Origin: a virus | Length of the DNA stretch: 49,354 nucleotides | Strand: one strand, 5' to 3' | IMG/VR virus record: IMGVR_UViG_3300027977_000051 | Location: 1 to 49,354 of that record | In this document: positions 1-49,354 of the stretch, in pieces | Position numbering within the stretch: position 1 is the first letter of the stretch | How the letters are laid out: every line of letters starts with the position of its first letter | Made by a program: the position numbers and the translations under genes | Notes under the pieces: model-generated | What the model was told of the DNA's origin: nothing | Databases searched by the model: none | What the model saw: only the letters and a program-made list of their open reading frames with translations

Positions 1-527
1 TCATGAGCATGAGTGAAATGATTCCTGCCATCTGATATTAAATCCTTATAAGGACCATGCTGTTTTATGTCTCTCGCCCAGGTGGTGCTGAACGCAGGGT
101 TACAATAGGAACAGGCAAAATTACATGTTCTATCAAAGGCAATCTCCAGGGTTTTTAGATTTACATCTTCTGTGATGGGAGTACTGAATGCTCTTTCTAG
201 ATCCGCGTCTGGATAGATTTTACTTTTGTAAACCCTGTCACTCACGGCATCTCTGCCCATGTCCTCAATCTTCCAGCAGTATTCGCAACCAGCGGGGCGT
301 TCGCCCGCTATCATTTTGGCGCGGTCCTGTTTCTTCTGCGGGGTGTTGTGCAACAATCTGGGATTATCTCTTAATTTTGCCACATCCACTTGGTGAGCGG
401 GCGGATGATGGCAGCTGGTGGTCATTCCAGAGCCCAGCCATATGGTGGCGTTGTACCACTTGGCTCCACAGAAGCTGGGAGATAGCGAATCTAATATTTG
501 TTTACGATATTCAAGATCTTTATTCAT
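1..527 (-). CDS. Radical SAM protein, N-terminal part (cut by window edge)
   Basis: About 175 residues are visible; the C-terminus lies beyond the left edge. The radical SAM cluster motif CxxxCxYC (C135, C139, C142) is present, so it should bind a [4Fe-4S] cluster and cleave S-adenosylmethionine. Upstream are four more cysteines, C20 (in CGAKW), C39 (in SCHHPP) and C81/C84 (in CEYC, followed by WKIED), which recur in the radical SAM genes at 1158 and 46375. The start is the ATG at 527, which overlaps the end of the SGNH gene by 8 bases; no good Shine-Dalgarno sequence is seen, so translation is probably coupled. It is the last visible gene of the minus-strand accessory operon starting at 5604. 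The family is often called 'twitch-domain radical SAM' in marine phages, but the substrate is unknown. The radical SAM class is certain; the reaction is not. Confidence 0.85.
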   Translation of the reverse strand, partial: MNKDLEYRKQILDSLSPSFCGAKWYNATIWLGSGMTTSCHHPPAHQVDVAKLRDNPRLLHNTPQKKQDRAKMIAGERPAGCEYCWKIEDMGRDAVSDRVYKSKIYPDADLERAFSTPITEDVNLKTLEIAFDRTCNFACSYCNPAFSTTWARDIKQHGPYKDLISDGRNHFTHAH

Positions 528-1161
528 TGTTTTTTATTGCTGCGTAGACTTTGTCAGCCCAAAGTTTATTTTGTTCGGCGCTCATGTGATTGATTATACC
601 TTTGCCCCACGGCATTGTTGCCCCTCTGCCAGGCAAGAAATTTAATTCATGGTTCAATGATAGAGCATACATGCTCTCATCAATGAATATTCCGCTGCTC
701 AATTTGATTCCAGCGTCTTTTTTTGCCTGTTCAAATGGACGGAAGCTCCAGGTTTGTACAATTGTTTTATTTTTTATTTTAGATAATACGTCGTGGTCAA
801 ACCATTTCAGGGCATATTCGTAGGCCAACTCATCTCTGTCGTAGCTGTGCAGGTGTATGAAGTACTGTTCCAGGGCATCGTATATCTTAGGATTCACTCC
901 GGGAACGGGCTGGGTATTGGCCGACAGTATCAGATCTGGATGATACAACCTATAAGGCTCTGTATAGCACAGCACGCAGGTGTCAGGCAGCTTATTTTCC
1001 TGGTTCAATTTATTGAATTTAAAAAAGGTAGTCCATATGCTGCGGCCGGGCTCGCCCATGTGTACTATCTTGGCTCCCAATCTATCTGCCAACAATGTGC
1101 ACCAGCTTTCTTTTTCCTTGCCTGCGCAGAAACTGTCTCCAAAAAATCCTATTGTCCTCAT
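520..1161 (-). CDS. SGNH/GDSL-hydrolase-like protein
   Basis: 213 residues. Near the N-terminus the sequence FFGDSF places a GDS nucleophile motif at residues 8-10 (catalytic Ser10), and GEPGRS at 37-42 resembles the second SGNH block. A C-terminal His192 in INHMS, followed by a helix, fits the catalytic His block, although the usual DxxH Asp is not evident. The third block normally has Asn; here CYTEPYRL occupies that place. Such enzymes remove or transfer acyl groups on sugars or lipids. The start is the ATG at 1161, which overlaps the upstream radical SAM stop as ATGA, a sign of translational coupling; longer in-frame starts would run into that gene. Position after glycosyltransferase-like and radical SAM genes suggests tailoring of the same product, which is inference. 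Confidence 0.68.
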   Translation of the reverse strand: MRTIGFFGDSFCAGKEKESWCTLLADRLGAKIVHMGEPGRSIWTTFFKFNKLNQENKLPDTCVLCYTEPYRLYHPDLILSANTQPVPGVNPKIYDALEQYFIHLHSYDRDELAYEYALKWFDHDVLSKIKNKTIVQTWSFRPFEQAKKDAGIKLSSGIFIDESMYALSLNHELNFLPGRGATMPWGKGIINHMSAEQNKLWADKVYAAIKNNE

Positions 1162-2552
1162 AAGCTCTTGCACTCCTGCCAAAATTCCTGCATCTCAGGA
1201 AATGTTTGCTCAAAACTTGTGCCACGTCTGCGATCGTGTTCTGCAAAAAATGCGTAAAAATTCTTTTTCTGCGCACTGTCTTTTTCCTGGTGCTTGCGCC
1301 AGTAAGCAAGATTGCGCTGCATCTTCTGTATCTCAAAGTCTTTGAACAACGAGAAATCCAATCCAGTTCCAGTCACTTGTTTGGGACCAATCTGCTCATG
1401 GTGATCCATCATGTATTTGATGTTGTCCTCATGTATGCGCTGATATGATTCGGGCAGCAGGGTTATCTGTTGCCATGCGGGCTGGCGCAGCAGGGGAATA
1501 TCGAACCACACTCGCTGATAGGTTTTTGAATGCTCCGATCTCAACAGGCGTATGTGTTTGAGTAATCTGTTCAGTGAGGTCACACTTAAATTATTGTAGG
1601 TGATGATAAAAGTGATGGAATTGCGCACGGGTATCCTGTGCAGGAACTCATTGACATTGTCCATGAATTGATTGTAGTTCAGTCCGTTCCTGATGTACTC
1701 TGCCTGTGCGCCATGGGCATCCACAGACACGAACTGCATGAAATGCTCCACTTTCTCATCCAGGCATATCCTTTTGACCTGATCAAAATACTTGTTTTTC
1801 AATTTGATGTCCGGAGGACACATGTTTGATGTAACATTTAGGTGCAGGTCTTTCTTGGGATGATCTATGATGTAGTCAAACACTCGATAGGTGTTGACAT
1901 CCATCATGGGCTCGCCACCGGTCATGCGGAAGTGTTTTAAATTCTTATACAATTCCGGCCACCAGCGCCAGAATGCTTCCACGTAGGGATTGTTTTCTCT
2001 GTTGGGTATGGGCATCCTCCTGCCCGTGAAATGCTCGGGTGCGTTGTGCTCTGGCGCAGTGGGATACGCTCCATATATGTCTATCTCCTTGCCCCATGCA
2101 GTGGAAAATTGTGGTGAGCAATAGCTGCATTTGAAATTACAGGCATTGTTGAAGTTTACTTCCACATAGCGAGGCACATGTGTCCTGTCCAACGGATTGT
2201 CTCTGATCTTCTCAAAGTCCATCATGGCCCATGGCTCGCCGGAACGATAGTGGCGATCACTCATCTCGCCCGTGTCCTCCATCTTCCAGCAATAGGAACA
2301 GCCCGCGGGTCTTTCGCCTGCCAGCATCTGTTGCCTCTGCTTGATCTTTTCTTCTGTGTTGTGCAGTGCTGCTGGATTGTCTGCCAGGCCTGCAGCATCT
2401 ATTTCGTGCAATGGTGGATGATAGCAAGAGTTCGTCAGTCCTGTGGGCAGATGCAGAGACACCTGGTTCCATTTGGCCAGGCACATGGTGGGGCTTATTT
2501 GTTCTAATTCTCTCTTTGCCTCATCCGCTGATGTTTTATAAACGCTACTCAC
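1158..2552 (-). CDS. Radical SAM protein with N-terminal four-Cys module
   Basis: 464 residues from a GTG start at 2552, chosen because AAGGAG lies 9 bases upstream and the start overlaps the previous stop (GTGAGTAG). The radical SAM motif CxxxCxYC is at C138/C142/C145 and a GGEP SAM-binding motif follows (MTGGEPMM). N-terminal to it are C24 (CLAKW), C43 (SCYHPP) and C85/C88 (CSYC, then WKMEDTG and SDR), the same arrangement as in the truncated gene at 1-527 and the gene at 46375. The C-terminal part has only scattered Cys and no SPASM-like cluster, so an auxiliary cluster, if any, should be bound by the N-terminal Cys. It lies between a glycosyltransferase-like gene and an SGNH-like gene in one operon. 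The substrate is unknown; peptide, sugar or nucleotide modification are all possible. Confidence 0.9.
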   Translation of the reverse strand: MSSVYKTSADEAKRELEQISPTMCLAKWNQVSLHLPTGLTNSCYHPPLHEIDAAGLADNPAALHNTEEKIKQRQQMLAGERPAGCSYCWKMEDTGEMSDRHYRSGEPWAMMDFEKIRDNPLDRTHVPRYVEVNFNNACNFKCSYCSPQFSTAWGKEIDIYGAYPTAPEHNAPEHFTGRRMPIPNRENNPYVEAFWRWWPELYKNLKHFRMTGGEPMMDVNTYRVFDYIIDHPKKDLHLNVTSNMCPPDIKLKNKYFDQVKRICLDEKVEHFMQFVSVDAHGAQAEYIRNGLNYNQFMDNVNEFLHRIPVRNSITFIITYNNLSVTSLNRLLKHIRLLRSEHSKTYQRVWFDIPLLRQPAWQQITLLPESYQRIHEDNIKYMMDHHEQIGPKQVTGTGLDFSLFKDFEIQKMQRNLAYWRKHQEKDSAQKKNFYAFFAEHDRRRGTSFEQTFPEMQEFWQECKSL

Positions 2553-3435
2553 GATCCTGCACTCCTTTGTTCCTGTAAGGTTGTTGACAAAACTTATAAA
2601 ATTGGCTCTGTGCTGCATCAAAATCTGCCACGGGCAATGCCAATCTCTGTCGCAGACTGTTGCCATGGGCCGACATATCAGATTCTATATCATACATCAT
2701 GTGAGAAAATTTGTCGCTCATGAATTCTAAATCTCTGACCAGTGTGACATCGTAGTTTGTATCCAGCGTGGCCATATAACAGCCACATCGGGCACCCAGC
2801 ATGGCCCATCGACCATTCTCCACGTCAGCACCCACGCTCATCCATGTGACTAGATTTCTAAGATTGGGCTGGGGGATCGTCTGCATGAAAAGGCTAGGAT
2901 CTACCTTCTGTCCATTATCGAGACTCATTTTAACACCTTCTCTCCATCCTGCTATGAAAGCCTGTTCAGGAGTATGATTGATATGTGTCGTGGAGTATAC
3001 ATTGTGCAGATTCTCATGTGGCACCGTCCAACAGAAATCTATCTTGGCTCGTTCTTCCACAGCATTTTCATGAGTTTTCATTTCCAAGCAAATCTTGCGA
3101 GGCCATCCCACAATACCACCATTGCCATATATCAATCCATTAATAATGTTTCTTGCTCTCCAACGATGCACAGCAAGAGGATTGGTCTTGCTCCAATCCA
3201 GCGTCTGTAATAGGAAAGCGGGATCTATTCTATTGTCCCCATCGATGCTGATAAAGAAATCTGTTTCTGCTCGTTCGGCGGCGGCCTTGTGTGCGTTGTC
3301 AAACCCCTTGACTCCATGCACTCGTTTGGCCCAGGGCACTATGTTCAATAGGTCAGCGTAGTTCTCATCAGCGTTGGGCTCTCGATAGCTAATAAAAACA
3401 AAATCTAGATCGGTTACTCGGACGGTGTTTGCCAT
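2545..3435 (-). CDS. Glycosyltransferase-like protein (GT-A type)
   Basis: 296 residues. The N-terminus DFVFISYREP opens a Rossmann-like strand, and FISIDGDNRI at about residues 61-70 gives a DGD motif of the DxD kind that binds metal and nucleotide-sugar in GT-A enzymes. Later stretches (VHRWRARN, GNGGIVGWPRK) resemble acceptor-side loops of such proteins. No membrane segment is evident. The start is the ATG at 3435, with AAGGAGGA a few bases upstream; the longer in-frame reading has no such site. It overlaps the preceding small gene by about 22 bases and the next radical SAM gene by 8, so the genes are tightly coupled. The donor and acceptor cannot be told from sequence. Confidence 0.6.
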   Translation of the reverse strand: MANTVRVTDLDFVFISYREPNADENYADLLNIVPWAKRVHGVKGFDNAHKAAAERAETDFFISIDGDNRIDPAFLLQTLDWSKTNPLAVHRWRARNIINGLIYGNGGIVGWPRKICLEMKTHENAVEERAKIDFCWTVPHENLHNVYSTTHINHTPEQAFIAGWREGVKMSLDNGQKVDPSLFMQTIPQPNLRNLVTWMSVGADVENGRWAMLGARCGCYMATLDTNYDVTLVRDLEFMSDKFSHMMYDIESDMSAHGNSLRQRLALPVADFDAAQSQFYKFCQQPYRNKGVQDRE

Positions 3436-3755
3436 GCGTGTCCTCCTTCTCCCGTTCCAGTGGGCCAATATGGATCTCCATTAGAAAAATGCAAGCCATC
3501 AGACGATGCCAACAGCACACTGTATTTCCGCTTTATCTCCGCGGGGGGCTTACGGATGATCTTGCCCTGCTCGTAGTAAAAATTTTGATGTCCTTGGCCC
3601 AGCAGCATGAGGTATGTTTGCTTGTCTACGCTTGTTGTGTCCGTGCCCTGTTGGTTGGCCAGGCACAGTATCTCATTGCCTTTGGTCCTGATGTAGTATT
3701 TTGGATCAAATTTCTTGGGCTTGAAATTCTTCAGCGAATCAAAAAGTTCTTGCAT
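3414..3755 (-). CDS. Hypothetical protein, 113 aa
   Basis: I do not recognise this protein. It begins MQELFDSLKNFKPKKFDP and is basic in its N-terminal half, with a mixed beta-rich middle (EILCLANQQG, TYLMLLGQGH) and a Gly/Pro-rich tail. No membrane segment, signal peptide or catalytic motif is visible. It overlaps the glycosyltransferase-like genes on both sides (17 bases with the gene upstream, 22 with the one downstream), and the ribosome-binding site of the downstream gene lies inside it, so it is a genuine operon member rather than a shadow. Its place between two glycosyltransferase-like genes suggests a role in the same pathway. Confidence 0.6.
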   Translation of the reverse strand: MQELFDSLKNFKPKKFDPKYYIRTKGNEILCLANQQGTDTTSVDKQTYLMLLGQGHQNFYYEQGKIIRKPPAEIKRKYSVLLASSDGLHFSNGDPYWPTGTGEGGHAWQTPSE

Positions 3756-4542
3756 CTAACACCTCCGGTATGTTCTTGTCATGGTAGTGCCACACGCTGG
3801 ACATCCTTCTTCCCCCCAGGTACAACCTGTCCCGCAGCCTGACGGGATAGAGATAGTTGTTGCAGTCCTCGGTGGGCGAGCCGTTGATGGCTGACTTGCC
3901 ATGCACGAACTTGAACCATTTGTAATCTATTAAATTTTGCTGCGTGGGTTCCATGATCCTGTGGGCCAGGGCATACACCACGTCCGTGGTCGGGAACTTG
4001 TCATGGCAGTTCACGAGCATTTTTTCTTTGACCTGCTGCCAGTTGCTCGCTATGGCATCGCACAGCATGAAAAATTTCTGTGCCATTTTGCTTTTCCTGA
4101 AATATGTCAGCCCGTTGTATATGTTTGGCAGGTGATTCCTTGTAAAAAGTTTCCTGTATGTGCCGTCCACGATCTCCTGGTCACGATAATTCAGGCAATT
4201 GACGGAAAACACCATGTCACGCTGGCACAGGTGCTCCCACCACCAGTCGGTGTTGGCTGTCCACAGCATGTCAGACTCCAGCTTGATAGTGTGTACATAG
4301 GGTGACAGCGAGAACACCTGATGTTCATTGGCAAATTTTTGTTCGTGCTCCTGGCTGTGATCTCTCCGCAGCAGCCGGACCACGTCCACGTGCTCGCTGC
4401 TGAACATGGAATGCTCGTCCACCAGCACGCATATGCTGTTGTGCCTGTTGTGTCGCTTGATGGACCTGGCAAGTTCAATGCTGCACCTCACGTAATCAGT
4501 GGTGCTGTTGTTCTGGCAAACCCAAATGAATCCCCTAGACAT
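3739..4542 (-). CDS. Glycosyltransferase-like protein (GT8-like)
   Basis: 267 residues. The N-terminus RGFIWVCQNN followed by a helix (DYVRCSIELARSIKRH) and the strand SICVLVDE resemble the first two Rossmann units of small GT-A or GT8-type enzymes. KLESDMLW at about 87-94 is in the place of the DxD motif, here ESD. A YNGLTYFRKS stretch and a late DVVYALAHRI helix fit acceptor and donor-site elements of the family. The start is the ATG at 4542, with AAAGGA upstream and an 8-base overlap with the preceding gene; a longer reading frame exists but lacks support. It is probably a soluble cytoplasmic enzyme of the same pathway as its neighbours. Confidence 0.55.
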   Translation of the reverse strand: MSRGFIWVCQNNSTTDYVRCSIELARSIKRHNRHNSICVLVDEHSMFSSEHVDVVRLLRRDHSQEHEQKFANEHQVFSLSPYVHTIKLESDMLWTANTDWWWEHLCQRDMVFSVNCLNYRDQEIVDGTYRKLFTRNHLPNIYNGLTYFRKSKMAQKFFMLCDAIASNWQQVKEKMLVNCHDKFPTTDVVYALAHRIMEPTQQNLIDYKWFKFVHGKSAINGSPTEDCNNYLYPVRLRDRLYLGGRRMSSVWHYHDKNIPEVLDARTF

Positions 4543-5284
4543 TGACAAATCCTTTGTTGAGCACATGCACGTCCTGTCCCTGTATGCTGTTGATGCTGTT
4601 GAGATGCCGGTAGCACAGGCCATCACCGTCATGGCTGATCACATCGCAGTCCTGTGGCAACGTGGCGATGGAATCCGGGATCACGTCATATGCGCCGAAG
4701 CCGTTGATCTGATTCAGTGCCATGGCGAATGCATAATCGTTCCTGAAATTTTTGTAGTCTATCCTGTAGAGGTTGCAGTAGTGGTTGTAATTTTGCTTGA
4801 TCATCTTGACCAGGTCAAATATCCTGCGCACACGATCAGTCTTCCTGAAGATCAACACCGTGGCCCAGACCAGGGGCAGCATGGACTTGCGCTCATAGGT
4901 CAGTGCCTGCCTGTAGGACACATCATGTGCGCGGTCATGTATGAGGAAGTCATGCGCTGTGCCACTGAGCCGCAGCAATTTGTCGGAGAAGCAAAGATAG
5001 TCCACGTCCAGCACAATGGTGGTGGCGTACGGCGAGTGGTCAAATGCCTGGCAGCGCTCGAGGTTGTGCCATGGCAGCCCCAGCTTGGTGTTGTTGCACT
5101 CGTTGTCCACAGTGATGAAGTCAATTTCTGGCCTGTCGACCCAGCGCTGCAATGTGTGTGCGTTGGTGACCATGGTGATGGGCAGTTCCAGGTGCTGCTT
5201 GACCAATGCCACGCTGGCGTTGGCCACCCTGTGGTAGGGCACCTGTTCCGTGTCAAAGCAATACATCAGCACGCCCCGTGTCAT
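4535..5284 (-). CDS. Glycosyltransferase-like protein with DxD motif
   Basis: 249 residues. The N-terminus GVLMYCFDTE and the middle TTIVLDVDYLCFS, with D93 and D95 of a DVD motif, match the nucleotide-binding core of GT-A glycosyltransferases of the GT8-like kind. PWHNLERCQAFDHSPY just before it resembles the conserved loop preceding DxD in such enzymes, and the late stretch FRNDYAFAMAL fits the acceptor helix. The start is the ATG at 5284, five bases after AAGGAG; an in-frame GTG two codons upstream overlaps that site and is less likely. The stop of the previous gene lies two bases before the ATG. It is the second gene after the operon promoter. Confidence 0.6.
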   Translation of the reverse strand: MTRGVLMYCFDTEQVPYHRVANASVALVKQHLELPITMVTNAHTLQRWVDRPEIDFITVDNECNNTKLGLPWHNLERCQAFDHSPYATTIVLDVDYLCFSDKLLRLSGTAHDFLIHDRAHDVSYRQALTYERKSMLPLVWATVLIFRKTDRVRRIFDLVKMIKQNYNHYCNLYRIDYKNFRNDYAFAMALNQINGFGAYDVIPDSIATLPQDCDVISHDGDGLCYRHLNSINSIQGQDVHVLNKGFVNV

Positions 5285-5286
5285 GT

Positions 5287-5604
5287 TCACTCCTTCAGTG
5301 TTCGCAGCGATTGATAGGCCTGGTGATAGGTGTTGAGGGCCGCCTGCTGGCGCTCCACCAGCGCGGCTATGAATTGCTTGGGATCCTTGATCTCCACGGG
5401 ATTGGAATTGGCGTCCAGCATGAAGAAGCTGTCGCGATGCTCCATCAGCATGGTGGCCGTGGCTATGGTGAGAGGGTCCGCGCGGAATATGTGGTCATTG
5501 TACACCGTGACCATCTCGCTGTCAGCCCTGGACAGTAGATTCTTCTTGGCCACTGCCCTGTCAAAGCTGAGATCGCTGTGTCGCTTGAGTTCATTGATAT
5601 CCAT
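5287..5604 (-). CDS. Hypothetical protein, 105 aa, first gene of the accessory operon
   Basis: I do not recognise this protein. It is hydrophilic and mostly helical by eye: an N-terminal helix MDINELKRHSDLSFDRAV, a central part with FFMLDANSNPVEIKDP, and a C-terminal Gln/Ala-rich helix (ALVERQQAALNTYHQAY). No membrane segment or catalytic motif is seen. It is the first gene downstream of a sigma70-like promoter whose predicted start site is the A of this ATG, so the message may be leaderless; no Shine-Dalgarno sequence lies upstream. Its last codons contain the ribosome-binding site of the next gene. Confidence 0.6.
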   Translation of the reverse strand: MDINELKRHSDLSFDRAVAKKNLLSRADSEMVTVYNDHIFRADPLTIATATMLMEHRDSFFMLDANSNPVEIKDPKQFIAALVERQQAALNTYHQAYQSLRTLKE

Positions 5605-5610
5605 ATGACA

Positions 5611-5639
5611 ATTATAGCTTAATTATCGTGGTAGATCAA
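5611..5639 (-). promoter_or_regulatory. Sigma70-like promoter for the 5604-to-1 operon
   Basis: On the minus strand TTGATC (5639-5634) is followed by a 17-base spacer and a perfect TATAAT (5616-5611). With the last T at -7, the start site falls at 5604, which is the A of the ATG of the 105-aa gene. This implies host-polymerase transcription, unlike the NATAAATA late promoters elsewhere. Confidence 0.6.
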
Positions 5640-5655
5640 CCTGGTAAAATATATG

Positions 5656-6633
5656 TTATGTGGTTGTGTTGCTTACTTGTGCTGTGCTGGCCTCGTTGTA
5701 CACAGTGGCAAGTCCCTCTGTGGTGTTGGGCCTCAACATGTACAGCGTGGTCACCATCTGCGGCGTGTCCTTGATGGCCGATGCCACCGATGCTGTGTTG
5801 CCCGCGGTGTATTGCGTGTCCGCTGAGCCGTCCGTGGCCACCATCTTGATGGTCATCGTGACCGCTGTGCCGGGTGATGCGTTCAGCTTGGCCGAGATCT
5901 CCACCGTGTTGCTGGTGTAGGTGCTGTTGTCCGAGGTCAGCTTGATGATGGTCTGGTAGCTGGTGGTCATGTCGTAGAATCCCACGGCCAGGCCGTTCGT
6001 GGTCAGTGTCTCCGTGGAGCCGGAACGTGTGCTTGACTGTGATCCTATGTCCAGGTTGCCGATGCCGGTGCCCAGGTCCACGTAGGAGTTGTCCTTGGCG
6101 CTGAGCGAAGAGGCAGTGGCGGAAACCACTATCCTGACCTTGCCGCCCTGGTTGAAATAAAATCTCATGTCGTTGGCTGATGCCCAGGTTATGCTGATCT
6201 CATGCGTGGCAGTGGAGTCCCAGCCCTCTGCGGCTGTGGTGACCGATCTCACCGATGCCGAAGTGGTTATGGCGGTGGCCAACGTGGATCCGCCCTGCAC
6301 GGCCGTGGCCAGTGCGTTGAGGTCCGTCAGCAGCGCGGCCTTGACAGCTATGACGTCGCCCACTTCTCTGGAAACGGTGGATGTCAGTGCCGTGATGTTG
6401 GTGTGATTCTGTATGTTGTTCATGGCGGTCCACAATGAGTTCCATTGCGCCACCGTGATCTTCTCAGCGGTGTTGACCGTGTGCAGGGCCGTCTGCCCCA
6501 GGCCCAGGTTCAAAAGGCCAGTGCCCATGATGTGATTGATGCCGTAGGCAGCTATGTCACCTGAGTTGGAGGTGTTCGTTAGAAATGCGTTGTATTCTGC
6601 TGGTAGTATCTTGTCCGACGCTGCGTAACCCAT
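5656..6633 (-). CDS. Putative virion structural / tail-fibre protein
   Basis: 325 residues, rich in Thr, Ser, Ala and Asn, with almost no Cys, as is usual for fibre or capsid-decoration proteins. The N-terminus (GYAASDKILPAEYNAFLTN) is followed by a helical part containing NNIQNHTNITALTSTVSREVG, then beta-rich sequence (HEISITWASANDMRFYFNQGG, KVRIVVSATAS) that looks like a receptor- or lattice-binding beta domain. The start ATG at 6633 has AGGAG upstream inside the end of the preceding fibre gene, one base after its stop, so it is cotranscribed with that fibre gene. I do not recognise a named family; a tail or capsid appendage is the most likely role. Confidence 0.6.
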   Translation of the reverse strand: MGYAASDKILPAEYNAFLTNTSNSGDIAAYGINHIMGTGLLNLGLGQTALHTVNTAEKITVAQWNSLWTAMNNIQNHTNITALTSTVSREVGDVIAVKAALLTDLNALATAVQGGSTLATAITTSASVRSVTTAAEGWDSTATHEISITWASANDMRFYFNQGGKVRIVVSATASSLSAKDNSYVDLGTGIGNLDIGSQSSTRSGSTETLTTNGLAVGFYDMTTSYQTIIKLTSDNSTYTSNTVEISAKLNASPGTAVTMTIKMVATDGSADTQYTAGNTASVASAIKDTPQMVTTLYMLRPNTTEGLATVYNEASTAQVSNTTT

Positions 6634-6634
6634 G

Positions 6635-8260
6635 CTATTTTGCTCCTATCGCACACTCTGTTAATTCTGTGTCTATATTATATTTATCTTGGATCAGTCG
6701 GCCCAGCACGTTAAATGCGGTGCATTCTGCCAGATCCGCCACGCGAGCCACGCCCGCTGTGCTGCTGCTCACTATCCTGTCGCCCGCTTGGCCCACGCCC
6801 TGCACCTTGACCCTGGCACGTCCCTTGAGAGCAATCATGGGATGACTGTCATTATTACCAGCATCTTTGTTCATTAAGAAAGCTGGATTTTCAGAAACCA
6901 CGCCAAACACCCTGTGATCCAATTGATTTTTGCATTTCGTGATCTCTTTTGATCCACCCAATATCACCACGTCGCCCACTTGCAGCGGCATGTCTGTGGC
7001 ATAACGCTCTGCCAAATCCGCATACTGCGCCGCCGTTGATGTCGCATGCACTATGTTGGCCCTGATGTCCACCAAGGTGGGAGCTGAAACGTCCATCTGC
7101 CCCTGTGCCTTGAATGCAGTCCATGCCCCGCCGGAGTTGCCGTATGTTGTCGTCAAGTCGTCCGCGAAGGTCTCGTCCCACACCCAGAAAAGATCCTGCT
7201 CCGTGGCGCTGGATGACTCTCCCCTGTTGACCTTGAGACCCGAATAGTTGGGCATGGCCGCCGCGGTGGACAGGTTCCTGTTGACTTCGATTATGTTGTC
7301 CTCCACGGACAGCGTGGAGGTGTTGATCACTGTCTGCGTGCCGGTCACCGTGAGGTTCTGGACCACTAGGTCCTTTACCACTCCCTCGCCACCGTCTATG
7401 GTCATCACGGTCTTGTTGACTCCACCGTCATTGACCCTGAATATGATGTCACCATTGATGGTGTTGTTCTGCACTATGACGTTCTCTCCCGACTCAATGC
7501 TTATGGTGAGATCCGCTCCCGAGCCCAGGCTAATTCCGCCGTCGTTGAATATGGTCAGTGTGCCGGTCATGCTGTCGTTGGCATCCGCCCTGACGAAGTT
7601 GTCCGCGGGCACCACGGTGGTGAGGTCCGCCAGCAGCAGGTTGGTGGCCTGCGTGGCCACTCCCGTGAACCTGGCCTGGCTGACCGCGGTGGACAGCGTG
7701 ATGCCCTTGAATATCGTGGCGAACCCCGTGATCGCAACCAGCGGATTGAATTCCTCTGGGGACACTATGGCGGTTATCTGGTCATTGACTATGAATTTCA
7801 ATATGCTCTTGAACACTCCCGCGCCGCTGAGCACTGTGTCCGGGATCACTGAGGTCTGTCCCGATCCCGCTACCGTGGTGGGTCCGATCAGCGTCCAGGC
7901 CGTGCCGTTGTAGACATGGAGCTGGAGGTTGTTGGTGTCGAACCACATGTCTCCGGTGTTGGCGTTGGTTGGCGTGGAGCTGCTGTTGGTTCCCGATCCC
8001 ACTGGCTTGAATTTGTTGCCGTTCCAGACCTTGATCTGATTGGCCAGGGTGTCATACCATAGCTGGCCCCGTATCTTGTTGGCGGGTGCCGTGGTGTTGG
8101 CGAAGTTTTCCAGCACCTTGACGAAGTTCTCGTTCAGGCGCTCGCCGAATCCAGCATAGCTCTTGCCGAACAGCGCAAGGTCCGTGGTGGCGATGTCCAC
8201 CGTGCCGTCCTTCAGCACTACCAACTTTGTTCCGTCCGTTTTGTTTATGATATAGGACAT
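6635..8260 (-). CDS. Tail-fibre protein with C-terminal DLAERY/NPAFLMN domain
   Basis: 541 residues. Residues 1 to about 127 (SYIINKTDGT, FGKSYAGFGE, ENFVKVLENF, GQLWYDTLANQIKVWNG, GDMWFDTNNLQLHVYNG) are a module shared with the genes at 10756 and 14891. A beta-repeat shaft follows with IIFRVNDGG and TVMTIDGG. The C-terminal about 150 residues contain AQYADLAERYATD, GDVVILGG, RVFGVVSENPAFLMN and ALKGRARVKVQG, a domain I know from the ends of many marine T4-like phage fibres. It is probably a distal or autoprocessed tip, or a trimerisation domain; no cleavage site was established. The start is the ATG at 8260, just downstream of the 59-aa gene. Confidence 0.78.
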   Translation of the reverse strand: MSYIINKTDGTKLVVLKDGTVDIATTDLALFGKSYAGFGERLNENFVKVLENFANTTAPANKIRGQLWYDTLANQIKVWNGNKFKPVGSGTNSSSTPTNANTGDMWFDTNNLQLHVYNGTAWTLIGPTTVAGSGQTSVIPDTVLSGAGVFKSILKFIVNDQITAIVSPEEFNPLVAITGFATIFKGITLSTAVSQARFTGVATQATNLLLADLTTVVPADNFVRADANDSMTGTLTIFNDGGISLGSGADLTISIESGENVIVQNNTINGDIIFRVNDGGVNKTVMTIDGGEGVVKDLVVQNLTVTGTQTVINTSTLSVEDNIIEVNRNLSTAAAMPNYSGLKVNRGESSSATEQDLFWVWDETFADDLTTTYGNSGGAWTAFKAQGQMDVSAPTLVDIRANIVHATSTAAQYADLAERYATDMPLQVGDVVILGGSKEITKCKNQLDHRVFGVVSENPAFLMNKDAGNNDSHPMIALKGRARVKVQGVGQAGDRIVSSSTAGVARVADLAECTAFNVLGRLIQDKYNIDTELTECAIGAK

Positions 8261-8263
8261 TTT

Positions 8264-8443
8264 TTAATTGCTTTCGTTGTCCCTCACATGCACCAGGAAG
8301 CTCACGTCGCCCAGCAGCTTGATCAATATCGCTGCCAGCTCTGGCGTCAGGGCCTGATCTATTTTTACGAGGTCATTAGCAGTCAAACTGGACTGATAAT
8401 TTGCATTGATGTAGTCAGCTACTTGTTGTTTTGTTATGGCCAT
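8264..8443 (-). CDS. Small hypothetical protein, 59 aa
   Basis: Starts MAITKQQVADYIN at 8443, with AAGGAG nine bases upstream, a strong site that overrides the longer reading frame. The sequence is helical: a QQVADYINANYQ helix, a LTANDLVKIDQALTPELAAILIKLL helix pair, and a short tail. No motif is recognised. It lies between the 277-aa fibre-partner gene and a fibre gene, 3 bases before the latter, so a structural accessory or chaperone role is possible but unproven. Confidence 0.6.
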   Translation of the reverse strand: MAITKQQVADYINANYQSSLTANDLVKIDQALTPELAAILIKLLGDVSFLVHVRDNESN

Positions 8444-8463
8444 TTTTTGTTTCTCCTTATTAA

Positions 8464-9297
8464 TTATCTTATTTTTGAGCTGTACACGGACAGCCAATGT
8501 TTAAATTTTTCTCCTGTGAAGGGTCTAGCGATAGAGCCCAATACAAAACAAGCACCCTCTCCCACTATTCTGACCATTTTACCTAGAAGGTCACTGTTGG
8601 TTCTTGCTCCTGTTTGATATGCGATCTCATTGGCCCTTGCCTGGGCAATGATTCTGATTGCTTTGATGAAAAGAGAATTGGTCTTATGTTTATAATTTTT
8701 TTCCATATATTGCACCAGTGGACAAGCCCATAACCAATAACCTATTTTGGTATTATCACTCAAATATTGTACACTGAATTGGGTGTCAATTGCAAGATCT
8801 TTTGCAGTGAATAACCCATTGTTCCTCAGCCAAGTGCATATGACTCTGCCATTGGTGTAGTCCAGTGCTTCCAACATCTCCACAGTTTTTACCACTGCGG
8901 CACTTTTATCGTTGTTTCTCAAAGCATCTAGGATGTCTCTGACATATCTGTCATAGTAGCCTCGCCATATGATCCTGTCATTCTTGTGTACGCCTCTGAT
9001 CTGTGTCACTGTTTTTTCTGATTGCACATAATATTGCACCATTTTATCTTCGTTGATATATTCTCTGAATGCCCGTAGCAGCACGAAGTCCGCCTGTGCC
9101 GCTGCATTGTGCTCATCGGGTGTGAATGGTGTTGTCTTTGTTCTGGTTGGTAGATGATATGCCAGGATGGAATTATAAAATATACAATTGTCTTCACGAC
9201 TCAACAGCGTGGTGACACAGTGCTCTTCGTCCCCGTGCTCTTGACACTGGGCGCAGGCCTGTCTATTGTGTAGGTATTCTTCAACTGATATTCCCAT
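8464..9297 (-). CDS. Fibre-associated protein homologous to the C-terminus of the Gly-rich fibre protein
   Basis: 277 residues. The part around VICTWLRNNGLF, IGYWLWACPLVQYME and ARANEIAYQTGARTN aligns by eye with the C-terminal about 150 residues of the Gly-rich protein encoded just upstream (IICTKLHELGYL, YYGYLKWARVVVDWM, AEHMAYKMGVLKEDN). Near the N-terminus is a Cys/His-rich stretch, CAQCQEHGDEEHC, that could bind zinc. The start at 9297 overlaps the previous stop as TAATG, with AGGAG upstream, so translation is coupled. The shared domain is helical and I cannot name it. A tail or adhesin accessory role is inferred from context. Confidence 0.6.
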   Translation of the reverse strand: MGISVEEYLHNRQACAQCQEHGDEEHCVTTLLSREDNCIFYNSILAYHLPTRTKTTPFTPDEHNAAAQADFVLLRAFREYINEDKMVQYYVQSEKTVTQIRGVHKNDRIIWRGYYDRYVRDILDALRNNDKSAAVVKTVEMLEALDYTNGRVICTWLRNNGLFTAKDLAIDTQFSVQYLSDNTKIGYWLWACPLVQYMEKNYKHKTNSLFIKAIRIIAQARANEIAYQTGARTNSDLLGKMVRIVGEGACFVLGSIARPFTGEKFKHWLSVYSSKIR

Positions 9298-10751
9298 TAT
9301 TTCACTCCTGCTATCATGTATAATAATCCAAACATTGCCCACATGGCATAACCTATGGCTACATTTTTAGTGGGCTGGTTGGTGTGCTTGACAAATTTTC
9401 CTATAATTCTGCTCACTGCGATTCCTATCGTCATTATGTATCTGCCCGCTCGATTGTCTTCTTTCAGCACTCCCATTTTGTAGGCCATATGCTCGGCCCA
9501 TGGTGTGGCTATTCTTCGTGCCCATCTCACAGCCATGGCTTTTTGTTGAGCATTTCTTTCGGCTCTGTCTTGGATCCAGAACATGCATTGAGGACCTTCA
9601 TTGCTCATCCAATCCACAACCACTCGTGCCCATTTAAGGTATCCGTAATAGGCATTGGGATCGGTCTGTCTCAACCAGTGCCCAAACATCTCATCTGCCT
9701 GATAGATCTCGTCTGACAGATAGCCCAGTTCATGTAGTTTGGTACAAATGATTGAACATCCGCCACCACCACCGCCGCCGGCTGGTAGTCCTCCAGAGCC
9801 TGGAGTTCCTGATGAAGGATTGCCGTCGCTGTCTCCAAATCCCGCAGTTGTGGAGACAAAGTTCACTCCCGAGTTGAATATGGCCTTCCACACGCCATTG
9901 ATCTTTACGTAGGCCGCTGATATGTCCTTCCAGGTTCCTGATTTTTTAAATTTGATTGCGTTGATGGTCTTCCATGCGTTGTTGACCTTGAACTTGGCCT
10001 CTACGCTGATGTCGAAAATTAAAACGGCCAATCCATTTCCCCCTGGTGATGCAGCGGATCCGCCCGTTGCGGCCCCCGCCTGGTATGATGCTCCTGTGAA
10101 TGGCGATGTTCCAGTACCGTTGGAACCGGTGCCACCTGTTGGCACTAGATTGGATCCAGAATAACCGCCAGTTCCGCCATCATCCCCTCCAGCTCCGTTG
10201 CCGCTCCTGCCACCATCCGTTCCGCCACCACCTGCTCCTGCTCCTGCTCCATCACCTGAGTGGTTGGCTCCGTTCTCTCCCAGTGTGCCTGGCACGCCCA
10301 ACGTTGGATCGTTGTTGTTTATACCATCGGTTCCCACGCTGTTTTGTCCGTCACCGCCTCCACCGCCACCGCCACCTGCCACCGCTATGTCTGTTCCATT
10401 GATCCTTATCACTGTAGCTGCTCCGCCTCCACCTCCAGCGCCAGATGATCCTGTTGGCCCTTGTGTTCCCCCGTTGCCACCTGAATATCCTGTGAGTCCT
10501 TTGCCCATGCTCTTGCCTCCGGCTCCACCTCCCACTCCCAGAGTCATGGTTGATCCTGATTCTGCTGTGAGGTCTATGGTTCCTGTGACGTAGTGTCCGC
10601 ATGCTCCGGGCCTTCCGGGACCAGCGCTGTCTCCACCTCCTCCTCCTCCACCTCCGCCCCATATGTGGAATGTCACAGAAGCCGCTCCCGCGGGAATCGT
10701 GGCCTGCTGCGTGGTGCCAGTGTATGTGAATGTTTTTGTTATCGTTGGCAT
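9297..10751 (-). CDS. Glycine-rich tail-fibre / adhesin-like protein
   Basis: 484 residues. After an N-terminal beta stretch (TKTFTYTGTTQQATIPAGAA), residues about 30-240 are dominated by Gly runs and Gly-Gly-x patterns (VTFHIWGGGG, GAGAGGGGTDGG), the kind of polyglycine sandwich seen in phage adhesins such as the T2 gp38 group. Next come KVNNAWKTINAIKFKK and YVKINGVWKAIFNSG, short beta repeats typical of fibre ends, a second Gly run, and a helical C-terminal domain (CSIICTKLHELGYL onward) that is repeated as part of the protein at 8464. The ATG at 10751 follows GGGAGG and starts 4 bases after the neighbouring fibre gene ends. It is probably a receptor-binding component. Confidence 0.72.
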   Translation of the reverse strand: MPTITKTFTYTGTTQQATIPAGAASVTFHIWGGGGGGGGGDSAGPGRPGACGHYVTGTIDLTAESGSTMTLGVGGGAGGKSMGKGLTGYSGGNGGTQGPTGSSGAGGGGGAATVIRINGTDIAVAGGGGGGGGDGQNSVGTDGINNNDPTLGVPGTLGENGANHSGDGAGAGAGGGGTDGGRSGNGAGGDDGGTGGYSGSNLVPTGGTGSNGTGTSPFTGASYQAGAATGGSAASPGGNGLAVLIFDISVEAKFKVNNAWKTINAIKFKKSGTWKDISAAYVKINGVWKAIFNSGVNFVSTTAGFGDSDGNPSSGTPGSGGLPAGGGGGGGCSIICTKLHELGYLSDEIYQADEMFGHWLRQTDPNAYYGYLKWARVVVDWMSNEGPQCMFWIQDRAERNAQQKAMAVRWARRIATPWAEHMAYKMGVLKEDNRAGRYIMTIGIAVSRIIGKFVKHTNQPTKNVAIGYAMWAMFGLLYMIAGVK

Positions 10752-10755
10752 GGGA

Positions 10756-12258
10756 TTAAACCTCCCTTACAAACCAGAGATCCCCGTCTGAGCCTTGCAC
10801 CGAAGTGGGCGCCACTGTCTCGACGTATCTGTTGCCTGCCACGGTATTGCCCGTGACCCCTGCATCGGCGGTTATTACGCTGCCTCCCCATCTCTTGATG
10901 GATTCCGCCACCGCTCCCGTGGTCGGAACATTAAGATTTCCAGTGTCCGTCGCTGCCACTACTCCAACCGCCGCCAGCGTCAGCGTGCTTACTTTCACGT
11001 TACCGGCTGCAGTGGTCTTTAAAACTTTTTGCTTGTTGGCGTCGCCGTCGACGACCGCGTCCTCGGATCTTATTATCTGTGAATAGGTTCCGCTCTCGCT
11101 CTTGCCTGCCACCCAGAAGCCATCACCAGCGCTGTAATAAAGTTTGGCTTCTCTGGCCGAATCTCTGTCGATCTTGATTCCGGAATCAACGTTCGTTTCG
11201 TTGCCGTTGTTCAGTTGCAGGAACACGTCATTCATCAACACGTTGGTTGTGGACAGGGTGTCGTATTCTCCCGTGACTGAGAGATTTCCAGTGATCTTGA
11301 CGTTGCCTGTTATCTCCAGTGGCACTGTGGGTGCCGTGGTGAATATGCCGACCCTGCTGTTGTCGCCATCTATGGTGATGGCCTCAACGATGTTTCCGCT
11401 GTTGTTGATCTTGAATGCTATGTTCTTGTCCTCAGATGCGTTGGCGATTATGAGGTTGTTAGAACTGACCGTGATCTCTCCCTCTTGAGACTCTCCCACC
11501 ACGATGCCTGCGTTGTCATCTATGGTTATGCCGCCCTGTGTGGTCTGGGCGATGTCCTTCCTCATGAAATTTTTTCCAGCTATGTTCAATCCATTGTCTG
11601 CTATTGATGTGTCTGTGTTCAGTTGGTTGGCCGAAGTGGTTGATCCGTTGAATGCAGCTCCGATGCTGGAATTCAATGTGATACCGGTGTAAATCTGTGC
11701 GAAGCCGTTGGTCAGCAGCGGAGTGCTGGCCGGTGATCCCGCGGATGGTGTGAATGTGGATGAGCTCAATACCGCCACCCTGATGGTGCCGTTGAACATG
11801 GAGGCTATGACCTTGTCGCCAGTGGCACTGCCTACTGTTTCAATTTTAAATCCTGATAGTTGCTGTCCCTCTGTGTAGACCGGTCCGGCCAGTTGCCATG
11901 CGGATCCCGTCCAGAAATACAACTGCTTGTCATCGCTGTCCACCCATAGGTCGCCCGCGGATGGAGATGCGGGAGCGGTGGCCTGTGATTTGGCTCCGCC
12001 TGTGGGTTTGAAGTTCGCCCCGTCGTAAACTTTGAGCTGATTGATGTTTGTGTCAAACCAGATCTCACCTCTCAATGGTGCTGCTGGACTTGCTGTAGAT
12101 GCGGAATTTTCTAATAACTTGACTAAATTTTCATTCAAAAGCTCACCAAAGCCCGAATAGCTCTTGCCGAACAGCGTCAACGAAGTGGTGTTGTTAATTG
12201 TGCCGTCTGTGATAGTGGCAAGCACCGTGCCGTCAGTTTTGTTTACAATGTAAGCCAT
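10756..12258 (-). CDS. Tail-fibre protein, paralogue 2
   Basis: 500 residues. The first about 127 residues (AYIVNKTDGT, FGKSYSGFGE, LNENLVKLLEN, GEIWFDTNINQLKVYDG, GDLWVDSDDKQLYFWTG) are the shared module. The middle part carries the beta-shaft signatures NGFAQIYTGITLNSS, IAFKINNSG and RVGIFTTAPTVPLEITG. The C-terminal half differs from the other paralogues and ends in PTSVQGSDGDLWFVREV. The start is the ATG at 12258; there is no Shine-Dalgarno sequence, and an AATAAATA element ends 4 bases upstream of the ATG. It is probably a long or short tail fibre; which one cannot be told. Confidence 0.75.
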   Translation of the reverse strand: MAYIVNKTDGTVLATITDGTINNTTSLTLFGKSYSGFGELLNENLVKLLENSASTASPAAPLRGEIWFDTNINQLKVYDGANFKPTGGAKSQATAPASPSAGDLWVDSDDKQLYFWTGSAWQLAGPVYTEGQQLSGFKIETVGSATGDKVIASMFNGTIRVAVLSSSTFTPSAGSPASTPLLTNGFAQIYTGITLNSSIGAAFNGSTTSANQLNTDTSIADNGLNIAGKNFMRKDIAQTTQGGITIDDNAGIVVGESQEGEITVSSNNLIIANASEDKNIAFKINNSGNIVEAITIDGDNSRVGIFTTAPTVPLEITGNVKITGNLSVTGEYDTLSTTNVLMNDVFLQLNNGNETNVDSGIKIDRDSAREAKLYYSAGDGFWVAGKSESGTYSQIIRSEDAVVDGDANKQKVLKTTAAGNVKVSTLTLAAVGVVAATDTGNLNVPTTGAVAESIKRWGGSVITADAGVTGNTVAGNRYVETVAPTSVQGSDGDLWFVREV

Positions 12259-12262
12259 ACCG

Positions 12263-12270
12263 TATTTATT
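12263..12270 (-). promoter_or_regulatory. Candidate late promoter AATAAATA before the fibre gene
   Basis: AATAAATA on the minus strand matches the NATAAATA form of the T4-like late promoter. With its last A at -6, the start site would be at about 12257-12258, essentially at the ATG, so this would give a leaderless transcript. The very short spacing lowers confidence. Confidence 0.4.
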
Positions 12271-12335
12271 GTCTTTGTTTAGTTTGGGTCTTTTAGTTTA
12301 TACGAGCATATTAGTGCGATCGTGCTGATACCTAG

Positions 12336-12343
12336 GATAAATA
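12336..12343 (+). promoter_or_regulatory. Candidate late promoter GATAAATA before the QueC-like gene
   Basis: GATAAATA on the plus strand lies 60 bases before the ATG at 12404. It fits NATAAATA. The 145-base divergent gap 12259-12403 holds this element and the opposing AATAAATA; I see no gene or clear terminator in it. Confidence 0.4.
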
Positions 12344-12403
12344 CGCATAATGAGCAATAACTCCGCAAAAATACAGCGTAGCATTACAAACAGGAAATAG
12401 ACA

Positions 12404-13213
12404 ATGAACGAGTCATATGTGCTGGGGAGAAATAAAACAGTATTCGAAACTGCAGAATTTCCTCAAATAACTGCGGATGAGAAAATAGGAATAATATTTG
12501 ACGGGGATATAGAGTCCTCACTGCTTGCTATCATTGCTAAAAGATTATATGGCGCGGACCGTGTGGTGTTTATCAACGATCAAGCAATGGGTTATGACGG
12601 GAAAATATATAAAGAAAGGAAAGATCTACATCGTCTAAACATTATCAACTCAACCATCGAAGAAGCAATAAAAAGACTCGATGGCACACAAATATTGAAT
12701 GTTGAAACAGAAATCTACATGGCAAACAGAAACGCTACCGATGCATTGGCAAAATTATTAGTAAAAAAATATAATAACAAATTAAGATTTGTTTTGTCTG
12801 GATGGAACAAGATACACGAGCAGAGCATATCCATGCTGAAATCCAGTGGTTGGACTCGTGGTATAATTACCAATGGACAACTGAAACCATGGTTAGCAAA
12901 AAATGCTGCACATTATCCTGAATTGCACAAGTACGTTTTTGAACAAGACGGTAGAATATTTGGCGTGAACAAAAATGTTGCCTTTGAGCAGTACGAGGCA
13001 GATTTCAATCTCTGCGTGAGGCCTTTTAGGAACCTCACCACATCAGATGTGATAGACCTATATGATCAACTGGGTGCCGTGGCCCAACTCTATCAGTCCA
13101 GCAGTTGTAAGATCGATCTTGGCAACTGTGGAACCTGTGATAATTGCCACCAAAGAAAATTAGCATTTAAAAATAGCATGGTTGTAGATCTCACGAAATA
13201 TACTTTGAATTAA
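12404..13213 (+). CDS. QueC-like PP-loop protein with altered ATP loop
   Basis: 269 residues. The C-terminus has C235 and the cluster C242-G-T-C245-D-N-C248 followed by QRKLAF, the zinc site of QueC (7-cyano-7-deazaguanine synthase), and the preceding RPFRNLTTSDVIDLYDQLG fits the QueC helix before the first Cys. The N-terminal strand GIIFDGDIESSLLAI stands where QueC has SGGxDS; here it reads D-G-D-I-E-S-S, so the pyrophosphate-binding loop is altered. The enzyme may use a different substrate or have lost ATP cleavage. AGGAAA precedes the ATG. No queD, queE or other deazaguanine gene is visible in this window. Divergent QueC-like or asparagine-synthase-like enzymes are the alternatives. Confidence 0.65.
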   Translation: MNESYVLGRNKTVFETAEFPQITADEKIGIIFDGDIESSLLAIIAKRLYGADRVVFINDQAMGYDGKIYKERKDLHRLNIINSTIEEAIKRLDGTQILNVETEIYMANRNATDALAKLLVKKYNNKLRFVLSGWNKIHEQSISMLKSSGWTRGIITNGQLKPWLAKNAAHYPELHKYVFEQDGRIFGVNKNVAFEQYEADFNLCVRPFRNLTTSDVIDLYDQLGAVAQLYQSSSCKIDLGNCGTCDNCHQRKLAFKNSMVVDLTKYTLN

Positions 13214-13232
13214 AGATTAATCACTGTATAAT
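13205..13232 (+). promoter_or_regulatory. Sigma70-like promoter overlapping the end of the QueC-like gene
   Basis: TTGAAT (13205-13210), a 16-base spacer, and a perfect TATAAT (13227-13232). The predicted start site is 13239, the A of the next gene's ATG. The -35 overlaps the stop region of the preceding gene. Confidence 0.5.
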
Positions 13233-13238
13233 CCATAC

Positions 13239-13820
13239 ATGTATCAAATAAAAGAATACCAAAGAAATATGGATCTTTCTTTTTTTTACGATTTGTGTTT
13301 AAAAAAGGGATTTATGAACAACTCTTCTCCCTTGCGTTTGATAGATACGTTCAAACAACAAAAATTTTATAAATTATGGATTTTATTTTATAACAATTTG
13401 CCTGTTGGCACCACTGCAGCGCACGACTTTGATGATGTCATGGGAGAAAATAGTTATAGAATCTGTGTGAGGACCTGCTTGTTGAGCGAGATGCTTCCTA
13501 TCAAACACGTGAGAACCAAAGATGGCATCGTCAATCATCAAAACATTGTTTCACAAATTTTTATTCCTGTGACACTGAGCGCATTGCCCAATGACAGTAA
13601 ATGCTACATAACATCTTCAGACAAGGATGAAGCCAGCATGAAAAAAGTAAATGGTATATGGACCAAGCTGTTATCAAGACAGGGAGTGTTAGAAAAAGTC
13701 AAAGATGTATTTTATAGAGGAACCACCCAGACTGTGTGGCTTTTGAACAATCAGCAATTTTTTAAACAGCTGGACCAAAGTCCCCGATGGGAGTACAGTC
13801 TGGAACAAGGCATTCTCTAG
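13239..13820 (+). CDS. Hypothetical protein, possibly GNAT-acyltransferase-like
   Basis: 193 residues. A strand-turn-strand KFYKLWILFYNNLPVGTTAAHDF near residues 44-66 resembles the central beta strands of GNAT acyltransferases, where a substrate-sensing strand is followed by the 'VG' strand. ICVRTCLLSEMLP and the later SDKDEASMKKVNGIW could correspond to further strands and a helix. No canonical RxxGxG/A acetyl-CoA loop is seen, so the assignment is tentative. There is no Shine-Dalgarno sequence before the ATG at 13239; the promoter is positioned for a leaderless start, and an alternative ATG lies ten codons in. It converges on the structural gene at 13834. Confidence 0.45.
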   Translation: MYQIKEYQRNMDLSFFYDLCLKKGFMNNSSPLRLIDTFKQQKFYKLWILFYNNLPVGTTAAHDFDDVMGENSYRICVRTCLLSEMLPIKHVRTKDGIVNHQNIVSQIFIPVTLSALPNDSKCYITSSDKDEASMKKVNGIWTKLLSRQGVLEKVKDVFYRGTTQTVWLLNNQQFFKQLDQSPRWEYSLEQGIL

Positions 13821-13833
13821 GTTAATTAATTTA

Positions 13834-14817
13834 CTATTGCTTGTATGCTTGCAGCGTATAGACGTTGATGGGTTGCGGAGATCCATCAGGAAATTCCTGG
13901 GCTCTATAATCGTCTCCCCCAATTTGTTGTGTTTGATAATTGCCTGAACCATCCAACCTGCTATCGGTCATGGCAGATCCGGCCACAGTAAACCCCACTG
14001 TGCCTGAACCATTTGTTCCATACTCGTAACGTATTCTATATCCGTCTTCGCTCTGAACCATATATCTAATGGCTGCTCCTATAGCGGTGTCTATGGCCAC
14101 ACTGGTCATGGCAACCACGTTGCCATCGGTATTAACTCTGACCATTGCAGGTAATGCAGGCAGAGCAGGAATATCTTTTTTAAAAAGATAATAATTCTGT
14201 GTGTCGATGGGTTGGTCCTGCAACTCGGGTATGTCTGCTGCACCATACGCTGCCACATCGGCTCTGGTGTCTGTGAATACAGGTACTATGGTGCTGCCAT
14301 CTGGCCCTGGCACTGCTGTGTAATCTGTCAAAGAAGTGGTTGTGTGTATTTTGTATATCAGTGCGTTTATCAGCGACGGGTATATCGTGGAACCATCCGC
14401 GGCTGTCCACCCTCCGTCGAAAACATCTATAGCGAAAGTATCATACATGTCCTGTAGATTCATCGCCCTAACATCACCAGCTAACGTGAAGTAGGCAGGA
14501 TATTGCGTGGGCGTGGTGGCCGGGTTTGGATCTGCTGCTATGGTCTGCTGTATTCTGGCAATGGCCACGTTCACCACGCTGGGTTCGGCTGTGGTTGCTT
14601 CATCCGGAAAACTTGATACCGATGTGCTGGCTGCTCCTGCCTGCAGTCTGGTGTCTGTTATACTGCCCAAGTTGCCGCCCGAGTTGACCACGGTCAGTGT
14701 CACTGAAGGATTGGACACGTATGACCAAAACATTCTTGCTTTGATCTGAGCTATTTGATCATCGGTCATCTCTCTTAGATTTCCGCTGTCATAATATAAA
14801 GGTCTACGTTCTGGCAT
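13834..14817 (-). CDS. Putative virion structural protein
   Basis: 327 residues, Thr/Ala/Asp-rich. It begins PERRPLYYDSGNLREMTDDQIAQIK, a pattern I associate with structural proteins of T4-like marine phages. Two DGSTI motifs (AADGSTIYPS, GPDGSTIVPV) recall the DGST motifs of the giant baseplate protein. The C-terminal part is beta-rich (YRIRYEYGTNGSGTVGFTVAGSAM) and ends in INVYTLQAYKQ. It stands alone between convergent accessory genes and a fibre gene and has a consensus promoter of its own. AGAGAGA upstream of the ATG at 14817 is the ribosome-binding site. Its place in the particle is unknown. Confidence 0.6.
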   Translation of the reverse strand: MPERRPLYYDSGNLREMTDDQIAQIKARMFWSYVSNPSVTLTVVNSGGNLGSITDTRLQAGAASTSVSSFPDEATTAEPSVVNVAIARIQQTIAADPNPATTPTQYPAYFTLAGDVRAMNLQDMYDTFAIDVFDGGWTAADGSTIYPSLINALIYKIHTTTSLTDYTAVPGPDGSTIVPVFTDTRADVAAYGAADIPELQDQPIDTQNYYLFKKDIPALPALPAMVRVNTDGNVVAMTSVAIDTAIGAAIRYMVQSEDGYRIRYEYGTNGSGTVGFTVAGSAMTDSRLDGSGNYQTQQIGGDDYRAQEFPDGSPQPINVYTLQAYKQ

Positions 14818-14836
14818 TTTACAGTCTCTCTATGTT

Positions 14837-14865
14837 ATTATAGATGTATTTGGTATTGCTGTCAA
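14837..14865 (-). promoter_or_regulatory. Consensus sigma70 promoter for the 14817 gene
   Basis: TTGACA (14865-14860), 17 bases, then TATAAT (14842-14837): both hexamers match consensus exactly with optimal spacing. The predicted start near 14830 leaves a 13-base leader containing AGAGAGA. Confidence 0.72.
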
Positions 14866-14890
14866 TTAATACAATATTTTCCATACAGTA

Positions 14891-16132
14891 TTAAGCACCG
14901 GCACCGTAGATGGTTTTCAAAACCGCGCCTGTGGAATCTAATATTTGCAGGGTCACCACACTTGCCAGCATTGACCCAGTGACAGTGCCCGTGTCCCCGG
15001 TGGTTATGACCGTGCCCGACCTATTTGGTAAAGTGATTGTCCTGTCCGCTGTGGGATCTGCCACTGCGATCGTGGTCTCGAAATTGTCATCCGTGGCGCC
15101 CTCGAACACCAAGGTTCCCCCCGCCACAACAGTGACAGCCGATGAGTGTAGTGGACCTATGAATTCTGTGCCGGCCGTGATGGTTGTTGCTGTGACTGCA
15201 GTGGCGTTGACCGTGCCCACGACATCCAATTTGGTTGTGGGCGAGCTGGTGCCTATGCCGATCCTGGCAGTGGATCCGTCCATGCTCATCACCGTGGTGA
15301 TGGTTCCGCCGTCGTTGATCCTGAATATTATGTCCTGGTCCACTGTGTTGTTCTGCATATGGACTCCCACGTTGTCCAGCAGTATCCTGAAATCGCTGTC
15401 CGCGCCTATGGTCAATCCAACATCATTGGTGATGCCCAACGACCTTGTGGTGGTGCTGGTGCCACTTCCGTCTATGCGCAGGTATGATCCGGCTGGCTGG
15501 TTGTCCAGCTGGTCGGAGTTGGTGGCAGTGCCCGCGAACCTGTTTCCCGCTATGGCAGTGGACAGGGTTATGCCCTTGTTTATGGTGGCGAATCCCGATA
15601 TCGCGACCTTGGGAGTGAACGTGACGTCACTGAGTATGGCCACTTGCACGTCATTGTTGTAGATCCTGGAGATGTTCCTGTCCACGTCCGTGCTGTCGGA
15701 TATGGTGCTGAAGAAGAAACCATTCAGCGTGCCCGAAGAGGCAGGTGGACCAACCAGCACGTTTGTCGTGCCGTTGTTGAAATACAATTGCTGGGTGTCG
15801 CTGTCAATGAAGAGGTCACCTGCGTTAAGTCCCGCTGGCGCCACTGAAGAATATGTTGCTCCGCCCACTGGCTGGAAAGAAGAGCCCGTGTAAACCTTGA
15901 CCTTGGATGTTGCCTCGTCATACCAGAGCTGGCCCTTGATGGGCTTACCTGGTGAGGTCGTGTTGGAAAAATTCTCCAGCAGGTGCAGGAAATTCTCTGC
16001 AATTACTTCTCCGTAGCCGGCGTAGCCCTTGCCCACGAATGACAAGTCGGTCTGTGTGTTAAGAATTGAATCTTGTACGATGAACTGGTTCGGTGATGCT
16101 GCGGAATTAGTTTTATTGACAGTGTATGGCAT
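14891..16132 (-). CDS. Tail-fibre protein, paralogue 3
   Basis: 413 residues. It shares the N-terminal module (PYTVNKTNSA, VGKGYAGYGE, ENFLHLLENFSNTT, GQLWYDEATSKVKVYTG, GDLFIDSDTQQLYFNNG). The shaft has GFATINKGITLSTA, DIIFRINDGG, VMSMDGS and IGIGTSSPTTKLDVVG, a beta-helical repeat seen in many phage fibres. The C-terminal about 100 residues differ from the paralogues and include ADRTITLPNRSGTV. It starts just after the 228-aa gene ends and is the fibre gene nearest the baseplate block. Confidence 0.75.
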   Translation of the reverse strand: MPYTVNKTNSAASPNQFIVQDSILNTQTDLSFVGKGYAGYGEVIAENFLHLLENFSNTTSPGKPIKGQLWYDEATSKVKVYTGSSFQPVGGATYSSVAPAGLNAGDLFIDSDTQQLYFNNGTTNVLVGPPASSGTLNGFFFSTISDSTDVDRNISRIYNNDVQVAILSDVTFTPKVAISGFATINKGITLSTAIAGNRFAGTATNSDQLDNQPAGSYLRIDGSGTSTTTRSLGITNDVGLTIGADSDFRILLDNVGVHMQNNTVDQDIIFRINDGGTITTVMSMDGSTARIGIGTSSPTTKLDVVGTVNATAVTATTITAGTEFIGPLHSSAVTVVAGGTLVFEGATDDNFETTIAVADPTADRTITLPNRSGTVITTGDTGTVTGSMLASVVTLQILDSTGAVLKTIYGAGA

Positions 16133-16137
16133 TTATA

Positions 16138-16824
16138 TTATTCCGTAAATGTTGTTAATGATTGTATCCTCAATGTGTAATCAATCTGTATAAGTCTGTT
16201 CAAACTTTTTTGTACGGGATGGAATATCACGTGTGTTAATAGTTTATTGCTGTCACCATTTTCTGTGCCTTCCCACGATACCAATCCTAGTTCATCAAAT
16301 ACATAATCATCATTGAAATTGGTTGTGTTGTCAAAAGCCTCTTGTTCTGTGGGTTCACCGTAGTCCAGCGTGCAGGTGGCCACTATGTCGGTGTACTTGT
16401 TGCCCGCGGTGTGGCGGATCTCCATCTTGTTACGGGTGGTGTCCTTGTTGGTGGCAGAGTTATCATCAATGACTTTGTAATAGGTCTGATTGTATAAAGA
16501 GGCGTTGGTGCCCGTGGTGTTGGGTGTGAGGTATGTGATAATTCCCGTGGGGTCCACCGCGGTGCCTCCATTGCCAAATGCCATCTCGTGTATGAATCCT
16601 GTGCTCTTGTTGGCCAGGCTGTTGGCCAGCGCTATGCTGATGTTCTCGTAATGTATTGCGTTCCTCTTGTCAACTATGACCTCACCGCTCACGGGATCCC
16701 ATATCTTGATGTGGCCCTCCATCTTTATGCCACTCTTGTCCTGTGGTTTGGCGCTGTTCTCTTGGGGCTGATTATCTTTGTTATCTTGTTGCTCTGTCAT
16801 GGTGTTGTATTTATTCAGGCGCAT
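16138..16824 (-). CDS. Putative baseplate or virion structural protein, 228 aa
   Basis: The N-terminal about 30 residues are hydrophilic and Gln/Asn/Lys-rich and look disordered (EQQDNKDNQPQEN). The rest is beta-rich, with EGHIKIWDPVSGEVIVDKRN, FIHEMAFGNGG and HVIFHPVQKSLNRLIQIDYTLRI, a composition common in virion proteins of T4-like marine phages. The ATG at 16824 follows AGGAG nine bases upstream and overlaps the giant gene's end by 14 bases; a second ATG at 16800 follows an AATAAATA element and could be used from a late transcript. It sits where T4 has gp8, but I cannot show homology. Confidence 0.6.
   Translation of the reverse strand: MRLNKYNTMTEQQDNKDNQPQENSAKPQDKSGIKMEGHIKIWDPVSGEVIVDKRNAIHYENISIALANSLANKSTGFIHEMAFGNGGTAVDPTGIITYLTPNTTGTNASLYNQTYYKVIDDNSATNKDTTRNKMEIRHTAGNKYTDIVATCTLDYGEPTEQEAFDNTTNFNDDYVFDELGLVSWEGTENGDSNKLLTHVIFHPVQKSLNRLIQIDYTLRIQSLTTFTE
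16808..16815 (-). promoter_or_regulatory. Possible internal late promoter AATAAATA
   Basis: AATAAATA lies inside the start of the 228-aa gene; the predicted start site is about 2 bases before its second ATG (16800). It may be coincidental coding sequence (Asn-Lys-Tyr). Confidence 0.3.
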
Positions 16825-19800
16825 TTGTTGGTTCTCCTGCTATGAATCTAGCTTGGTTAGTTGTTGATTTTTGTAGTCCTTTTCCATCGGAAGCCGTGCC
16901 CGAGCCGGTTGTGTACCACACCCTGCCCCGCTTCTGTACCACTTTTACCTGCACTTTTGCAGCTGGCACGCTGGCCAGCACCACGTTGGCGGTGCTGCCA
17001 TCCACTGTGAAGTTGGCTGTGCTGCCATCTTCGCTGATGTGTGGCAATCTCTTGCCGCCCACGAACACGTCCAGCTCATTGGGAGTTGCCGCCGCTATGC
17101 TGGTGGGGAACTGGGCAGTGCTGCCATCGGACAGTGAGGTCTTGGTGAAAACTGTTTCCGCATATGGCACTGTCTGTGATCCTGATGCGTCCACTACCTG
17201 TGTTCCTGATGTGTGTGTGCGTATGCCCGTGCCCAAAGTACCCCTGCGCAGTTGTGACAATGTGTTGTTGTTCTTGATGAAATATTCTATCCTCTCCTTG
17301 TCTATGAAGATGACTCCCGGTACGGATCCTCCTGGGGGAGTGGCCAGTTTGCTTCCGTCCGCAACTGTGATTGAAGTTGCATCTTCCGTCAGCGCCGCCG
17401 CCAACGCAGTTGTGTCATCGGAACTGATCCTCTTGAAGAAGGTCCTGTTCAGCATGTCCTTGAATATCCTGAAACCTGTTGCCAACTTGGCGCTCTCCAC
17501 CGCGAAGTACATCACGTCCACTCGGTCTGTGGCAGTGAGAGATATGCCACTTATTTTTAATTTCTTGCCGTCGACGAAATAATTTGATCCAAACGTGAAA
17601 TCATATCCCTGGGTCAATGCCTGTCCATTCAACCAAACGAACAAGTAGTCGCTGTTCATTGGCGTGTCCTGCAGCACGAACTCTCCGGTGCTGTTTCCTG
17701 CGAAAATTTCTCTTCTTTGATTCATCCCCAGTGCGTTGTTGAAAGTGGTTGTTGAGAATGTTGTGCCGGACGTCAGCGTGATGCCATCCGTGGCCAATTG
17801 CGCTGGCCTGAATATTATATCAGCGCCCTCGGTGTAGTAGTGGTTGTCCAACAGCACCGACACCGCCACGACATCTGTGCTGGCGGGGGCCGATACCAAC
17901 TGCACCTGCTGCGTGCCAAGGTTCACTGTGTAGTCTGTGCCTAGATCTTTCTTGGTTCCATTCACAAACACCTGTGCCTGAGTGGCGCTGGTGACAGCGT
18001 TGGCAGGATCTGTGCCCAGGCTGTAGGTCACGGTGCTGCCATCGCCCGCGTAGTATGTGTTGTCGGGTCCTCGTAATATCTTTCCACCAACTTCGATCAT
18101 GGTCAGTCCAGAGAATGGACCTATGGATCCTGACGGATATGTCAGTGTGTACCTGTTGCCACCGTCGTGAACTTTTTGTTCAGCTCTGATCTCTGCCTGT
18201 GCCCTGCCGCTGCCGGCTGGCTGATTGAATGCTGCTATCTGTATGGATTTTCCGATCGCTGGCGCGGTGTTGAATGTCAAAGTGATTAATTTATTAGCGG
18301 TTGTGTATGTGTAAGCCGTTGTGGGAACTCCGTCCACAGTGACGTAGAGCTGGCTCATAGCGCTGTCCAGCTGGAATGACTCTCTCGCCGCGGTGACGAA
18401 GGATGTTGTCGATCCATCTCCGATCAAGGTGTTTATCACGATGTAGTTGCTGCCTGACATGGCAAAGCTCTTGATGCTGATCTTGGCGTTGGCTGCTGGG
18501 GCGGCCAGCATAGTAATTGTCTTGGCGTCAACGTCAACCGTGTAATCAGTCGTTAATCTTTTGGTCTGACCATCTATCATCACTATCACTGATTCCAGTG
18601 TTCCTGGCATCTGTCCTATAGCGAAGGTCGTGGTTGATGCGTTGCCAATATAATTTTTCATCATGATGAATGGAACTCCTGATTCTGGAGTGGTGTAGAC
18701 CTTGATGTCCACTGTGTCAAACATGCTGCCTGGCAGGTTCTCTTCTGGGGCGTAGCTGGTCTCCGGCGTCACGAAGCCGTCACCCTCTAATATGATGTCA
18801 CTTGGCGCTATGCCCACCGCGGATCCAAAAAGCCCGCCCGTGATTATGGAGTCCAATGTTTTGTCGTCTGTGGGTGTCAACACTCCATCATCATTGAACA
18901 ATATGAACTGTATCTCATCGCCAGTTCCTGCCACTGCGCTGTCATCTGGGATGACCGTGAATGTCTTGGTCGAACCATCTCCTCGGAACACCAATGATGT
19001 TTGCCTTACCCCGTTTATGTACACTGTGTAAACATCGGTAGCGCTTGGAGCGGTGGAGAAGGTGAAGCCCGTGGTGCTTCCGTCTCCATAGAAAGTTTGC
19101 ACCCTGCTGAGTCCGTATGAGTCCCATGGATTGTCATACCATGGACTCCTGTCCCATCCTTGGCTGTTGTCAAATGCCAATCCGGTAACCATGACTCCAC
19201 CGTAGTCCACGCCTGTCATTACTTGAGAAAGCTCATTGCCCGGCATGCCCGATATGGGATCATACATACCCAGCGTCCTCTCGGCCGCGGTCAAGTATGG
19301 TTCATCACCTCGCAACTTGGTGAGATATGGCAAGCCGTCCTTGAATTCTGCTGTGCTAGTGAAGCCGCTGTTGACCTTGTAGAATCCCTGTTCGTACCTG
19401 ATCAGGTCATTGAAAGCATAGTCACGATTGGCCTCCCAAAGCAGCACCGTGGCCGTGGACTGCACCCTATCAAATTTTATGGTTGTGTGAATGTCCCTCA
19501 CCACATCGTTGGTCAGATTGGCATAGGCCCTGGCAAAGTTTGCCGGCGTGGTGCCCCCCGCTCCCCCACCCGTCAGCACCACCGTTGGGGTGGCTGTGTA
19601 GTTCGTGCCGGGAGTCAGCAACCTGATGCTGGTCACCGATCCGCCCTGTACTATCGCAGTGGCAGTGGCCTGCGTGTTGTCCGCCGTGGTGTAGACATCA
19701 TAACCGGAAGGCCTGTCCGTGTTGGCAATGTTCTGCCCTGTCGTGGGCATGTGGAACTCCAGTCCGGGATACTCCACAAACGTGAATATTGTGCTGGTGC

Positions 19801-22800
19801 CCGTGCCGCCCGCGCTATCATCTGCCACCTGTGCGTCCAGGGCCGCGGTATACAATGGATAGTAGTATCCAGACTGCCCCGAAGTTGTGCCACTGTTGCT
19901 CTGTCCCAATACAGCAAATGGACCCACTGATTTGGTGGTTCCCCCAACCAGTGTCACTGTGGGCGCGGTCACATATCCGCTGCCGCCCTTGGTCACTGCT
20001 ATGGAAGTCACATATTTCTTGTGATTGTCTCTCCAGAACCTGTATGGATATCTGGACATCACTCCCACGTCCGCCACTGGGTCAACGTTCCTGGTATTGC
20101 TTCCGTCATAGAAAGCCGGCAGGTCGAAATCGGTTATGATACCATCTTGTGTGTCTGTGTTGCTGTATCCTAACTTATATTCCCGTATCTTGGTGTGGAA
20201 GGGCTTGACCTCATTGATGTAGTCTTCAACGAAATTCTCATTTCCGATGTTGTAGGTCTTCCTCTGGTCAAGTGGTCTCAGTCGGTTGGTCACGTTTATG
20301 AATGACGTGGTGCTCAACCAGTCCACGTAAAGCTGCTCCTCCAACACCTTCCTCAAACCTATAAAAAATATGTTGTTGTATTCCACTGCCAGGTCGCCCA
20401 CGAATATGTCGTCCCTCAGGGCCCGCAGCACATTGCGAGTCTCGGTGGTTGGCTCCTGGTCGAAGAAATTCTCGTCGAATGTGTCATCCGCGTTGTATCC
20501 GGTGTTGTCGATCGTGTAGTCATACAGAGCAGCGGAGATTTGTATGGTCCCGTTCTGCGTCGCCACGTTCCTCATCTCGTCGGTGGTCTTCTCGAACAAC
20601 TTCCATCCGCCGGTGTCGGCCTTCAGCACTTTCACGATGTCGCCGATCTCCAGCGGCAGAGCATCCATCTCATATTGGAAGTTAACTTGCTTGTCGATCA
20701 ACGTATTCTCGTCATAACCTTTGTCATACCAATCGGCCAGGCGATAATATTTGCTGGTGTTGTACGTCTGTACCTTGGTTCTGTTCCACTCCGGCGCATT
20801 CCATTGATATATCGCCCAGGATCCACGGCTGTTCTCTTCATCGCTGGCAACCAGCACGTTGATGATACCGCTGATGTCTCTGGTGTCGATGTATGTAAGG
20901 TCCGCGTAGCTCTCCACCCTGCTGTCCCATTCTCCCGATGTGCTGGTGGGTTCGGGGTCCTTTGAATTTAAATTGTCATAACCAATGATGTCTGCCAATT
21001 GGTTGTTTTTCAATATGGTGTTGCTGTAGTCTATGATCTCTTTCAGCGCGGCGAACCTATCCAGGTACCAACTCTGCCTCGGCCTGATCCTGTTGCCATA
21101 TCTTTGATTCAATGGAAGAGTGAGATCTGGAACTTCGTTGCCTATCAGATCCTTGCCCACCAAGCTGTCCCACCACTTGTTCTCCAGCAGGGCCTTTGGA
21201 CGATCGTTTTTATCTCCTTGCTTGATGATGTTCCACACAGCGTGTGACTCATCGAGGTTGTCATTTTTCCTGTAGCTTACGTTCAGTATGGTGTTGTCAT
21301 TGACCAGGCTGTTTTTGACATTATAGGTTATCAATGAGTTGTTGCCTGTCACAGCATAATATTTTATTCCTGTGGATAATGGGTTCCTTATCACGTTGGC
21401 CACATAAGCGGCAGTGTTTTTCCTGTCCACCACTGCTTTGCCTTTTGGTGGGAGGAACACAGAGTTCCTGACCCAGAAGTAATAATAGTTCACGTAGCTG
21501 TCCGACACAGGATTATATTTTTGCTTGACTGTGAATACTGTGTTGTCCGGATGCAATGGCCTGCCCGACACGCCGATGGCCAGTCCTGGCGTGGTGTCAG
21601 ACCTCTGGGAATATTCCGATGGCGCAAGTGTAGATTCCACCCACTCATAGATGTCCACTGATGATCCAGGGAAGAGATTGCCCCAATTCTTTGTCTGATA
21701 TTCCACATTCTGCTGCTCGTACCACAACCACCTTACTCTCCCCAAATCCCACCAAACTTCTCCCACATGCTCTTCTCCCCATGCTGTCTTGGCATTGAGC
21801 GTCTTGCCTCCCGTGGCTATGTTGTAAATTGCAGGATCCCATTCTGTCTTGTAATTTATTTCCCTGTCGGCAACTCCCAATATCCTGCCTTTGACGGGAT
21901 CATAATAATCCAGATAGTCAATTATCTCATTCTTTGCCGAATCAAATATAAACACGGAATCTATACGGCTGTCGTCGATGAGGCTTGTTTCAGTTGACAA
22001 CGCAGTCCATGCATAATTTCCCGGAGTGTTGAGGTCGAACACCGTCACAGTGCCGTCGTCAACCCTATAGGTGCTGCCGTCCGTGGTCAACGTGTCGTCA
22101 TCTGGTGATCCAACGAACACAGATGTGTCGGTGATGAATATGCCCCTGCCAAAGTCGTCATTCTCGTTCACGCTGGTGGTCACTAATTTGTCGTCGATAA
22201 CGTACTTGGTGTTGTATTTTGTCGCTGTGAACACTGCTCCAGATCCAATGTTGAGGTCAACTATCAGCGTGTCTCCAAGATCGAACGTGGTTGAGTTGCT
22301 GTCAAATCTCATGGTCCTGCTGTTGCCAAATTTTTCTGCTCCTATCACTATTCTATTCTTCATGCGATTGATCTGCACGGTGGATCCAAATCTTATGTTG
22401 CTGGCCGCTTCGGGGGCAGCTATGGTGTCTGACAGTGTGTAGGTATTTGTCGACCCATCTGCCTTCCATTTGTAGACGTACACTGCGCCGGCGTCGGTCT
22501 GCTCGCCCGCTTCGGTGCCCGGGGCGGAGATCACCAACAGTTCTCCGTCTATGCTCATGGAGATCGCCTCTCCAAAGGCGGTGTTCAACGTGCTGCCATC
22601 AGCGTTGACTCCCTTCAGCGTCTGGCGATGGGTGAATATGTGCTTGGTGCTGCCGTCCTCCACGGTGCTGCCGTCATCGTTGACGCTGCTCCTGGTGAAT
22701 ATCTCCACCATGCCCGCCGATCCCGGGGACACGCTGCTGATGGCTATGATGTCCGCGTTTTCATTGACCGCCACGCGATGACCAAATCTCTTGCCGGATC

Positions 22801-25800
22801 CTGGCTCTGTGCTGAATATCGCTGAGTCTTGCCTCCACACCTGTATGGTGCTGTCTCCCACATCCTTTTGTAGGGTATGCACGTACACCACGCCGGAGTC
22901 TGAGCTCAGTCCTGGCGCCGAGGCGAAGAGGAACTTGGGCCTCGTGGACACCGTGCTGTTGTCCGAAGGTTCAGCTATGGCCACCGACCATCCATAATTC
23001 ATGTTGACCAGCGTGCTGCTGTCGTCCGATGGTGGCAGCACAGTGTGTGACAGGTCGTACTGCTTGTTGGTGTTGTTCCATGCCCAAACTTTCACAATGC
23101 CCACGCCGTCCTGCCTGGTGCTGGTTGGTCCCAGCGTCCTGGTGTAAGGGGCACCGGCCGCTATGTAGTTCTCGTCTGTGCTGATGCACAGTGATTGGCC
23201 TAACCTTGACTCATCAGTATCGCCGTCCGCCATGGCGAAGGATGACACCACTGTGAACAAGTTGCCGGGCAGGTTCTCCTGCCTGAACAGGAAGTGCAGC
23301 GATCCCTGTCCTTGGTCCGGGGCCGCCACGCATATCATCCTGCTGTCGTTCCTGGCCACTATGTTATAACCAAAATCCTGTTGGTTGTCCGCGTCCGGTG
23401 ATGCCAATATTGTGCTGGTGTAGGGATCGGTCTTCTCGTATATCGTCCACCTGCCGTCGGGATTGGTGTCGGCGAACACCCTGTCTCCGTTGACAAAATT
23501 GGTCTGGTCCACGTCTCTGTAGACATTGTAAGATATCCTGTCATTGACCTCATCCATGCTGGAGAACCTGACGCTGACCCATTTGTACACGTTGCCGTAG
23601 GTAACTAATGTGGACTCATCTATCCGCAGGTTCAGAGAGCTCACAACGCTTATGGCTCTGCTTTGATTGAAATTGAATATGACGGAGTTGGCGTTGGGCG
23701 TGCTGATAATCTTGAACACACCATTCAGTTGCGAGAACTGGCTGTTGAGTATCGCAAAATATTCACCCACTTGGAAATTATGCGGATTTGTAAGTATCAC
23801 TTCCACTTGGGTGGCGTTGTTTATCTGCCTCATGGCTATGATTCTCAGGCCAGTTGACGTCAATCGCAGCATGTCCCAATCATTATTTTCTTTTTTGGCC
23901 ATCCAGACTAGGTCATTCTTGGTCACAGATGAAACGTTCAAATTTAATAGATCATTGATGTTAAAGGCCGTGTGGTCCGCATCGATCAACCTAGGATAGC
24001 CAGCAGTTTTGTATTTCTGCACGGAATCTTTGTCAATGCCGGGCTGAGAATAGTCAAACCTAGCAAAAGTATCGTCTGCCATGTACTCCAGGGGTTTGGA
24101 GAATAGCTGTGATTTTATGACCCTAGCTGATTTCTCCCAGTTCGATTGGTCGGCGATATCGTCTAATATTTCTATGCTCTGTATATTGCTGGTGAAGGTG
24201 TCACTCGGCATCCTTATTTGCACTGACTGTGCGTTGTCAACGTTGCCAAATTCTCCCGCACGGATCATCCACTCGGGATAGACTTCCAGATCTATATCCT
24301 CTCCGTAGAACCTGCTCTTGACTAGCTTATCTATGGCGTTCAGCGTGCCCTTCTCACGGATGAATCCCTGATAGAACTTGTATTGGCTTACATCGTTCTG
24401 GAATAGGTTGTCAAGATAATTTCTTGACTGATAACCTGTGAGATGCTGTGCCAATTTCTGCTGTCCTTCATCAAAATTATTGCTCTCCAAGTTGTAAAAA
24501 TCATTGAACTGGGCGATCTTGTAATCAAAATTTGGTATTAGTTGCTGAGTCGGTTTGCTTTTTTTCTGCAGCCAGTTTACTGTTGCGAAAGTGTTTCCGG
24601 AATTATGATTTTTATTGGCCGTGAAAAATCTAGAGTTGTACTCCACTGTGTCACCTATTTGGTAGTCTGTGTTGGCCGTCCATAAGTTTACCTTGGCCTC
24701 ATCAAAAACAAATCCGGGAGAGTAGTAGTCACCATTCCAGTCACCGGTCTTCCACCCGATCAATTTCAATCTCTGTTGCCTGAATCCTGTGGCCAGCTGC
24801 AGGATGATGTCTGAGAACACAGTGGCGTTGTCAAAAAGCAGCAGGTGTTCCTTCTGCACTGCGTTGATGGATATGTTGTATATGCCCGAGTCTGGAAACT
24901 TGCTTACTATCTCGAAAGTGGTGCCCACACGCTTGGTGCTGATGGATTTCTCCGGCATCGTTCGCCCCGAGGCGTCCAGCACAGTGTATTCACCTTGAAG
25001 ATTTCTTAATTTGCCTACCACGCTGTCTCTGGTCACGAGGTTGAATCCTCCAGCGCCTGGGCTCAGCGTGATGGCCGATCCGGGAGCCCATCCCTGCCTG
25101 GTCCAATAGATAAACTCCTTGGCGGACGTTTCCCAGTTTGCCGTTTCCTCCAGCTCCTTGGAGAACCTGTCAAAAACAAATCCCTGCGATTCGAGATATT
25201 TTCCATATCCCGTCAAAAAATCCACCACGGACTGTATGTCCTTGAAAACCGTGCCATAAGTGATGATTTGTTCCACCTGGGAGAAATCTTTGTAAATCAC
25301 TGCTCTGGCGCTGCCGGCCTCGATGTTGTAGCTGTTTCCATTCTTTAGAGGTTGAAAAATTTTGAAGTATGGTTTGATGGTATTGTATCCTATGATCTTG
25401 TAGCCACCCTCCAGAGTACTGCCGTCACCTGAGACAGCTGTGTTGGATTCAACCAACACTCCGGAATATTCAAAAGTGTTTATGGGATTGCTTACCCTGA
25501 ACAGTATCTTATAGTTCTCGTCGGGTATAAATTGCGATCCCGCTGTGGATCCGGGACTCACGCTGTCTGTCAGCACCCTCAGGTTCTGCTTGTCTGAGAA
25601 TCCTCCCAGCTTGTATGACAGTTGCACGTTGAGGTCTTTCATCTTGTCATAGAAAAATACAGCGGGATCGAGATTACATTTGATTAGGTAATTTACTATC
25701 ATTGGCTGGTATCCCGCCGTGATGTATCGTGTGGTGGATTGGGTCAGGGTGTCAACTGTTACCTCTAAGTGATACTTGGCCTGTCGTGTGTTCTGGGCCA

Positions 25801-28800
25801 CCAGCGTGTCCGTGTCTATGATGTTGCCCGCTTTGTTCTCACTTAATCTGCTGTTGTCAAGAAAAAGTCCAAAAAACTTTGCCGGCCTCGTAAGTGCCAG
25901 CAACTTCATCACCGCGAAAGGATATTGTGCGCTCGTCCTCCACGCGGTCTCCGCTGGAGCATGATCACCAAACTTCCATGTCCTGTCAAGTCCGGCAGCC
26001 GCGTAGCTGTCTATAAGTCCGGTCTGCAAAGGTGACAGCAATTGTCCATTGGCATCAACCGGCAGATAATTCAAAAGTCCTGGCCTCACATATCTTGGGT
26101 TAGAAGTGTGCGAGCCGTGATCATATCCACTTGCAAGGTCATTCCATAACAGTTCATTTCCCGAGCTGTATGGTGCTGGACCGTAGTGCTCCACCCACCA
26201 AGCGGGTCTCTCGCTGTAGCCCAACATCTCCCATGGATGTGTGTGCGGCCTGTCGGTGTCATAGAAATGTTTGTATATGCCCCTCCAATATCCAGGCAGA
26301 TATTCTCCATTGATCGAGTCTTTGTTCCTGCTGTAGTTGAAAGTGAAAGCGTTGTTAGATTCGTATGTGTTATTTTTTTGATAGTCCACTCCGTTCCTAC
26401 CAGCCCAAGAATAAAAATCGTGACCCATGATATCATTTATTTCCCTGATGGTGTAATCACCGGCAGTGAATCCCGATGGACTGACTTCTGATTTGGGCAA
26501 TAGCTTGGCATCATATTGAGTCTTGCAGTTGTTGTATATCCTTTTCTCTAATTCCAGCAACACGTCGTCCCTGTAATCTCCATGCGCCAGTGTCCTGCTG
26601 CCGTCGTGCCCTACTATCACATATGCCGGTGACACATAAGTTTCGTCCAACACTTTTTCTGGCCTGTAACGAGGATACATGCCCAGTTTGGTTGGCGTAG
26701 GTGGGATGAAGCTGCCGGTAGTGTCATTGTAATCCTTGATCTGGATCACGTCACCTTCAGTCAATGTGGCGGTTATGTTGACGCTGTCATCTGCGTCACT
26801 GAACGTGTAGTCATAACCATTCAACAGCTGGACGCCATTGAGATACAAATACACCGCGCGGTTGCTGGGGATCGCGTCGTCAAATTGGCTGTCTATGGAA
26901 TATTGAGTCTCGGTGCCGTCCTGCACCGTGTAGGTCCTGGTGCTGACTTTTTCTCCATGACCAACCATGTCCTCATAGTAGAATGGAAAACTGGTGTTCT
27001 TCTGCTTGGTCATTATCCTCAATATCTCGTCCACCGCCTGCGCGGCGTCCTCGTATGGTTTTGCTATGGTGAAGTTGGCCTGGAACGCCTCTTTGAATTT
27101 TTGATATTCCATCGAGCAATAATCGATTGACGATATGGCGTTGGCGTGTTGATCTATGAGCAGGAACACGGCCTGTGGTAGCGGAGAGGAATGCTGCAGT
27201 ATGGTTCCTCCCTTGGTTCTGACATCTGGCAGATCACGTAGGTTGCTGTCTCCCGGGGTGTCGCCGGTCATTTCGACATTTTTCTCATTTATGTCGTGCA
27301 AGTGGTTCATTATCTGGCCAAATGTGAATTCTCGCAATTGCTCATTGAATGGATTCACTGCCAAGTTTTCCGGTATCTGATATAAACCTTTGCCCTTGAT
27401 CTTCTTGGCACTGCTGAAGCATGTTATTTTGACAATGTCTCCCACCGACAGATCGTATGTGAACTTGACGTATTTGTTGGTGGTTCCATTGACCAATGTG
27501 TAATCGGTCGTTATGTTTTGCACCTTATGATTCACGTCCACCTGCACCTCCAGGTCTGGTAGCTGTGCACTGTTGGCAAATACATCTACGGGAAACAATC
27601 TCAACTCATTTGATTCCACTATGAACGTTCTCAACACCCTCTGCCTGCTGGGCTCAGCCATCTGCACCCAGGATGTTCTCGGTAGATTATGGGTCCTATC
27701 AATTATATAATTCACATGTCCGGTACTGAAATTTTTTGATACCATGGAATCCCCGCTCTTGTATGTGAATGATGATGATGCGATGTCGGATGAAAAAACT
27801 ATGTCGCCCACGTTGTTGATGGTGTTGTATTTGACCCTGATACCCAGCACAGTGTCTATGGGTGACGTGTCGGAAGTCTTGTATTCGAACAGCGCCGCGC
27901 CCTCGAATGTGGAATTTGGATATATCGCGGGATCATTGAATGCCACGTGATCATCGTCCTCTATGACAAACAATGGTTTTTGATTGATGGCAGTCTTAGT
28001 TTGTCCCTGTTGCCACGTTGCTGTGGACTCCGTGTAATAAAGTGTTTTGCCTTGGTAGACCGATCCCAGTTCGGCGTAAACGGTCTGTCCATCTTGCGGA
28101 AGACCGTCCGACTCCAGAGTAAGGTTGATCTTGGACACTCCAGCTATGGTCACGAAGTTTACCTTATAGATCCGGTTATTGACCGTGGCGTCGGTGTCGG
28201 CCGTGAACAGCACACGCATGCCCTGGGAAAATGGCACCCCGTCCACGATGTATCCCAAAGAATTTGGAATGGCAGAGAACACGTCTGTGGTGAAGGCATC
28301 CACCAGCGCCACGGAGTTTAGTCCCTGTGTACCGTGATCGAACAATTGCAGTCCGGAATCAAATTCTATTATGGGCCTCTTGGCCCTGCTGGTCTCTGAC
28401 AGTGACGTGGCGTTGCCGTTGACCTGATCCGCGGCCGCGATCGCGGACCTGTGGAACCATCTGTTGTATCTGCTCCAGGCGTTGTTGTCAAAGCTGTCTC
28501 GCTTGATGGTGATGTAGTCCGGCGTTTCGGGTCTGTAGAAACTGATGGCGTAGGGTCGTGTGTCATAGGCCACACTATCGTAGAGCTCAGTGGTCTCTGT
28601 TGAATAATGTTCGGGAGTTATCAATTTAGCAGTGTCCGTGAGAGTGATATGATCTCCCACTCCTTCCACATAATATTCTCTATTGGCGTATGCGGCACTG
28701 GTGGTGTTTGATCCAAATTTAACTTTCATTCCATTGGTCAGTTTGGTGCCAGTTCCCATGGTGTAATTTTTGCTGCCCAATATTTCTTTTTCCACATTAA

Positions 28801-29686
28801 TTTTGGTGGCCGCGGTGATGGTCTTGATTTGGAGTACTCCTTGCATAGCCTGGTGATTGCCGCATTGATAGTACAATATGTCAGGTGCGTTGTTCGGCAC
28901 GGTGAATGTCAATGTGCCCACCTGGGTGCCGTTGCCTGTGACAGACGTGGAATATATCACCGACGTGCTGCCGTCCTCGGCTATGCCGGTCTTGAATGGC
29001 TCCGTCATGATGTAGAATGGATGCCCGGTGACCTGGAGCGCGAATTTATAGGTGTTTCCCCTGTACAAGGTCAGGGTTGGGTTGGCAGTGTCTCCGTGTG
29101 TGCTGAAAGTGTAGGCACCGGTGCCCGCGTTGGCAACCGTGATCTCTGTGACAGAGTTTGGTCCGTTGTTCGATATCAACACTGGGTTGGGACCTTCTGG
29201 CAGCCAGTAATACTCCCTGTAGTTCACGAGTTTGTCAAAATCCACTGCTGGGTTCCAGGCGTAGACTGTTTGCTTGTTCAACCTGCCATGGTCATCCACG
29301 TTGCCGCCAAAGAACTTTATTTGGTTGATGTAGTCATCATAAGTTGCCGTGAACTTCACCTGGTCTTCGGGATTGATGGATGATGTGTCCTTGTCAGTAT
29401 AGGTCACAGTGGGCTCCAGCTGATAATTTGCCCTGTCCTCGCTGGTTGATTCTATGTAGCTGTCCGCGGCCTGCCTGGTGTATGAATATTCTCTTCCGAT
29501 GTATCCGTCTAATCTGGTCAGGCTGCCGGGCTGTATAAGTTGGTCCAGGGTGCTGGTGAGGAACCTGTGGTTGTTGTCGGTCCTGTAGAAGGCCGGCAGA
29601 TGTGCAATGGACCTGCGCAGCGTCACCCCCTGTGCGTCCGTAACCACCTCATAATTTGTCTGGCTATTGATAGGAGAATCTGCCAT
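16811..29686 (-). CDS. Giant baseplate/tail structural protein (4291 aa) with cupredoxin-like domain and FG-GAP-like propeller
   Basis: One unbroken reading frame of 4291 residues, three bases after gp6 and in the place of T4 gp7 (about 1030 residues), so a wedge or fibre-like baseplate component is likely. The N-terminus (SIAHLPAFYRTDNNHRFL) is typical of giant structural proteins beside gp6 in marine T4-like phages. Residues about 203-290 look like a cupredoxin, with H222, C275, H278 and M281 in the type-1 copper order. Residues about 2080-2550 hold seven FG-GAP-like units (FGYNIVARND, LGQSLCISTD, FGHRVAVNEN, FGEAISMSID and others). From about 3500 to the end come repeated beta modules of the type GDGSTTxF...VxVDG...DYTV. 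At least 15 DGST tetrapeptides occur. It probably assembles as part of the baseplate periphery. Confidence 0.8.
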   Translation of the reverse strand: MADSPINSQTNYEVVTDAQGVTLRRSIAHLPAFYRTDNNHRFLTSTLDQLIQPGSLTRLDGYIGREYSYTRQAADSYIESTSEDRANYQLEPTVTYTDKDTSSINPEDQVKFTATYDDYINQIKFFGGNVDDHGRLNKQTVYAWNPAVDFDKLVNYREYYWLPEGPNPVLISNNGPNSVTEITVANAGTGAYTFSTHGDTANPTLTLYRGNTYKFALQVTGHPFYIMTEPFKTGIAEDGSTSVIYSTSVTGNGTQVGTLTFTVPNNAPDILYYQCGNHQAMQGVLQIKTITAATKINVEKEILGSKNYTMGTGTKLTNGMKVKFGSNTTSAAYANREYYVEGVGDHITLTDTAKLITPEHYSTETTELYDSVAYDTRPYAISFYRPETPDYITIKRDSFDNNAWSRYNRWFHRSAIAAADQVNGNATSLSETSRAKRPIIEFDSGLQLFDHGTQGLNSVALVDAFTTDVFSAIPNSLGYIVDGVPFSQGMRVLFTADTDATVNNRIYKVNFVTIAGVSKINLTLESDGLPQDGQTVYAELGSVYQGKTLYYTESTATWQQGQTKTAINQKPLFVIEDDDHVAFNDPAIYPNSTFEGAALFEYKTSDTSPIDTVLGIRVKYNTINNVGDIVFSSDIASSSFTYKSGDSMVSKNFSTGHVNYIIDRTHNLPRTSWVQMAEPSRQRVLRTFIVESNELRLFPVDVFANSAQLPDLEVQVDVNHKVQNITTDYTLVNGTTNKYVKFTYDLSVGDIVKITCFSSAKKIKGKGLYQIPENLAVNPFNEQLREFTFGQIMNHLHDINEKNVEMTGDTPGDSNLRDLPDVRTKGGTILQHSSPLPQAVFLLIDQHANAISSIDYCSMEYQKFKEAFQANFTIAKPYEDAAQAVDEILRIMTKQKNTSFPFYYEDMVGHGEKVSTRTYTVQDGTETQYSIDSQFDDAIPSNRAVYLYLNGVQLLNGYDYTFSDADDSVNITATLTEGDVIQIKDYNDTTGSFIPPTPTKLGMYPRYRPEKVLDETYVSPAYVIVGHDGSRTLAHGDYRDDVLLELEKRIYNNCKTQYDAKLLPKSEVSPSGFTAGDYTIREINDIMGHDFYSWAGRNGVDYQKNNTYESNNAFTFNYSRNKDSINGEYLPGYWRGIYKHFYDTDRPHTHPWEMLGYSERPAWWVEHYGPAPYSSGNELLWNDLASGYDHGSHTSNPRYVRPGLLNYLPVDANGQLLSPLQTGLIDSYAAAGLDRTWKFGDHAPAETAWRTSAQYPFAVMKLLALTRPAKFFGLFLDNSRLSENKAGNIIDTDTLVAQNTRQAKYHLEVTVDTLTQSTTRYITAGYQPMIVNYLIKCNLDPAVFFYDKMKDLNVQLSYKLGGFSDKQNLRVLTDSVSPGSTAGSQFIPDENYKILFRVSNPINTFEYSGVLVESNTAVSGDGSTLEGGYKIIGYNTIKPYFKIFQPLKNGNSYNIEAGSARAVIYKDFSQVEQIITYGTVFKDIQSVVDFLTGYGKYLESQGFVFDRFSKELEETANWETSAKEFIYWTRQGWAPGSAITLSPGAGGFNLVTRDSVVGKLRNLQGEYTVLDASGRTMPEKSISTKRVGTTFEIVSKFPDSGIYNISINAVQKEHLLLFDNATVFSDIILQLATGFRQQRLKLIGWKTGDWNGDYYSPGFVFDEAKVNLWTANTDYQIGDTVEYNSRFFTANKNHNSGNTFATVNWLQKKSKPTQQLIPNFDYKIAQFNDFYNLESNNFDEGQQKLAQHLTGYQSRNYLDNLFQNDVSQYKFYQGFIREKGTLNAIDKLVKSRFYGEDIDLEVYPEWMIRAGEFGNVDNAQSVQIRMPSDTFTSNIQSIEILDDIADQSNWEKSARVIKSQLFSKPLEYMADDTFARFDYSQPGIDKDSVQKYKTAGYPRLIDADHTAFNINDLLNLNVSSVTKNDLVWMAKKENNDWDMLRLTSTGLRIIAMRQINNATQVEVILTNPHNFQVGEYFAILNSQFSQLNGVFKIISTPNANSVIFNFNQSRAISVVSSLNLRIDESTLVTYGNVYKWVSVRFSSMDEVNDRISYNVYRDVDQTNFVNGDRVFADTNPDGRWTIYEKTDPYTSTILASPDADNQQDFGYNIVARNDSRMICVAAPDQGQGSLHFLFRQENLPGNLFTVVSSFAMADGDTDESRLGQSLCISTDENYIAAGAPYTRTLGPTSTRQDGVGIVKVWAWNNTNKQYDLSHTVLPPSDDSSTLVNMNYGWSVAIAEPSDNSTVSTRPKFLFASAPGLSSDSGVVYVHTLQKDVGDSTIQVWRQDSAIFSTEPGSGKRFGHRVAVNENADIIAISSVSPGSAGMVEIFTRSSVNDDGSTVEDGSTKHIFTHRQTLKGVNADGSTLNTAFGEAISMSIDGELLVISAPGTEAGEQTDAGAVYVYKWKADGSTNTYTLSDTIAAPEAASNIRFGSTVQINRMKNRIVIGAEKFGNSRTMRFDSNSTTFDLGDTLIVDLNIGSGAVFTATKYNTKYVIDDKLVTTSVNENDDFGRGIFITDTSVFVGSPDDDTLTTDGSTYRVDDGTVTVFDLNTPGNYAWTALSTETSLIDDSRIDSVFIFDSAKNEIIDYLDYYDPVKGRILGVADREINYKTEWDPAIYNIATGGKTLNAKTAWGEEHVGEVWWDLGRVRWLWYEQQNVEYQTKNWGNLFPGSSVDIYEWVESTLAPSEYSQRSDTTPGLAIGVSGRPLHPDNTVFTVKQKYNPVSDSYVNYYYFWVRNSVFLPPKGKAVVDRKNTAAYVANVIRNPLSTGIKYYAVTGNNSLITYNVKNSLVNDNTILNVSYRKNDNLDESHAVWNIIKQGDKNDRPKALLENKWWDSLVGKDLIGNEVPDLTLPLNQRYGNRIRPRQSWYLDRFAALKEIIDYSNTILKNNQLADIIGYDNLNSKDPEPTSTSGEWDSRVESYADLTYIDTRDISGIINVLVASDEENSRGSWAIYQWNAPEWNRTKVQTYNTSKYYRLADWYDKGYDENTLIDKQVNFQYEMDALPLEIGDIVKVLKADTGGWKLFEKTTDEMRNVATQNGTIQISAALYDYTIDNTGYNADDTFDENFFDQEPTTETRNVLRALRDDIFVGDLAVEYNNIFFIGLRKVLEEQLYVDWLSTTSFINVTNRLRPLDQRKTYNIGNENFVEDYINEVKPFHTKIREYKLGYSNTDTQDGIITDFDLPAFYDGSNTRNVDPVADVGVMSRYPYRFWRDNHKKYVTSIAVTKGGSGYVTAPTVTLVGGTTKSVGPFAVLGQSNSGTTSGQSGYYYPLYTAALDAQVADDSAGGTGTSTIFTFVEYPGLEFHMPTTGQNIANTDRPSGYDVYTTADNTQATATAIVQGGSVTSIRLLTPGTNYTATPTVVLTGGGAGGTTPANFARAYANLTNDVVRDIHTTIKFDRVQSTATVLLWEANRDYAFNDLIRYEQGFYKVNSGFTSTAEFKDGLPYLTKLRGDEPYLTAAERTLGMYDPISGMPGNELSQVMTGVDYGGVMVTGLAFDNSQGWDRSPWYDNPWDSYGLSRVQTFYGDGSTTGFTFSTAPSATDVYTVYINGVRQTSLVFRGDGSTKTFTVIPDDSAVAGTGDEIQFILFNDDGVLTPTDDKTLDSIITGGLFGSAVGIAPSDIILEGDGFVTPETSYAPEENLPGSMFDTVDIKVYTTPESGVPFIMMKNYIGNASTTTFAIGQMPGTLESVIVMIDGQTKRLTTDYTVDVDAKTITMLAAPAANAKISIKSFAMSGSNYIVINTLIGDGSTTSFVTAARESFQLDSAMSQLYVTVDGVPTTAYTYTTANKLITLTFNTAPAIGKSIQIAAFNQPAGSGRAQAEIRAEQKVHDGGNRYTLTYPSGSIGPFSGLTMIEVGGKILRGPDNTYYAGDGSTVTYSLGTDPANAVTSATQAQVFVNGTKKDLGTDYTVNLGTQQVQLVSAPASTDVVAVSVLLDNHYYTEGADIIFRPAQLATDGITLTSGTTFSTTTFNNALGMNQRREIFAGNSTGEFVLQDTPMNSDYLFVWLNGQALTQGYDFTFGSNYFVDGKKLKISGISLTATDRVDVMYFAVESAKLATGFRIFKDMLNRTFFKRISSDDTTALAAALTEDATSITVADGSKLATPPGGSVPGVIFIDKERIEYFIKNNNTLSQLRRGTLGTGIRTHTSGTQVVDASGSQTVPYAETVFTKTSLSDGSTAQFPTSIAAATPNELDVFVGGKRLPHISEDGSTANFTVDGSTANVVLASVPAAKVQVKVVQKRGRVWYTTGSGTASDGKGLQKSTTNQARFIAGEPTNAPE

Positions 29687-29688
29687 CG

Positions 29689-32600
29689 CTAGTATCCCGT
29701 TCCGCTACTGCCCGTGCCGGATCCCGATCCGATTCTTCCTGTGGTTGATTGAGATGCTGCTGACCTTGACCTGTTGCTGGTGGTTGTGCCCGTGGTGCTG
29801 GTCACCACAGTGCCGCTGATGGCAAGCTGATTGGCTCCTATCGCGTCAATTATCACCACGTCCTCGACTGTGGCTCCACTTATGAATATCTCGTCCGCGG
29901 CGCTGCTTATCTGGAACAGGGATCCGAACACCTGCTCATTTTGATTGGGCACTATGACCACAGTCAAAAGGTCTGGTGCCATCTGGTTGTGGATGTAGGC
30001 TGCCAGCTCCGTGAAATAGAATGTGTCACCAAAATCAAAGTTGTTCAGCGCGAAAAATTCGTTGATGGCTTGGATGACCCTGGTCTTTATAACCGCCGCC
30101 GTGACATTAGTGGAGGCATTCTTGACCACCTTGAAAGTTGCCTGGAACTGTTCCTCTGCCTTGCTTCCAAAAAGTATTTTGTATTTCACTGGGTGGTACA
30201 CTATCTGGTCCGACAGGCCTTTCAATGGATTCAACACGCCGGAGTAGGATATTCTTAATTGGTCTGATGTGGATGCGGCAGGTTCATCTCCTCCCCTGGC
30301 CAGCCATGTCCTGTACAACTGATCGTATGACCTCTCCAGCATGTAGATGTCCATGATGTTGGTGTGCGAGGGATCTATTCGTGTGCCTTGTCCGGCATAA
30401 TGCTTGTAAAGAAATTCGATATTTGCCCGTCCCTTCCTGGCATAGTAGTCGGTGCTTGTCGACAAGGTGACTGAAGCCTTGTCATATATCTTGACCACGT
30501 CATCATTGTAGAAGTAAAATAACTGCCCGTCCTCATAATTGCTGGGCAGAGTGATGCTGGATTCCGTGGCTGCCAACACATAGTTGGTGGCCGCGTGTGG
30601 CCTGTAGCGTTGTATGTTGTCATAGCTATTGTATTTTTCAAAAAATACAAATTTTGTGCTGACGTTTGTGTCTGGTTCAACTATGATGTTGAATATCTCG
30701 GGATTGTCTACCACTCCGTCATCGTCGCCGTCAAAAAATCCCACTTTTATTTTCCTGTTGTCCTGGTATCCATCGCTCTCCTGCACCACTCCCACCACTT
30801 GCCAGTCTATGGGGTAGCCCACCGCGGATCCCGTGTTGGGCAATGTGTTGCTCTTTAGGATCCTCACCGTGTCCTTGACGGACCTCCCTGACACATAATC
30901 ATATATCCTCTCCTGCTCATCAAAATGGAATTTATTGTCTGCTAGCGACTCAAATATGTAGTCAGTGTTCCTGTAGGTCACCGTGTAGGTGTTGCCGTCA
31001 TTCACGAACCTGAACCACCAGCTGCGGTCCTGATTGGAGTTTGTGGTATCGCCGGCGTCGGCCAGCGAAAATACCTCGGATGAGCTGAGATTGGCACCGG
31101 TAATCACCTTCCACTGTGCGTTCTCCTCGTCGTATCTCAATCCAAACTCCTCGAATATCTCGATCCTGTCCTGCAGGTCGGTTTTAAGAGCAGCATCGAA
31201 CACCGTGACGAACTGCGGTATGACCGCTGCCAGAACCGAGTCCGCTGGCAACACATCATTCAGCGTGATGGGTCCAAGACCTGACTCTAAATTTCCCGCG
31301 CCTCCGTTGGCCCCATCGCCCGCGACCAGGGCTATTTTGCTCCACTGCCTGTCCTGTGCCAATCCGGTCGTGGATGAAACCAACTTGCCGTTCAAAAATT
31401 TTCTGGTGTCCGGAGAAATGAATTTGATCAATGCGCCGGGCTTGGCGTATTTTAGATTGGTGGTGGAGAAATCACCCACAACCAGTGGTCCCGCCCCCAT
31501 GAAGTAACCTGTGTTGGTGTTGGTTCCCACAGAAGAGCTTACCCAATCTGCTGCCAGCGCGGACAGGTTCTTGGTAGGATAGTTGTCATAATAGAATTGC
31601 CTGGCCGAGGCCTTGTTCAGCTTGGTCTCCACCAATCTATTGATCACGTCCAATATTTCATTCCTGTTGGTGAAAGAGAAAGTGAACTGCGGGGTGCTGG
31701 TCTCGCGATAGATTATACCGTCATCTGCGAAAACCGACACGTTGCTGTATGAACCCGAGGGATCTATGATTTCCTTGGCCCTGCTGATGCCACTCGCGCT
31801 CCTGTTCACTGCCTTGACCTTGATTATCTCCTGAGACGCCGACAGCGGCACGACGTTGTAGTCCTCTGCCGTGATCATCCTGTTCTGAGAATAATACACC
31901 TGTGGTGCCTTGGTCCGGATGCTGTCGTTGCTCTCTGTGGCAGCTGCGTTGTATATGCTTTGCTGCAGTTCGCAAGATATGGTAAGCACCTGCTCACCAC
32001 CGTTGGCATCTATGTATGTCATGCTGAATGATATGCCTTGCATGTCTGATGGCTGCACGGAAAAATTAGAGTTGGCGCTGGTCCTGTAGTAGACTCTGAA
32101 TTTTCCCGATGGTATGTTGGAAAAATTTCCGTCCCCGAACACCAGATCGATGGCGTCGTTGTTCTTGGTCACGACGTTGTAGATATCTCTCACGTCGCTG
32201 TTTAGACTGTTGTAGATCACATTGCTGCCGCTGAGGTCTGGCACCTTGGTCCAAAATTTTTCTATCTGTCCAAAGTCATCCAGCTCATATAACCAAACGT
32301 CCGTGTTGTTTATGTTGTTGACGTTGACAGCCTGCACGTAGTTGGTAGTTGGTTGATTTATGCCGAACTCCAGATTGGCCAATGATCCCTGTTTCAGCAG
32401 TGCGAAAAATCCAGTGTTGGGGCTGGAGTCTCCAGCGCCGTCGCTCCTGTACAGATATGAGAATCCCGTTCCCGGCACCGGTGTCTGCTCGTATATGGAT
32501 TCGGAATTGATCAATGTGGATGGCACTATCTCAAATGTCCTGGCCACTCCGCTGATGCCCCTGGTGAATGTGAATATGGGAAGGTCGGTGTTGTTGCTGT

Positions 32601-33168
32601 TGACCATGTAGACTTCTGTCTTTATTCCACCTATGTTGTCCGCCTCCTTTGGCTTTCCAAAAATTTGTCCGGACACGTTGGCGGCGTTCAGTATGCTTAT
32701 GAACTGTTCCCTGGCATTGGCGTTGGTGGCGTCATTCCATGCCACGGTGACATTGGCAAGGCTGTTTCCGCTGCTGTCCCTCACGTCCTGAGTCGTGCTC
32801 ACCGAGCTGAATTTCAGCAGTCCGGTAGCGGGCAGGTTCCTCTTGGCGTTGTAGTTGATCAGCCGCGCCAGCCTCAGTATGCTGTTCCTTCTTGATGCGG
32901 TCTCTAAAAAATTCTCTCTGGCGTTGAGGTCCACCCTGAAGCTGAGACTCTGGGCCACGTAGGCGATGAGATCTATCAGCGCGATGTATTCCGAGCTCTC
33001 CACGAAATCATTAAAATTCTCGGGATAGTTCTCCCTGAGATAGGCTATCATGGTCCTGCGCAGGGTCTCGAAATCGTAGGATTTGAAATCAGCCTGTTGG
33101 AAACTGGTGTAGATCTTACGCCAATCCTCGGCTACTAGCAATCGGTTCTGTCTGTCAGTGCTGGCCAT
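29689..33168 (-). CDS. 6: Baseplate wedge protein gp6
   Basis: 1159 residues, longer than T4 gp6 (about 660) as is usual in marine relatives. The N-terminal ASTDRQNRLLVAEDWRKIY, YDFETLRRTMIAYLRENYPE, SSEYIALIDLIAYVAQSLSFRVDLNAREN and RLINYNAKR stretches are the signature of the gp6 / baseplate-J-like family. QVYYSQNRMITAEDYNVVPL and a C-terminal FFALNNFDFGDTFYFTELAAYIH region complete the pattern. gp6 joins the wedges into a ring around the hub and triggers sheath contraction. The ATG at 33168 lies 15 bases downstream of a late-promoter-like AATAAATA. The gene is followed, three bases on, by the giant baseplate gene. Confidence 0.93.
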   Translation of the reverse strand: MASTDRQNRLLVAEDWRKIYTSFQQADFKSYDFETLRRTMIAYLRENYPENFNDFVESSEYIALIDLIAYVAQSLSFRVDLNARENFLETASRRNSILRLARLINYNAKRNLPATGLLKFSSVSTTQDVRDSSGNSLANVTVAWNDATNANAREQFISILNAANVSGQIFGKPKEADNIGGIKTEVYMVNSNNTDLPIFTFTRGISGVARTFEIVPSTLINSESIYEQTPVPGTGFSYLYRSDGAGDSSPNTGFFALLKQGSLANLEFGINQPTTNYVQAVNVNNINNTDVWLYELDDFGQIEKFWTKVPDLSGSNVIYNSLNSDVRDIYNVVTKNNDAIDLVFGDGNFSNIPSGKFRVYYRTSANSNFSVQPSDMQGISFSMTYIDANGGEQVLTISCELQQSIYNAAATESNDSIRTKAPQVYYSQNRMITAEDYNVVPLSASQEIIKVKAVNRSASGISRAKEIIDPSGSYSNVSVFADDGIIYRETSTPQFTFSFTNRNEILDVINRLVETKLNKASARQFYYDNYPTKNLSALAADWVSSSVGTNTNTGYFMGAGPLVVGDFSTTNLKYAKPGALIKFISPDTRKFLNGKLVSSTTGLAQDRQWSKIALVAGDGANGGAGNLESGLGPITLNDVLPADSVLAAVIPQFVTVFDAALKTDLQDRIEIFEEFGLRYDEENAQWKVITGANLSSSEVFSLADAGDTTNSNQDRSWWFRFVNDGNTYTVTYRNTDYIFESLADNKFHFDEQERIYDYVSGRSVKDTVRILKSNTLPNTGSAVGYPIDWQVVGVVQESDGYQDNRKIKVGFFDGDDDGVVDNPEIFNIIVEPDTNVSTKFVFFEKYNSYDNIQRYRPHAATNYVLAATESSITLPSNYEDGQLFYFYNDDVVKIYDKASVTLSTSTDYYARKGRANIEFLYKHYAGQGTRIDPSHTNIMDIYMLERSYDQLYRTWLARGGDEPAASTSDQLRISYSGVLNPLKGLSDQIVYHPVKYKILFGSKAEEQFQATFKVVKNASTNVTAAVIKTRVIQAINEFFALNNFDFGDTFYFTELAAYIHNQMAPDLLTVVIVPNQNEQVFGSLFQISSAADEIFISGATVEDVVIIDAIGANQLAISGTVVTSTTGTTTSNRSRSAASQSTTGRIGSGSGTGSSGTGY

Positions 33169-33183
33169 AGTTTAATACACGGA

Positions 33184-33191
33184 TATTTATT
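33184..33191 (-). promoter_or_regulatory. Candidate late promoter AATAAATA before gp6
   Basis: AATAAATA in the 43-base gap between gp25 and gp6, minus strand. The predicted start is about 33178, leaving a 10-base leader. It fits the NATAAATA late-promoter form used by T4-like cyanophages. Confidence 0.55.
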
Positions 33192-33211
33192 GATAATATT
33201 AAGTGCGTAGT

Positions 33212-33622
33212 TTAAGACAGGCGCAGAAGCGAGTTATCATCAAAACTGAAGGTCAGTTTCTCGGTAATATTGTATGGAAGATAGGATATAGTGGCCTGAA
33301 CAGCTATGCCCTTTTCGTATTCGCTCACGGTGATTTCTGAGGTACTGATCCTAGGGTCAGCATTGAGATTCTGCGTGATGTCATCCGCTATGGCCTGCTT
33401 CAAAGCATTGGTCAGCGGCTCGTGTATGCAGTCATATATGATGGTGCCGAACTCGGGGTTCTCCACCCGCTCGCCCTTGCGGACGCTGAGTCTGTTGATG
33501 AGATCCTGCTTTATTAGCTCAAAATCATACAGCTTGAAGTTGGTCTGGTCGGCCCTAGAACTGAATCCCTTGAAAACCTGCCCCGATTTGCCAAAGCTGC
33601 CGTTGCTGTCATTGTATGCCAT
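33212..33622 (-). CDS. 25: Baseplate wedge protein gp25
   Basis: 136 residues, close to T4 gp25 (132). FKLYDFELIKQDLINRLSVRKGERVENPEFGTIIYDCIHEP contains the conserved 'G-E-R-x-x-x-P-x-F-G ... D ... EP' pattern of the gp25 / W-like baseplate family, and the beta strand ITVSEYEKGIAVQATISYLP follows as expected. It binds the inner baseplate and helps start sheath assembly. It begins 9 bases after gp5 ends in the transcribed direction and shares its operon. Confidence 0.93.
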   Translation of the reverse strand: MAYNDSNGSFGKSGQVFKGFSSRADQTNFKLYDFELIKQDLINRLSVRKGERVENPEFGTIIYDCIHEPLTNALKQAIADDITQNLNADPRISTSEITVSEYEKGIAVQATISYLPYNITEKLTFSFDDNSLLRLS

Positions 33623-33631
33623 ATTAATCCT

Positions 33632-36400
33632 CTAAAAAAAACTTCCGATACTGAAATTTGAAAGTGCTCCACCAAAGTCTAGGCTGGCCAGATCAAAGCT
33701 AGCTATGCTTCCAATATCAAATCCTCCAAAAACATCTCCTATATTTGTGCCGATCTCGCCCAAAACACTTCCAGCGGAGCCAAATATTCCTTCGATCCCA
33801 CCCGAGATCACGCTGGTGATGTTGGTCAGCGAAGTTATCTCTCCGGCTATGATGTTTCTGAACTGATCAGTAACGATACTTATGCCTGTCTGTATGGCGG
33901 CGTTGCCTAGTCCCTGTATCAATCCCTGCGGAGAAAGATTACCCAGGTTGATGCCGGACAGGACGTTGTTTCCAAATGCTCCCAGCGCAGGCCCAAATAT
34001 GCTGTCGGCATTTTTGAACAGGTCCGTCAGCCCACCACCAAATACCGCGGTATCCGCAAATGATGACGCCGAGGGCAAGCTGGCCCAGTCCACGTCGAAT
34101 CCAAGACCCTCGAACTGCTTAAGAAGATCTATTTCTTGCGATATGTCCACGTCGCCAAATATGTTTCCTCCAAAGTTTTTGAAGGCGTCGGCAAAGTTGA
34201 TGTCTCCCAGTCCAACTGCTCCAAAGGCCTCGGCAAAGTTTGCGGAGCTTGCAATCTGCTGCATGTCGTTGGCCAGCGCATATGTGTCTATGCCATCGTT
34301 TCTGAAGAAATCCTTGACCGCTGAAATGTTCCTGTCAGAGAATATGGAGCTGGCGACGTCCTTGACTTGTCCTTGGATGGCGTTGTTGAGGGCGTCCCCC
34401 ACCGTGGTCTTCAGGGCGTTTTCGGCCGTTGCGGTCAGCTGCTTCACTATCCCATTTGGATTGATGTCGGATAAATTTGTGATGACCTTGCCCATGTCTC
34501 CCAGTGTATATAATACCCCCGCTTGGTTGACGAACACCTGGTCCTTGAACAGGTTACCTAGTTCTCCGCCCGCGGCTCCCGTGATCCTGTTGATGACCTG
34601 ATTGGACACGTCACTGATGCCTGGCAGCAATGGTCTGATGGCCAGTGGTCCCGAATCTGCTAGATTGAAGATTGTGCTGTAATTCTGTGTGAACTCGGCG
34701 GTGGCTTTCTGTATCGCTGCAATATCTGTCTTGCTTGGACATACTTCTCCGATGTATTTTTCCAGATCGGCCTGGTATTGTCCTAACCTGCATGCCGGCA
34801 CTAGGCTTAGTCTCATTTTATTTTCTTGATGTCCCAGCGTGCCTGGCTTGTTGGCATCTTCTCTCCTGCCTGCAGATGTGAATGCTTTGAAATTGTCATA
34901 GTGCCACAGGAATGGTTCGTGCGTGGGCACTCGCATGCCCGACATGCCTGGTATGCTCCTGTCCTGCCTCAATACCCCCACAGTTCCTTTCAGTATCGGT
35001 GTCACATCGGGCACCTGGATCTCTGCCGTTCCTGTGCCATTGGGCTGACCAAATCCCGTCCTCTGCAGCGGTTTCAATAGATTTGGATCCACCGGCATGC
35101 TGTTGAAATGAACCTGGCTGCCCACGAGATGCACCTGCCCAGATGCCTGATGTATCTGGTTGCCTCCCGCTGCCTGCGTGTAAATGCTCATGCCCGTGCG
35201 CAGGCTGTAGTAGCCCTTGTCCACCGAAACATTCATGGCACGGCTGGCTATCTGGTTGATGATGGAACCGTCTATGCTGACGAAGCCCTTGATCGTCCTG
35301 TCCAGGGGATCCTCTCCCAGGTGCTCGTTCGCTTTGATCTTTATGTTCCTGTTGGCGTACATGTTGATGTCGCCCTCGGAATGGAAATTGATGTCTCCAC
35401 CTGACCTGATGTTGTAGCCTTTCTGGGCGTATATGTCCACGGCGCCATCGCCACTGAACTCCATCCACACGGTGCCCTTGGCGTTGGCCAAGTAAATGAC
35501 TCCTGCCGTGTCGTGCATCAGCAACTGGTGTCCGGAACTGGTCCTCAATCGTATCAACTGATTGTCTCCCTCTGCATCTCCGTCATCCATAACAAAAGTA
35601 TGTCCTGCGGATCTCACCACCGGCACGTCCTCTTGGGCGTCTATGGGTCCTAGTTTTGCTTTCCTGCCTGCTGGATCACTCCTGCCGGGCGTGCTGATTC
35701 CAAAAACTGCACTGGGGCTCTCCCTGCGTGCGGAGCTGGTGGTTGTCCCCCTCACGGTGTCCTGGCTGAGTCCTTGCTCCCTTAGGGTGTTGGCGAATGG
35801 ATGTATTGCCTTGCGCAGCCTGTCTGTGCTGCCAAGTTTGTTGGCTTCAGCATACATCTTCCTGTTGAGTTCGGCTGCCGGCACAATATCTGTGCCGTAT
35901 GTGTCTTTCTTTAGATCGTCGGTGCTGTTCTCAGAACTTTGCTCTCCGACTGTGTCTCTACTGGCTGCTATTCCTGGTATCATGTGATTGGTCAGGGGCT
36001 CCTGCACACAACCAAACCAGAATCCCTGTGACACTTTTCCTTCGACGAATATAACCATGACCCTGCTGTCTATGTCTGGTGGCACCATCCACATTCCGTA
36101 GCTGTGAGAGCCATCTTCGTACTTGCTGATGTCTTTGGTCTCTCCACTGCCTGCAAGCGCCTGCACGCTCTTGGAGCCATAAAATGGCATCAGATACTGC
36201 ACGTCATAGAGTTGTCCAGCATATCCTTCGTTGACGCCGGCCAAGCTGGGTATCAACACTCGCAGTCCCCCCATCTTTCCGGGGTCCACGTTGTCCTTGA
36301 CTATGCCTATGTATGGTCCTGGGTTGACCTCTGTGTAGGTCGAGCTCCTGTTCTGCCTGTTAGGCGTTGATGTGTCTCCGTATTTCCTTGACATTGACAT
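33632..36400 (-). CDS. 5: Baseplate hub / tail spike protein gp5, without lysozyme domain
   Basis: 922 residues. The N-terminal OB-fold region (PGPYIGIVKDNVDPGKMGGLRVLIP ... MWMVPPDIDSRVMVIF) matches gp5/VgrG proteins. The needle is a beta-helix of strands such as QLIRLRTSSGHQLLMHD, GVIYLANAKG, AVDIYAQKG, DINFHSEGDINMYANRNIKIKA. No T4-type lysozyme domain is seen between them, as in other marine T4-like phages. The last about 430 residues are an Ala/Gly/Phe/Ile-rich extension not present in T4 gp5, ending in a Phe-Gly-Ser-rich tail. The start overlaps the upstream stop as TAATG with GGAGGAG before it. gp5 forms the membrane-piercing spike of the hub. Confidence 0.88.
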   Translation of the reverse strand: MSMSRKYGDTSTPNRQNRSSTYTEVNPGPYIGIVKDNVDPGKMGGLRVLIPSLAGVNEGYAGQLYDVQYLMPFYGSKSVQALAGSGETKDISKYEDGSHSYGMWMVPPDIDSRVMVIFVEGKVSQGFWFGCVQEPLTNHMIPGIAASRDTVGEQSSENSTDDLKKDTYGTDIVPAAELNRKMYAEANKLGSTDRLRKAIHPFANTLREQGLSQDTVRGTTTSSARRESPSAVFGISTPGRSDPAGRKAKLGPIDAQEDVPVVRSAGHTFVMDDGDAEGDNQLIRLRTSSGHQLLMHDTAGVIYLANAKGTVWMEFSGDGAVDIYAQKGYNIRSGGDINFHSEGDINMYANRNIKIKANEHLGEDPLDRTIKGFVSIDGSIINQIASRAMNVSVDKGYYSLRTGMSIYTQAAGGNQIHQASGQVHLVGSQVHFNSMPVDPNLLKPLQRTGFGQPNGTGTAEIQVPDVTPILKGTVGVLRQDRSIPGMSGMRVPTHEPFLWHYDNFKAFTSAGRREDANKPGTLGHQENKMRLSLVPACRLGQYQADLEKYIGEVCPSKTDIAAIQKATAEFTQNYSTIFNLADSGPLAIRPLLPGISDVSNQVINRITGAAGGELGNLFKDQVFVNQAGVLYTLGDMGKVITNLSDINPNGIVKQLTATAENALKTTVGDALNNAIQGQVKDVASSIFSDRNISAVKDFFRNDGIDTYALANDMQQIASSANFAEAFGAVGLGDINFADAFKNFGGNIFGDVDISQEIDLLKQFEGLGFDVDWASLPSASSFADTAVFGGGLTDLFKNADSIFGPALGAFGNNVLSGINLGNLSPQGLIQGLGNAAIQTGISIVTDQFRNIIAGEITSLTNITSVISGGIEGIFGSAGSVLGEIGTNIGDVFGGFDIGSIASFDLASLDFGGALSNFSIGSFF

Positions 36401-38601
36401 TACGCTCCTCCGCCTCCGGTTGAGTTTTGCGAACTATTGTATATTTCATCTATCCTGCGGTTTATGTTATCTTTGGTGTCTCTCCATATGCCTTTCTTTA
36501 AGTCTTCCGCTTTTTGCGCAAAATCATTCATTATGTTGATCTGGTCTGCAACGTTGACCTCTTTGCCCTGTTGGTCGAAGCGCATCATTTCCAAGGCCTG
36601 CGTAAATTTTCCCTGTGCGAATGTGCTGGTGACTTTGTTGACCTTGTACAGTCCGCTGAAGGCCACGTTCTCCAGTCCTTTGAAGTCCATTACTCCCTGT
36701 CGCTCGCTGATGTCTGTGGGGAATCTGAAATCCAGTGACACAAAGCACTCGCCCTGATCAAAATTGAAGCAGCCCAGTCTGTCATCCCACAGCGCTCCTG
36801 TCTGTCCTTGCGCTCGTTCAGTTACTATCTTGCCAGACTGATCCAGTGACACGTTGCCCATGGGCAGCACGTTCTCTTGTCCTATGTAGGCGGGATCCCC
36901 CATGATTGTCATCTCAACGTTGACCATGTTGCCAAGCGGATTGGTTAGGTATTCCATGAAGCCATCCACCTGCGTTCTGCTGTTGGCGTCATCTGTGGAG
37001 GGATCCTCATTTTTTATGCTCGACGGATAGTTCCTCAGGGGCAGCAGCTTTTCTGGGTAATCCACTCCCTTGTTTCCATATCTCCTGGCCAAGTCTATCA
37101 GGTTTAAATTATTTCCTTTCCTTGCGCTGGCGGCATCGCTGCGAGATCCATCAAACAATGTGGGCTGCCAATAGGCATAATTGTAATTTAATTTAAGATC
37201 CAATATCTCGTTATTTTCTCCGGTATAGATATACTTGTAGGCTTTCTTCACACGCTGTCCCCAATGGTTGCCCGCACTGAGCCCCGGCACCGCGAAATTC
37301 ATTATATGCACCCTCCACGGGATGACCCGAAAATGTATTATCTTTGCGTGTTGCTTGGTCACGCGATCAAATGCCTCTGTGTTGTAGATTGATGTCCTGA
37401 TCTTGAACCACGGGACCATCTCCTCTGGCATCATTTCCTGCAGGTCCTTGGTTGACACTTGCCCTTCCAGCTCCTGCACCCTGCTGAGATCCTTCCAATA
37501 CTTGTCCACTATCTTGTTGATGTTCCTGTATTCCTCTGTCTGCAGCACTATGTCCTGTATGACCTGCGCTATGCTCATGTTTGGCCTGATCGTGAACTTG
37601 TACTTGGCTGGTCCCCGTGCATCATCGGCGTCGTTGGCATCTCCCCCCACCGACTGAAATACTCCATCCGCGGTGTCTATCACGTATTGATCCAGGGTGC
37701 CGATTTCATCCCGCAGCCCTAATTTCAGCTCCACTCGTTGGTGCTCGTTGAGATTCTCCGCAAGTATCTCCAGAGTGCCCTTCAGCGTCGCGGACCTGGA
37801 GTCCAGAAATGTGGAAATTTTTTGTTTGGCGTCTGTGAACATGCCTCCTGTGCCGCGTGTGTACATGAACCGGTCCGTCATGGCCAGCTCGGGCTGCACG
37901 ATGGTGGAAACTTCGTATTGCGTGCCACCGGCGTTGACCTCCATCGCAACGGTGCTGACCTTGAATGGTATCTTCCTCGCAGTGATCACCTCTAGGGGGT
38001 TGCCTCTATTGTCATATCCTCGGAACTCTATGGTCAACAGGAATGGGCAATCTATGTGATCCCTGTAGCCGTTGTTGAATGCAGCCGCCTGCAATTTCTC
38101 GAACAGCGTGACTCCGAATGGTTCGGTCATTGTGAAGTCCATCTTGTTTAAATTTATTAATTTGCGCTCCTCGTTGGCACCGTTGTTGCCTTGTATGACC
38201 ACCGTCTCGAAGAATATGTCATGTGCCCTGGTCAATATCTTGTTGGCTTCTCCGGCCAATTTGATGCTTTCCGGGCTCAGCGTATTTTGGAACCTGTCCA
38301 ATTGGGTCAATGGCACCCCGTCGGCGGCCACTTTGCCCGCGCTGTTGAATGGAGTGAATCTGGCCTGGTTGCCTATGCCTCCCGATTTGGCTATTATGTC
38401 ATGCGGGGGATTAGTCAATATGGTCTTGGGATTGTTCATTTCGTCTCTGTCGAGCGTGGACCAAGTGAATATGGTGTTGAATGATGCATATTTGTCCAAC
38501 ACGTTTGGTCTCAGGGCTGTTCTCCAAGTGCCGCCACGCGTGGGTTGGCCCGGGGAGGCATCGTTGCCTGTGTTGGAATATGTGATCTCTTCAGAGGCCA
38601 T
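36400..38601 (-). CDS. Putative baseplate hub protein (gp27-like position)
   Basis: 733 residues. It begins ASEEITYSNTGND and has mixed beta sequence with AEANKILTRAHDIFFETVVIQ, CPFLLTIEFRGYDNRG, KVSTVAMEVNAGGTQYEVS and a later TIRPNMSIAQVIQDIVLQTEEYR. These are features of hub proteins that form the gp27-like ring, and the gene directly precedes gp5, whose partner in T4 is gp27. I can see no direct T4 gp27 signature, so the call rests on place and composition. It starts 2 bases after gp53 and ends in TAATG coupling with gp5. Confidence 0.6.
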   Translation of the reverse strand: MASEEITYSNTGNDASPGQPTRGGTWRTALRPNVLDKYASFNTIFTWSTLDRDEMNNPKTILTNPPHDIIAKSGGIGNQARFTPFNSAGKVAADGVPLTQLDRFQNTLSPESIKLAGEANKILTRAHDIFFETVVIQGNNGANEERKLINLNKMDFTMTEPFGVTLFEKLQAAAFNNGYRDHIDCPFLLTIEFRGYDNRGNPLEVITARKIPFKVSTVAMEVNAGGTQYEVSTIVQPELAMTDRFMYTRGTGGMFTDAKQKISTFLDSRSATLKGTLEILAENLNEHQRVELKLGLRDEIGTLDQYVIDTADGVFQSVGGDANDADDARGPAKYKFTIRPNMSIAQVIQDIVLQTEEYRNINKIVDKYWKDLSRVQELEGQVSTKDLQEMMPEEMVPWFKIRTSIYNTEAFDRVTKQHAKIIHFRVIPWRVHIMNFAVPGLSAGNHWGQRVKKAYKYIYTGENNEILDLKLNYNYAYWQPTLFDGSRSDAASARKGNNLNLIDLARRYGNKGVDYPEKLLPLRNYPSSIKNEDPSTDDANSRTQVDGFMEYLTNPLGNMVNVEMTIMGDPAYIGQENVLPMGNVSLDQSGKIVTERAQGQTGALWDDRLGCFNFDQGECFVSLDFRFPTDISERQGVMDFKGLENVAFSGLYKVNKVTSTFAQGKFTQALEMMRFDQQGKEVNVADQINIMNDFAQKAEDLKKGIWRDTKDNINRRIDEIYNSSQNSTGGGGA

Positions 38602-38603
38602 TT

Positions 38604-38903
38604 TTATATACCCAGATCACCCTTGAGATTGCTCAGCTTAGGCAGCTGGATTGTCTTGCCCGGTGAAAAGTCATATATGGGATCCTCTATGACGTCGGGA
38701 TTCCTCTGCGCGAACACCCACCACAGCCTCGGTGATCCATAAAGGTCATAGGCCAGCAGGTCGGGCCTATAGGCGTAGATACGGTCGATCACATATGATA
38801 CGTCATCCAGTTCGGCGGTTATGGTGCGAGGATTGAAGAAATCCAAGCTGATGTTGTTCTCCGAAGTGTTGAAATATGGTGACGTGTTGCTGTAATTTGC
38901 CAT
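38604..38903 (-). CDS. 53: Baseplate wedge protein gp53
   Basis: 99 residues, half the length of T4 gp53 (about 196) but typical of marine relatives. IDRIYAYRPDLLAYDLYGSPRLWWVFAQRNPDVIEDPIYDFSPGKTIQLP is the recognisable gp53 / LysM-like core, with the Y-x-YRPDLLA and LWWVFA patterns. gp53 binds the wedge and allows wedges to join the hub. It overlaps the upstream gene's stop as TAATG and sits directly before the hub genes. Confidence 0.9.
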   Translation of the reverse strand: MANYSNTSPYFNTSENNISLDFFNPRTITAELDDVSYVIDRIYAYRPDLLAYDLYGSPRLWWVFAQRNPDVIEDPIYDFSPGKTIQLPKLSNLKGDLGI

Positions 38904-39805
38904 TAGATATATCCCACCTGGCTGCCGCCGCCGCTTAGACGTCCATTGACGAAGTCGCGCATGTTGAATTTCTTAACGGACTCTCTGGAGTATATTGGTT
39001 GTAATTGTAAAGCGACCGTGCTCAAGGCCGGAGCCCAGGTGCTGTTGCTGTCAGGATTGGACACCAACCCCGGATTTAGATCGTTGTACAGAGCCTGGAG
39101 GTTTACGCCGCCCTCACCGGTCCTGGTGTTCTGTGTGGTGCAGATGTAGTCCACGTCGGCCCGCATGTCCACGTTGAAGTTTGTCACGACCACGGGGACG
39201 TTGTTGAATACATAGTTTCCATATCCGCTCAGCTGCAGTATTGGTGGAGGATTGCCTTTGTTTGAGTCATCTCCCCCAAAGAACATCTTGGTCACTGACC
39301 TAAAGAAGTGCAACATGGCCACCCAGTACTGGGCGTCCTCGAAATTCTGTACCGGGAATTCTCCAGTTATGGTGAAAGACGGAACCTCGCTGTGTGCGTA
39401 GGCATGGAATGGATAGTTGCTGTGTGTCAATGCCATGGCGTTGTAGGTGGCAGCATGCTGTATGATGATGCTGGGCGTCAAAGGAAATGTTACGCCACCT
39501 TCTTCGGCCAGCGGCCACAAAACCTGATTTGGTGATTTTTGTTTGTTGTTCTTGAACTGCTGCCTGGATCCACCAAAGAACGTGTTGTTCAGTGAGCTCT
39601 CTGTTGGTAAAGTCACCTTGACCCTGAAATCGGTCTGTCCGTTGCGGGTGGTCCACTTGGCCTTCTCGTTCAACTGGTCCGCTGCCTCTGCTCCCCTGCC
39701 CAGGCCCGCCCCAAATAATCTATTCAGCGTTGGATTTGAAGAAATAACTTTGTTGACTCCCCCTATCACCCCCAGCACTTTGCCCGCTGTGTCAAATAAG
39801 CCCAT
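38903..39805 (-). CDS. Putative tail-tube cap / baseplate protein (gp48- or gp54-like)
   Basis: 300 residues, first gene of the baseplate operon. A hydrophobic N-terminus (GLFDTAGKVLGVIGGVNKVI) is followed by beta-rich sequence with SIIIQHAATYNAMALTHSNYPFHAYAHSEVPSFTITGEFPVQN, AQYWVAMLHFFRSVTKMFFG and GYGNYVFNNVPVVVTNFNVDMRADVDYI. This pattern matches proteins named tail-tube cap or baseplate protein in T4-like marine phages, which resemble the tail-tube fold. Which of gp48 and gp54 it equals is not certain. AAAGGGA precedes the ATG at 39805, and a perfect late promoter lies 60 bases upstream. Confidence 0.55.
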   Translation of the reverse strand: MGLFDTAGKVLGVIGGVNKVISSNPTLNRLFGAGLGRGAEAADQLNEKAKWTTRNGQTDFRVKVTLPTESSLNNTFFGGSRQQFKNNKQKSPNQVLWPLAEEGGVTFPLTPSIIIQHAATYNAMALTHSNYPFHAYAHSEVPSFTITGEFPVQNFEDAQYWVAMLHFFRSVTKMFFGGDDSNKGNPPPILQLSGYGNYVFNNVPVVVTNFNVDMRADVDYICTTQNTRTGEGGVNLQALYNDLNPGLVSNPDSNSTWAPALSTVALQLQPIYSRESVKKFNMRDFVNGRLSGGGSQVGYI

Positions 39806-39864
39806 CTCTAGATCCCTTTATTAATAGGTTGTTTTTCCATATAAAATTCAGTATACTTGAACAA

Positions 39865-39872
39865 TATTTATA
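39865..39872 (-). promoter_or_regulatory. T4-like late promoter TATAAATA for the baseplate operon
   Basis: TATAAATA on the minus strand is identical to the T4 late-promoter consensus. It lies 59 bases before the gene at 39805, giving a leader of about 55 bases. The gp55 needed to use it is encoded divergently next to it. Confidence 0.78.
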
Positions 39873-39893
39873 GGCATCATAATAGGCGCACTT

Positions 39894-39899
39894 TATAAT
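39894..39899 (+). promoter_or_regulatory. Possible -10 element before gp55
   Basis: TATAAT on the plus strand, 40 bases before the gp55 ATG. No -35 at a suitable distance is seen, so activation by a phage middle-type factor or a weak host promoter would be needed. Confidence 0.3.
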
Positions 39900-39939
39900 C
39901 CCAGGGCAGCACGTCAATCAACTAAAACAAGGAATTTTT

Positions 39940-40866
39940 ATGAAAAGAGTGAATTATCTAAACAACCGCGATCTGCTGGCGGAGATACACAAGAGCAAGA
40001 ACAGCTACGCTTCTTACGTCAGCCCCGAGGACGGACAGTACGACATGATCGTCACTGACATCAAGAAGATCAACGGCGCCAACATAGCACGGGCCAGGAA
40101 GATACAGGCCAAGCGTCTCACGGCACAGGCCTGGGAGGCCGCCAAGAAGCTGGGCAACAAGCGGATCAAGATGAGCGACTATGAGGTATCGCCCAGGAAG
40201 GTCAAGAAGACTGACCTGGTGTTCCGCGTGATGACCTTTGATCACATCACCACCGACAGCGACAGGAAGAAGAATCCCAAGACACGGGCGGATCATCACA
40301 CCAAGGTCAACTTCCCGCCGTTCCAGCACTACAGGATCACGGAGAAGGGACAATTGGTTTGCGTGGGCAAGAGCCACTGGGTGGGCGGCATGAGCAACGG
40401 ACACTTCAGCAATGACCACGGCAGGATCACCCCCACTCTGGCGAACATGTTCCTCAAGCTGGCAGAGAGGTACAGCCAGAGGAGCAACTGGAGGGGCTAC
40501 ACCTACGTGGACGAGATGAGATCACAGGCCCTGATGCAGCTGAGCCAGATCGGCCTGCAGTTCGACGAGAACAAGTCAGAGAACCCCTTCGCCTACTACA
40601 CCGCGGCCATCACCAACTCATTCACCAGGATACTCAACATCGAAAAGAAGAACCAGAACATCCGTGATGACATATTGGAAATGAACGAGATGATGCCCAG
40701 CTACACGCGACAGGCCAAGAACGAGAGCGAGACGGTGGCGGCCAAGAAGCGGCAGAAGAAACTGCACGGCGAGGTCAAGGTCTACAGCAAGGCCGCTCTG
40801 ATGAAATTAAACAAGGAATACAAAGCATCTGGAAAACTATCAGTTGCAGAGACTAATAAAAAATAG
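39940..40866 (+). CDS. 55: Late-transcription sigma factor gp55
   Basis: 308 residues, longer than T4 gp55 (185) as in marine relatives. KLAERYSQRSNWRGYTYVDEMRSQALMQL and FDENKSENPFAYYTAAITNSFTRILNIEKKNQNIRDD are the recognisable sigma region-2-like core of gp55, which recognises TATAAATA when bound to host RNA polymerase. The N-terminal about 130 residues are Lys/Arg-rich. AAGGA lies upstream of the ATG. The gene uses more G/C-ending codons (AAG, CTG, ATC) than nearby genes. It leads an operon with gp47 and gp46, and NATAAATA elements occur elsewhere in this window. Confidence 0.93.
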   Translation: MKRVNYLNNRDLLAEIHKSKNSYASYVSPEDGQYDMIVTDIKKINGANIARARKIQAKRLTAQAWEAAKKLGNKRIKMSDYEVSPRKVKKTDLVFRVMTFDHITTDSDRKKNPKTRADHHTKVNFPPFQHYRITEKGQLVCVGKSHWVGGMSNGHFSNDHGRITPTLANMFLKLAERYSQRSNWRGYTYVDEMRSQALMQLSQIGLQFDENKSENPFAYYTAAITNSFTRILNIEKKNQNIRDDILEMNEMMPSYTRQAKNESETVAAKKRQKKLHGEVKVYSKAALMKLNKEYKASGKLSVAETNKK

Positions 40867-40878
40867 TAAACTCACAAT

Positions 40879-41901
40879 ATGGCATTTTTTAAAAAGGCTG
40901 CTTGTTTCACTGACATACATTTTGGATTGAAGGGAAACAGCCGAGTACACAACGATGACGGGGAGGCATTCTGCCATTGGTTCATTGAACAAGCAAAGGC
41001 GCATGGTTGTGAAACCTGCATATTCCTGGGCGATTGGCACCACCACAGGAGCGCCACCAACGTCAGCACCATGAACTACACCGTCAGCAACATAGAAAGA
41101 TTGGGTCAAGCATTTGAAAAAGTTTATGTGATCATGGGCAACCACGACCTGTTCTACAGAGACAAGCGAGAAATCAACAGCATGGAGTACTGCAGGAACA
41201 TTCCCAACATCAAGATCGTGAATGAGTGGCTGCTGGCCGATGACGTGGCCATAATTCCATGGATCGTCAACGACGAGTGGAGACGAATACAAGATCTCAA
41301 ACAGAGATATATTTTTGGACATTTTGAATTGCCTTATTTTAAAATGAATGCCATGATGGACATGCCGGACGTGGGCACTATCAAGGCAGAACACTTCGTG
41401 AATCAGGAGTACGTGTTCACGGGACACTTCCACAAGAGACAGATCAGAAACAACATACACTACATTGGCAATGCGTTCCCACACAACTATGCTGATGCCG
41501 GTGACGACGAGCGTGGCATGATGGTGTTGGAATATGGCGGAGAGCCCAAATACATCAACTACCCCGACATGCCAAAATATAGAAACGTTAAGATATCACA
41601 GTTATTGTCTGATGCTGACAGCATATTGACTCCCAGGATGTATGTGCGTGTGGGCTTGGACATCAAGATTTCCTATGAAGAAGCCAATTTCATCAGGGAG
41701 ACGTTCATGGAGAAATATCAATTGAGAGAACTGCAACTGATACCAGAACAGCTGGATCAGGCGGACCAGCCCATGGTAAAGGTGGAGAAATTTGACTCGG
41801 TGGACCAGATCGTGATCAAGCAGCTGGAAGCAGTGGACTCACAGACCTACGACAAAAAAGTATTAATGGCAATCTACAACAATCTAGATGTTAACAATTA
41901 G
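40879..41901 (+). CDS. 47: Recombination endonuclease subunit gp47 (Mre11-like)
   Basis: 340 residues. The metallophosphoesterase motifs are in order: TDIHFG (D12, H14), GDWHHH (D52), GNHD (88-90), IFGHFE and TGHFHKR. These are the Mre11/SbcD active-site motifs that bind two metal ions. gp47 with gp46 resects DNA ends for recombination-dependent replication in T4. It starts 12 bases after gp55 and overlaps the gp46 start by 14 bases, so the two subunits are translationally coupled. Confidence 0.96.
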   Translation: MAFFKKAACFTDIHFGLKGNSRVHNDDGEAFCHWFIEQAKAHGCETCIFLGDWHHHRSATNVSTMNYTVSNIERLGQAFEKVYVIMGNHDLFYRDKREINSMEYCRNIPNIKIVNEWLLADDVAIIPWIVNDEWRRIQDLKQRYIFGHFELPYFKMNAMMDMPDVGTIKAEHFVNQEYVFTGHFHKRQIRNNIHYIGNAFPHNYADAGDDERGMMVLEYGGEPKYINYPDMPKYRNVKISQLLSDADSILTPRMYVRVGLDIKISYEEANFIRETFMEKYQLRELQLIPEQLDQADQPMVKVEKFDSVDQIVIKQLEAVDSQTYDKKVLMAIYNNLDVNN

Positions 41902-43681
41902 GAACCTCACAGCGAAAAACTTCATGAGCGTGGGCAACCACACGCAGGCGGTGAACTTTGACGGCAAGCATCTCGTTCTGGTGATCGGAGAGAACATGGA
42001 CTTGGGTGGTGATGACGCAGGTGCCAGGAACGGCACAGGCAAGACCACCATAATCAATGCTATAAGTTATGTTTTCTTTGGTGAGGCGCTGACACAGATA
42101 AGGCGAGATAACCTGGTCAATAAAACCAACGCCAAGGACATGTTGGTCACTGTGAACTTTGAAAAGAATGGTGTGAACTACAAGATCGAGCGAGGCAGGA
42201 AGCCACAGGTGTTGAGATTTTACATCAATGAGGTGGAGCAGAACTCCGGTGCGGAAGGCACAGAGGACAACAACGAGGCGCAGGGAGAGAATCGCGAGAC
42301 ACAGGAAGAAATCAACAAGCTGATCGGCATGACTCATGCCATGTTCAAGAACATCATAGCCCTCAACACATACACGCTGCCGTTCCTGGCTACAAAACAA
42401 GCGGAACAGAGAGAGATCATAGAGCAACTGCTGGGCATAACTTTGCTGAGCGAAAAGGCAGAGCTGCTGAAAGAGCAGATGCGTGTGGCAAAGCTGGACC
42501 TGGCGGAAGAAAAAGTGCGACTGGACGCTGTCCTGGTCAGCAATAAGAAAGTGGAAGAGTCAATAAAAACATTTGAATTGAGAAGCGCTGCATGGCAGAC
42601 GCAAAAGAACACAGATATCGAAAAATTTGTGTCAGCAATAGAAGAATTGGAAAAGGTGGATATACAAATAGAATTGGAAAACCATAAACGACTAGCCAAA
42701 CACACAGATGATAGCAAAACCCTGAGGAATCTGGAAAAAGAGAAAAGCTATCACGAAGATTCTTTGACCAAGGCCACCAGACAGAAAGAACAAACTGTAA
42801 AAGATCTAGAGTATGCTGAACGGGCCACCTGTCCCACCTGTGAACAGGATCTACACGGAGAAAAACATGAACATCTCGTGGATGAACTTCGAAAAGATCT
42901 TGCGGAACAGACCGAATATGAGCAAACACTGTCTGCGAAACTAAAAGATATACAAGACAGCATAACAGCCATTGGCGATCTGGGCACTGTGCCTGACACA
43001 TACTATGATTCAATCGATGAAGCATATAACCATAAAGGTTCCGTGGAAGATTTAAAAAGACAATTGGAGCAAACTCGTGCAAAAGAAAACCCATATCAAG
43101 AGCAGATCGATGAGTTGAACAAAACGGCAGTGCAAAAAATAGATTATACCAGAGCTAATGAGATGGAGGACCTATATCGACATCAAGAATTCTTGTACAA
43201 ACTACTAACTGCCAAAGATTCTTTCATAAGGACCAGGATCATAGAACAAAACTTGACCTATCTCAACCAACGACTGGCATTCTATCTAACGCAGGTCAAG
43301 TTGCCGCACACAGTGGTGTTCTTATCTGACTTGAATGTGAGGATCGAAGAGCTAGGCAGAGAGTTGGATTTTGATAACTTGAGCAGAGGTGAGAGAAATC
43401 GATTGATACTGAGCCTGAGCTGGGCATTCCGTGATGTGTGGGAAGGTCTTTATCAACAGATCAACTTGTTGTTCATTGATGAGTTGATAGATGCTGGCAT
43501 GGACGTGTCTGGTGTGGAGAGCTCCATGGCAGTGTTGAAGGAGATGAGCCGGACGCAGAACAAGAACATATTCTTGATATCACACAAGGACGAGTTGGTA
43601 AGCAGAGTGAACTCGGTATTGAAGGTCGTGAAGGAGAACGGATTCACCAGCTACGCCAACGACGTTGACATTACTGCGTAG
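41888..43681 (+). CDS. 46: Recombination endonuclease subunit gp46 (Rad50-like)
   Basis: 597 residues. Walker A is GARNGTGKTT (45-54). A central coiled coil holds the zinc hook CPTC (C315, C318). The ABC signature LSRGE begins at about 498, and Walker B ends in FIDE at about 529-532. These are the Rad50/SbcC features; T4 gp46 is 560 residues. It acts with gp47 in processing DNA ends. The start overlaps gp47 by 14 bases. Its end overlaps the convergent PLP-enzyme-like gene by 11 bases, so no terminator fits between them. Confidence 0.96.
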   Translation: MLTIRNLTAKNFMSVGNHTQAVNFDGKHLVLVIGENMDLGGDDAGARNGTGKTTIINAISYVFFGEALTQIRRDNLVNKTNAKDMLVTVNFEKNGVNYKIERGRKPQVLRFYINEVEQNSGAEGTEDNNEAQGENRETQEEINKLIGMTHAMFKNIIALNTYTLPFLATKQAEQREIIEQLLGITLLSEKAELLKEQMRVAKLDLAEEKVRLDAVLVSNKKVEESIKTFELRSAAWQTQKNTDIEKFVSAIEELEKVDIQIELENHKRLAKHTDDSKTLRNLEKEKSYHEDSLTKATRQKEQTVKDLEYAERATCPTCEQDLHGEKHEHLVDELRKDLAEQTEYEQTLSAKLKDIQDSITAIGDLGTVPDTYYDSIDEAYNHKGSVEDLKRQLEQTRAKENPYQEQIDELNKTAVQKIDYTRANEMEDLYRHQEFLYKLLTAKDSFIRTRIIEQNLTYLNQRLAFYLTQVKLPHTVVFLSDLNVRIEELGRELDFDNLSRGERNRLILSLSWAFRDVWEGLYQQINLLFIDELIDAGMDVSGVESSMAVLKEMSRTQNKNIFLISHKDELVSRVNSVLKVVKENGFTSYANDVDITA

Positions 43682-44483
43682 TTTCACTTAATAATTTTCC
43701 AATACCAAACAATTTGTTTGTGCCTTCTTCTCTTAAAACATGTATGCTATTGGTGGGGCGCAAGTTATATTTCTGCGCCAGCTCATTGTGTTTCTGCCCA
43801 TGTGTGTTCCAGCCATAATCTTTGTCTAGGTTCTTCATTATGTAATAACCGCACGCTGTCAGGCTTTCATTGACCATGTCAAATTTGTTCAACATTGTGA
43901 TGGAATCTATTGTTCTTTGCCTGGACCATCGCAATCCTATCCTGTTCCATGTAAGGTCGAGGCCCTTGGACATGCTCATTCCAAAACTTTTTATGCAAGG
44001 GTGATCAAAATCAAAATTCAGACCTCGGGCAGATTGGAACCAGCATCCGTCGATGTGAATATCAATTTTTTTCTGTTCGCATTCTTTTAATATTTCGTCC
44101 CAGCGAGGATCTACGTCGCAATAACGCCAGGCAGGCACGCTGACCAGCAATGGCACTCCGGGCTGTAGTTCTCCAATGTTGGTGGGTCTCTTTCCCATGA
44201 TAGAATAATATGCATATTCGCATGGCAGAATTTGTATTTTCCATGAATATTTCTGTATCAAGGATTCTATGAAATTGGTGCATCCAATAATGATGTCCCT
44301 GCAAGGGAAGGCCTGCCACCCCGTCAAGTCGTTTAATTTTGTGGACTGGAACCATTCGTTGGCCATCTCTATAAATTTTAATTTATGAGGATTGATCTGC
44401 TGCTGTGCAAACCAGTTTTCTTTCAACTTCTTTATGTAATTGTCACTTATTGGATACAATTTTTCCGTCAAATTATTGTTCAT
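43671..44483 (-). CDS. PLP-dependent aminotransferase-like protein
   Basis: 270 residues. SFGMSMSKGLDLTWNRIGLRWSR (about 166-188) looks like the PLP Schiff-base loop of fold-type I aminotransferases, with Lys173 in SMSK and an Arg at 181/185. IHIDGCWF with D145 fits the Asp that contacts the PLP ring nitrogen, and LPCEYAYYSIM fits the substrate-side strand. CTNFIESLIQKYSW near 68-81 could be the phosphate-binding helix start. It is shorter than most such enzymes (about 400), so the C-terminal small domain may be reduced. It is the last gene of a three-gene operon with an amidinotransferase and a 2OG oxygenase and overlaps the preceding gene by 11 bases. Substrate unknown. Confidence 0.6.
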   Translation of the reverse strand: MNNNLTEKLYPISDNYIKKLKENWFAQQQINPHKLKFIEMANEWFQSTKLNDLTGWQAFPCRDIIIGCTNFIESLIQKYSWKIQILPCEYAYYSIMGKRPTNIGELQPGVPLLVSVPAWRYCDVDPRWDEILKECEQKKIDIHIDGCWFQSARGLNFDFDHPCIKSFGMSMSKGLDLTWNRIGLRWSRQRTIDSITMLNKFDMVNESLTACGYYIMKNLDKDYGWNTHGQKHNELAQKYNLRPTNSIHVLREEGTNKLFGIGKLLSETTQ

Positions 44484-45513
44484 TCAATATATACACCCCC
44501 TTCTCACCTTTGTTGGGCCAATAGTCCAGCATGGGTCCTGCCCTGTAAACGTCCGAACTTAGGCAATGCAAGCCGCTGTCCCAAAAGTAACACATGTTGA
44601 AAGGCGTCACGTGCGGTGTCATTCCTATGCTCTTGAAGAAACTAAATGCTGATTCGTCCTCTTTTATTACCAAAATATTCTTTTCATCGATCAATATACA
44701 ATTTACTGAAAAAATGGTCTCCCACGGATTGCCAAGCCATGACTCTGCCACTGACAGTATCTCACTATTGTAGTTGGCGTAGTGTGCGCCTGGCAGCCAC
44801 CACTTGAAGTTATGGCTGGGCACACGTGGTCTTTCTATAAGATAATGTACTTGCCAATCGGGAAAACTTTTGTCATATTGATTTTTGTAAATCGTTGACA
44901 GCAGCGCCCCCGGCTGCACGGGGCAAAATACTCCATCTGTGTGATCTCCTGTGTTGGTCACATTGACTCTATGAAATTTTGACAGTTCGGCGGCAACAGT
45001 CATCGTGTGTGCTTTGGCCTCGGCATTTTGTTCATCGTAGTCTATGTAAATGTCCATGCCCATCCTGGTGACCGCGGGAAAGTTGACCCAACTCATAGAA
45101 TCCTTGGATCTGTCTAGTACCGCTACTTTCTGTCCGGCTTGTTTATATGAATCAATTGCGTGCTGGAACACCTCTATTCCGGAATAGTATTGCGGATTTA
45201 TATATAATGTATCGTCTATGGTTATGGCCCAGTCTGCTGGTGCCATGGGCGGCTTAATTAATTTTCCTTGCCTGTCCAGATACTTGTCAATGGTGGGTTC
45301 GAACTGGGGCCTGACTACATTCACACCCAATTTCCGTAATGTATTGCAGATCCCATCCAGTTCCTTCTGCGTGTTTTCAGTAATTTGGCAGAAAACGTCC
45401 TCTGTCCTGGAATCAAACATTGAATAAAAATGCTGCGGATACGTGTCGCCGATCCAAATTTCTTTAAGAGGATGGATCTGTGAATAATTTTGTATATTTT
45501 GCAAAGTATTCAT
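44473..45513 (-). CDS. Amidinotransferase-family protein (glycine amidinotransferase-like)
   Basis: 346 residues. The family triad is visible: Asp154 in RMGMDIYI, His191 in GDHTDGVF and Cys317 in GLHCLSSDVYR, the nucleophile that forms the amidino-enzyme intermediate. The N-terminus HPLKEIWIGDTYP and the loop RPQFEP also fit the guanidino-modifying fold (transferases and deiminases). Likely reactions are transfer of an amidino group from arginine to an amine, or hydrolysis of a guanidino compound. No signal peptide is seen. The start at 45513 lies directly after the oxygenase gene ends, and its end overlaps the PLP gene. Such genes are found in some marine phages; their product is not known to me. 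Confidence 0.8.
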   Translation of the reverse strand: MNTLQNIQNYSQIHPLKEIWIGDTYPQHFYSMFDSRTEDVFCQITENTQKELDGICNTLRKLGVNVVRPQFEPTIDKYLDRQGKLIKPPMAPADWAITIDDTLYINPQYYSGIEVFQHAIDSYKQAGQKVAVLDRSKDSMSWVNFPAVTRMGMDIYIDYDEQNAEAKAHTMTVAAELSKFHRVNVTNTGDHTDGVFCPVQPGALLSTIYKNQYDKSFPDWQVHYLIERPRVPSHNFKWWLPGAHYANYNSEILSVAESWLGNPWETIFSVNCILIDEKNILVIKEDESAFSFFKSIGMTPHVTPFNMCYFWDSGLHCLSSDVYRAGPMLDYWPNKGEKGVYILNEQ

Positions 45514-45514
45514 A

Positions 45515-46096
45515 TTATCTATATCTCATGAATATGCTTTTCCTCACTCCATCACGCACGGCATATTCGGTGGCGTGGAAACTTTTTAAATTGTTCAACA
45601 ACGCATAGCCTGAATTTTTTTTGTAGTCAAAATTTACTAACCGCTTTCCTTTTCTCTCTATGTAGTTGTCATACAGCGCGGTGCCTGGCTGAGTGGAATC
45701 GTCAATGTAAATCTGCAGGCTGAGCTTGATCCTCTGATCATCTATGTGTGGATTCAGCGTGTACCCTGGATGATCAAACCATATGTCCGCCTTATCTGGT
45801 GACAGTGCCTCAGAAAATTTCTCTTCCAGTGCATTGATTATTTTTTTATTTTGGAAAAAAATATTCAATTCCTTGGAAATCTTTTCTGTGTATGACACCT
45901 TGCTGCGGAAAATTCTTATATCTGTGTCGTGTTGTTCCAATCCCTCGCATTTAAAATTTGTTTCATCTAAATCTAATTTCTCAAGGAAGTGGTTATCAAA
46001 AAAATTACCGTACTGTTGGTAAAGCAAACCATCTAAATTTACCAAAGGTGATTTTTTTATTGACTGGACCACGAAATCTACGCTATCATTGTACAT
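45515..46096 (-). CDS. 2OG-Fe(II) oxygenase-like protein
   Basis: 193 residues. The metal and 2-oxoglutarate ligands of the double-stranded beta-helix family are in place: HxD in NPHIDDQ (H117, D119), the distal His174 in SFHATEY and Arg185 in VRKSIFMRY. The fold strands LSLQIYIDD and SGYALLNN surround them. Such enzymes hydroxylate amino acids, proteins or nucleotides. It is the first gene of the operon with the amidinotransferase and the PLP-like enzyme, which suggests hydroxylation of an arginine-derived or guanidino compound, as inference. The ATG at 46096 lies in a 38-base gap shared with a divergent small gene. Confidence 0.75.
   Translation of the reverse strand: MYNDSVDFVVQSIKKSPLVNLDGLLYQQYGNFFDNHFLEKLDLDETNFKCEGLEQHDTDIRIFRSKVSYTEKISKELNIFFQNKKIINALEEKFSEALSPDKADIWFDHPGYTLNPHIDDQRIKLSLQIYIDDSTQPGTALYDNYIERKGKRLVNFDYKKNSGYALLNNLKSFHATEYAVRDGVRKSIFMRYR
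46060..46089 (+). promoter_or_regulatory. Sigma70-like promoter for the 63-aa gene
   Basis: TTGACT (46060-46065), 18 bases, then TATCAT (46084-46089), on the plus strand inside the start of the divergent oxygenase gene. The predicted start near 46096 gives a leader of about 39 bases. Confidence 0.45.
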
Positions 46097-46134
46097 GTGT
46101 TAATTAATTAGCATCTAACAAAGGAGCATAAAAA

Positions 46135-46326
46135 ATGTCAACTACACATGACTCGATAATGGCAGCCATTCAGACCTATTCTGAAGAGAACCAAAAATTC
46201 ACTGAAAAGGGAATTAAGGCATCGGCTACAAGAGCTAGGAAAGCACTAGCAGAACTTGGCAAGCTGATCAAGGCAAGAAGAAAAGAGATACAAGAAACTA
46301 AGAACGCTGAAAAGAACGCAGCCTAA
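46135..46326 (+). CDS. Small basic helical protein, 63 aa
   Basis: The ATG follows AAAGGAG, a strong site. The protein is a Lys/Ala/Glu-rich helix with two parts, HDSIMAAIQTYSEENQKFTEKG and SATRARKALAELGKLIKARRKEI. I know similar small proteins from marine phage genomes but no function; the basic, Ala-rich composition resembles histone-H1-like or DNA-compacting peptides. It lies alone between the oxygenase operon and the terminator of the right-hand unit. Confidence 0.72.
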   Translation: MSTTHDSIMAAIQTYSEENQKFTEKGIKASATRARKALAELGKLIKARRKEIQETKNAEKNAA

Positions 46327-46336
46327 TTATTTTTTT

Positions 46337-46368
46337 CAAAAAACTCTGTGTGCTCGAGCACACAGAGT
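46337..46368 (-). terminator. Rho-independent terminator after the third radical SAM gene
   Basis: A perfect 26-base palindrome (46343-46368, arms of 13 centred on CTCGAG) can form a hairpin with a TCGA loop. On the minus strand it is followed by TTTTTT. It begins 6 bases after the radical SAM stop codon. Read from the plus strand it has no T-run after it. Confidence 0.85.
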
Positions 46369-46374
46369 GGTATC

Positions 46375-47643
46375 CTAAAGTTCTACCAACCAAGGAAACA
46401 CTTTCTTCCAATTTGTGTTTCGTCGCTCATCAAGTTTAGATAATATAACTTTTAAATTCTGAATCTTTGCATTGTTCTTTTGCTTATCGCGAAAGGAATC
46501 CACTATGCCTCTCCAATACTTTTTTGTAGAAATCTCCCTGAGATTCTTTTCAGGCATCAGTTCCGTGCAATATTCCAACTGCTTATGAAAAAAATCCTGC
46601 CCCGCTATGGTCGGATCAAAGCTCTTTGAGTCGGTATTAAAACTGTGAATGATCCTGTTGGAAGATCTGGTGCTGTTCCACACGTTTATTTGTTTCAATA
46701 ATGAGTCAAAATAAGGCAGCGTCAATATCGTTATTGCGGAATTGATTCCCACCGTGATCTTATGGCATGCCAACAACTTTGCAAAATTTTTCTGCCATTT
46801 TTCGAGGCTCATGCCATAGCGCACATATTCGGTTTCGGTCGTCAGGCAATCTATGCTGGCTATCACTTTGACGTTGTAAATTTTTTTCTTTTCTACCAGA
46901 TTATTGATCTTCTCCAGGAATTGGTCAAATCTCTTCTCCTCACATTTGAGGTTGGTTATCAGCTGGAACGTGAGTGAATCATTGGGATGATCGTTCCAAA
47001 AATCCAAGCATTCGTCAAGTTCTGGGATAAGCAATGGTTCACCTCCCAGCAATGAAAACCATCTCAGTTTTTTGTATCTTTCGTCTTGCTTTAAATATTT
47101 CCAAAAGTCCTGTTTCTGCTTGTCGTAATTGGGATTGTGTTGTTCCTCGTTCACGTCGCCCACTCCTGTGGAATCCAATTCGGAAATTTTGCTATGTTTT
47201 TTATTTTCTTCCTGCCACTTGGAACTGAAATGTGGTCCACAGTACACACAGCTCATGTTGCATGTGTTCTTGAAATACACTTCCAACATGGTTGGCGTCA
47301 CATGCACCGCGGATGCATCGTTGGCCAATTCGGGGGCATTTAGATTGATGTCCGTCTGCTGAGATAATTGGTGCATTCTATCGCTGTATCCTCCCGTGTC
47401 TTCAACTTTTTTACAGTAGTTGCAATCATTTGATGGCCATTCCCCCTGTAACATCTTGTTCCTGTCGTCTATCTTCTTGGGTACATTGTGGAACGATCCG
47501 AAATCATCCACGGGAATCATGTGCTTCTGTGTGCGGTGACACGAGCTGGTGGTGCCGCTTTGGAAAAAGATATTGCTCCATCCCCACTTCAGAAGGCATG
47601 CAGTTTTGGTGTTTATGGGAAAGAGTTGTTTTTTGCCGGACAT
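46375..47643 (-). CDS. Radical SAM protein, third copy
   Basis: 422 residues from the ATG at 47643; the longer frame runs into the preceding gene. The motif CNMSCVYC gives CxxxCxxC, and LGGEPLL is the GGEP motif. N-terminal Cys in CLLKW (C16), SSCHR (C35) and CNYC (C73, C76, then KKVEDTG and SDR) repeat the pattern of the copies at 1-527 and 1158-2552. The C-terminus has no SPASM-type Cys set. It is more divergent from the other two than they are from each other. It belongs to a minus-strand unit with a GIY-YIG gene and ends in a strong terminator. Substrate unknown. Confidence 0.88.
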   Translation of the reverse strand: MSGKKQLFPINTKTACLLKWGWSNIFFQSGTTSSCHRTQKHMIPVDDFGSFHNVPKKIDDRNKMLQGEWPSNDCNYCKKVEDTGGYSDRMHQLSQQTDINLNAPELANDASAVHVTPTMLEVYFKNTCNMSCVYCGPHFSSKWQEENKKHSKISELDSTGVGDVNEEQHNPNYDKQKQDFWKYLKQDERYKKLRWFSLLGGEPLLIPELDECLDFWNDHPNDSLTFQLITNLKCEEKRFDQFLEKINNLVEKKKIYNVKVIASIDCLTTETEYVRYGMSLEKWQKNFAKLLACHKITVGINSAITILTLPYFDSLLKQINVWNSTRSSNRIIHSFNTDSKSFDPTIAGQDFFHKQLEYCTELMPEKNLREISTKKYWRGIVDSFRDKQKNNAKIQNLKVILSKLDERRNTNWKKVFPWLVEL

Positions 47644-47650
47644 GCAATAT

Positions 47651-47908
47651 TTAGGCTGTAAACCATCTCCTGGCCACTGGTGTTGAGTGCGTGAGGCACC
47701 ACATGGTCCATTCCTCGTCGGTGAACTTGGCCCGCACAATTATGCTGTCGGAAGCGAACTCCAGATCACATAAATTTTTAAGGTAAAGGTCATGCACGTG
47801 GGGAAAGTGCGACAACCATCCCTCGAACAATATCTGCGCCTGGAATGCATCGTCATATTTGCCATGTGTTTTTAATTCACCCACGATTCTCAATGTGCGC
47901 TGTGTCAT
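47651..47908 (-). CDS. Small hypothetical protein, 85 aa
   Basis: Starts MTQRTLRIVGELKTHGKYDDAFQAQ at 47908, overlapping the GIY-YIG stop as ATGA. The sequence is mixed helix and strand with no known motif; FTDEEWTMWCLTHS stands near the end. Its place between an endonuclease and a radical SAM gene, with coupled translation, argues that it is real. A substrate or partner of the radical SAM enzyme is possible but not shown. Confidence 0.55.
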   Translation of the reverse strand: MTQRTLRIVGELKTHGKYDDAFQAQILFEGWLSHFPHVHDLYLKNLCDLEFASDSIIVRAKFTDEEWTMWCLTHSTPVARRWFTA

Positions 47909-48360
47909 GCTTGCCTGTCTATTATCAGCGATCCATGCACACGCACACGGATGTGTCCATTGTAGTACATGTCGGATTCCAACACCTTCCTCGCGAACTG
48001 TTCCCTGGCCTCCACGTAGTTCAATTCTGCCTTGCTGCGGCAATAGTAAAGTATCTCTCTACGAAATCGATCTTTGCCTAAAGTTTCTATATCTCTGTTC
48101 AATTGATCACTGCTGCCGTAGTAATCCTGCCAGCCGCTGTCCGCCGCGCCTCTTATTTTTTTGCGCACTTTTTTTCCGTTTTTTTGCGTGTGCATTTTAT
48201 ATCGCGTGGTCTTGAATTTGCTCAGCTTCTTGCCCACGTACATGCGCCCTGACACCGTGTTGGTGATCAGATACACGAAGCCGGCGCAGTCCGCTGGTAA
48301 TTCAGAAACTGGCTGATTGTTGTGGATCCACTGCATATTGGTATTTAAACTCACGAACAT
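47905..48360 (-). CDS. GIY-YIG endonuclease-like protein
   Basis: 151 residues. AGFVYLITNTVSGRMYVGKK is the GIY-YIG core in a variant form (FVY at 28-30 and YVG at 41-43), with the metal-binding Glu117 in NYVEAREQF and a late Asn134. DYYGSS and FRREILYYC are typical of the phage family. Such nucleases often act as homing endonucleases or in DNA exclusion. The ATG at 48360 is taken; another at 48336 is possible, and no clear Shine-Dalgarno sequence is seen. It leads the unit with the 85-aa gene and the third radical SAM gene. Confidence 0.78.
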   Translation of the reverse strand: MFVSLNTNMQWIHNNQPVSELPADCAGFVYLITNTVSGRMYVGKKLSKFKTTRYKMHTQKNGKKVRKKIRGAADSGWQDYYGSSDQLNRDIETLGKDRFRREILYYCRSKAELNYVEAREQFARKVLESDMYYNGHIRVRVHGSLIIDRQA

Positions 48361-48380
48361 GACAGGAATAATATGCGCAC

Positions 48381-48386
48381 ATTATA
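48381..48386 (-). promoter_or_regulatory. Candidate -10 element before the GIY-YIG gene
   Basis: TATAAT on the minus strand (48386-48381); predicted start near 48374, 14 bases before the ATG. A -35 is not clear (TTGATC stands too far upstream), so this is tentative. Confidence 0.35.
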
Positions 48387-48399
48387 TACAGGTGAAACA

Positions 48400-48832
48400 G
48401 GCACTCTTAGATCAAAAAAAAATTTCCTATAGGCACTATAGCGTCTTTGGTAAAACAGTGAACTACTCCCAAGCAGTTGGGCGGCGAATCACTTGGCGCA
48501 ACAGGCAAATGATGGAGCTCTGGGAAACAGATCCAACTCCAGGCACGCACAGGACGATCACACATGGACCGTGCATGCCCGCGTTGCAATGAATGAGCTA
48601 ACGGGTACAGCGCAACCGCCCGGCTACAGCAGCGATGTGTGATGACTGCGAACTCACCACATGCGGAGTTTGAGTCGGTTCGGCTGGTCACAGCCGAATC
48701 ATGACTGCTCATCTACCACATACGGCGCACGATGCTTCGCATCGCGCTTGCAATCACATTAGGGGAAAGAAACGAGCGCAAGCGAGTTTCAGATGTGCTC
48801 TGCACATCTCTCAGACTGTTTAAATATCACGC
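48400..48832. other. Intergenic region with several hairpins and an imperfect direct repeat
   Basis: About 430 bases without a convincing gene. It holds a small hairpin at 48468-48481 (CCCAA/TTGGG), one at 48679-48698 (8-base arms, loop GTCA), one at 48730-48744 (6-base arms), one at 48769-48790 (GAAAC/GTTTC outer arms), and one at 48791-48809 (8-base arms, loop TCT). Two 25-base copies, 48642-48666 and 48701-48725, match at 19 positions (ATGACTGC ... ACCACATRCGG). A 77-codon plus-strand frame at 48359-48592 has no Shine-Dalgarno sequence and no motif. No tRNA fold was found. The hairpins lie upstream of the gene at 48833 and could form a structured leader or small RNA. Confidence 0.45.
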
Positions 48833-49354
48833 ATGGAACTGATATTCGATCACATCACGGGCAAGCAGGAGCAGCAGGATTTGCAATATTTCCGATTGCG
48901 AGGATTCCTGGACGGCAACGAAGAGGACGATCCCCTGGATCAGGGCTGGCTGGCGGACGACACGCCGCACCAGGGCCAGGAGTGCTGGTACCAGTCGCGC
49001 AGCACACGCATAGAGCTCAGGCCCGGCCTGATAAAAAAACCGCGCAAAAGAGAAGTGCGCGGGCAGCGCATCGAGATGCTGGAGATACGCCCCGTGGACA
49101 GCATGCTCAAGCTGACCGGCATGGAGAGGCTGTACCACGACTTCCTGGCCAAGAAGGGCTATCGCGACCTCTACAACCCCATGACGCACATACACCAGCG
49201 AGACAGCTTCCTGATCTACTACATCGACGACGTCAGCCACATGATCGGCTTCACCAAGATCAAGAAATACCTCTGGCAGGAGGACGTGCATGACGAGCAG
49301 TTCGAGGACGGCCAACTCAGCGCCATTGAGACCCACATGCACTGCTCCGCCGAG
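48833..49354 (+). CDS. Hypothetical protein, N-terminal part (cut by window edge), possibly GNAT-like
   Basis: 174 codons are visible. It begins MELIFDHITGKQEQQDLQYF and is charged, with RPGLIKKPRKREVRG followed by EMLEIRPVDSMLKLTGMERLY and SFLIYYIDDVSHMIGFTKIKKY. The last resembles a strand-turn-strand of a GNAT-type fold, but no acetyl-CoA loop is seen in the visible part. There is no Shine-Dalgarno sequence before the ATG. Codon use is rich in G/C third positions, like gp55. It follows the hairpin region. I do not recognise the protein with certainty. Confidence 0.55.
   Translation, partial: MELIFDHITGKQEQQDLQYFRLRGFLDGNEEDDPLDQGWLADDTPHQGQECWYQSRSTRIELRPGLIKKPRKREVRGQRIEMLEIRPVDSMLKLTGMERLYHDFLAKKGYRDLYNPMTHIHQRDSFLIYYIDDVSHMIGFTKIKKYLWQEDVHDEQFEDGQLSAIETHMHCSAE

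Follow-up and report, generated by a model that had tools for sequence, protein, structure and literature searches.

Radical-SAM enzymes with a likely N-terminal auxiliary-cluster twitch module in T4-like phages

Three radical-SAM reading frames lie in the stretch of viral DNA analysed here (the window: all 49,354 nucleotides of positions 1 to 49,354 of IMG/VR record IMGVR_UViG_3300027977_000051), and each of them encodes four cysteines ahead of the CxxxCxYC motif of the core (Table 1). What do these cysteines bind, and what might such enzymes do for a phage? The original prediction proposed an auxiliary [4Fe-4S] cluster or zinc, bound in a permuted arrangement. A script check showed that CxxKW, SC[HY], CxYC, KxED, SDR and CxxxCxYC are indeed common to all three copies. 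The cysteine numbering given for copies 1 and 2 was correct, whereas the second pair of copy 3 had been placed one residue off, at C73/C76. Neither the strand of the three frames nor the spacing of the first cysteine pair had been given; this pair reads C-x13-G-x4-C in every copy (motif script), and the order ahead of CxxxCxYC is C-x13-G-x4-C ... C-x2-C throughout. The four-cysteine arrangement of the family fits the SPASM/twitch signature CX9-15GX4C...CX2C, as given in the text available from PMC6231123.

Table 1. Radical-SAM copies and adjoining reading frames in the window (twitch modules are assigned from sequence profiles and predicted folds)
Feature	Position	Strand	Remarks
Copy 1, N_Twi radical SAM, group B	3-527	minus	175 aa, cut by the left edge of the window
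Copy 1 cysteines			C20/C39/C81/C84 (putative twitch); C135/C139/C142 (radical SAM)
Copy 2, N_Twi radical SAM, group A, full length	1158-2552 including stop	minus	326.3 bits to NF033640; coding 1161-2552, start GTG, stop 1158-1160; frame open up to ATG 2666
Copy 2 cysteines			C24/C43/C85/C88 (putative twitch); C138/C142/C145 (radical SAM)
Putative twitch module of copy 2 (group A)	2235-2552	minus	residues 1-106, N-terminal
Copy 3, separate N_Twi radical SAM	46375-47643 including stop	minus	218.2 bits to NF033640; coding 46378-47643, start ATG, stop 46375-46377; frame open up to TTG 47739
Copy 3 cysteines			C16/C35/C74/C77 (putative twitch); C128/C132/C135 (radical SAM)
Putative twitch module of copy 3	47362-47664	minus	used in alignments A2 and A4; begins 7 residues ahead of ATG 47643
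220-aa ORF between groups A and B	520-1182	minus	overlaps both neighbours; no library match
Adjoining ORF	2545-3468	minus	no library match

To judge the conservation of these cysteines, we collected 280 ORF matches (215 unique) from 76 viral loci and the window. The counts refer to the 201 unique ORFs between 330 and 600 aa long, with double-length ORFs (850-865 aa) and fragments excluded. In this full-length set from viral contigs, cysteine occupies the four N-terminal sites in 201, 200, 201 and 201 of the 201 rows, and in 61, 60, 61 and 61 of 61 rows after clustering at 60%. They are thus as invariant as the radical-SAM cysteines (201/201 at each site). The radical-SAM GGEP motif is also kept (G 201, G 200, E 201 and P 199 of 201). 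As column identity averages only 22% in the 129-row alignment, this conservation is far beyond chance, and the prediction that the four cysteines are kept in the wider family is borne out. The single exception, at the second site, has its cysteine shifted one column earlier. A cysteine in that earlier column is found in 92 of the 201 rows, most of which read CC, so that the exact second-site ligand is ambiguous in CC-type members.

Other residues of the module are also widely kept: W28, R73, E92 and S98 in at least 90% of the family and R100 in all members. Of the additional motifs shared by the three copies, the lysine of CxxKW, SC[HY] and KxED are specific to their subtype and do not extend to the whole family. 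Past the radical-SAM motif, the commonest cysteine column is occupied in 53 of 201 rows, in agreement with the earlier statement that no C-terminal cysteine set exists. A two-cluster SPASM domain with seven cysteines (CX2CX5CX3C and a last C) is ruled out, as the four N-terminal sites are the only ones conserved in addition to the core.

The family already has a name. Copies 2 and 3 match the whole model of NCBIfam NF033640 (N_Twi_rSAM) above its curated cut-off of 170 bits; copy 1 reaches only 132.6 bits because it is truncated. Its 175 residues are all identical to the N-terminal start of L004:8134-9486, and its full-length counterpart, G001:36129-37421, scores 286.4 bits. When the N-terminal modules were isolated, NF033640 matched 96 of 96 members, Pfam SPASM (PF13186) 51 of 96 (best E 4.1e-15) and NCBIfam SPASM (TIGR04085) 37 of 96. 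Searched against solved structures, the module profile found only the BtrN entries 4m7s and 4m7t under E 1 (0.0025 and 0.0027); it aligns cysteine on cysteine to residues 164-239 of the 4m7s chain, which is the C-terminal twitch of BtrN. The full profile aligns its positions 18-90 to 185-258 of 4m7t (E 1.6e-4), and the sibling subtypes alone match the same twitch at E 1.6e-5.

The subtype found in the window is less readily linked. Its 37 modules alone (alignment A4) retrieved no BtrN or other radical-SAM chain from the solved structures at E <= 10, and the module of copy 2 had no Pfam match at E <= 1; copy 2 alone had no relative among solved structures at E <= 1. The connection of this subtype to BtrN thus runs via the sibling subtypes, to which it aligns with a probability of 97.9 and an E of 6.5e-13 (hhalign), all four cysteine sites in register. 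Taken together, the SPASM, NF033640 and BtrN profile matches support well the idea that the module is a displaced auxiliary-cluster domain. The module lies at residues ~18-100 and the core motif at 138-145, which places the twitch-type module ahead of the radical-SAM core. Within the module, the elements keep their usual order, and we therefore speak of domain relocation and not of internal permutation.

Structure prediction is consistent with this reading. The full-length model of copy 2 has a pLDDT of 95.9 and a pTM of 0.93, and the model of the module alone 95.0 and 0.83. A beta-hairpin (30-34/39-41) is predicted between C24 and C43, and C85 and C88 are predicted to lie in a helix (83-93). 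Model confidence and secondary structure bear only indirectly on whether the four cysteines lie close together. With Foldseek, the module model retrieved BtrN as the first and sixth of six matches, weakly (best E 3.2), and in VIA two BtrN entries were the only ones with Z >= 2, again weakly (Z 2.2); the absence of other families from these two lists does not count against those families. For the whole model, the best Foldseek match is SkfB, to which the core aligns with Z 14.2 and rmsd 3.3 over 224 residues, fitting a partial TIM barrel.

Based on sequence conservation, domain identity, domain order and a confident fold prediction, we consider it very probable that the phage N_Twi radical-SAM enzymes carry an auxiliary iron-sulfur cluster in an N-terminal twitch. 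The first ~100 residues would form this twitch: a beta-hairpin with a cysteine on either side, followed by a helical segment that runs into CxxC. The four cysteines may bind one fully ligated [4Fe-4S] cluster, as in BtrN, and the module would dock near the active site. The core cluster at CxxxCxYC would cleave SAM to a 5'-deoxyadenosyl radical that abstracts a substrate hydrogen; the electron of the substrate radical would then most likely pass to the auxiliary cluster. The net outcome would be a two-electron oxidation or a cross-link.

Zinc, too, is commonly bound by sets of four cysteines that include a CxxC, and the module could have retained a twitch-like fold with structural zinc after losing the iron-sulfur cluster. 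The window subtype would allow this, as on its own it finds no radical-SAM match and retrieves a zinc-finger structure (3uk3) at a marginal E of 6.2. However, the siblings that share the four invariant cysteines and align to it match both SPASM and BtrN, the auxiliary [4Fe-4S] cluster of which has four cysteine ligands (PMC9012708, PMC6231123), and the family itself is named after a twitch. We thus find [4Fe-4S] much likelier and zinc improbable. A cluster might instead be bound without accepting electrons, serving as a substrate-binding site or as a relay for reduction of the core cluster. In MoaA, GTP binds to the twitch cluster at an open site (PMC6231123, PMC9012708), and the ambiguity at one cysteine site in CC-type members leaves room for such a function; the four invariant cysteines argue for full ligation as in BtrN, which makes a non-acceptor rather unlikely. 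An auxiliary cluster acting as electron acceptor remains our preferred reading.

Turning to the genomic setting, we observed that the window shows the edge of a tandem radical-SAM array that recurs across many T4-like phage contigs. At most five orthologous groups, A to E, are represented in an array, their order being nearly fixed, and the phage members split into several deep groups. The 30 array records examined were hand-picked from the 76 loci and are thus a non-random sample in which several contigs are near-identical. A carbamoyltransferase of the NodU/CmcH type is present in 23 of 31 records; its distance from the array was taken from 18 of these 23, with array limits set by the matches listed. 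No carbamoyltransferase match was found in the window, whose array is cut. An iron-sulfur carrier (PF01521) was not supported as a regular partner, being above the cut-off in 4 of 31 records. T4-like baseplate genes belong to the array setting, and fibre-like genes are close to the array. In the window, the ORF at 520-1182 looks SGNH-hydrolase-like by eye (motif FFGDSFCAG) and that at 2545-3468 glycosyltransferase-like; both names are by-eye readings, as a Pfam search of many neighbouring ORFs gave no matches. Relatives of copy 3 occur at three loci in viral contigs and were not found among the phage records. The deposited Vibrio phage K566 encodes five relatives of these proteins, next to a gene annotated as PagP, so that the array could be tested in this phage. 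Cellular homologues are found in unlike contexts (a polyketide-like cluster, polysaccharide export, FolE2 and PLP decarboxylase neighbours), which do not single out glycans and in that respect speak against them.

What the array makes is the weakest step of our explanation. Our best guess is the tailoring of a surface glycan: the serial enzymes, the glycosyltransferase-like genes and the carbamoyltransferase may act together on it during infection by T4-like phages, a proposal we hold tentatively. The enzymes could instead modify peptides or proteins, in a RiPP-like manner or in tail-fibre maturation, which is a real possibility though short of an even chance. Many of the SPASM enzymes studied act on peptides (according to the text available from PMC9012708), several peptide-maturase SPASM models match the N-terminal modules in the library search, SkfB is the best match of the whole model, and the array is near fibre-like genes. 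Against peptides, the recurring partner is a carbamoyltransferase, and no precursor-peptide or RRE match was found among the neighbours searched, a search that covered small ORFs unsystematically.

When comparing these proteins to known systems, we find no difference in kind from the NF033640 'twitch domain-containing radical SAM protein', whose name is silent on the deep groups and the tandem occurrence of the phage members. BtrN (4M7S/4M7T), the twitch radical-SAM dehydrogenase of butirosin biosynthesis, shares the four-cysteine pattern; its twitch is C-terminal to the core, whereas that of the phage proteins appears to be N-terminal, and there is little further sequence likeness. With anSME, SuiB, SkfB, PqqE and MoaA the radical-SAM core fold and the first half of the SPASM signature are shared; however, their auxiliary clusters are C-terminal, and the N_Twi proteins lack the cysteines of the second SPASM cluster. 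The N-terminal layout is not a discovery, as NCBIfam already names it. Likewise, several radical-SAM genes in one T4-like phage are already in print: the marine phage TARA_ERS488813_N000010 has 12 (PMC5332604), and in pelagimyophages they occur with tail fibres and glycosyltransferases in a variable host recognition cluster (PMC7029224). The likeness to these phages is by description and not by comparison of genes, and the portions of the two papers available to us mention neither orthologous groups nor the presence or placement of twitch domains. In the open-licence PMC literature we found no paper on an N-terminal twitch, an N-terminal SPASM radical SAM or NF033640, no biochemical study of N_Twi_rSAM, and no paper joining radical SAM, myovirus, carbamoyltransferase and glycosyltransferase. 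The tandem-array setting is more unusual than the domain layout.

Lastly, the family offers a test of whether the position of an auxiliary cluster in the chain matters when its position in the fold is kept. A whole row of genes for oxygen-sensitive radical enzymes in phages points to an unknown infection chemistry. Speculatively, and with considerable doubt, the array could be a dedicated phage line of radical biosynthesis. Up to five orthologous N-terminal-twitch enzymes, each with an auxiliary cluster of its own, would be flanked by a carbamoyltransferase and, on the opposite side, by glycosyltransferase-like genes. Their joint product would be a carbamoylated, oxidised sugar or another small molecule of a kind so far unknown, placed on the infected cell's surface or that of the virion and controlling who is able to infect next. 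The relocated twitch would then be a common electron acceptor, letting one scaffold diversify into several reactions.

We found that the four N-terminal cysteines singled out in the original prediction are conserved in the wider family. A contig scan with copy 2 as query (module cysteines C24/C43/C85/C88) led to 76 viral loci. The ORFs from these loci and the window gave 280 matches, 215 of them unique, and the 201 unique sequences of 330-600 aa were used for the conservation count. Among these full-length members, the four module columns hold cysteine in 201/201, 200/201, 201/201 and 201/201 sequences, and the three radical-SAM columns in 201/201 each. For representatives at 60% identity (n=61), the module counts are 61/61, 60/61, 61/61 and 61/61. 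The single exception has its second-site cysteine one column earlier. This earlier column is cysteine in 92/201 rows, mostly reading CC; in such members the second-site ligand would be the first cysteine, going by the published spacing and the hhalign alignment, and the choice is ambiguous. Further invariant or near-invariant module residues are W28, R73, E92, S98 and R100 (window protein numbering). The view that the proteins lack an auxiliary cysteine set C-terminally is borne out as well, with the commonest later cysteine column occupied in 53/201 rows. All motifs described for the three paralogues are present in copies 1-3; the sole numerical slip concerns the last two module cysteines of copy 3, which are C74 and C77 and not C73/C76. 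The first cysteine pair additionally reads C-x13-G-x4-C in each copy.

Radical-SAM ORFs and other features of the window
Feature	Position	Strand	Description
Copy 1	3-527	minus	first 175 residues; gene cut by window edge
Copy 2	1161-2552	minus	GTG start, stop codon at 1158-1160; open frame extends to ATG 2666
Copy 3	46378-47643	minus	ATG start; open frame extends to TTG 47739
QueC-like	12404-13213	plus	phage family phrog_1550, weak match (E 0.00021)
Long ORF	16811-29686	minus	one ORF, 4291 aa, flanked by fibre-like genes and baseplate genes
GIY-YIG endonuclease	47905-48360	minus	Pfam SegE_GIY-YIG 3.3e-32; best PHROG phrog_447, whose label NAD synthetase looks wrong here

All three copies match the NCBIfam model NF033640, N_Twi_rSAM ("twitch domain-containing radical SAM protein"; cut-off 170 bits), with 326.3 and 218.2 bits, and 132.6 bits for the edge-cut copy 1. 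We read the short name N_Twi as N-terminal twitch. Such a family was present in NCBIfam beforehand, and the window proteins add members to it; our literature search found no paper with the N-terminal twitch or N-terminal SPASM as its subject. The SPASM signature opens CX9-15GX4C-gap-CX2C, and a twitch domain is a shorter version of SPASM that carries a single cluster (PMC6231123, PMC9012708). When 96 N-terminal modules were excised without the core and searched alone, Pfam SPASM matched 51/96 (E <= 1; best 4.1e-15); in NCBIfam, NF033640 matched 96/96 and TIGR04085 SPASM 37/96 (E <= 0.1). The heme synthase model AhbD (TIGR04545) matched 8/96 modules. Viral 'ahbD' genes have been reported from the Baltic Sea (PMC9301287), and these might in part be such N-terminal-twitch proteins.

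A tree of the 201 sequences, split at a depth of our choosing, gave five large groups (A 56, B 45, C 38, E 24 and D 18 sequences), with mean identities of 48-64% within and 18-32% between groups. Against solved structures, the 96-module profile matched BtrN, a radical-SAM enzyme with a C-terminal twitch domain, twice (E 0.0025 and 0.0027), and apart from BtrN nothing below E 1. The matched stretch is the C-terminal twitch region (164-239 of 4m7s), which the full-length family profile also found (E 1.6e-4). Counted in the alignment, BtrN cysteines 169, 187, 232 and 235 stand opposite the module cysteines, and we take them to be its cluster ligands. Sibling subtypes (26 modules) reached BtrN at 1.6e-5, whereas the window subtype alone (37 modules, from groups A and B plus copy 3) gave no BtrN match at E <= 10. 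The twitch assignment of the window proteins thus runs via homology to the siblings and the family model, without a direct match. In hhalign, window and sibling subtypes align with probability 97.9 and E 6.5e-13, with the four cysteine sites in register.

The AlphaFold2 model of copy 2 has a pLDDT of 95.9 and a pTM of 0.93 (module alone: 95.0 and 0.83). C24 lies just ahead of and C43 just behind a predicted hairpin (E30-34/E39-41), and C85/C88 lie inside a predicted helix (83-93); in this model, the placement of the cysteines agrees with the twitch plan. The radical-SAM core resembles SkfB (Foldseek E 8.7e-5; VIA Z 14.2, rmsd 3.3, 224 residues). The module alone matches BtrN weakly, both in Foldseek (first and last of six matches, with E 3.2 and 8.8) and in VIA (Z 2.2, 75 residues, rmsd 3.6; Z 2.1, 82 residues, rmsd 4.5); among the 65 chains compared in VIA, only the two BtrN chains have Z >= 2.

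Radical-SAM gene rows are known in T4-like marine phages, with 12 in TARA_ERS488813_N000010 (PMC5332604). The window carries T4-like baseplate genes (phrog_10646 and phrog_219 wedge, hub/lysozyme, gp25, gp53) as well as an SbcC-like gene, and an array of family genes opens with copies 2 and 1. The longer record behind locus L004 is identical to the window over 1158-2666 and 3000-4500 but does not match it as DNA over 1-527. Its next family gene encodes, at its start, the 175 residues of copy 1 in full, and the record has five family matches. Group A is followed by B in 56/77 loci (the 76 and the window), the remainder being due in part to fragments at locus ends; D may precede or follow E. Family matches number 2 to 15 per record at E <= 0.001 in 30 records that we selected. 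A NodU/CmcH-type carbamoyltransferase (PF16861) is present in 23/31 records; in 18 of those 23, roughly 1.9-7.8 kb separate it from the array (array limits among the matches listed). Between A and B, the viral locus L108 encodes, at 18253-19284, a protein of the usual order, radical-SAM core (20-177) then SPASM (260-331); thus, both domain orders coexist in one gene row. This protein or its relatives occur in 10 viral loci. Fused double units, twitch-core-twitch-core in one frame, were seen in loci L026, L035, L047 and L049 (850-865 aa ORFs) and in the longer records G012, G017 and G030; in G017 (34311-35498 + 35529-36713), an 864-aa frame holds two complete N_Twi radical-SAM units.

Beyond these phages, the group C contig scan found 25 loci in bacterial and archaeal assemblies, where the N-terminal pattern is retained in most of the complete members. 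Phage-like radical-SAM rows were observed at several of these loci (L083-L087), in bins of Betaproteobacteria, Verrucomicrobia, Pelagibacter, Rickettsiales and Flavobacterium; these contigs have 73-81% identity to the phage proteins and are probably phage DNA inside the bins. Others, for example from Paenibacillus, Synechococcus, Mangrovivirga and a Cytophagales genome, appear to be cellular and lie among mixed neighbouring genes. In a search of 50,697 phage records, queries from A, C and E matched only Vibrio phages K566 and K567, besides one unannotated single-cell virus contig found with C and E. K566 (OZ196521.1:152000-182000, L128) carries five genes for N_Twi radical-SAM proteins, of which one is annotated hypothetical, with N-module E-values of 8.7e-14 to 0.0012 and a gene annotated PagP nearby.

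The radical-SAM core would generate the 5'-deoxyadenosyl radical. In the phage proteins, the twitch cluster, fully ligated like that of BtrN with its four cysteines (PMC6231123, PMC9012708), would most likely accept an electron from the substrate radical, a role that has been observed directly in SuiB and has been proposed for both BtrN and PqqE (PMC9012708). Our first guess for the substrate is a surface glycan. It draws on the carbamoyltransferase, on neighbouring genes that look glycosyltransferase-like, on the PagP gene of K566 and on a published account that treats the region as a host recognition cluster containing glycosyltransferases and radical-SAM cassettes (PMC7029224). That the enzymes act on peptides or fibres instead is nearly as likely as the surface glycan. 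The rows of N_Twi radical-SAM genes pose a testable question about their chemistry and purpose.

What the first reader, a model, noticed from the sequence alone, without database searches (positions are those of the whole stretch)
28817..29080. Cupredoxin-like domain with full copper-ligand set in the giant baseplate protein
Residues about 203-290 have the plastocyanin-like pattern: TYKFALQVTGHPF, then TFTVPNNAPDILYYQCGNH and QAMQG, so that H222, C275, H278 and M281 stand in the type-1 copper order. A copper-site-like domain in a phage tail protein is unexpected; it may bind metal for stability or contact the host surface.
Basis: partly seen in the sequence, partly recalled or inferred. Interest (0 to 1): 0.7.

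Follow-up and report, generated by a model that had tools for sequence, protein, structure and literature searches.

The report
Copper-protein domain in phage tail protein
A giant tail protein of an uncultured phage carries a plastocyanin-like domain with all four residues that hold copper in blue copper proteins, and related domains recur in the tail proteins of many marine phages, so their particles may carry copper.

Summary
Residues 183-292 (window 28811-29140, minus strand) of a 4291-residue virion protein are predicted with good confidence as a cupredoxin sandwich; the best solved matches are pseudoazurin, rusticyanin, laccase and copper nitrite reductase. H222, C275, H278 and M281 stand in type-1 copper order with the short amicyanin-type loop C-x2-H-x2-M. 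The domain is not a one-off. It is inserted at one site of the giant protein in 80 of 80 loci found through the neighbouring segment, and is absent from that site in the five cultured jumbo-phage homologues aligned. Related copies lie in cyanophage tail-fibre connectors and fibres (338 of 50,697 phage records). The ligands are among the most conserved residues and are lost together: of 267 unique copies, 260 keep His, Cys and His, four lose all three, two lose Cys and the second His, one loses Cys alone. The best explanation is a copper-binding cupredoxin module used as a tail building block, in which metal stabilises the fold; a role in host contact or redox triggering is open. Copper binding itself is inferred, not shown. 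Ten literature searches found no report of it.

The parts
16811..29686 (-). giant virion structural protein, 4291 aa; stands after the wedge-subunit gene, the place of T4 gene 7 (position inferred)
   Evidence: phrog_10938 'virion structural protein' E=0; PA5oct homologue noted ESI-MS/MS in its record
28811..29140 (-). cupredoxin domain, residues about 183-292
   Evidence: AlphaFold2 model pLDDT 84.6, pTM 0.78; PDB fold matches to cupredoxins and multicopper enzymes
29021..29023 (-). His222, N-terminal copper ligand candidate
   Evidence: aligned with the GH of azurin 2aza in a weak phmmer alignment; 93% weighted conservation
28862..28864 (-). Cys275, thiolate ligand candidate
   Evidence: aligned with the Cys of pseudoazurin 2ux6 and nitrite reductase 6hbe; 92%
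28853..28855 (-). His278, second His ligand candidate
   Evidence: same alignments; 92%
28844..28846 (-). Met281, axial ligand candidate
   Evidence: same alignments; 91%; Gln in 8 of 270 unique copies
29171..29629 (-). conserved N-terminal segment before the insert (residues 20-172)
   Evidence: shared with 59 cultured jumbo-phage records
27407..28711 (-). segment after the insert used as C flank (residues 326-760); backbone of the giant protein resumes
29689..33168 (-). baseplate wedge subunit homologue
   Evidence: phrog_10646 E=1.9e-291
33212..33622 (-). baseplate wedge subunit homologue
   Evidence: phrog_261 E=2.7e-14, phrog_43 E=3.7e-14
33632..36400 (-). baseplate hub subunit and tail lysozyme homologue
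   Evidence: phrog_13211 E=5.7e-33; PF04717

Best explanation
Residues 183-292 are a cupredoxin domain with an intact type-1 copper site (His222, Cys275, His278, Met281), inserted as a module into the N-terminal part of a giant baseplate-associated virion protein. It most likely works as a beta-sandwich building block of the tail, like the Ig-like domains of other phages (recalled), but one that binds copper. The protein is built into the virion in the cell, takes up a copper ion there or at lysis, and the metal locks the ligand loop and stiffens the domain. Shown: sequence, predicted fold, ligand order and spacing, strong and joint conservation, modular insertion. Inferred: copper occupancy, exposure on the surface, and the stabilising role.
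For: Fold: pLDDT 84.6 and pTM 0.78; Foldseek has 178 PDB chains at E<=0.001, best 2ux6 at 1.7e-5, and of the 50 rows shown 49 bear titles of cupredoxins or multicopper enzymes; VIA-align Z 10.7, rmsd 2.8 over 103 residues to 2dv6_A, 190 of 999 chains at Z>=8. Ligand loop: C-x2-H-x2-M in all 236 HCHM unique copies examined, the same length as the loop of 2ux6, a pseudoazurin with engineered amicyanin loop. Conservation: the four ligands are within the eight most conserved of 112 columns over about 76 effective sequences; His and Cys codons vary between synonyms (216 CAT/47 CAC; 191 TGT/69 TGC; 195 CAT/66 CAC) while the residue stays. Joint loss: of 267 unique copies covering the three columns, 260 keep all; in the 7 without Cys the second His is lost in 6 and the first His in 4, against 0 of 260 for both when Cys is kept; Gly28, Tyr91 and Pro86 of the domain numbering stay in all 7. 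Axial Met becomes Gln in 8 of 270, a swap known from stellacyanins (recalled). Sample not chosen by the domain: 78 of 80 full set. Modularity: direct junction without the domain in RaK2 and Vibrio 2.275.O homologues; a discrete confident block in a 421-residue model.
Against: No copper was measured, and no coordinates of the model were available, so the ligand geometry was not checked. The match to curated copper families is weak: the window domain reaches 25.8 bits against a cut-off of 27 for PF25489 and does not hit PF00127; 6 of 52 members hit PF00127, best E 2.3e-4. In the PDB profile search two protein-G fusion chains (E 2e-4, 4e-4) stand above all cupredoxins (E 0.017 and weaker), so sequence E-values there are not decisive. 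Foldseek TM-scores are modest, 0.38-0.54 by query length in the rows shown. Seven unique copies without the Cys exist, from about six lineages, so copper is not needed by every tail that has the domain. The stabilising role has no direct evidence.
Confidence: 0.6

Rival explanations
1. Host contact: the copper domain, or the copper in it, is part of what the phage touches first, for example a surface copper-binding or uptake protein, by analogy with the Trojan Horse proposal for iron in tail fibres.
For: Copies lie at the C-terminus of cyanophage tail-fibre connectors and inside fibre proteins, often in several copies. 329 of the 338 phage records with it are named after Synechococcus, Prochlorococcus or cyanophages. 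Metal in tail fibres as a host-attachment device is proposed for iron (PMC11705849, passages).
Against: In the giant protein the domain is strongly conserved at one site (80 of 80) and does not look like the variable tip expected of a receptor binder (inference). No receptor or host is known for this phage.
Confidence: 0.2
2. Redox role: the type-1 site exchanges electrons with the host surface or periplasm and the change of state triggers a step of infection, or protects the particle from oxidants.
For: The ligand set is that of electron-transfer cupredoxins, with the amicyanin loop length.
Against: No partner oxidoreductase domain was found by Pfam in the giant protein. Several copies in some proteins speak for a structural use (inference).
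Confidence: 0.1
3. Empty relic: the domain is a beta-sandwich spacer that descends from a cupredoxin; the ligand residues are kept for packing of the loop and bind no metal in the virion.
For: Ligand-less copies occur naturally with other conserved residues of the fold kept (L090 of S-B43, L307, L323/L325, L383, L221).
Against: Joint loss of Cys and His while other conserved residues mostly stay, and synonymous codon change under residue identity, point to a shared metal, not to packing of single residues.
Confidence: 0.15
4. Another metal, such as zinc, sits in the site.
For: Cys/His/His/Met can bind Zn(II) (recalled); the metal cannot be read from sequence.
Against: Ligand order, spacing and fold are those of type-1 copper proteins.
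Confidence: 0.1

Closest known systems
Small cupredoxins (amicyanin, pseudoazurin, plastocyanin, azurin, rusticyanin)
   Same: Beta-sandwich fold match, His-Cys-His-Met order, C-x2-H-x2-M loop as in amicyanin.
   Different: Those are free-standing electron carriers (recalled); this is an insert in a virion protein of 4291 residues. The residue after the first His is Pro (HPF), where azurin has Asn (alignment). Pfam PF00127 is not reached by the window domain.
Cupredoxin domains of copper nitrite reductases and two-domain laccases
   Same: Best structural Z (2dv6_A 10.7) and sequence match of the ligand loop (6hbe CSIHPYM). His-Pro at the first ligand recalls multicopper oxidases (recalled).
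   Different: No second cupredoxin domain was found by Pfam in the window protein.
C-terminal domain of cyanophage gp9, baseplate wedge tail-fibre connector (phrog_677)
   Same: Same domain family, E 1.4e-20 to profile positions 310-410 of 412, ligands kept in the examples read.
   Different: There it ends a small connector protein; here it is inserted near the N-terminus of the giant protein. The giant-protein copies form their own group (support 95/94).
Pfam PF25489 At5g54830-like domain
   Same: 45 of 52 members match at E<=0.1, best 9.6e-7.
   Different: Window domain is under the curated cut-off (25.8 of 27 bits); the copper status of that family was not looked up here.
Giant virion protein of jumbo phages (PA5oct, RaK2, Atu_ph07, SCTP-2, Vibrio 2.275.O)
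   Same: Backbone on both sides of the insert is homologous.
   Different: No cupredoxin domain at the site in the 5 compared; none of the 59 records' organisms is among those with the domain.
Iron-binding HxH fibres and the Trojan Horse hypothesis (PMC11705849, passages)
   Same: Metal held by a marine phage tail protein, conserved ligands (proposed there).
   Different: Iron at His-x-His pairs of a trimeric fibre, against a single-chain cupredoxin site here.

Membership tests
Cupredoxin superfamily (fold) | Greek-key beta-sandwich | tested here: met
   49 of 50 Foldseek rows (one title uninformative) and all 50 VIA rows shown are cupredoxin-fold proteins; Z up to 10.7. Strand order was not traced by hand.
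Type-1 (blue) copper proteins | His, then Cys-His-Met in the last loop, in that order | tested here: met
   H222, C275, H278, M281; loop aligned with 2ux6 and 6hbe; His222 with azurin only in a weak alignment
Type-1 (blue) copper proteins | ligands conserved in homologues | tested here: met
   251 of 270 HCHM, 8 HCHQ; 78 of 80 in the sample not chosen by the domain
Type-1 (blue) copper proteins | one copper bound, band near 600 nm, EPR | not testable with these tools
   needs protein
Type-1 (blue) copper proteins | ligand distances in the model | not testable with these tools
   coordinates of the model were not available
Pfam PF00127 Copper-bind (plastocyanin/azurin) | curated profile cut-off | tested here: not met
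   window domain: no match; 6 of 52 relatives match at E<=0.1, best 2.3e-4
Pfam PF25489 At5g54830-like | curated profile cut-off 27 bits | tested here: not met
   25.8 bits, E 1.2e-5
NCBIfam amicyanin/plastocyanin/rusticyanin | profile match | tested here: not met
   window domain: 0 families; 4, 1 and 1 of 52 relatives match weakly
phrog_677 gp9 connector | whole-length match | tested here: not met
   only positions 310-410 of 412 match: shared domain, not the same protein
phrog_10938 jumbo-phage virion structural protein | long match over the backbone | tested here: met
   E=0, 1209.5 bits, 4 stretches; tblastn 58 records

The most novel reading that the evidence does not exclude
Particles of abundant marine phages are copper proteins: each carries several type-1 copper sites on its infection apparatus, loaded with copper from the host or seawater, and the phage uses that copper (its affinity or its redox state) to reach or trigger on the host, a copper counterpart of the iron Trojan Horse idea and a standing copper pool in seawater.
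Probability: 0.2. Interest if true: 0.85.

Novelty: new variant of a known kind. Interest (0 to 1): 0.6.

Why it matters
Virion copper proteins have, as far as ten full-text searches show, not been described for tailed phages, yet the ligands are under clear selection in a domain found in hundreds of phage sequences, including cultured cyanophages. That makes a direct test possible with particles already in laboratories: measure copper in purified virions. If present, copper becomes part of how these phages are built or attach, and phages enter the marine copper budget.

Tried and rejected
Chance resemblance: rejected, since relatives and fold agree. Annotated AMG plastocyanin (petE): cyanophages do carry petE as a separate gene (PMC2984593, passages), but this is an inserted domain with its own close relatives, so I did not file it as petE; no direct comparison with a phage PetE was run. 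Sequence search of the PDB with the single domain gave azurins only at E 0.03-0.06, and the profile search put two protein-G fusion chains first; I treat those as spurious because the matched part is the protein-G segment with its tag linker (my reading) and rely on fold comparison instead. A scan with the segment after the insert (residues 380-560) as a single sequence gave only 4 loci, of no use for presence/absence; the alignment of the segment before it worked. A paper on the tail of cyanophage A-1(L) was checked for cupredoxin or metal: nothing apart from copper grids (PMC10966104, passages). Conservation counts from pattern scans lean towards the ligand motifs, because some patterns contain them; hence the separate sample and the subset with ligand-free patterns, 69 of 70 HCHM. 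Rows dropped: of 518 copies, those with under 80 of 112 columns or an identical sequence were left out, giving 270; 3 of these lack a residue at one of the three columns, giving 267. The Fisher value of 1.5e-11 treats related copies as independent and is only a rough guide. L053 and L393 are one contig (Cys to Gly by one base), which may be a sequencing error. The 421-residue model is poor in its first 130 residues and in parts of its end (mean pLDDT 66), so no arrangement in the baseplate is claimed.
Full report
What was claimed and whether it is there. The window is a 49,354-base virus record. The reading frame 16811..29686 on the minus strand encodes 4291 residues. The domain runs from about residue 183 to 292.

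What the protein is. Upstream lie homologues of two baseplate wedge subunits and of the hub with lysozyme. The gene therefore stands where T4 has gene 7 (recalled order); that it is a baseplate part is inferred from this position.

Fold. An alignment of 38 sequences gave an AlphaFold2 model with mean pLDDT 84.6 and pTM 0.78. Foldseek against the PDB gave 178 chains at E<=0.001; of the 50 rows shown 49 have titles of cupredoxins or multicopper enzymes and one title is uninformative (3cvd_A); the first is a pseudoazurin with an engineered amicyanin ligand loop, 2ux6, at 1.7e-5. VIA-align gave Z 10.7, rmsd 2.8 over 103 residues, to the N-terminal domain of a nitrite reductase, 2dv6_A, with 190 of 999 chains at Z>=8. 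TM-scores are modest. The viral library gave many cyanophage tail-fibre and connector proteins, and also beta-sandwich proteins of Pithovirus and Marseillevirus records.

Ligand site. The profile of 52 relatives aligns the loop CgnHsaM with CTPHPFM of 2ux6 and CSIHPYM of nitrite reductase 6hbe, without gaps. The spacing C-x2-H-x2-M held in all 236 HCHM unique copies tested. His222 aligns with the GH of azurin 2aza, but only in an alignment with E 0.03 for the sequence. Curated families are reached only weakly: PF25489 at 25.8 of 27 bits for the window domain, PF00127 by 6 of 52 relatives, NCBIfam amicyanin by 4, halocyanin by 3, plastocyanin by 1 and rusticyanin by 1 of 52.

Conservation and joint loss. 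Over 255 unique near-complete copies, about 76 effective, the four ligand columns are among the eight most conserved of 112, at 93, 92, 92 and 91%. In a later, larger set, 518 copies gave 270 unique near-complete ones: HCHM 251, HCHQ 8, other combinations 11. Of 267 with a residue at the first three ligand columns, 260 keep His, Cys and His, four lose all three, two lose Cys and the second His, one loses Cys alone. Conserved non-ligand residues mostly stay in the seven Cys-less copies, except that the Pro next to the first His goes in 3 of 7. His and Cys codons vary among synonyms. This is the pattern expected of residues that share a metal. The seven come from about six lineages, because L323 and L325 are close relatives.

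Bias check. Some search patterns contain ligand residues, so I also searched with the conserved segment before the domain (alignment A3). 367 relatives were found, 80 kept; the domain is in 80 of 80, HCHM in 78, one HSNM (L383) and one HGHM (L393). The kept 80 are the nearest relatives and overlap with the first set of loci.

Modularity and spread. In all 80 first loci the ORF has the N-terminal segment, and in 77 also the segment after the domain, with near-constant distances; the other 3 lacked a match to the latter. In RaK2 and Vibrio 2.275.O homologues the two segments join almost directly; PA5oct and SCTP-2 have short stretches there, and Atu_ph07 has a different insert. 59 cultured phage records carry the N-terminal segment; none of their organisms is among the 356 records that match the domain at E<=1. 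A tree of 94 representative copies puts the giant-protein copies in one group, with two genome contigs that hold the same protein (support 95/94), so one acquisition is enough, though the tree has few resolved forks. Elsewhere the domain ends cyanophage gp9 connectors, sits in fibre proteins, in some in several copies, and occurs in two Autographiviridae records, P-SCSP2 and P-GSP1. 338 of 50,697 phage records match at E<=0.01, 329 of them named after Synechococcus, Prochlorococcus or cyanophages.

How it most likely works. The conserved site argues for a bound metal, and fold and order argue for copper. The use in many tail proteins, in some in several copies, argues for a structural block whose metal stabilises it. 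Host contact by copper, in the manner proposed for iron in tail fibres (PMC11705849, passages seen), or a redox trigger, are not excluded. Natural copies without ligands show that some tails do without it.

Literature. Ten searches gave no paper, by listing, on cupredoxin domains in phage virion proteins; three papers were searched for passages. The library lacks most subscription journals, so this is weak evidence of absence.

Noticed in passing
16811-29686, residues 238, 1421, 2338, 2344, 2363, 2410, 2536, 3535, 3570, 3757, 3882, 4187, 4220, 4229: The tetrapeptide DGST occurs 14 times in the giant protein against 0.18 expected from its composition, with varied codons; one copy lies in the cupredoxin domain. 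Probably a recurrent turn motif.
   Followed up: partly
window 16811-29686, residues 1669-1698 and 2370-2405: The giant protein also has a carbohydrate-binding module CBM_5_12 and an FG-GAP repeat, both over the Pfam cut-off.
   Followed up: no
L177, L138, L142, L154 and others: A subfamily has Gln in the axial place (WCHYHTGQG), 8 of 270 unique copies, as in stellacyanins (recalled).
   Followed up: partly
L090 (Synechococcus phage S-B43), 1501-1749: Copy with His, Cys and His all replaced (FAVM) in a cultured phage: a natural ligand-less control.
   Followed up: partly
BFVD A0A481Z6J5, A0A481Z7Q7, A0A481YVH3: Small 'beta-sandwich' proteins of Pithovirus LCPAC302/304 and Marseillevirus LCMAC201 match the model at 4.7e-8 to 1.3e-7; ligands not looked at.
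   Followed up: no
L105 3020-6040: A Bacteroidetes MAG contig of 108 kb encodes a 1011-residue frame with the domain and ligands, with a possible signal peptide by eye; may be a cellular relative.
   Followed up: no
window 40879-41901 (+) and 41888-43681 (+): Neighbouring genes with Metallophos and AAA_23/SMC_N domains, a likely recombination nuclease pair like T4 gp47/gp46 (naming recalled).
   Followed up: no
window 12404-13213 (+) and 1158-2666 (-): QueC-like match at the C-terminus of a 269-residue protein and a radical SAM protein of 502 residues.
   Followed up: no
window 10756-12258 (-): Weak match to the Mtd_N domain of phage tropism proteins, 21 bits against a cut-off of 26.3.
   Followed up: no

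Follow-up and report, generated by a model that had tools for sequence, protein, structure and literature searches.

The question raised by this locus is whether three tightly packed genes in a phage genome, encoding an oxygenase, an amidinotransferase and a PLP-dependent enzyme, form a dedicated pathway and, if so, to which product. The window, i.e., the whole stretch of DNA analyzed here (49,354 bases, one IMG/VR virus record), comes from a marine virus of bacteria and is T4-like, with gp46/gp47-type SbcC/SbcD genes, a late sigma factor and structural genes; at 16811-29686 it holds a single ORF of 4291 aa, which is very large for a phage gene. As the first-pass annotation had reported, three adjacent or overlapping minus-strand genes are present at 43671-46096. 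They encode a 2OG-Fe(II) oxygenase-like protein of 193 aa (OG2, 45515-46096), an amidinotransferase-fold protein of 346 aa (AMT, 44473-45513) and a short fold-type-I PLP-dependent protein of 270 aa (PLPL, 43671-44483). OG2 and AMT are separated by 1 nt, AMT and PLPL share 11 nt, and a further overlap of 11 nt joins PLPL to the end of the convergent plus-strand gp46 gene (43681). Since all three frames are kept in relatives, these are real genes and not chance ORFs. The trio is AT-richer than the window as a whole (GC content of 0.375-0.44 vs 0.49), as a mobile cassette might be.

On its upstream side, the trio is followed by a 38-nt gap (46097-46134, minus strand), the likely place of a leader or promoter, where a sigma-70 promoter signal was no better than chance. 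Beyond the gap lie a divergent plus-strand gene (46135-46326) for a small basic conserved protein of 63 aa, hereafter c9, which in related phages stands at the edge of the cassette, and a strong terminator-like hairpin of 11 pairs plus a T run (46343-46368, minus strand). Because these two elements separate the trio from the next minus-strand gene (46375-47739), to which the hairpin belongs, the operon comprises the trio alone. That gene encodes a twitch-domain radical SAM protein (NCBIfam NF033640, 218 bits vs a cut-off of 170) and is a variable accessory neighbor of the cassette: in related phages its slot is either empty or occupied by a DUF6473-like protein, in some loci a radical SAM gene is again close to the cassette, and in one locus (L044) a B12-binding radical SAM gene is found on the cassette's other side.

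The identities of the three enzymes are secure. Pfam, PHROG and NCBIfam searches with the single window proteins of the trio returned nothing useful, and the SBP_bac_3 and bleomycin-binding matches of window proteins are due to chance; the three classes proposed earlier are nevertheless all supported by residues and profiles and, for AMT and PLPL, by folds. In the OG2 ORF, the HxD...H...R signature (iron triad and 2OG-binding Arg) had been placed correctly at H117 (45746-45748), D119, H174 and R185, and it is invariant in 42/42 relatives. The window OG2 itself has neither a Pfam match nor a match in a direct PDB sequence search, and Pfam 2OG-FeII_Oxy_3 (PF13640) weakly matches 10 of 39 relatives (best E 3.4e-4). 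The invariant motif supports the assignment of OG2 as a 2OG-Fe(II) oxygenase-like protein.

Regarding PLPL, no Pfam PLP family matches the window protein, a direct PDB sequence search gave no match, and Pyridoxal_deC weakly matches 13 of 46 relatives. The AF2 model built from 46 relatives has a pLDDT of 93.2, and Foldseek relates it to HisC (E 2.5e-8), with a probability of 1.00 to HisC, CobD, NifS and others, so that the third protein does have the aminotransferase-type fold-type-I architecture expected of it; in BFVD, one uncharacterized protein from an uncultured phage is a close fold match. D145 (44049-44051) and K173 (43965-43967), already recognized in the first reading, are invariant in the 46 aligned relatives, as are S170, R181, G183 and R185. 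K173 is the predicted Schiff-base Lys, D145 the predicted pyridine-binding Asp and S170/R181 the predicted phosphate-binding Ser and Arg. Their spacing (K173-R181 and D145-W148) equals that of aspartate aminotransferase (K258-R266 and D222-Y225), and an alignment with AvtA, at an E of only 0.2, also places D145 and K173 in register. At the sequence level, no invariant Arg occurs beyond R185 in the 46 aligned relatives, and the usual alpha-carboxylate clamp is therefore not seen.

The assignment of AMT rests on PDB profile matches, an AF2 model, Foldseek and a residue table. A profile of eight phage AMT sequences matches human AGAT (E 3e-17) and SxtG (2e-16), and also HsvA and StrB1. The AF2 model (pLDDT 88.8) is predicted to adopt the propeller fold of guanidino-modifying enzymes and lies nearer to transferases than to deiminases, with SxtG (Foldseek E 9e-20), AGAT, HsvA and StrB1 scoring better than deiminases and DDAH (1e-8 to 1e-9). 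H191 (44941-44943), D193 and C317 (44563-44565) are invariant in 97/97 phage homologues and D94 is kept in the 96/96 that have a letter at that position; H191, D193, C317 and D94 align with H303, D305, C407 and D170 of AGAT. The catalytic triad of AGAT is D254-H303-C407 (PMC2844391; PMC3684758). By alignment, not by superposed structure, D254 of AGAT corresponds to N144 of AMT (45082-45084), and D154 of AMT to D264 of AGAT; of the triad D154/H191/C317 put forward in the first-pass annotation, H191 and C317 are correct, while D154 is not the catalytic Asp. The expectation that catalytic residues are kept in relatives is thus borne out for OG2 and PLPL and only partly for AMT: among the 97 phage homologues, the N144 position is N in 39, S in 18, D in 6, E in 3 and another residue (P, C, H, V, A, etc.) in the rest, and is therefore acidic in only about 9/97. 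The FDAAE motif is retained in an alphaproteobacterial cellular amidinotransferase recovered alongside the phage homologues, and the phage AMTs thus form a family with a changed triad.

The three genes also belong together outside the window. Scans of viral contigs provided 59 PLPL loci and, for AMT, the best 80 of at least 568 loci. Among the 52 distinct PLPL loci, OG2 is found within 2.5 kb in 42 (directly adjacent in 32), AMT in 31 and both in 26, which confirms the supposed co-occurrence of the trio in marine phages; in about 40% of the PLPL loci, however, no AMT can be seen, and AMT without PLPL is frequent in marine phages. The main layouts are c9/OG2/AMT/PLPL beside gp46, as in the window; AMT/c9/OG2/PLPL beside gp46; AMT/c16/PLPL next to a DnaB-like helicase, OG2 being convergent; and c16/PLPL/AMT without OG2. 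On the PLPL tree, loci of like layout group together, yet the layout changes several times, and since the layouts vary, with OG2 and PLPL co-directional or convergent, the OG2-PLPL pairing is not mere inherited order. The AMTs beside PLPL occupy at least four separate places in the AMT tree, where supported branches force at least five label changes; this scatter would reflect either repeated joining or repeated loss, and it fits repeated joining. The trio is a movable unit conserved in marine phages.

Other proteins accompany these genes. The c16 protein (about 160 aa; L002 6926-7471, L063 3154-3651, L075 8054-8524) is conserved and, in one of the layouts, common in the interval from AMT to PLPL; it matches no family. 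In L149, where PLPL is missing, a relative comes after AMT. Kinship of c16 with the N-terminal region of the GDSL-like protein of L004 was considered and rejected, the c16 profile not matching that protein. An ATE_C-like phage protein, which resembles the C terminus of arginyl-tRNA-protein transferase (E 2e-9), adjoins many marine phage AMTs (L132 5076-5525, L121, L118, L134 and others), accompanied by a protein named c5 and a DUF6614 protein, and a relative probably runs off the end of the window (about 48800-49354, plus strand). Together with AMT, c5 and DUF6614, it possibly forms a second arginine-linked unit. A motif search for further oxygenases beside AMTs outside the PLPL loci found none, and an oxygenase beside the L118 AMT has a weak PF13759 match.

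The PLPL, OG2 and AMT families are essentially viral. About fifty distinct forms of PLPL come from contigs of marine phages, yet PLPL is unnamed in any profile library and is absent from the isolates of the phage collection; no PLPL or OG2 relatives were found in cultured phages, which have only a few AMTs. In the genome collection, the one strong PLPL match comes from a Pelagibacter MAG, on a contig whose synteny is that of a phage (L152), and among 289 genomes of that MAG's class PLPL was found on that contig alone, together with one remote, weak PLP relative. This single MAG suggests a SAR11 host for part of the group.

The order in which the enzymes might act can be approached from a second partner of OG2. 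A reciprocal OG2 scan gave 56 loci which, pooled with the other scans, amount to 65 distinct OG2 loci, of which 48 have PLPL, 16 have a mini-SDR-like protein and 1 lacks both. The mini-SDR-like protein, of about 159 aa, carries TGGNGxLA and YGLEK motifs and occupies the PLPL slot after OG2 (L170 4043-4492, L177 4040-4519, L174 2327-2806 and L210 1433-1912, all on the minus strand). It is about half the size of the SDR enzymes that it matches, is not recognized by Pfam, and weakly matches dTDP-4-dehydrorhamnose reductase (E 0.019) and a nucleotide-sugar epimerase PHROG (E 0.042). AMT is found in 0/7 SDR loci with enough flank, compared with 12/23 strictly adjacent PLPL loci (Fisher p=0.024, a value that ignores shared ancestry). 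As judged from gene content, an exchange of SDR and PLP enzymes after the oxygenase would fit carbonyl chemistry, and the tracking of PLPL by AMT would fit an AMT acting on an amine.

Mainly because of this swap and of the absence of AMT from the SDR loci with enough flank, the order can be proposed as oxidation, amination and amidination. In such a mini-pathway, OG2 would add an oxygen function to an acceptor carbon, giving an alcohol or a carbonyl; PLPL would convert the carbonyl to an amine, or make the amine otherwise; and AMT would move the amidino group of arginine via Cys317 onto this amine, yielding a guanidino product and ornithine. The same logic of oxidation, transamination and amidination is known from the inosamines of streptomycin. 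We infer the substrate, order and product of this route from the genes, and hold it tentatively, at somewhat less than an even chance; a guanidino product can reasonably be inferred. Several observations count against the route: the catalytic Asp254 of AGAT is an Asn in AMT and is non-acidic in the majority of homologues, and the transfer step might therefore be slowed, altered or lost; PLPL has no invariant carboxylate-binding Arg beyond R185; and AMT and PLPL are often found without each other. The acceptor would most likely be a small molecule, with sugars and nucleotide sugars as candidates, and less likely a DNA base. The fuller picture, in which marine phages, some probably infecting SAR11, run a three-enzyme pathway to a guanidino small molecule, possibly a host inhibitor or signal, with a minimal PLP enzyme, an Asn-triad amidinotransferase and an interchangeable SDR/PLP step, is doubtful as a whole.

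It is conceivable, though unlikely, that a surface glycan of the virion or host, or a nucleotide sugar, is the target of the cassette, by sugar oxidation, amination and amidination. In cyanophage S-SCSM2R, an amidinotransferase and two 2OG oxygenases adjoin KdsA, KdsB and glycosyltransferases, and in the marine single-cell virus AG-345-D19 (L010, 745-6358) genes for a carbamoyltransferase and two GDSL-like proteins are lined up with AMT and a weak sulfotransferase match; the weak resemblance of the mini-SDR to dTDP-sugar reductases and an FkbM methyltransferase adjoining PLPL in L042 point the same way. However, such glycan neighbors are scattered, the window cassette is surrounded by replication genes and not by glycan genes, Glycos_transf_2 (GT2) gives only sub-cut-off matches in 5/12 module-carrying records, and DegT-type sugar aminotransferases are absent from the top fold matches of PLPL.

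A rather improbable reading is that AMT has become a hydrolase or a non-catalytic relative and is no longer an amidinotransferase, the trio then being without a guanidino product. In its favor are the loss of the catalytic Asp254 in most of the family and the FDAAE motif of the cellular amidinotransferase. Against this, the invariance of the Cys, the His and the two guanidinium-binding Asp argues for kept chemistry, as does a structure nearer to transferases than to deiminases. In papain, an Asn is the third triad member and orients the His; by analogy, Asn or Ser at the N144 position might still do so, and N144 would then permit amidino transfer.

Less probable again is that the enzymes act on arginine itself, by hydroxylation and PLP-dependent oxidation of the enduracididine or capreomycidine kind, and lead to an unusual guanidino amino acid. 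VioC, MppO and MppP are oxygenases and PLP enzymes of arginine-derived guanidino amino acid pathways; the enzyme classes match them in kind, and AMT has the fold of enzymes that use arginine-type donors. Nonetheless, these oxygenases and MppP have solved structures, and the OG2 and PLPL profiles found no PDB sequence match to them, so that the earlier parallel with known guanidino amino acid pathways receives no support from sequence; PLPL also lacks, past R185, an invariant Arg for the alpha-carboxylate. Hypermodification of a DNA or RNA base ending in an amine or guanidine is very improbable: although known phage base-modification pathways include PLP, radical SAM and 2OG enzymes and the cassette adjoins gp46/gp47 or a DnaB-like helicase, a thymidylate-synthase (ThyA)-family hydroxymethylase or a C5 methylase is present in 0/12 module-carrying records (56-316 kb, possibly incomplete), ThyX being found in two, which leaves the nucleotide modification envisaged at first unsupported as regards the standard phage routes.

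Viral auxiliary genes for creatine synthesis are among the closest known systems: glycine amidinotransferase is among the genes listed in a lake virus set (PMC8226683), and creatine-pathway genes are reported to be virus-enriched in the ocean, guanidinoacetate methyltransferase strongly so (PMC11360552). The passages of these two sources that deal with these genes describe no PLP or oxygenase partner, and the window cassette shows no creatine step. Pseudouridimycin-type clusters use an oxidoreductase, an aminotransferase and an amidinotransferase together (PMC8724604), the same combination as here; in contrast to them, the cassette has no nucleoside genes, and the kinship of the families is at the superfamily level only. 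No description of the trio, of the PLPL family or of the AMT triad change was found in the open PMC literature, within which the enzyme kinds are known and the combination and variants are new. The cassette represents an assayable, predicted phage-encoded pathway and, if a guanidino compound is made, phages would build a specialized metabolite from host arginine.

As to the individual enzymes, OG2 shares the HxD...H...R motif with prolyl-4-hydroxylase-type 2OG-Fe(II) oxygenases (PF13640), with the weak family matches mentioned above, and differs from them in being tied to a PLP protein or a mini-SDR-like protein. PLPL has the fold and the Asp-Lys-Arg PLP site spacing of HisC, CobD and AvtA, but is 270 aa long as opposed to 315-400 aa for most matches and, unlike ordinary class I/II aminotransferases, displays at the sequence level no invariant C-terminal carboxylate-binding Arg. 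Finally, AMT has the fold of AGAT, SxtG, HsvA and StrB1 (Foldseek E 1e-19 to 1e-16) and keeps the equivalents of Cys407, His303, Asp170 and Asp305, whereas its identity to these enzymes is only about 15-18%, it belongs to a large marine phage clade, and it carries Asn144 in place of the catalytic Asp254, an Asn-type triad which, if a guanidino compound is made, would extend what is known of amidinotransferase chemistry.
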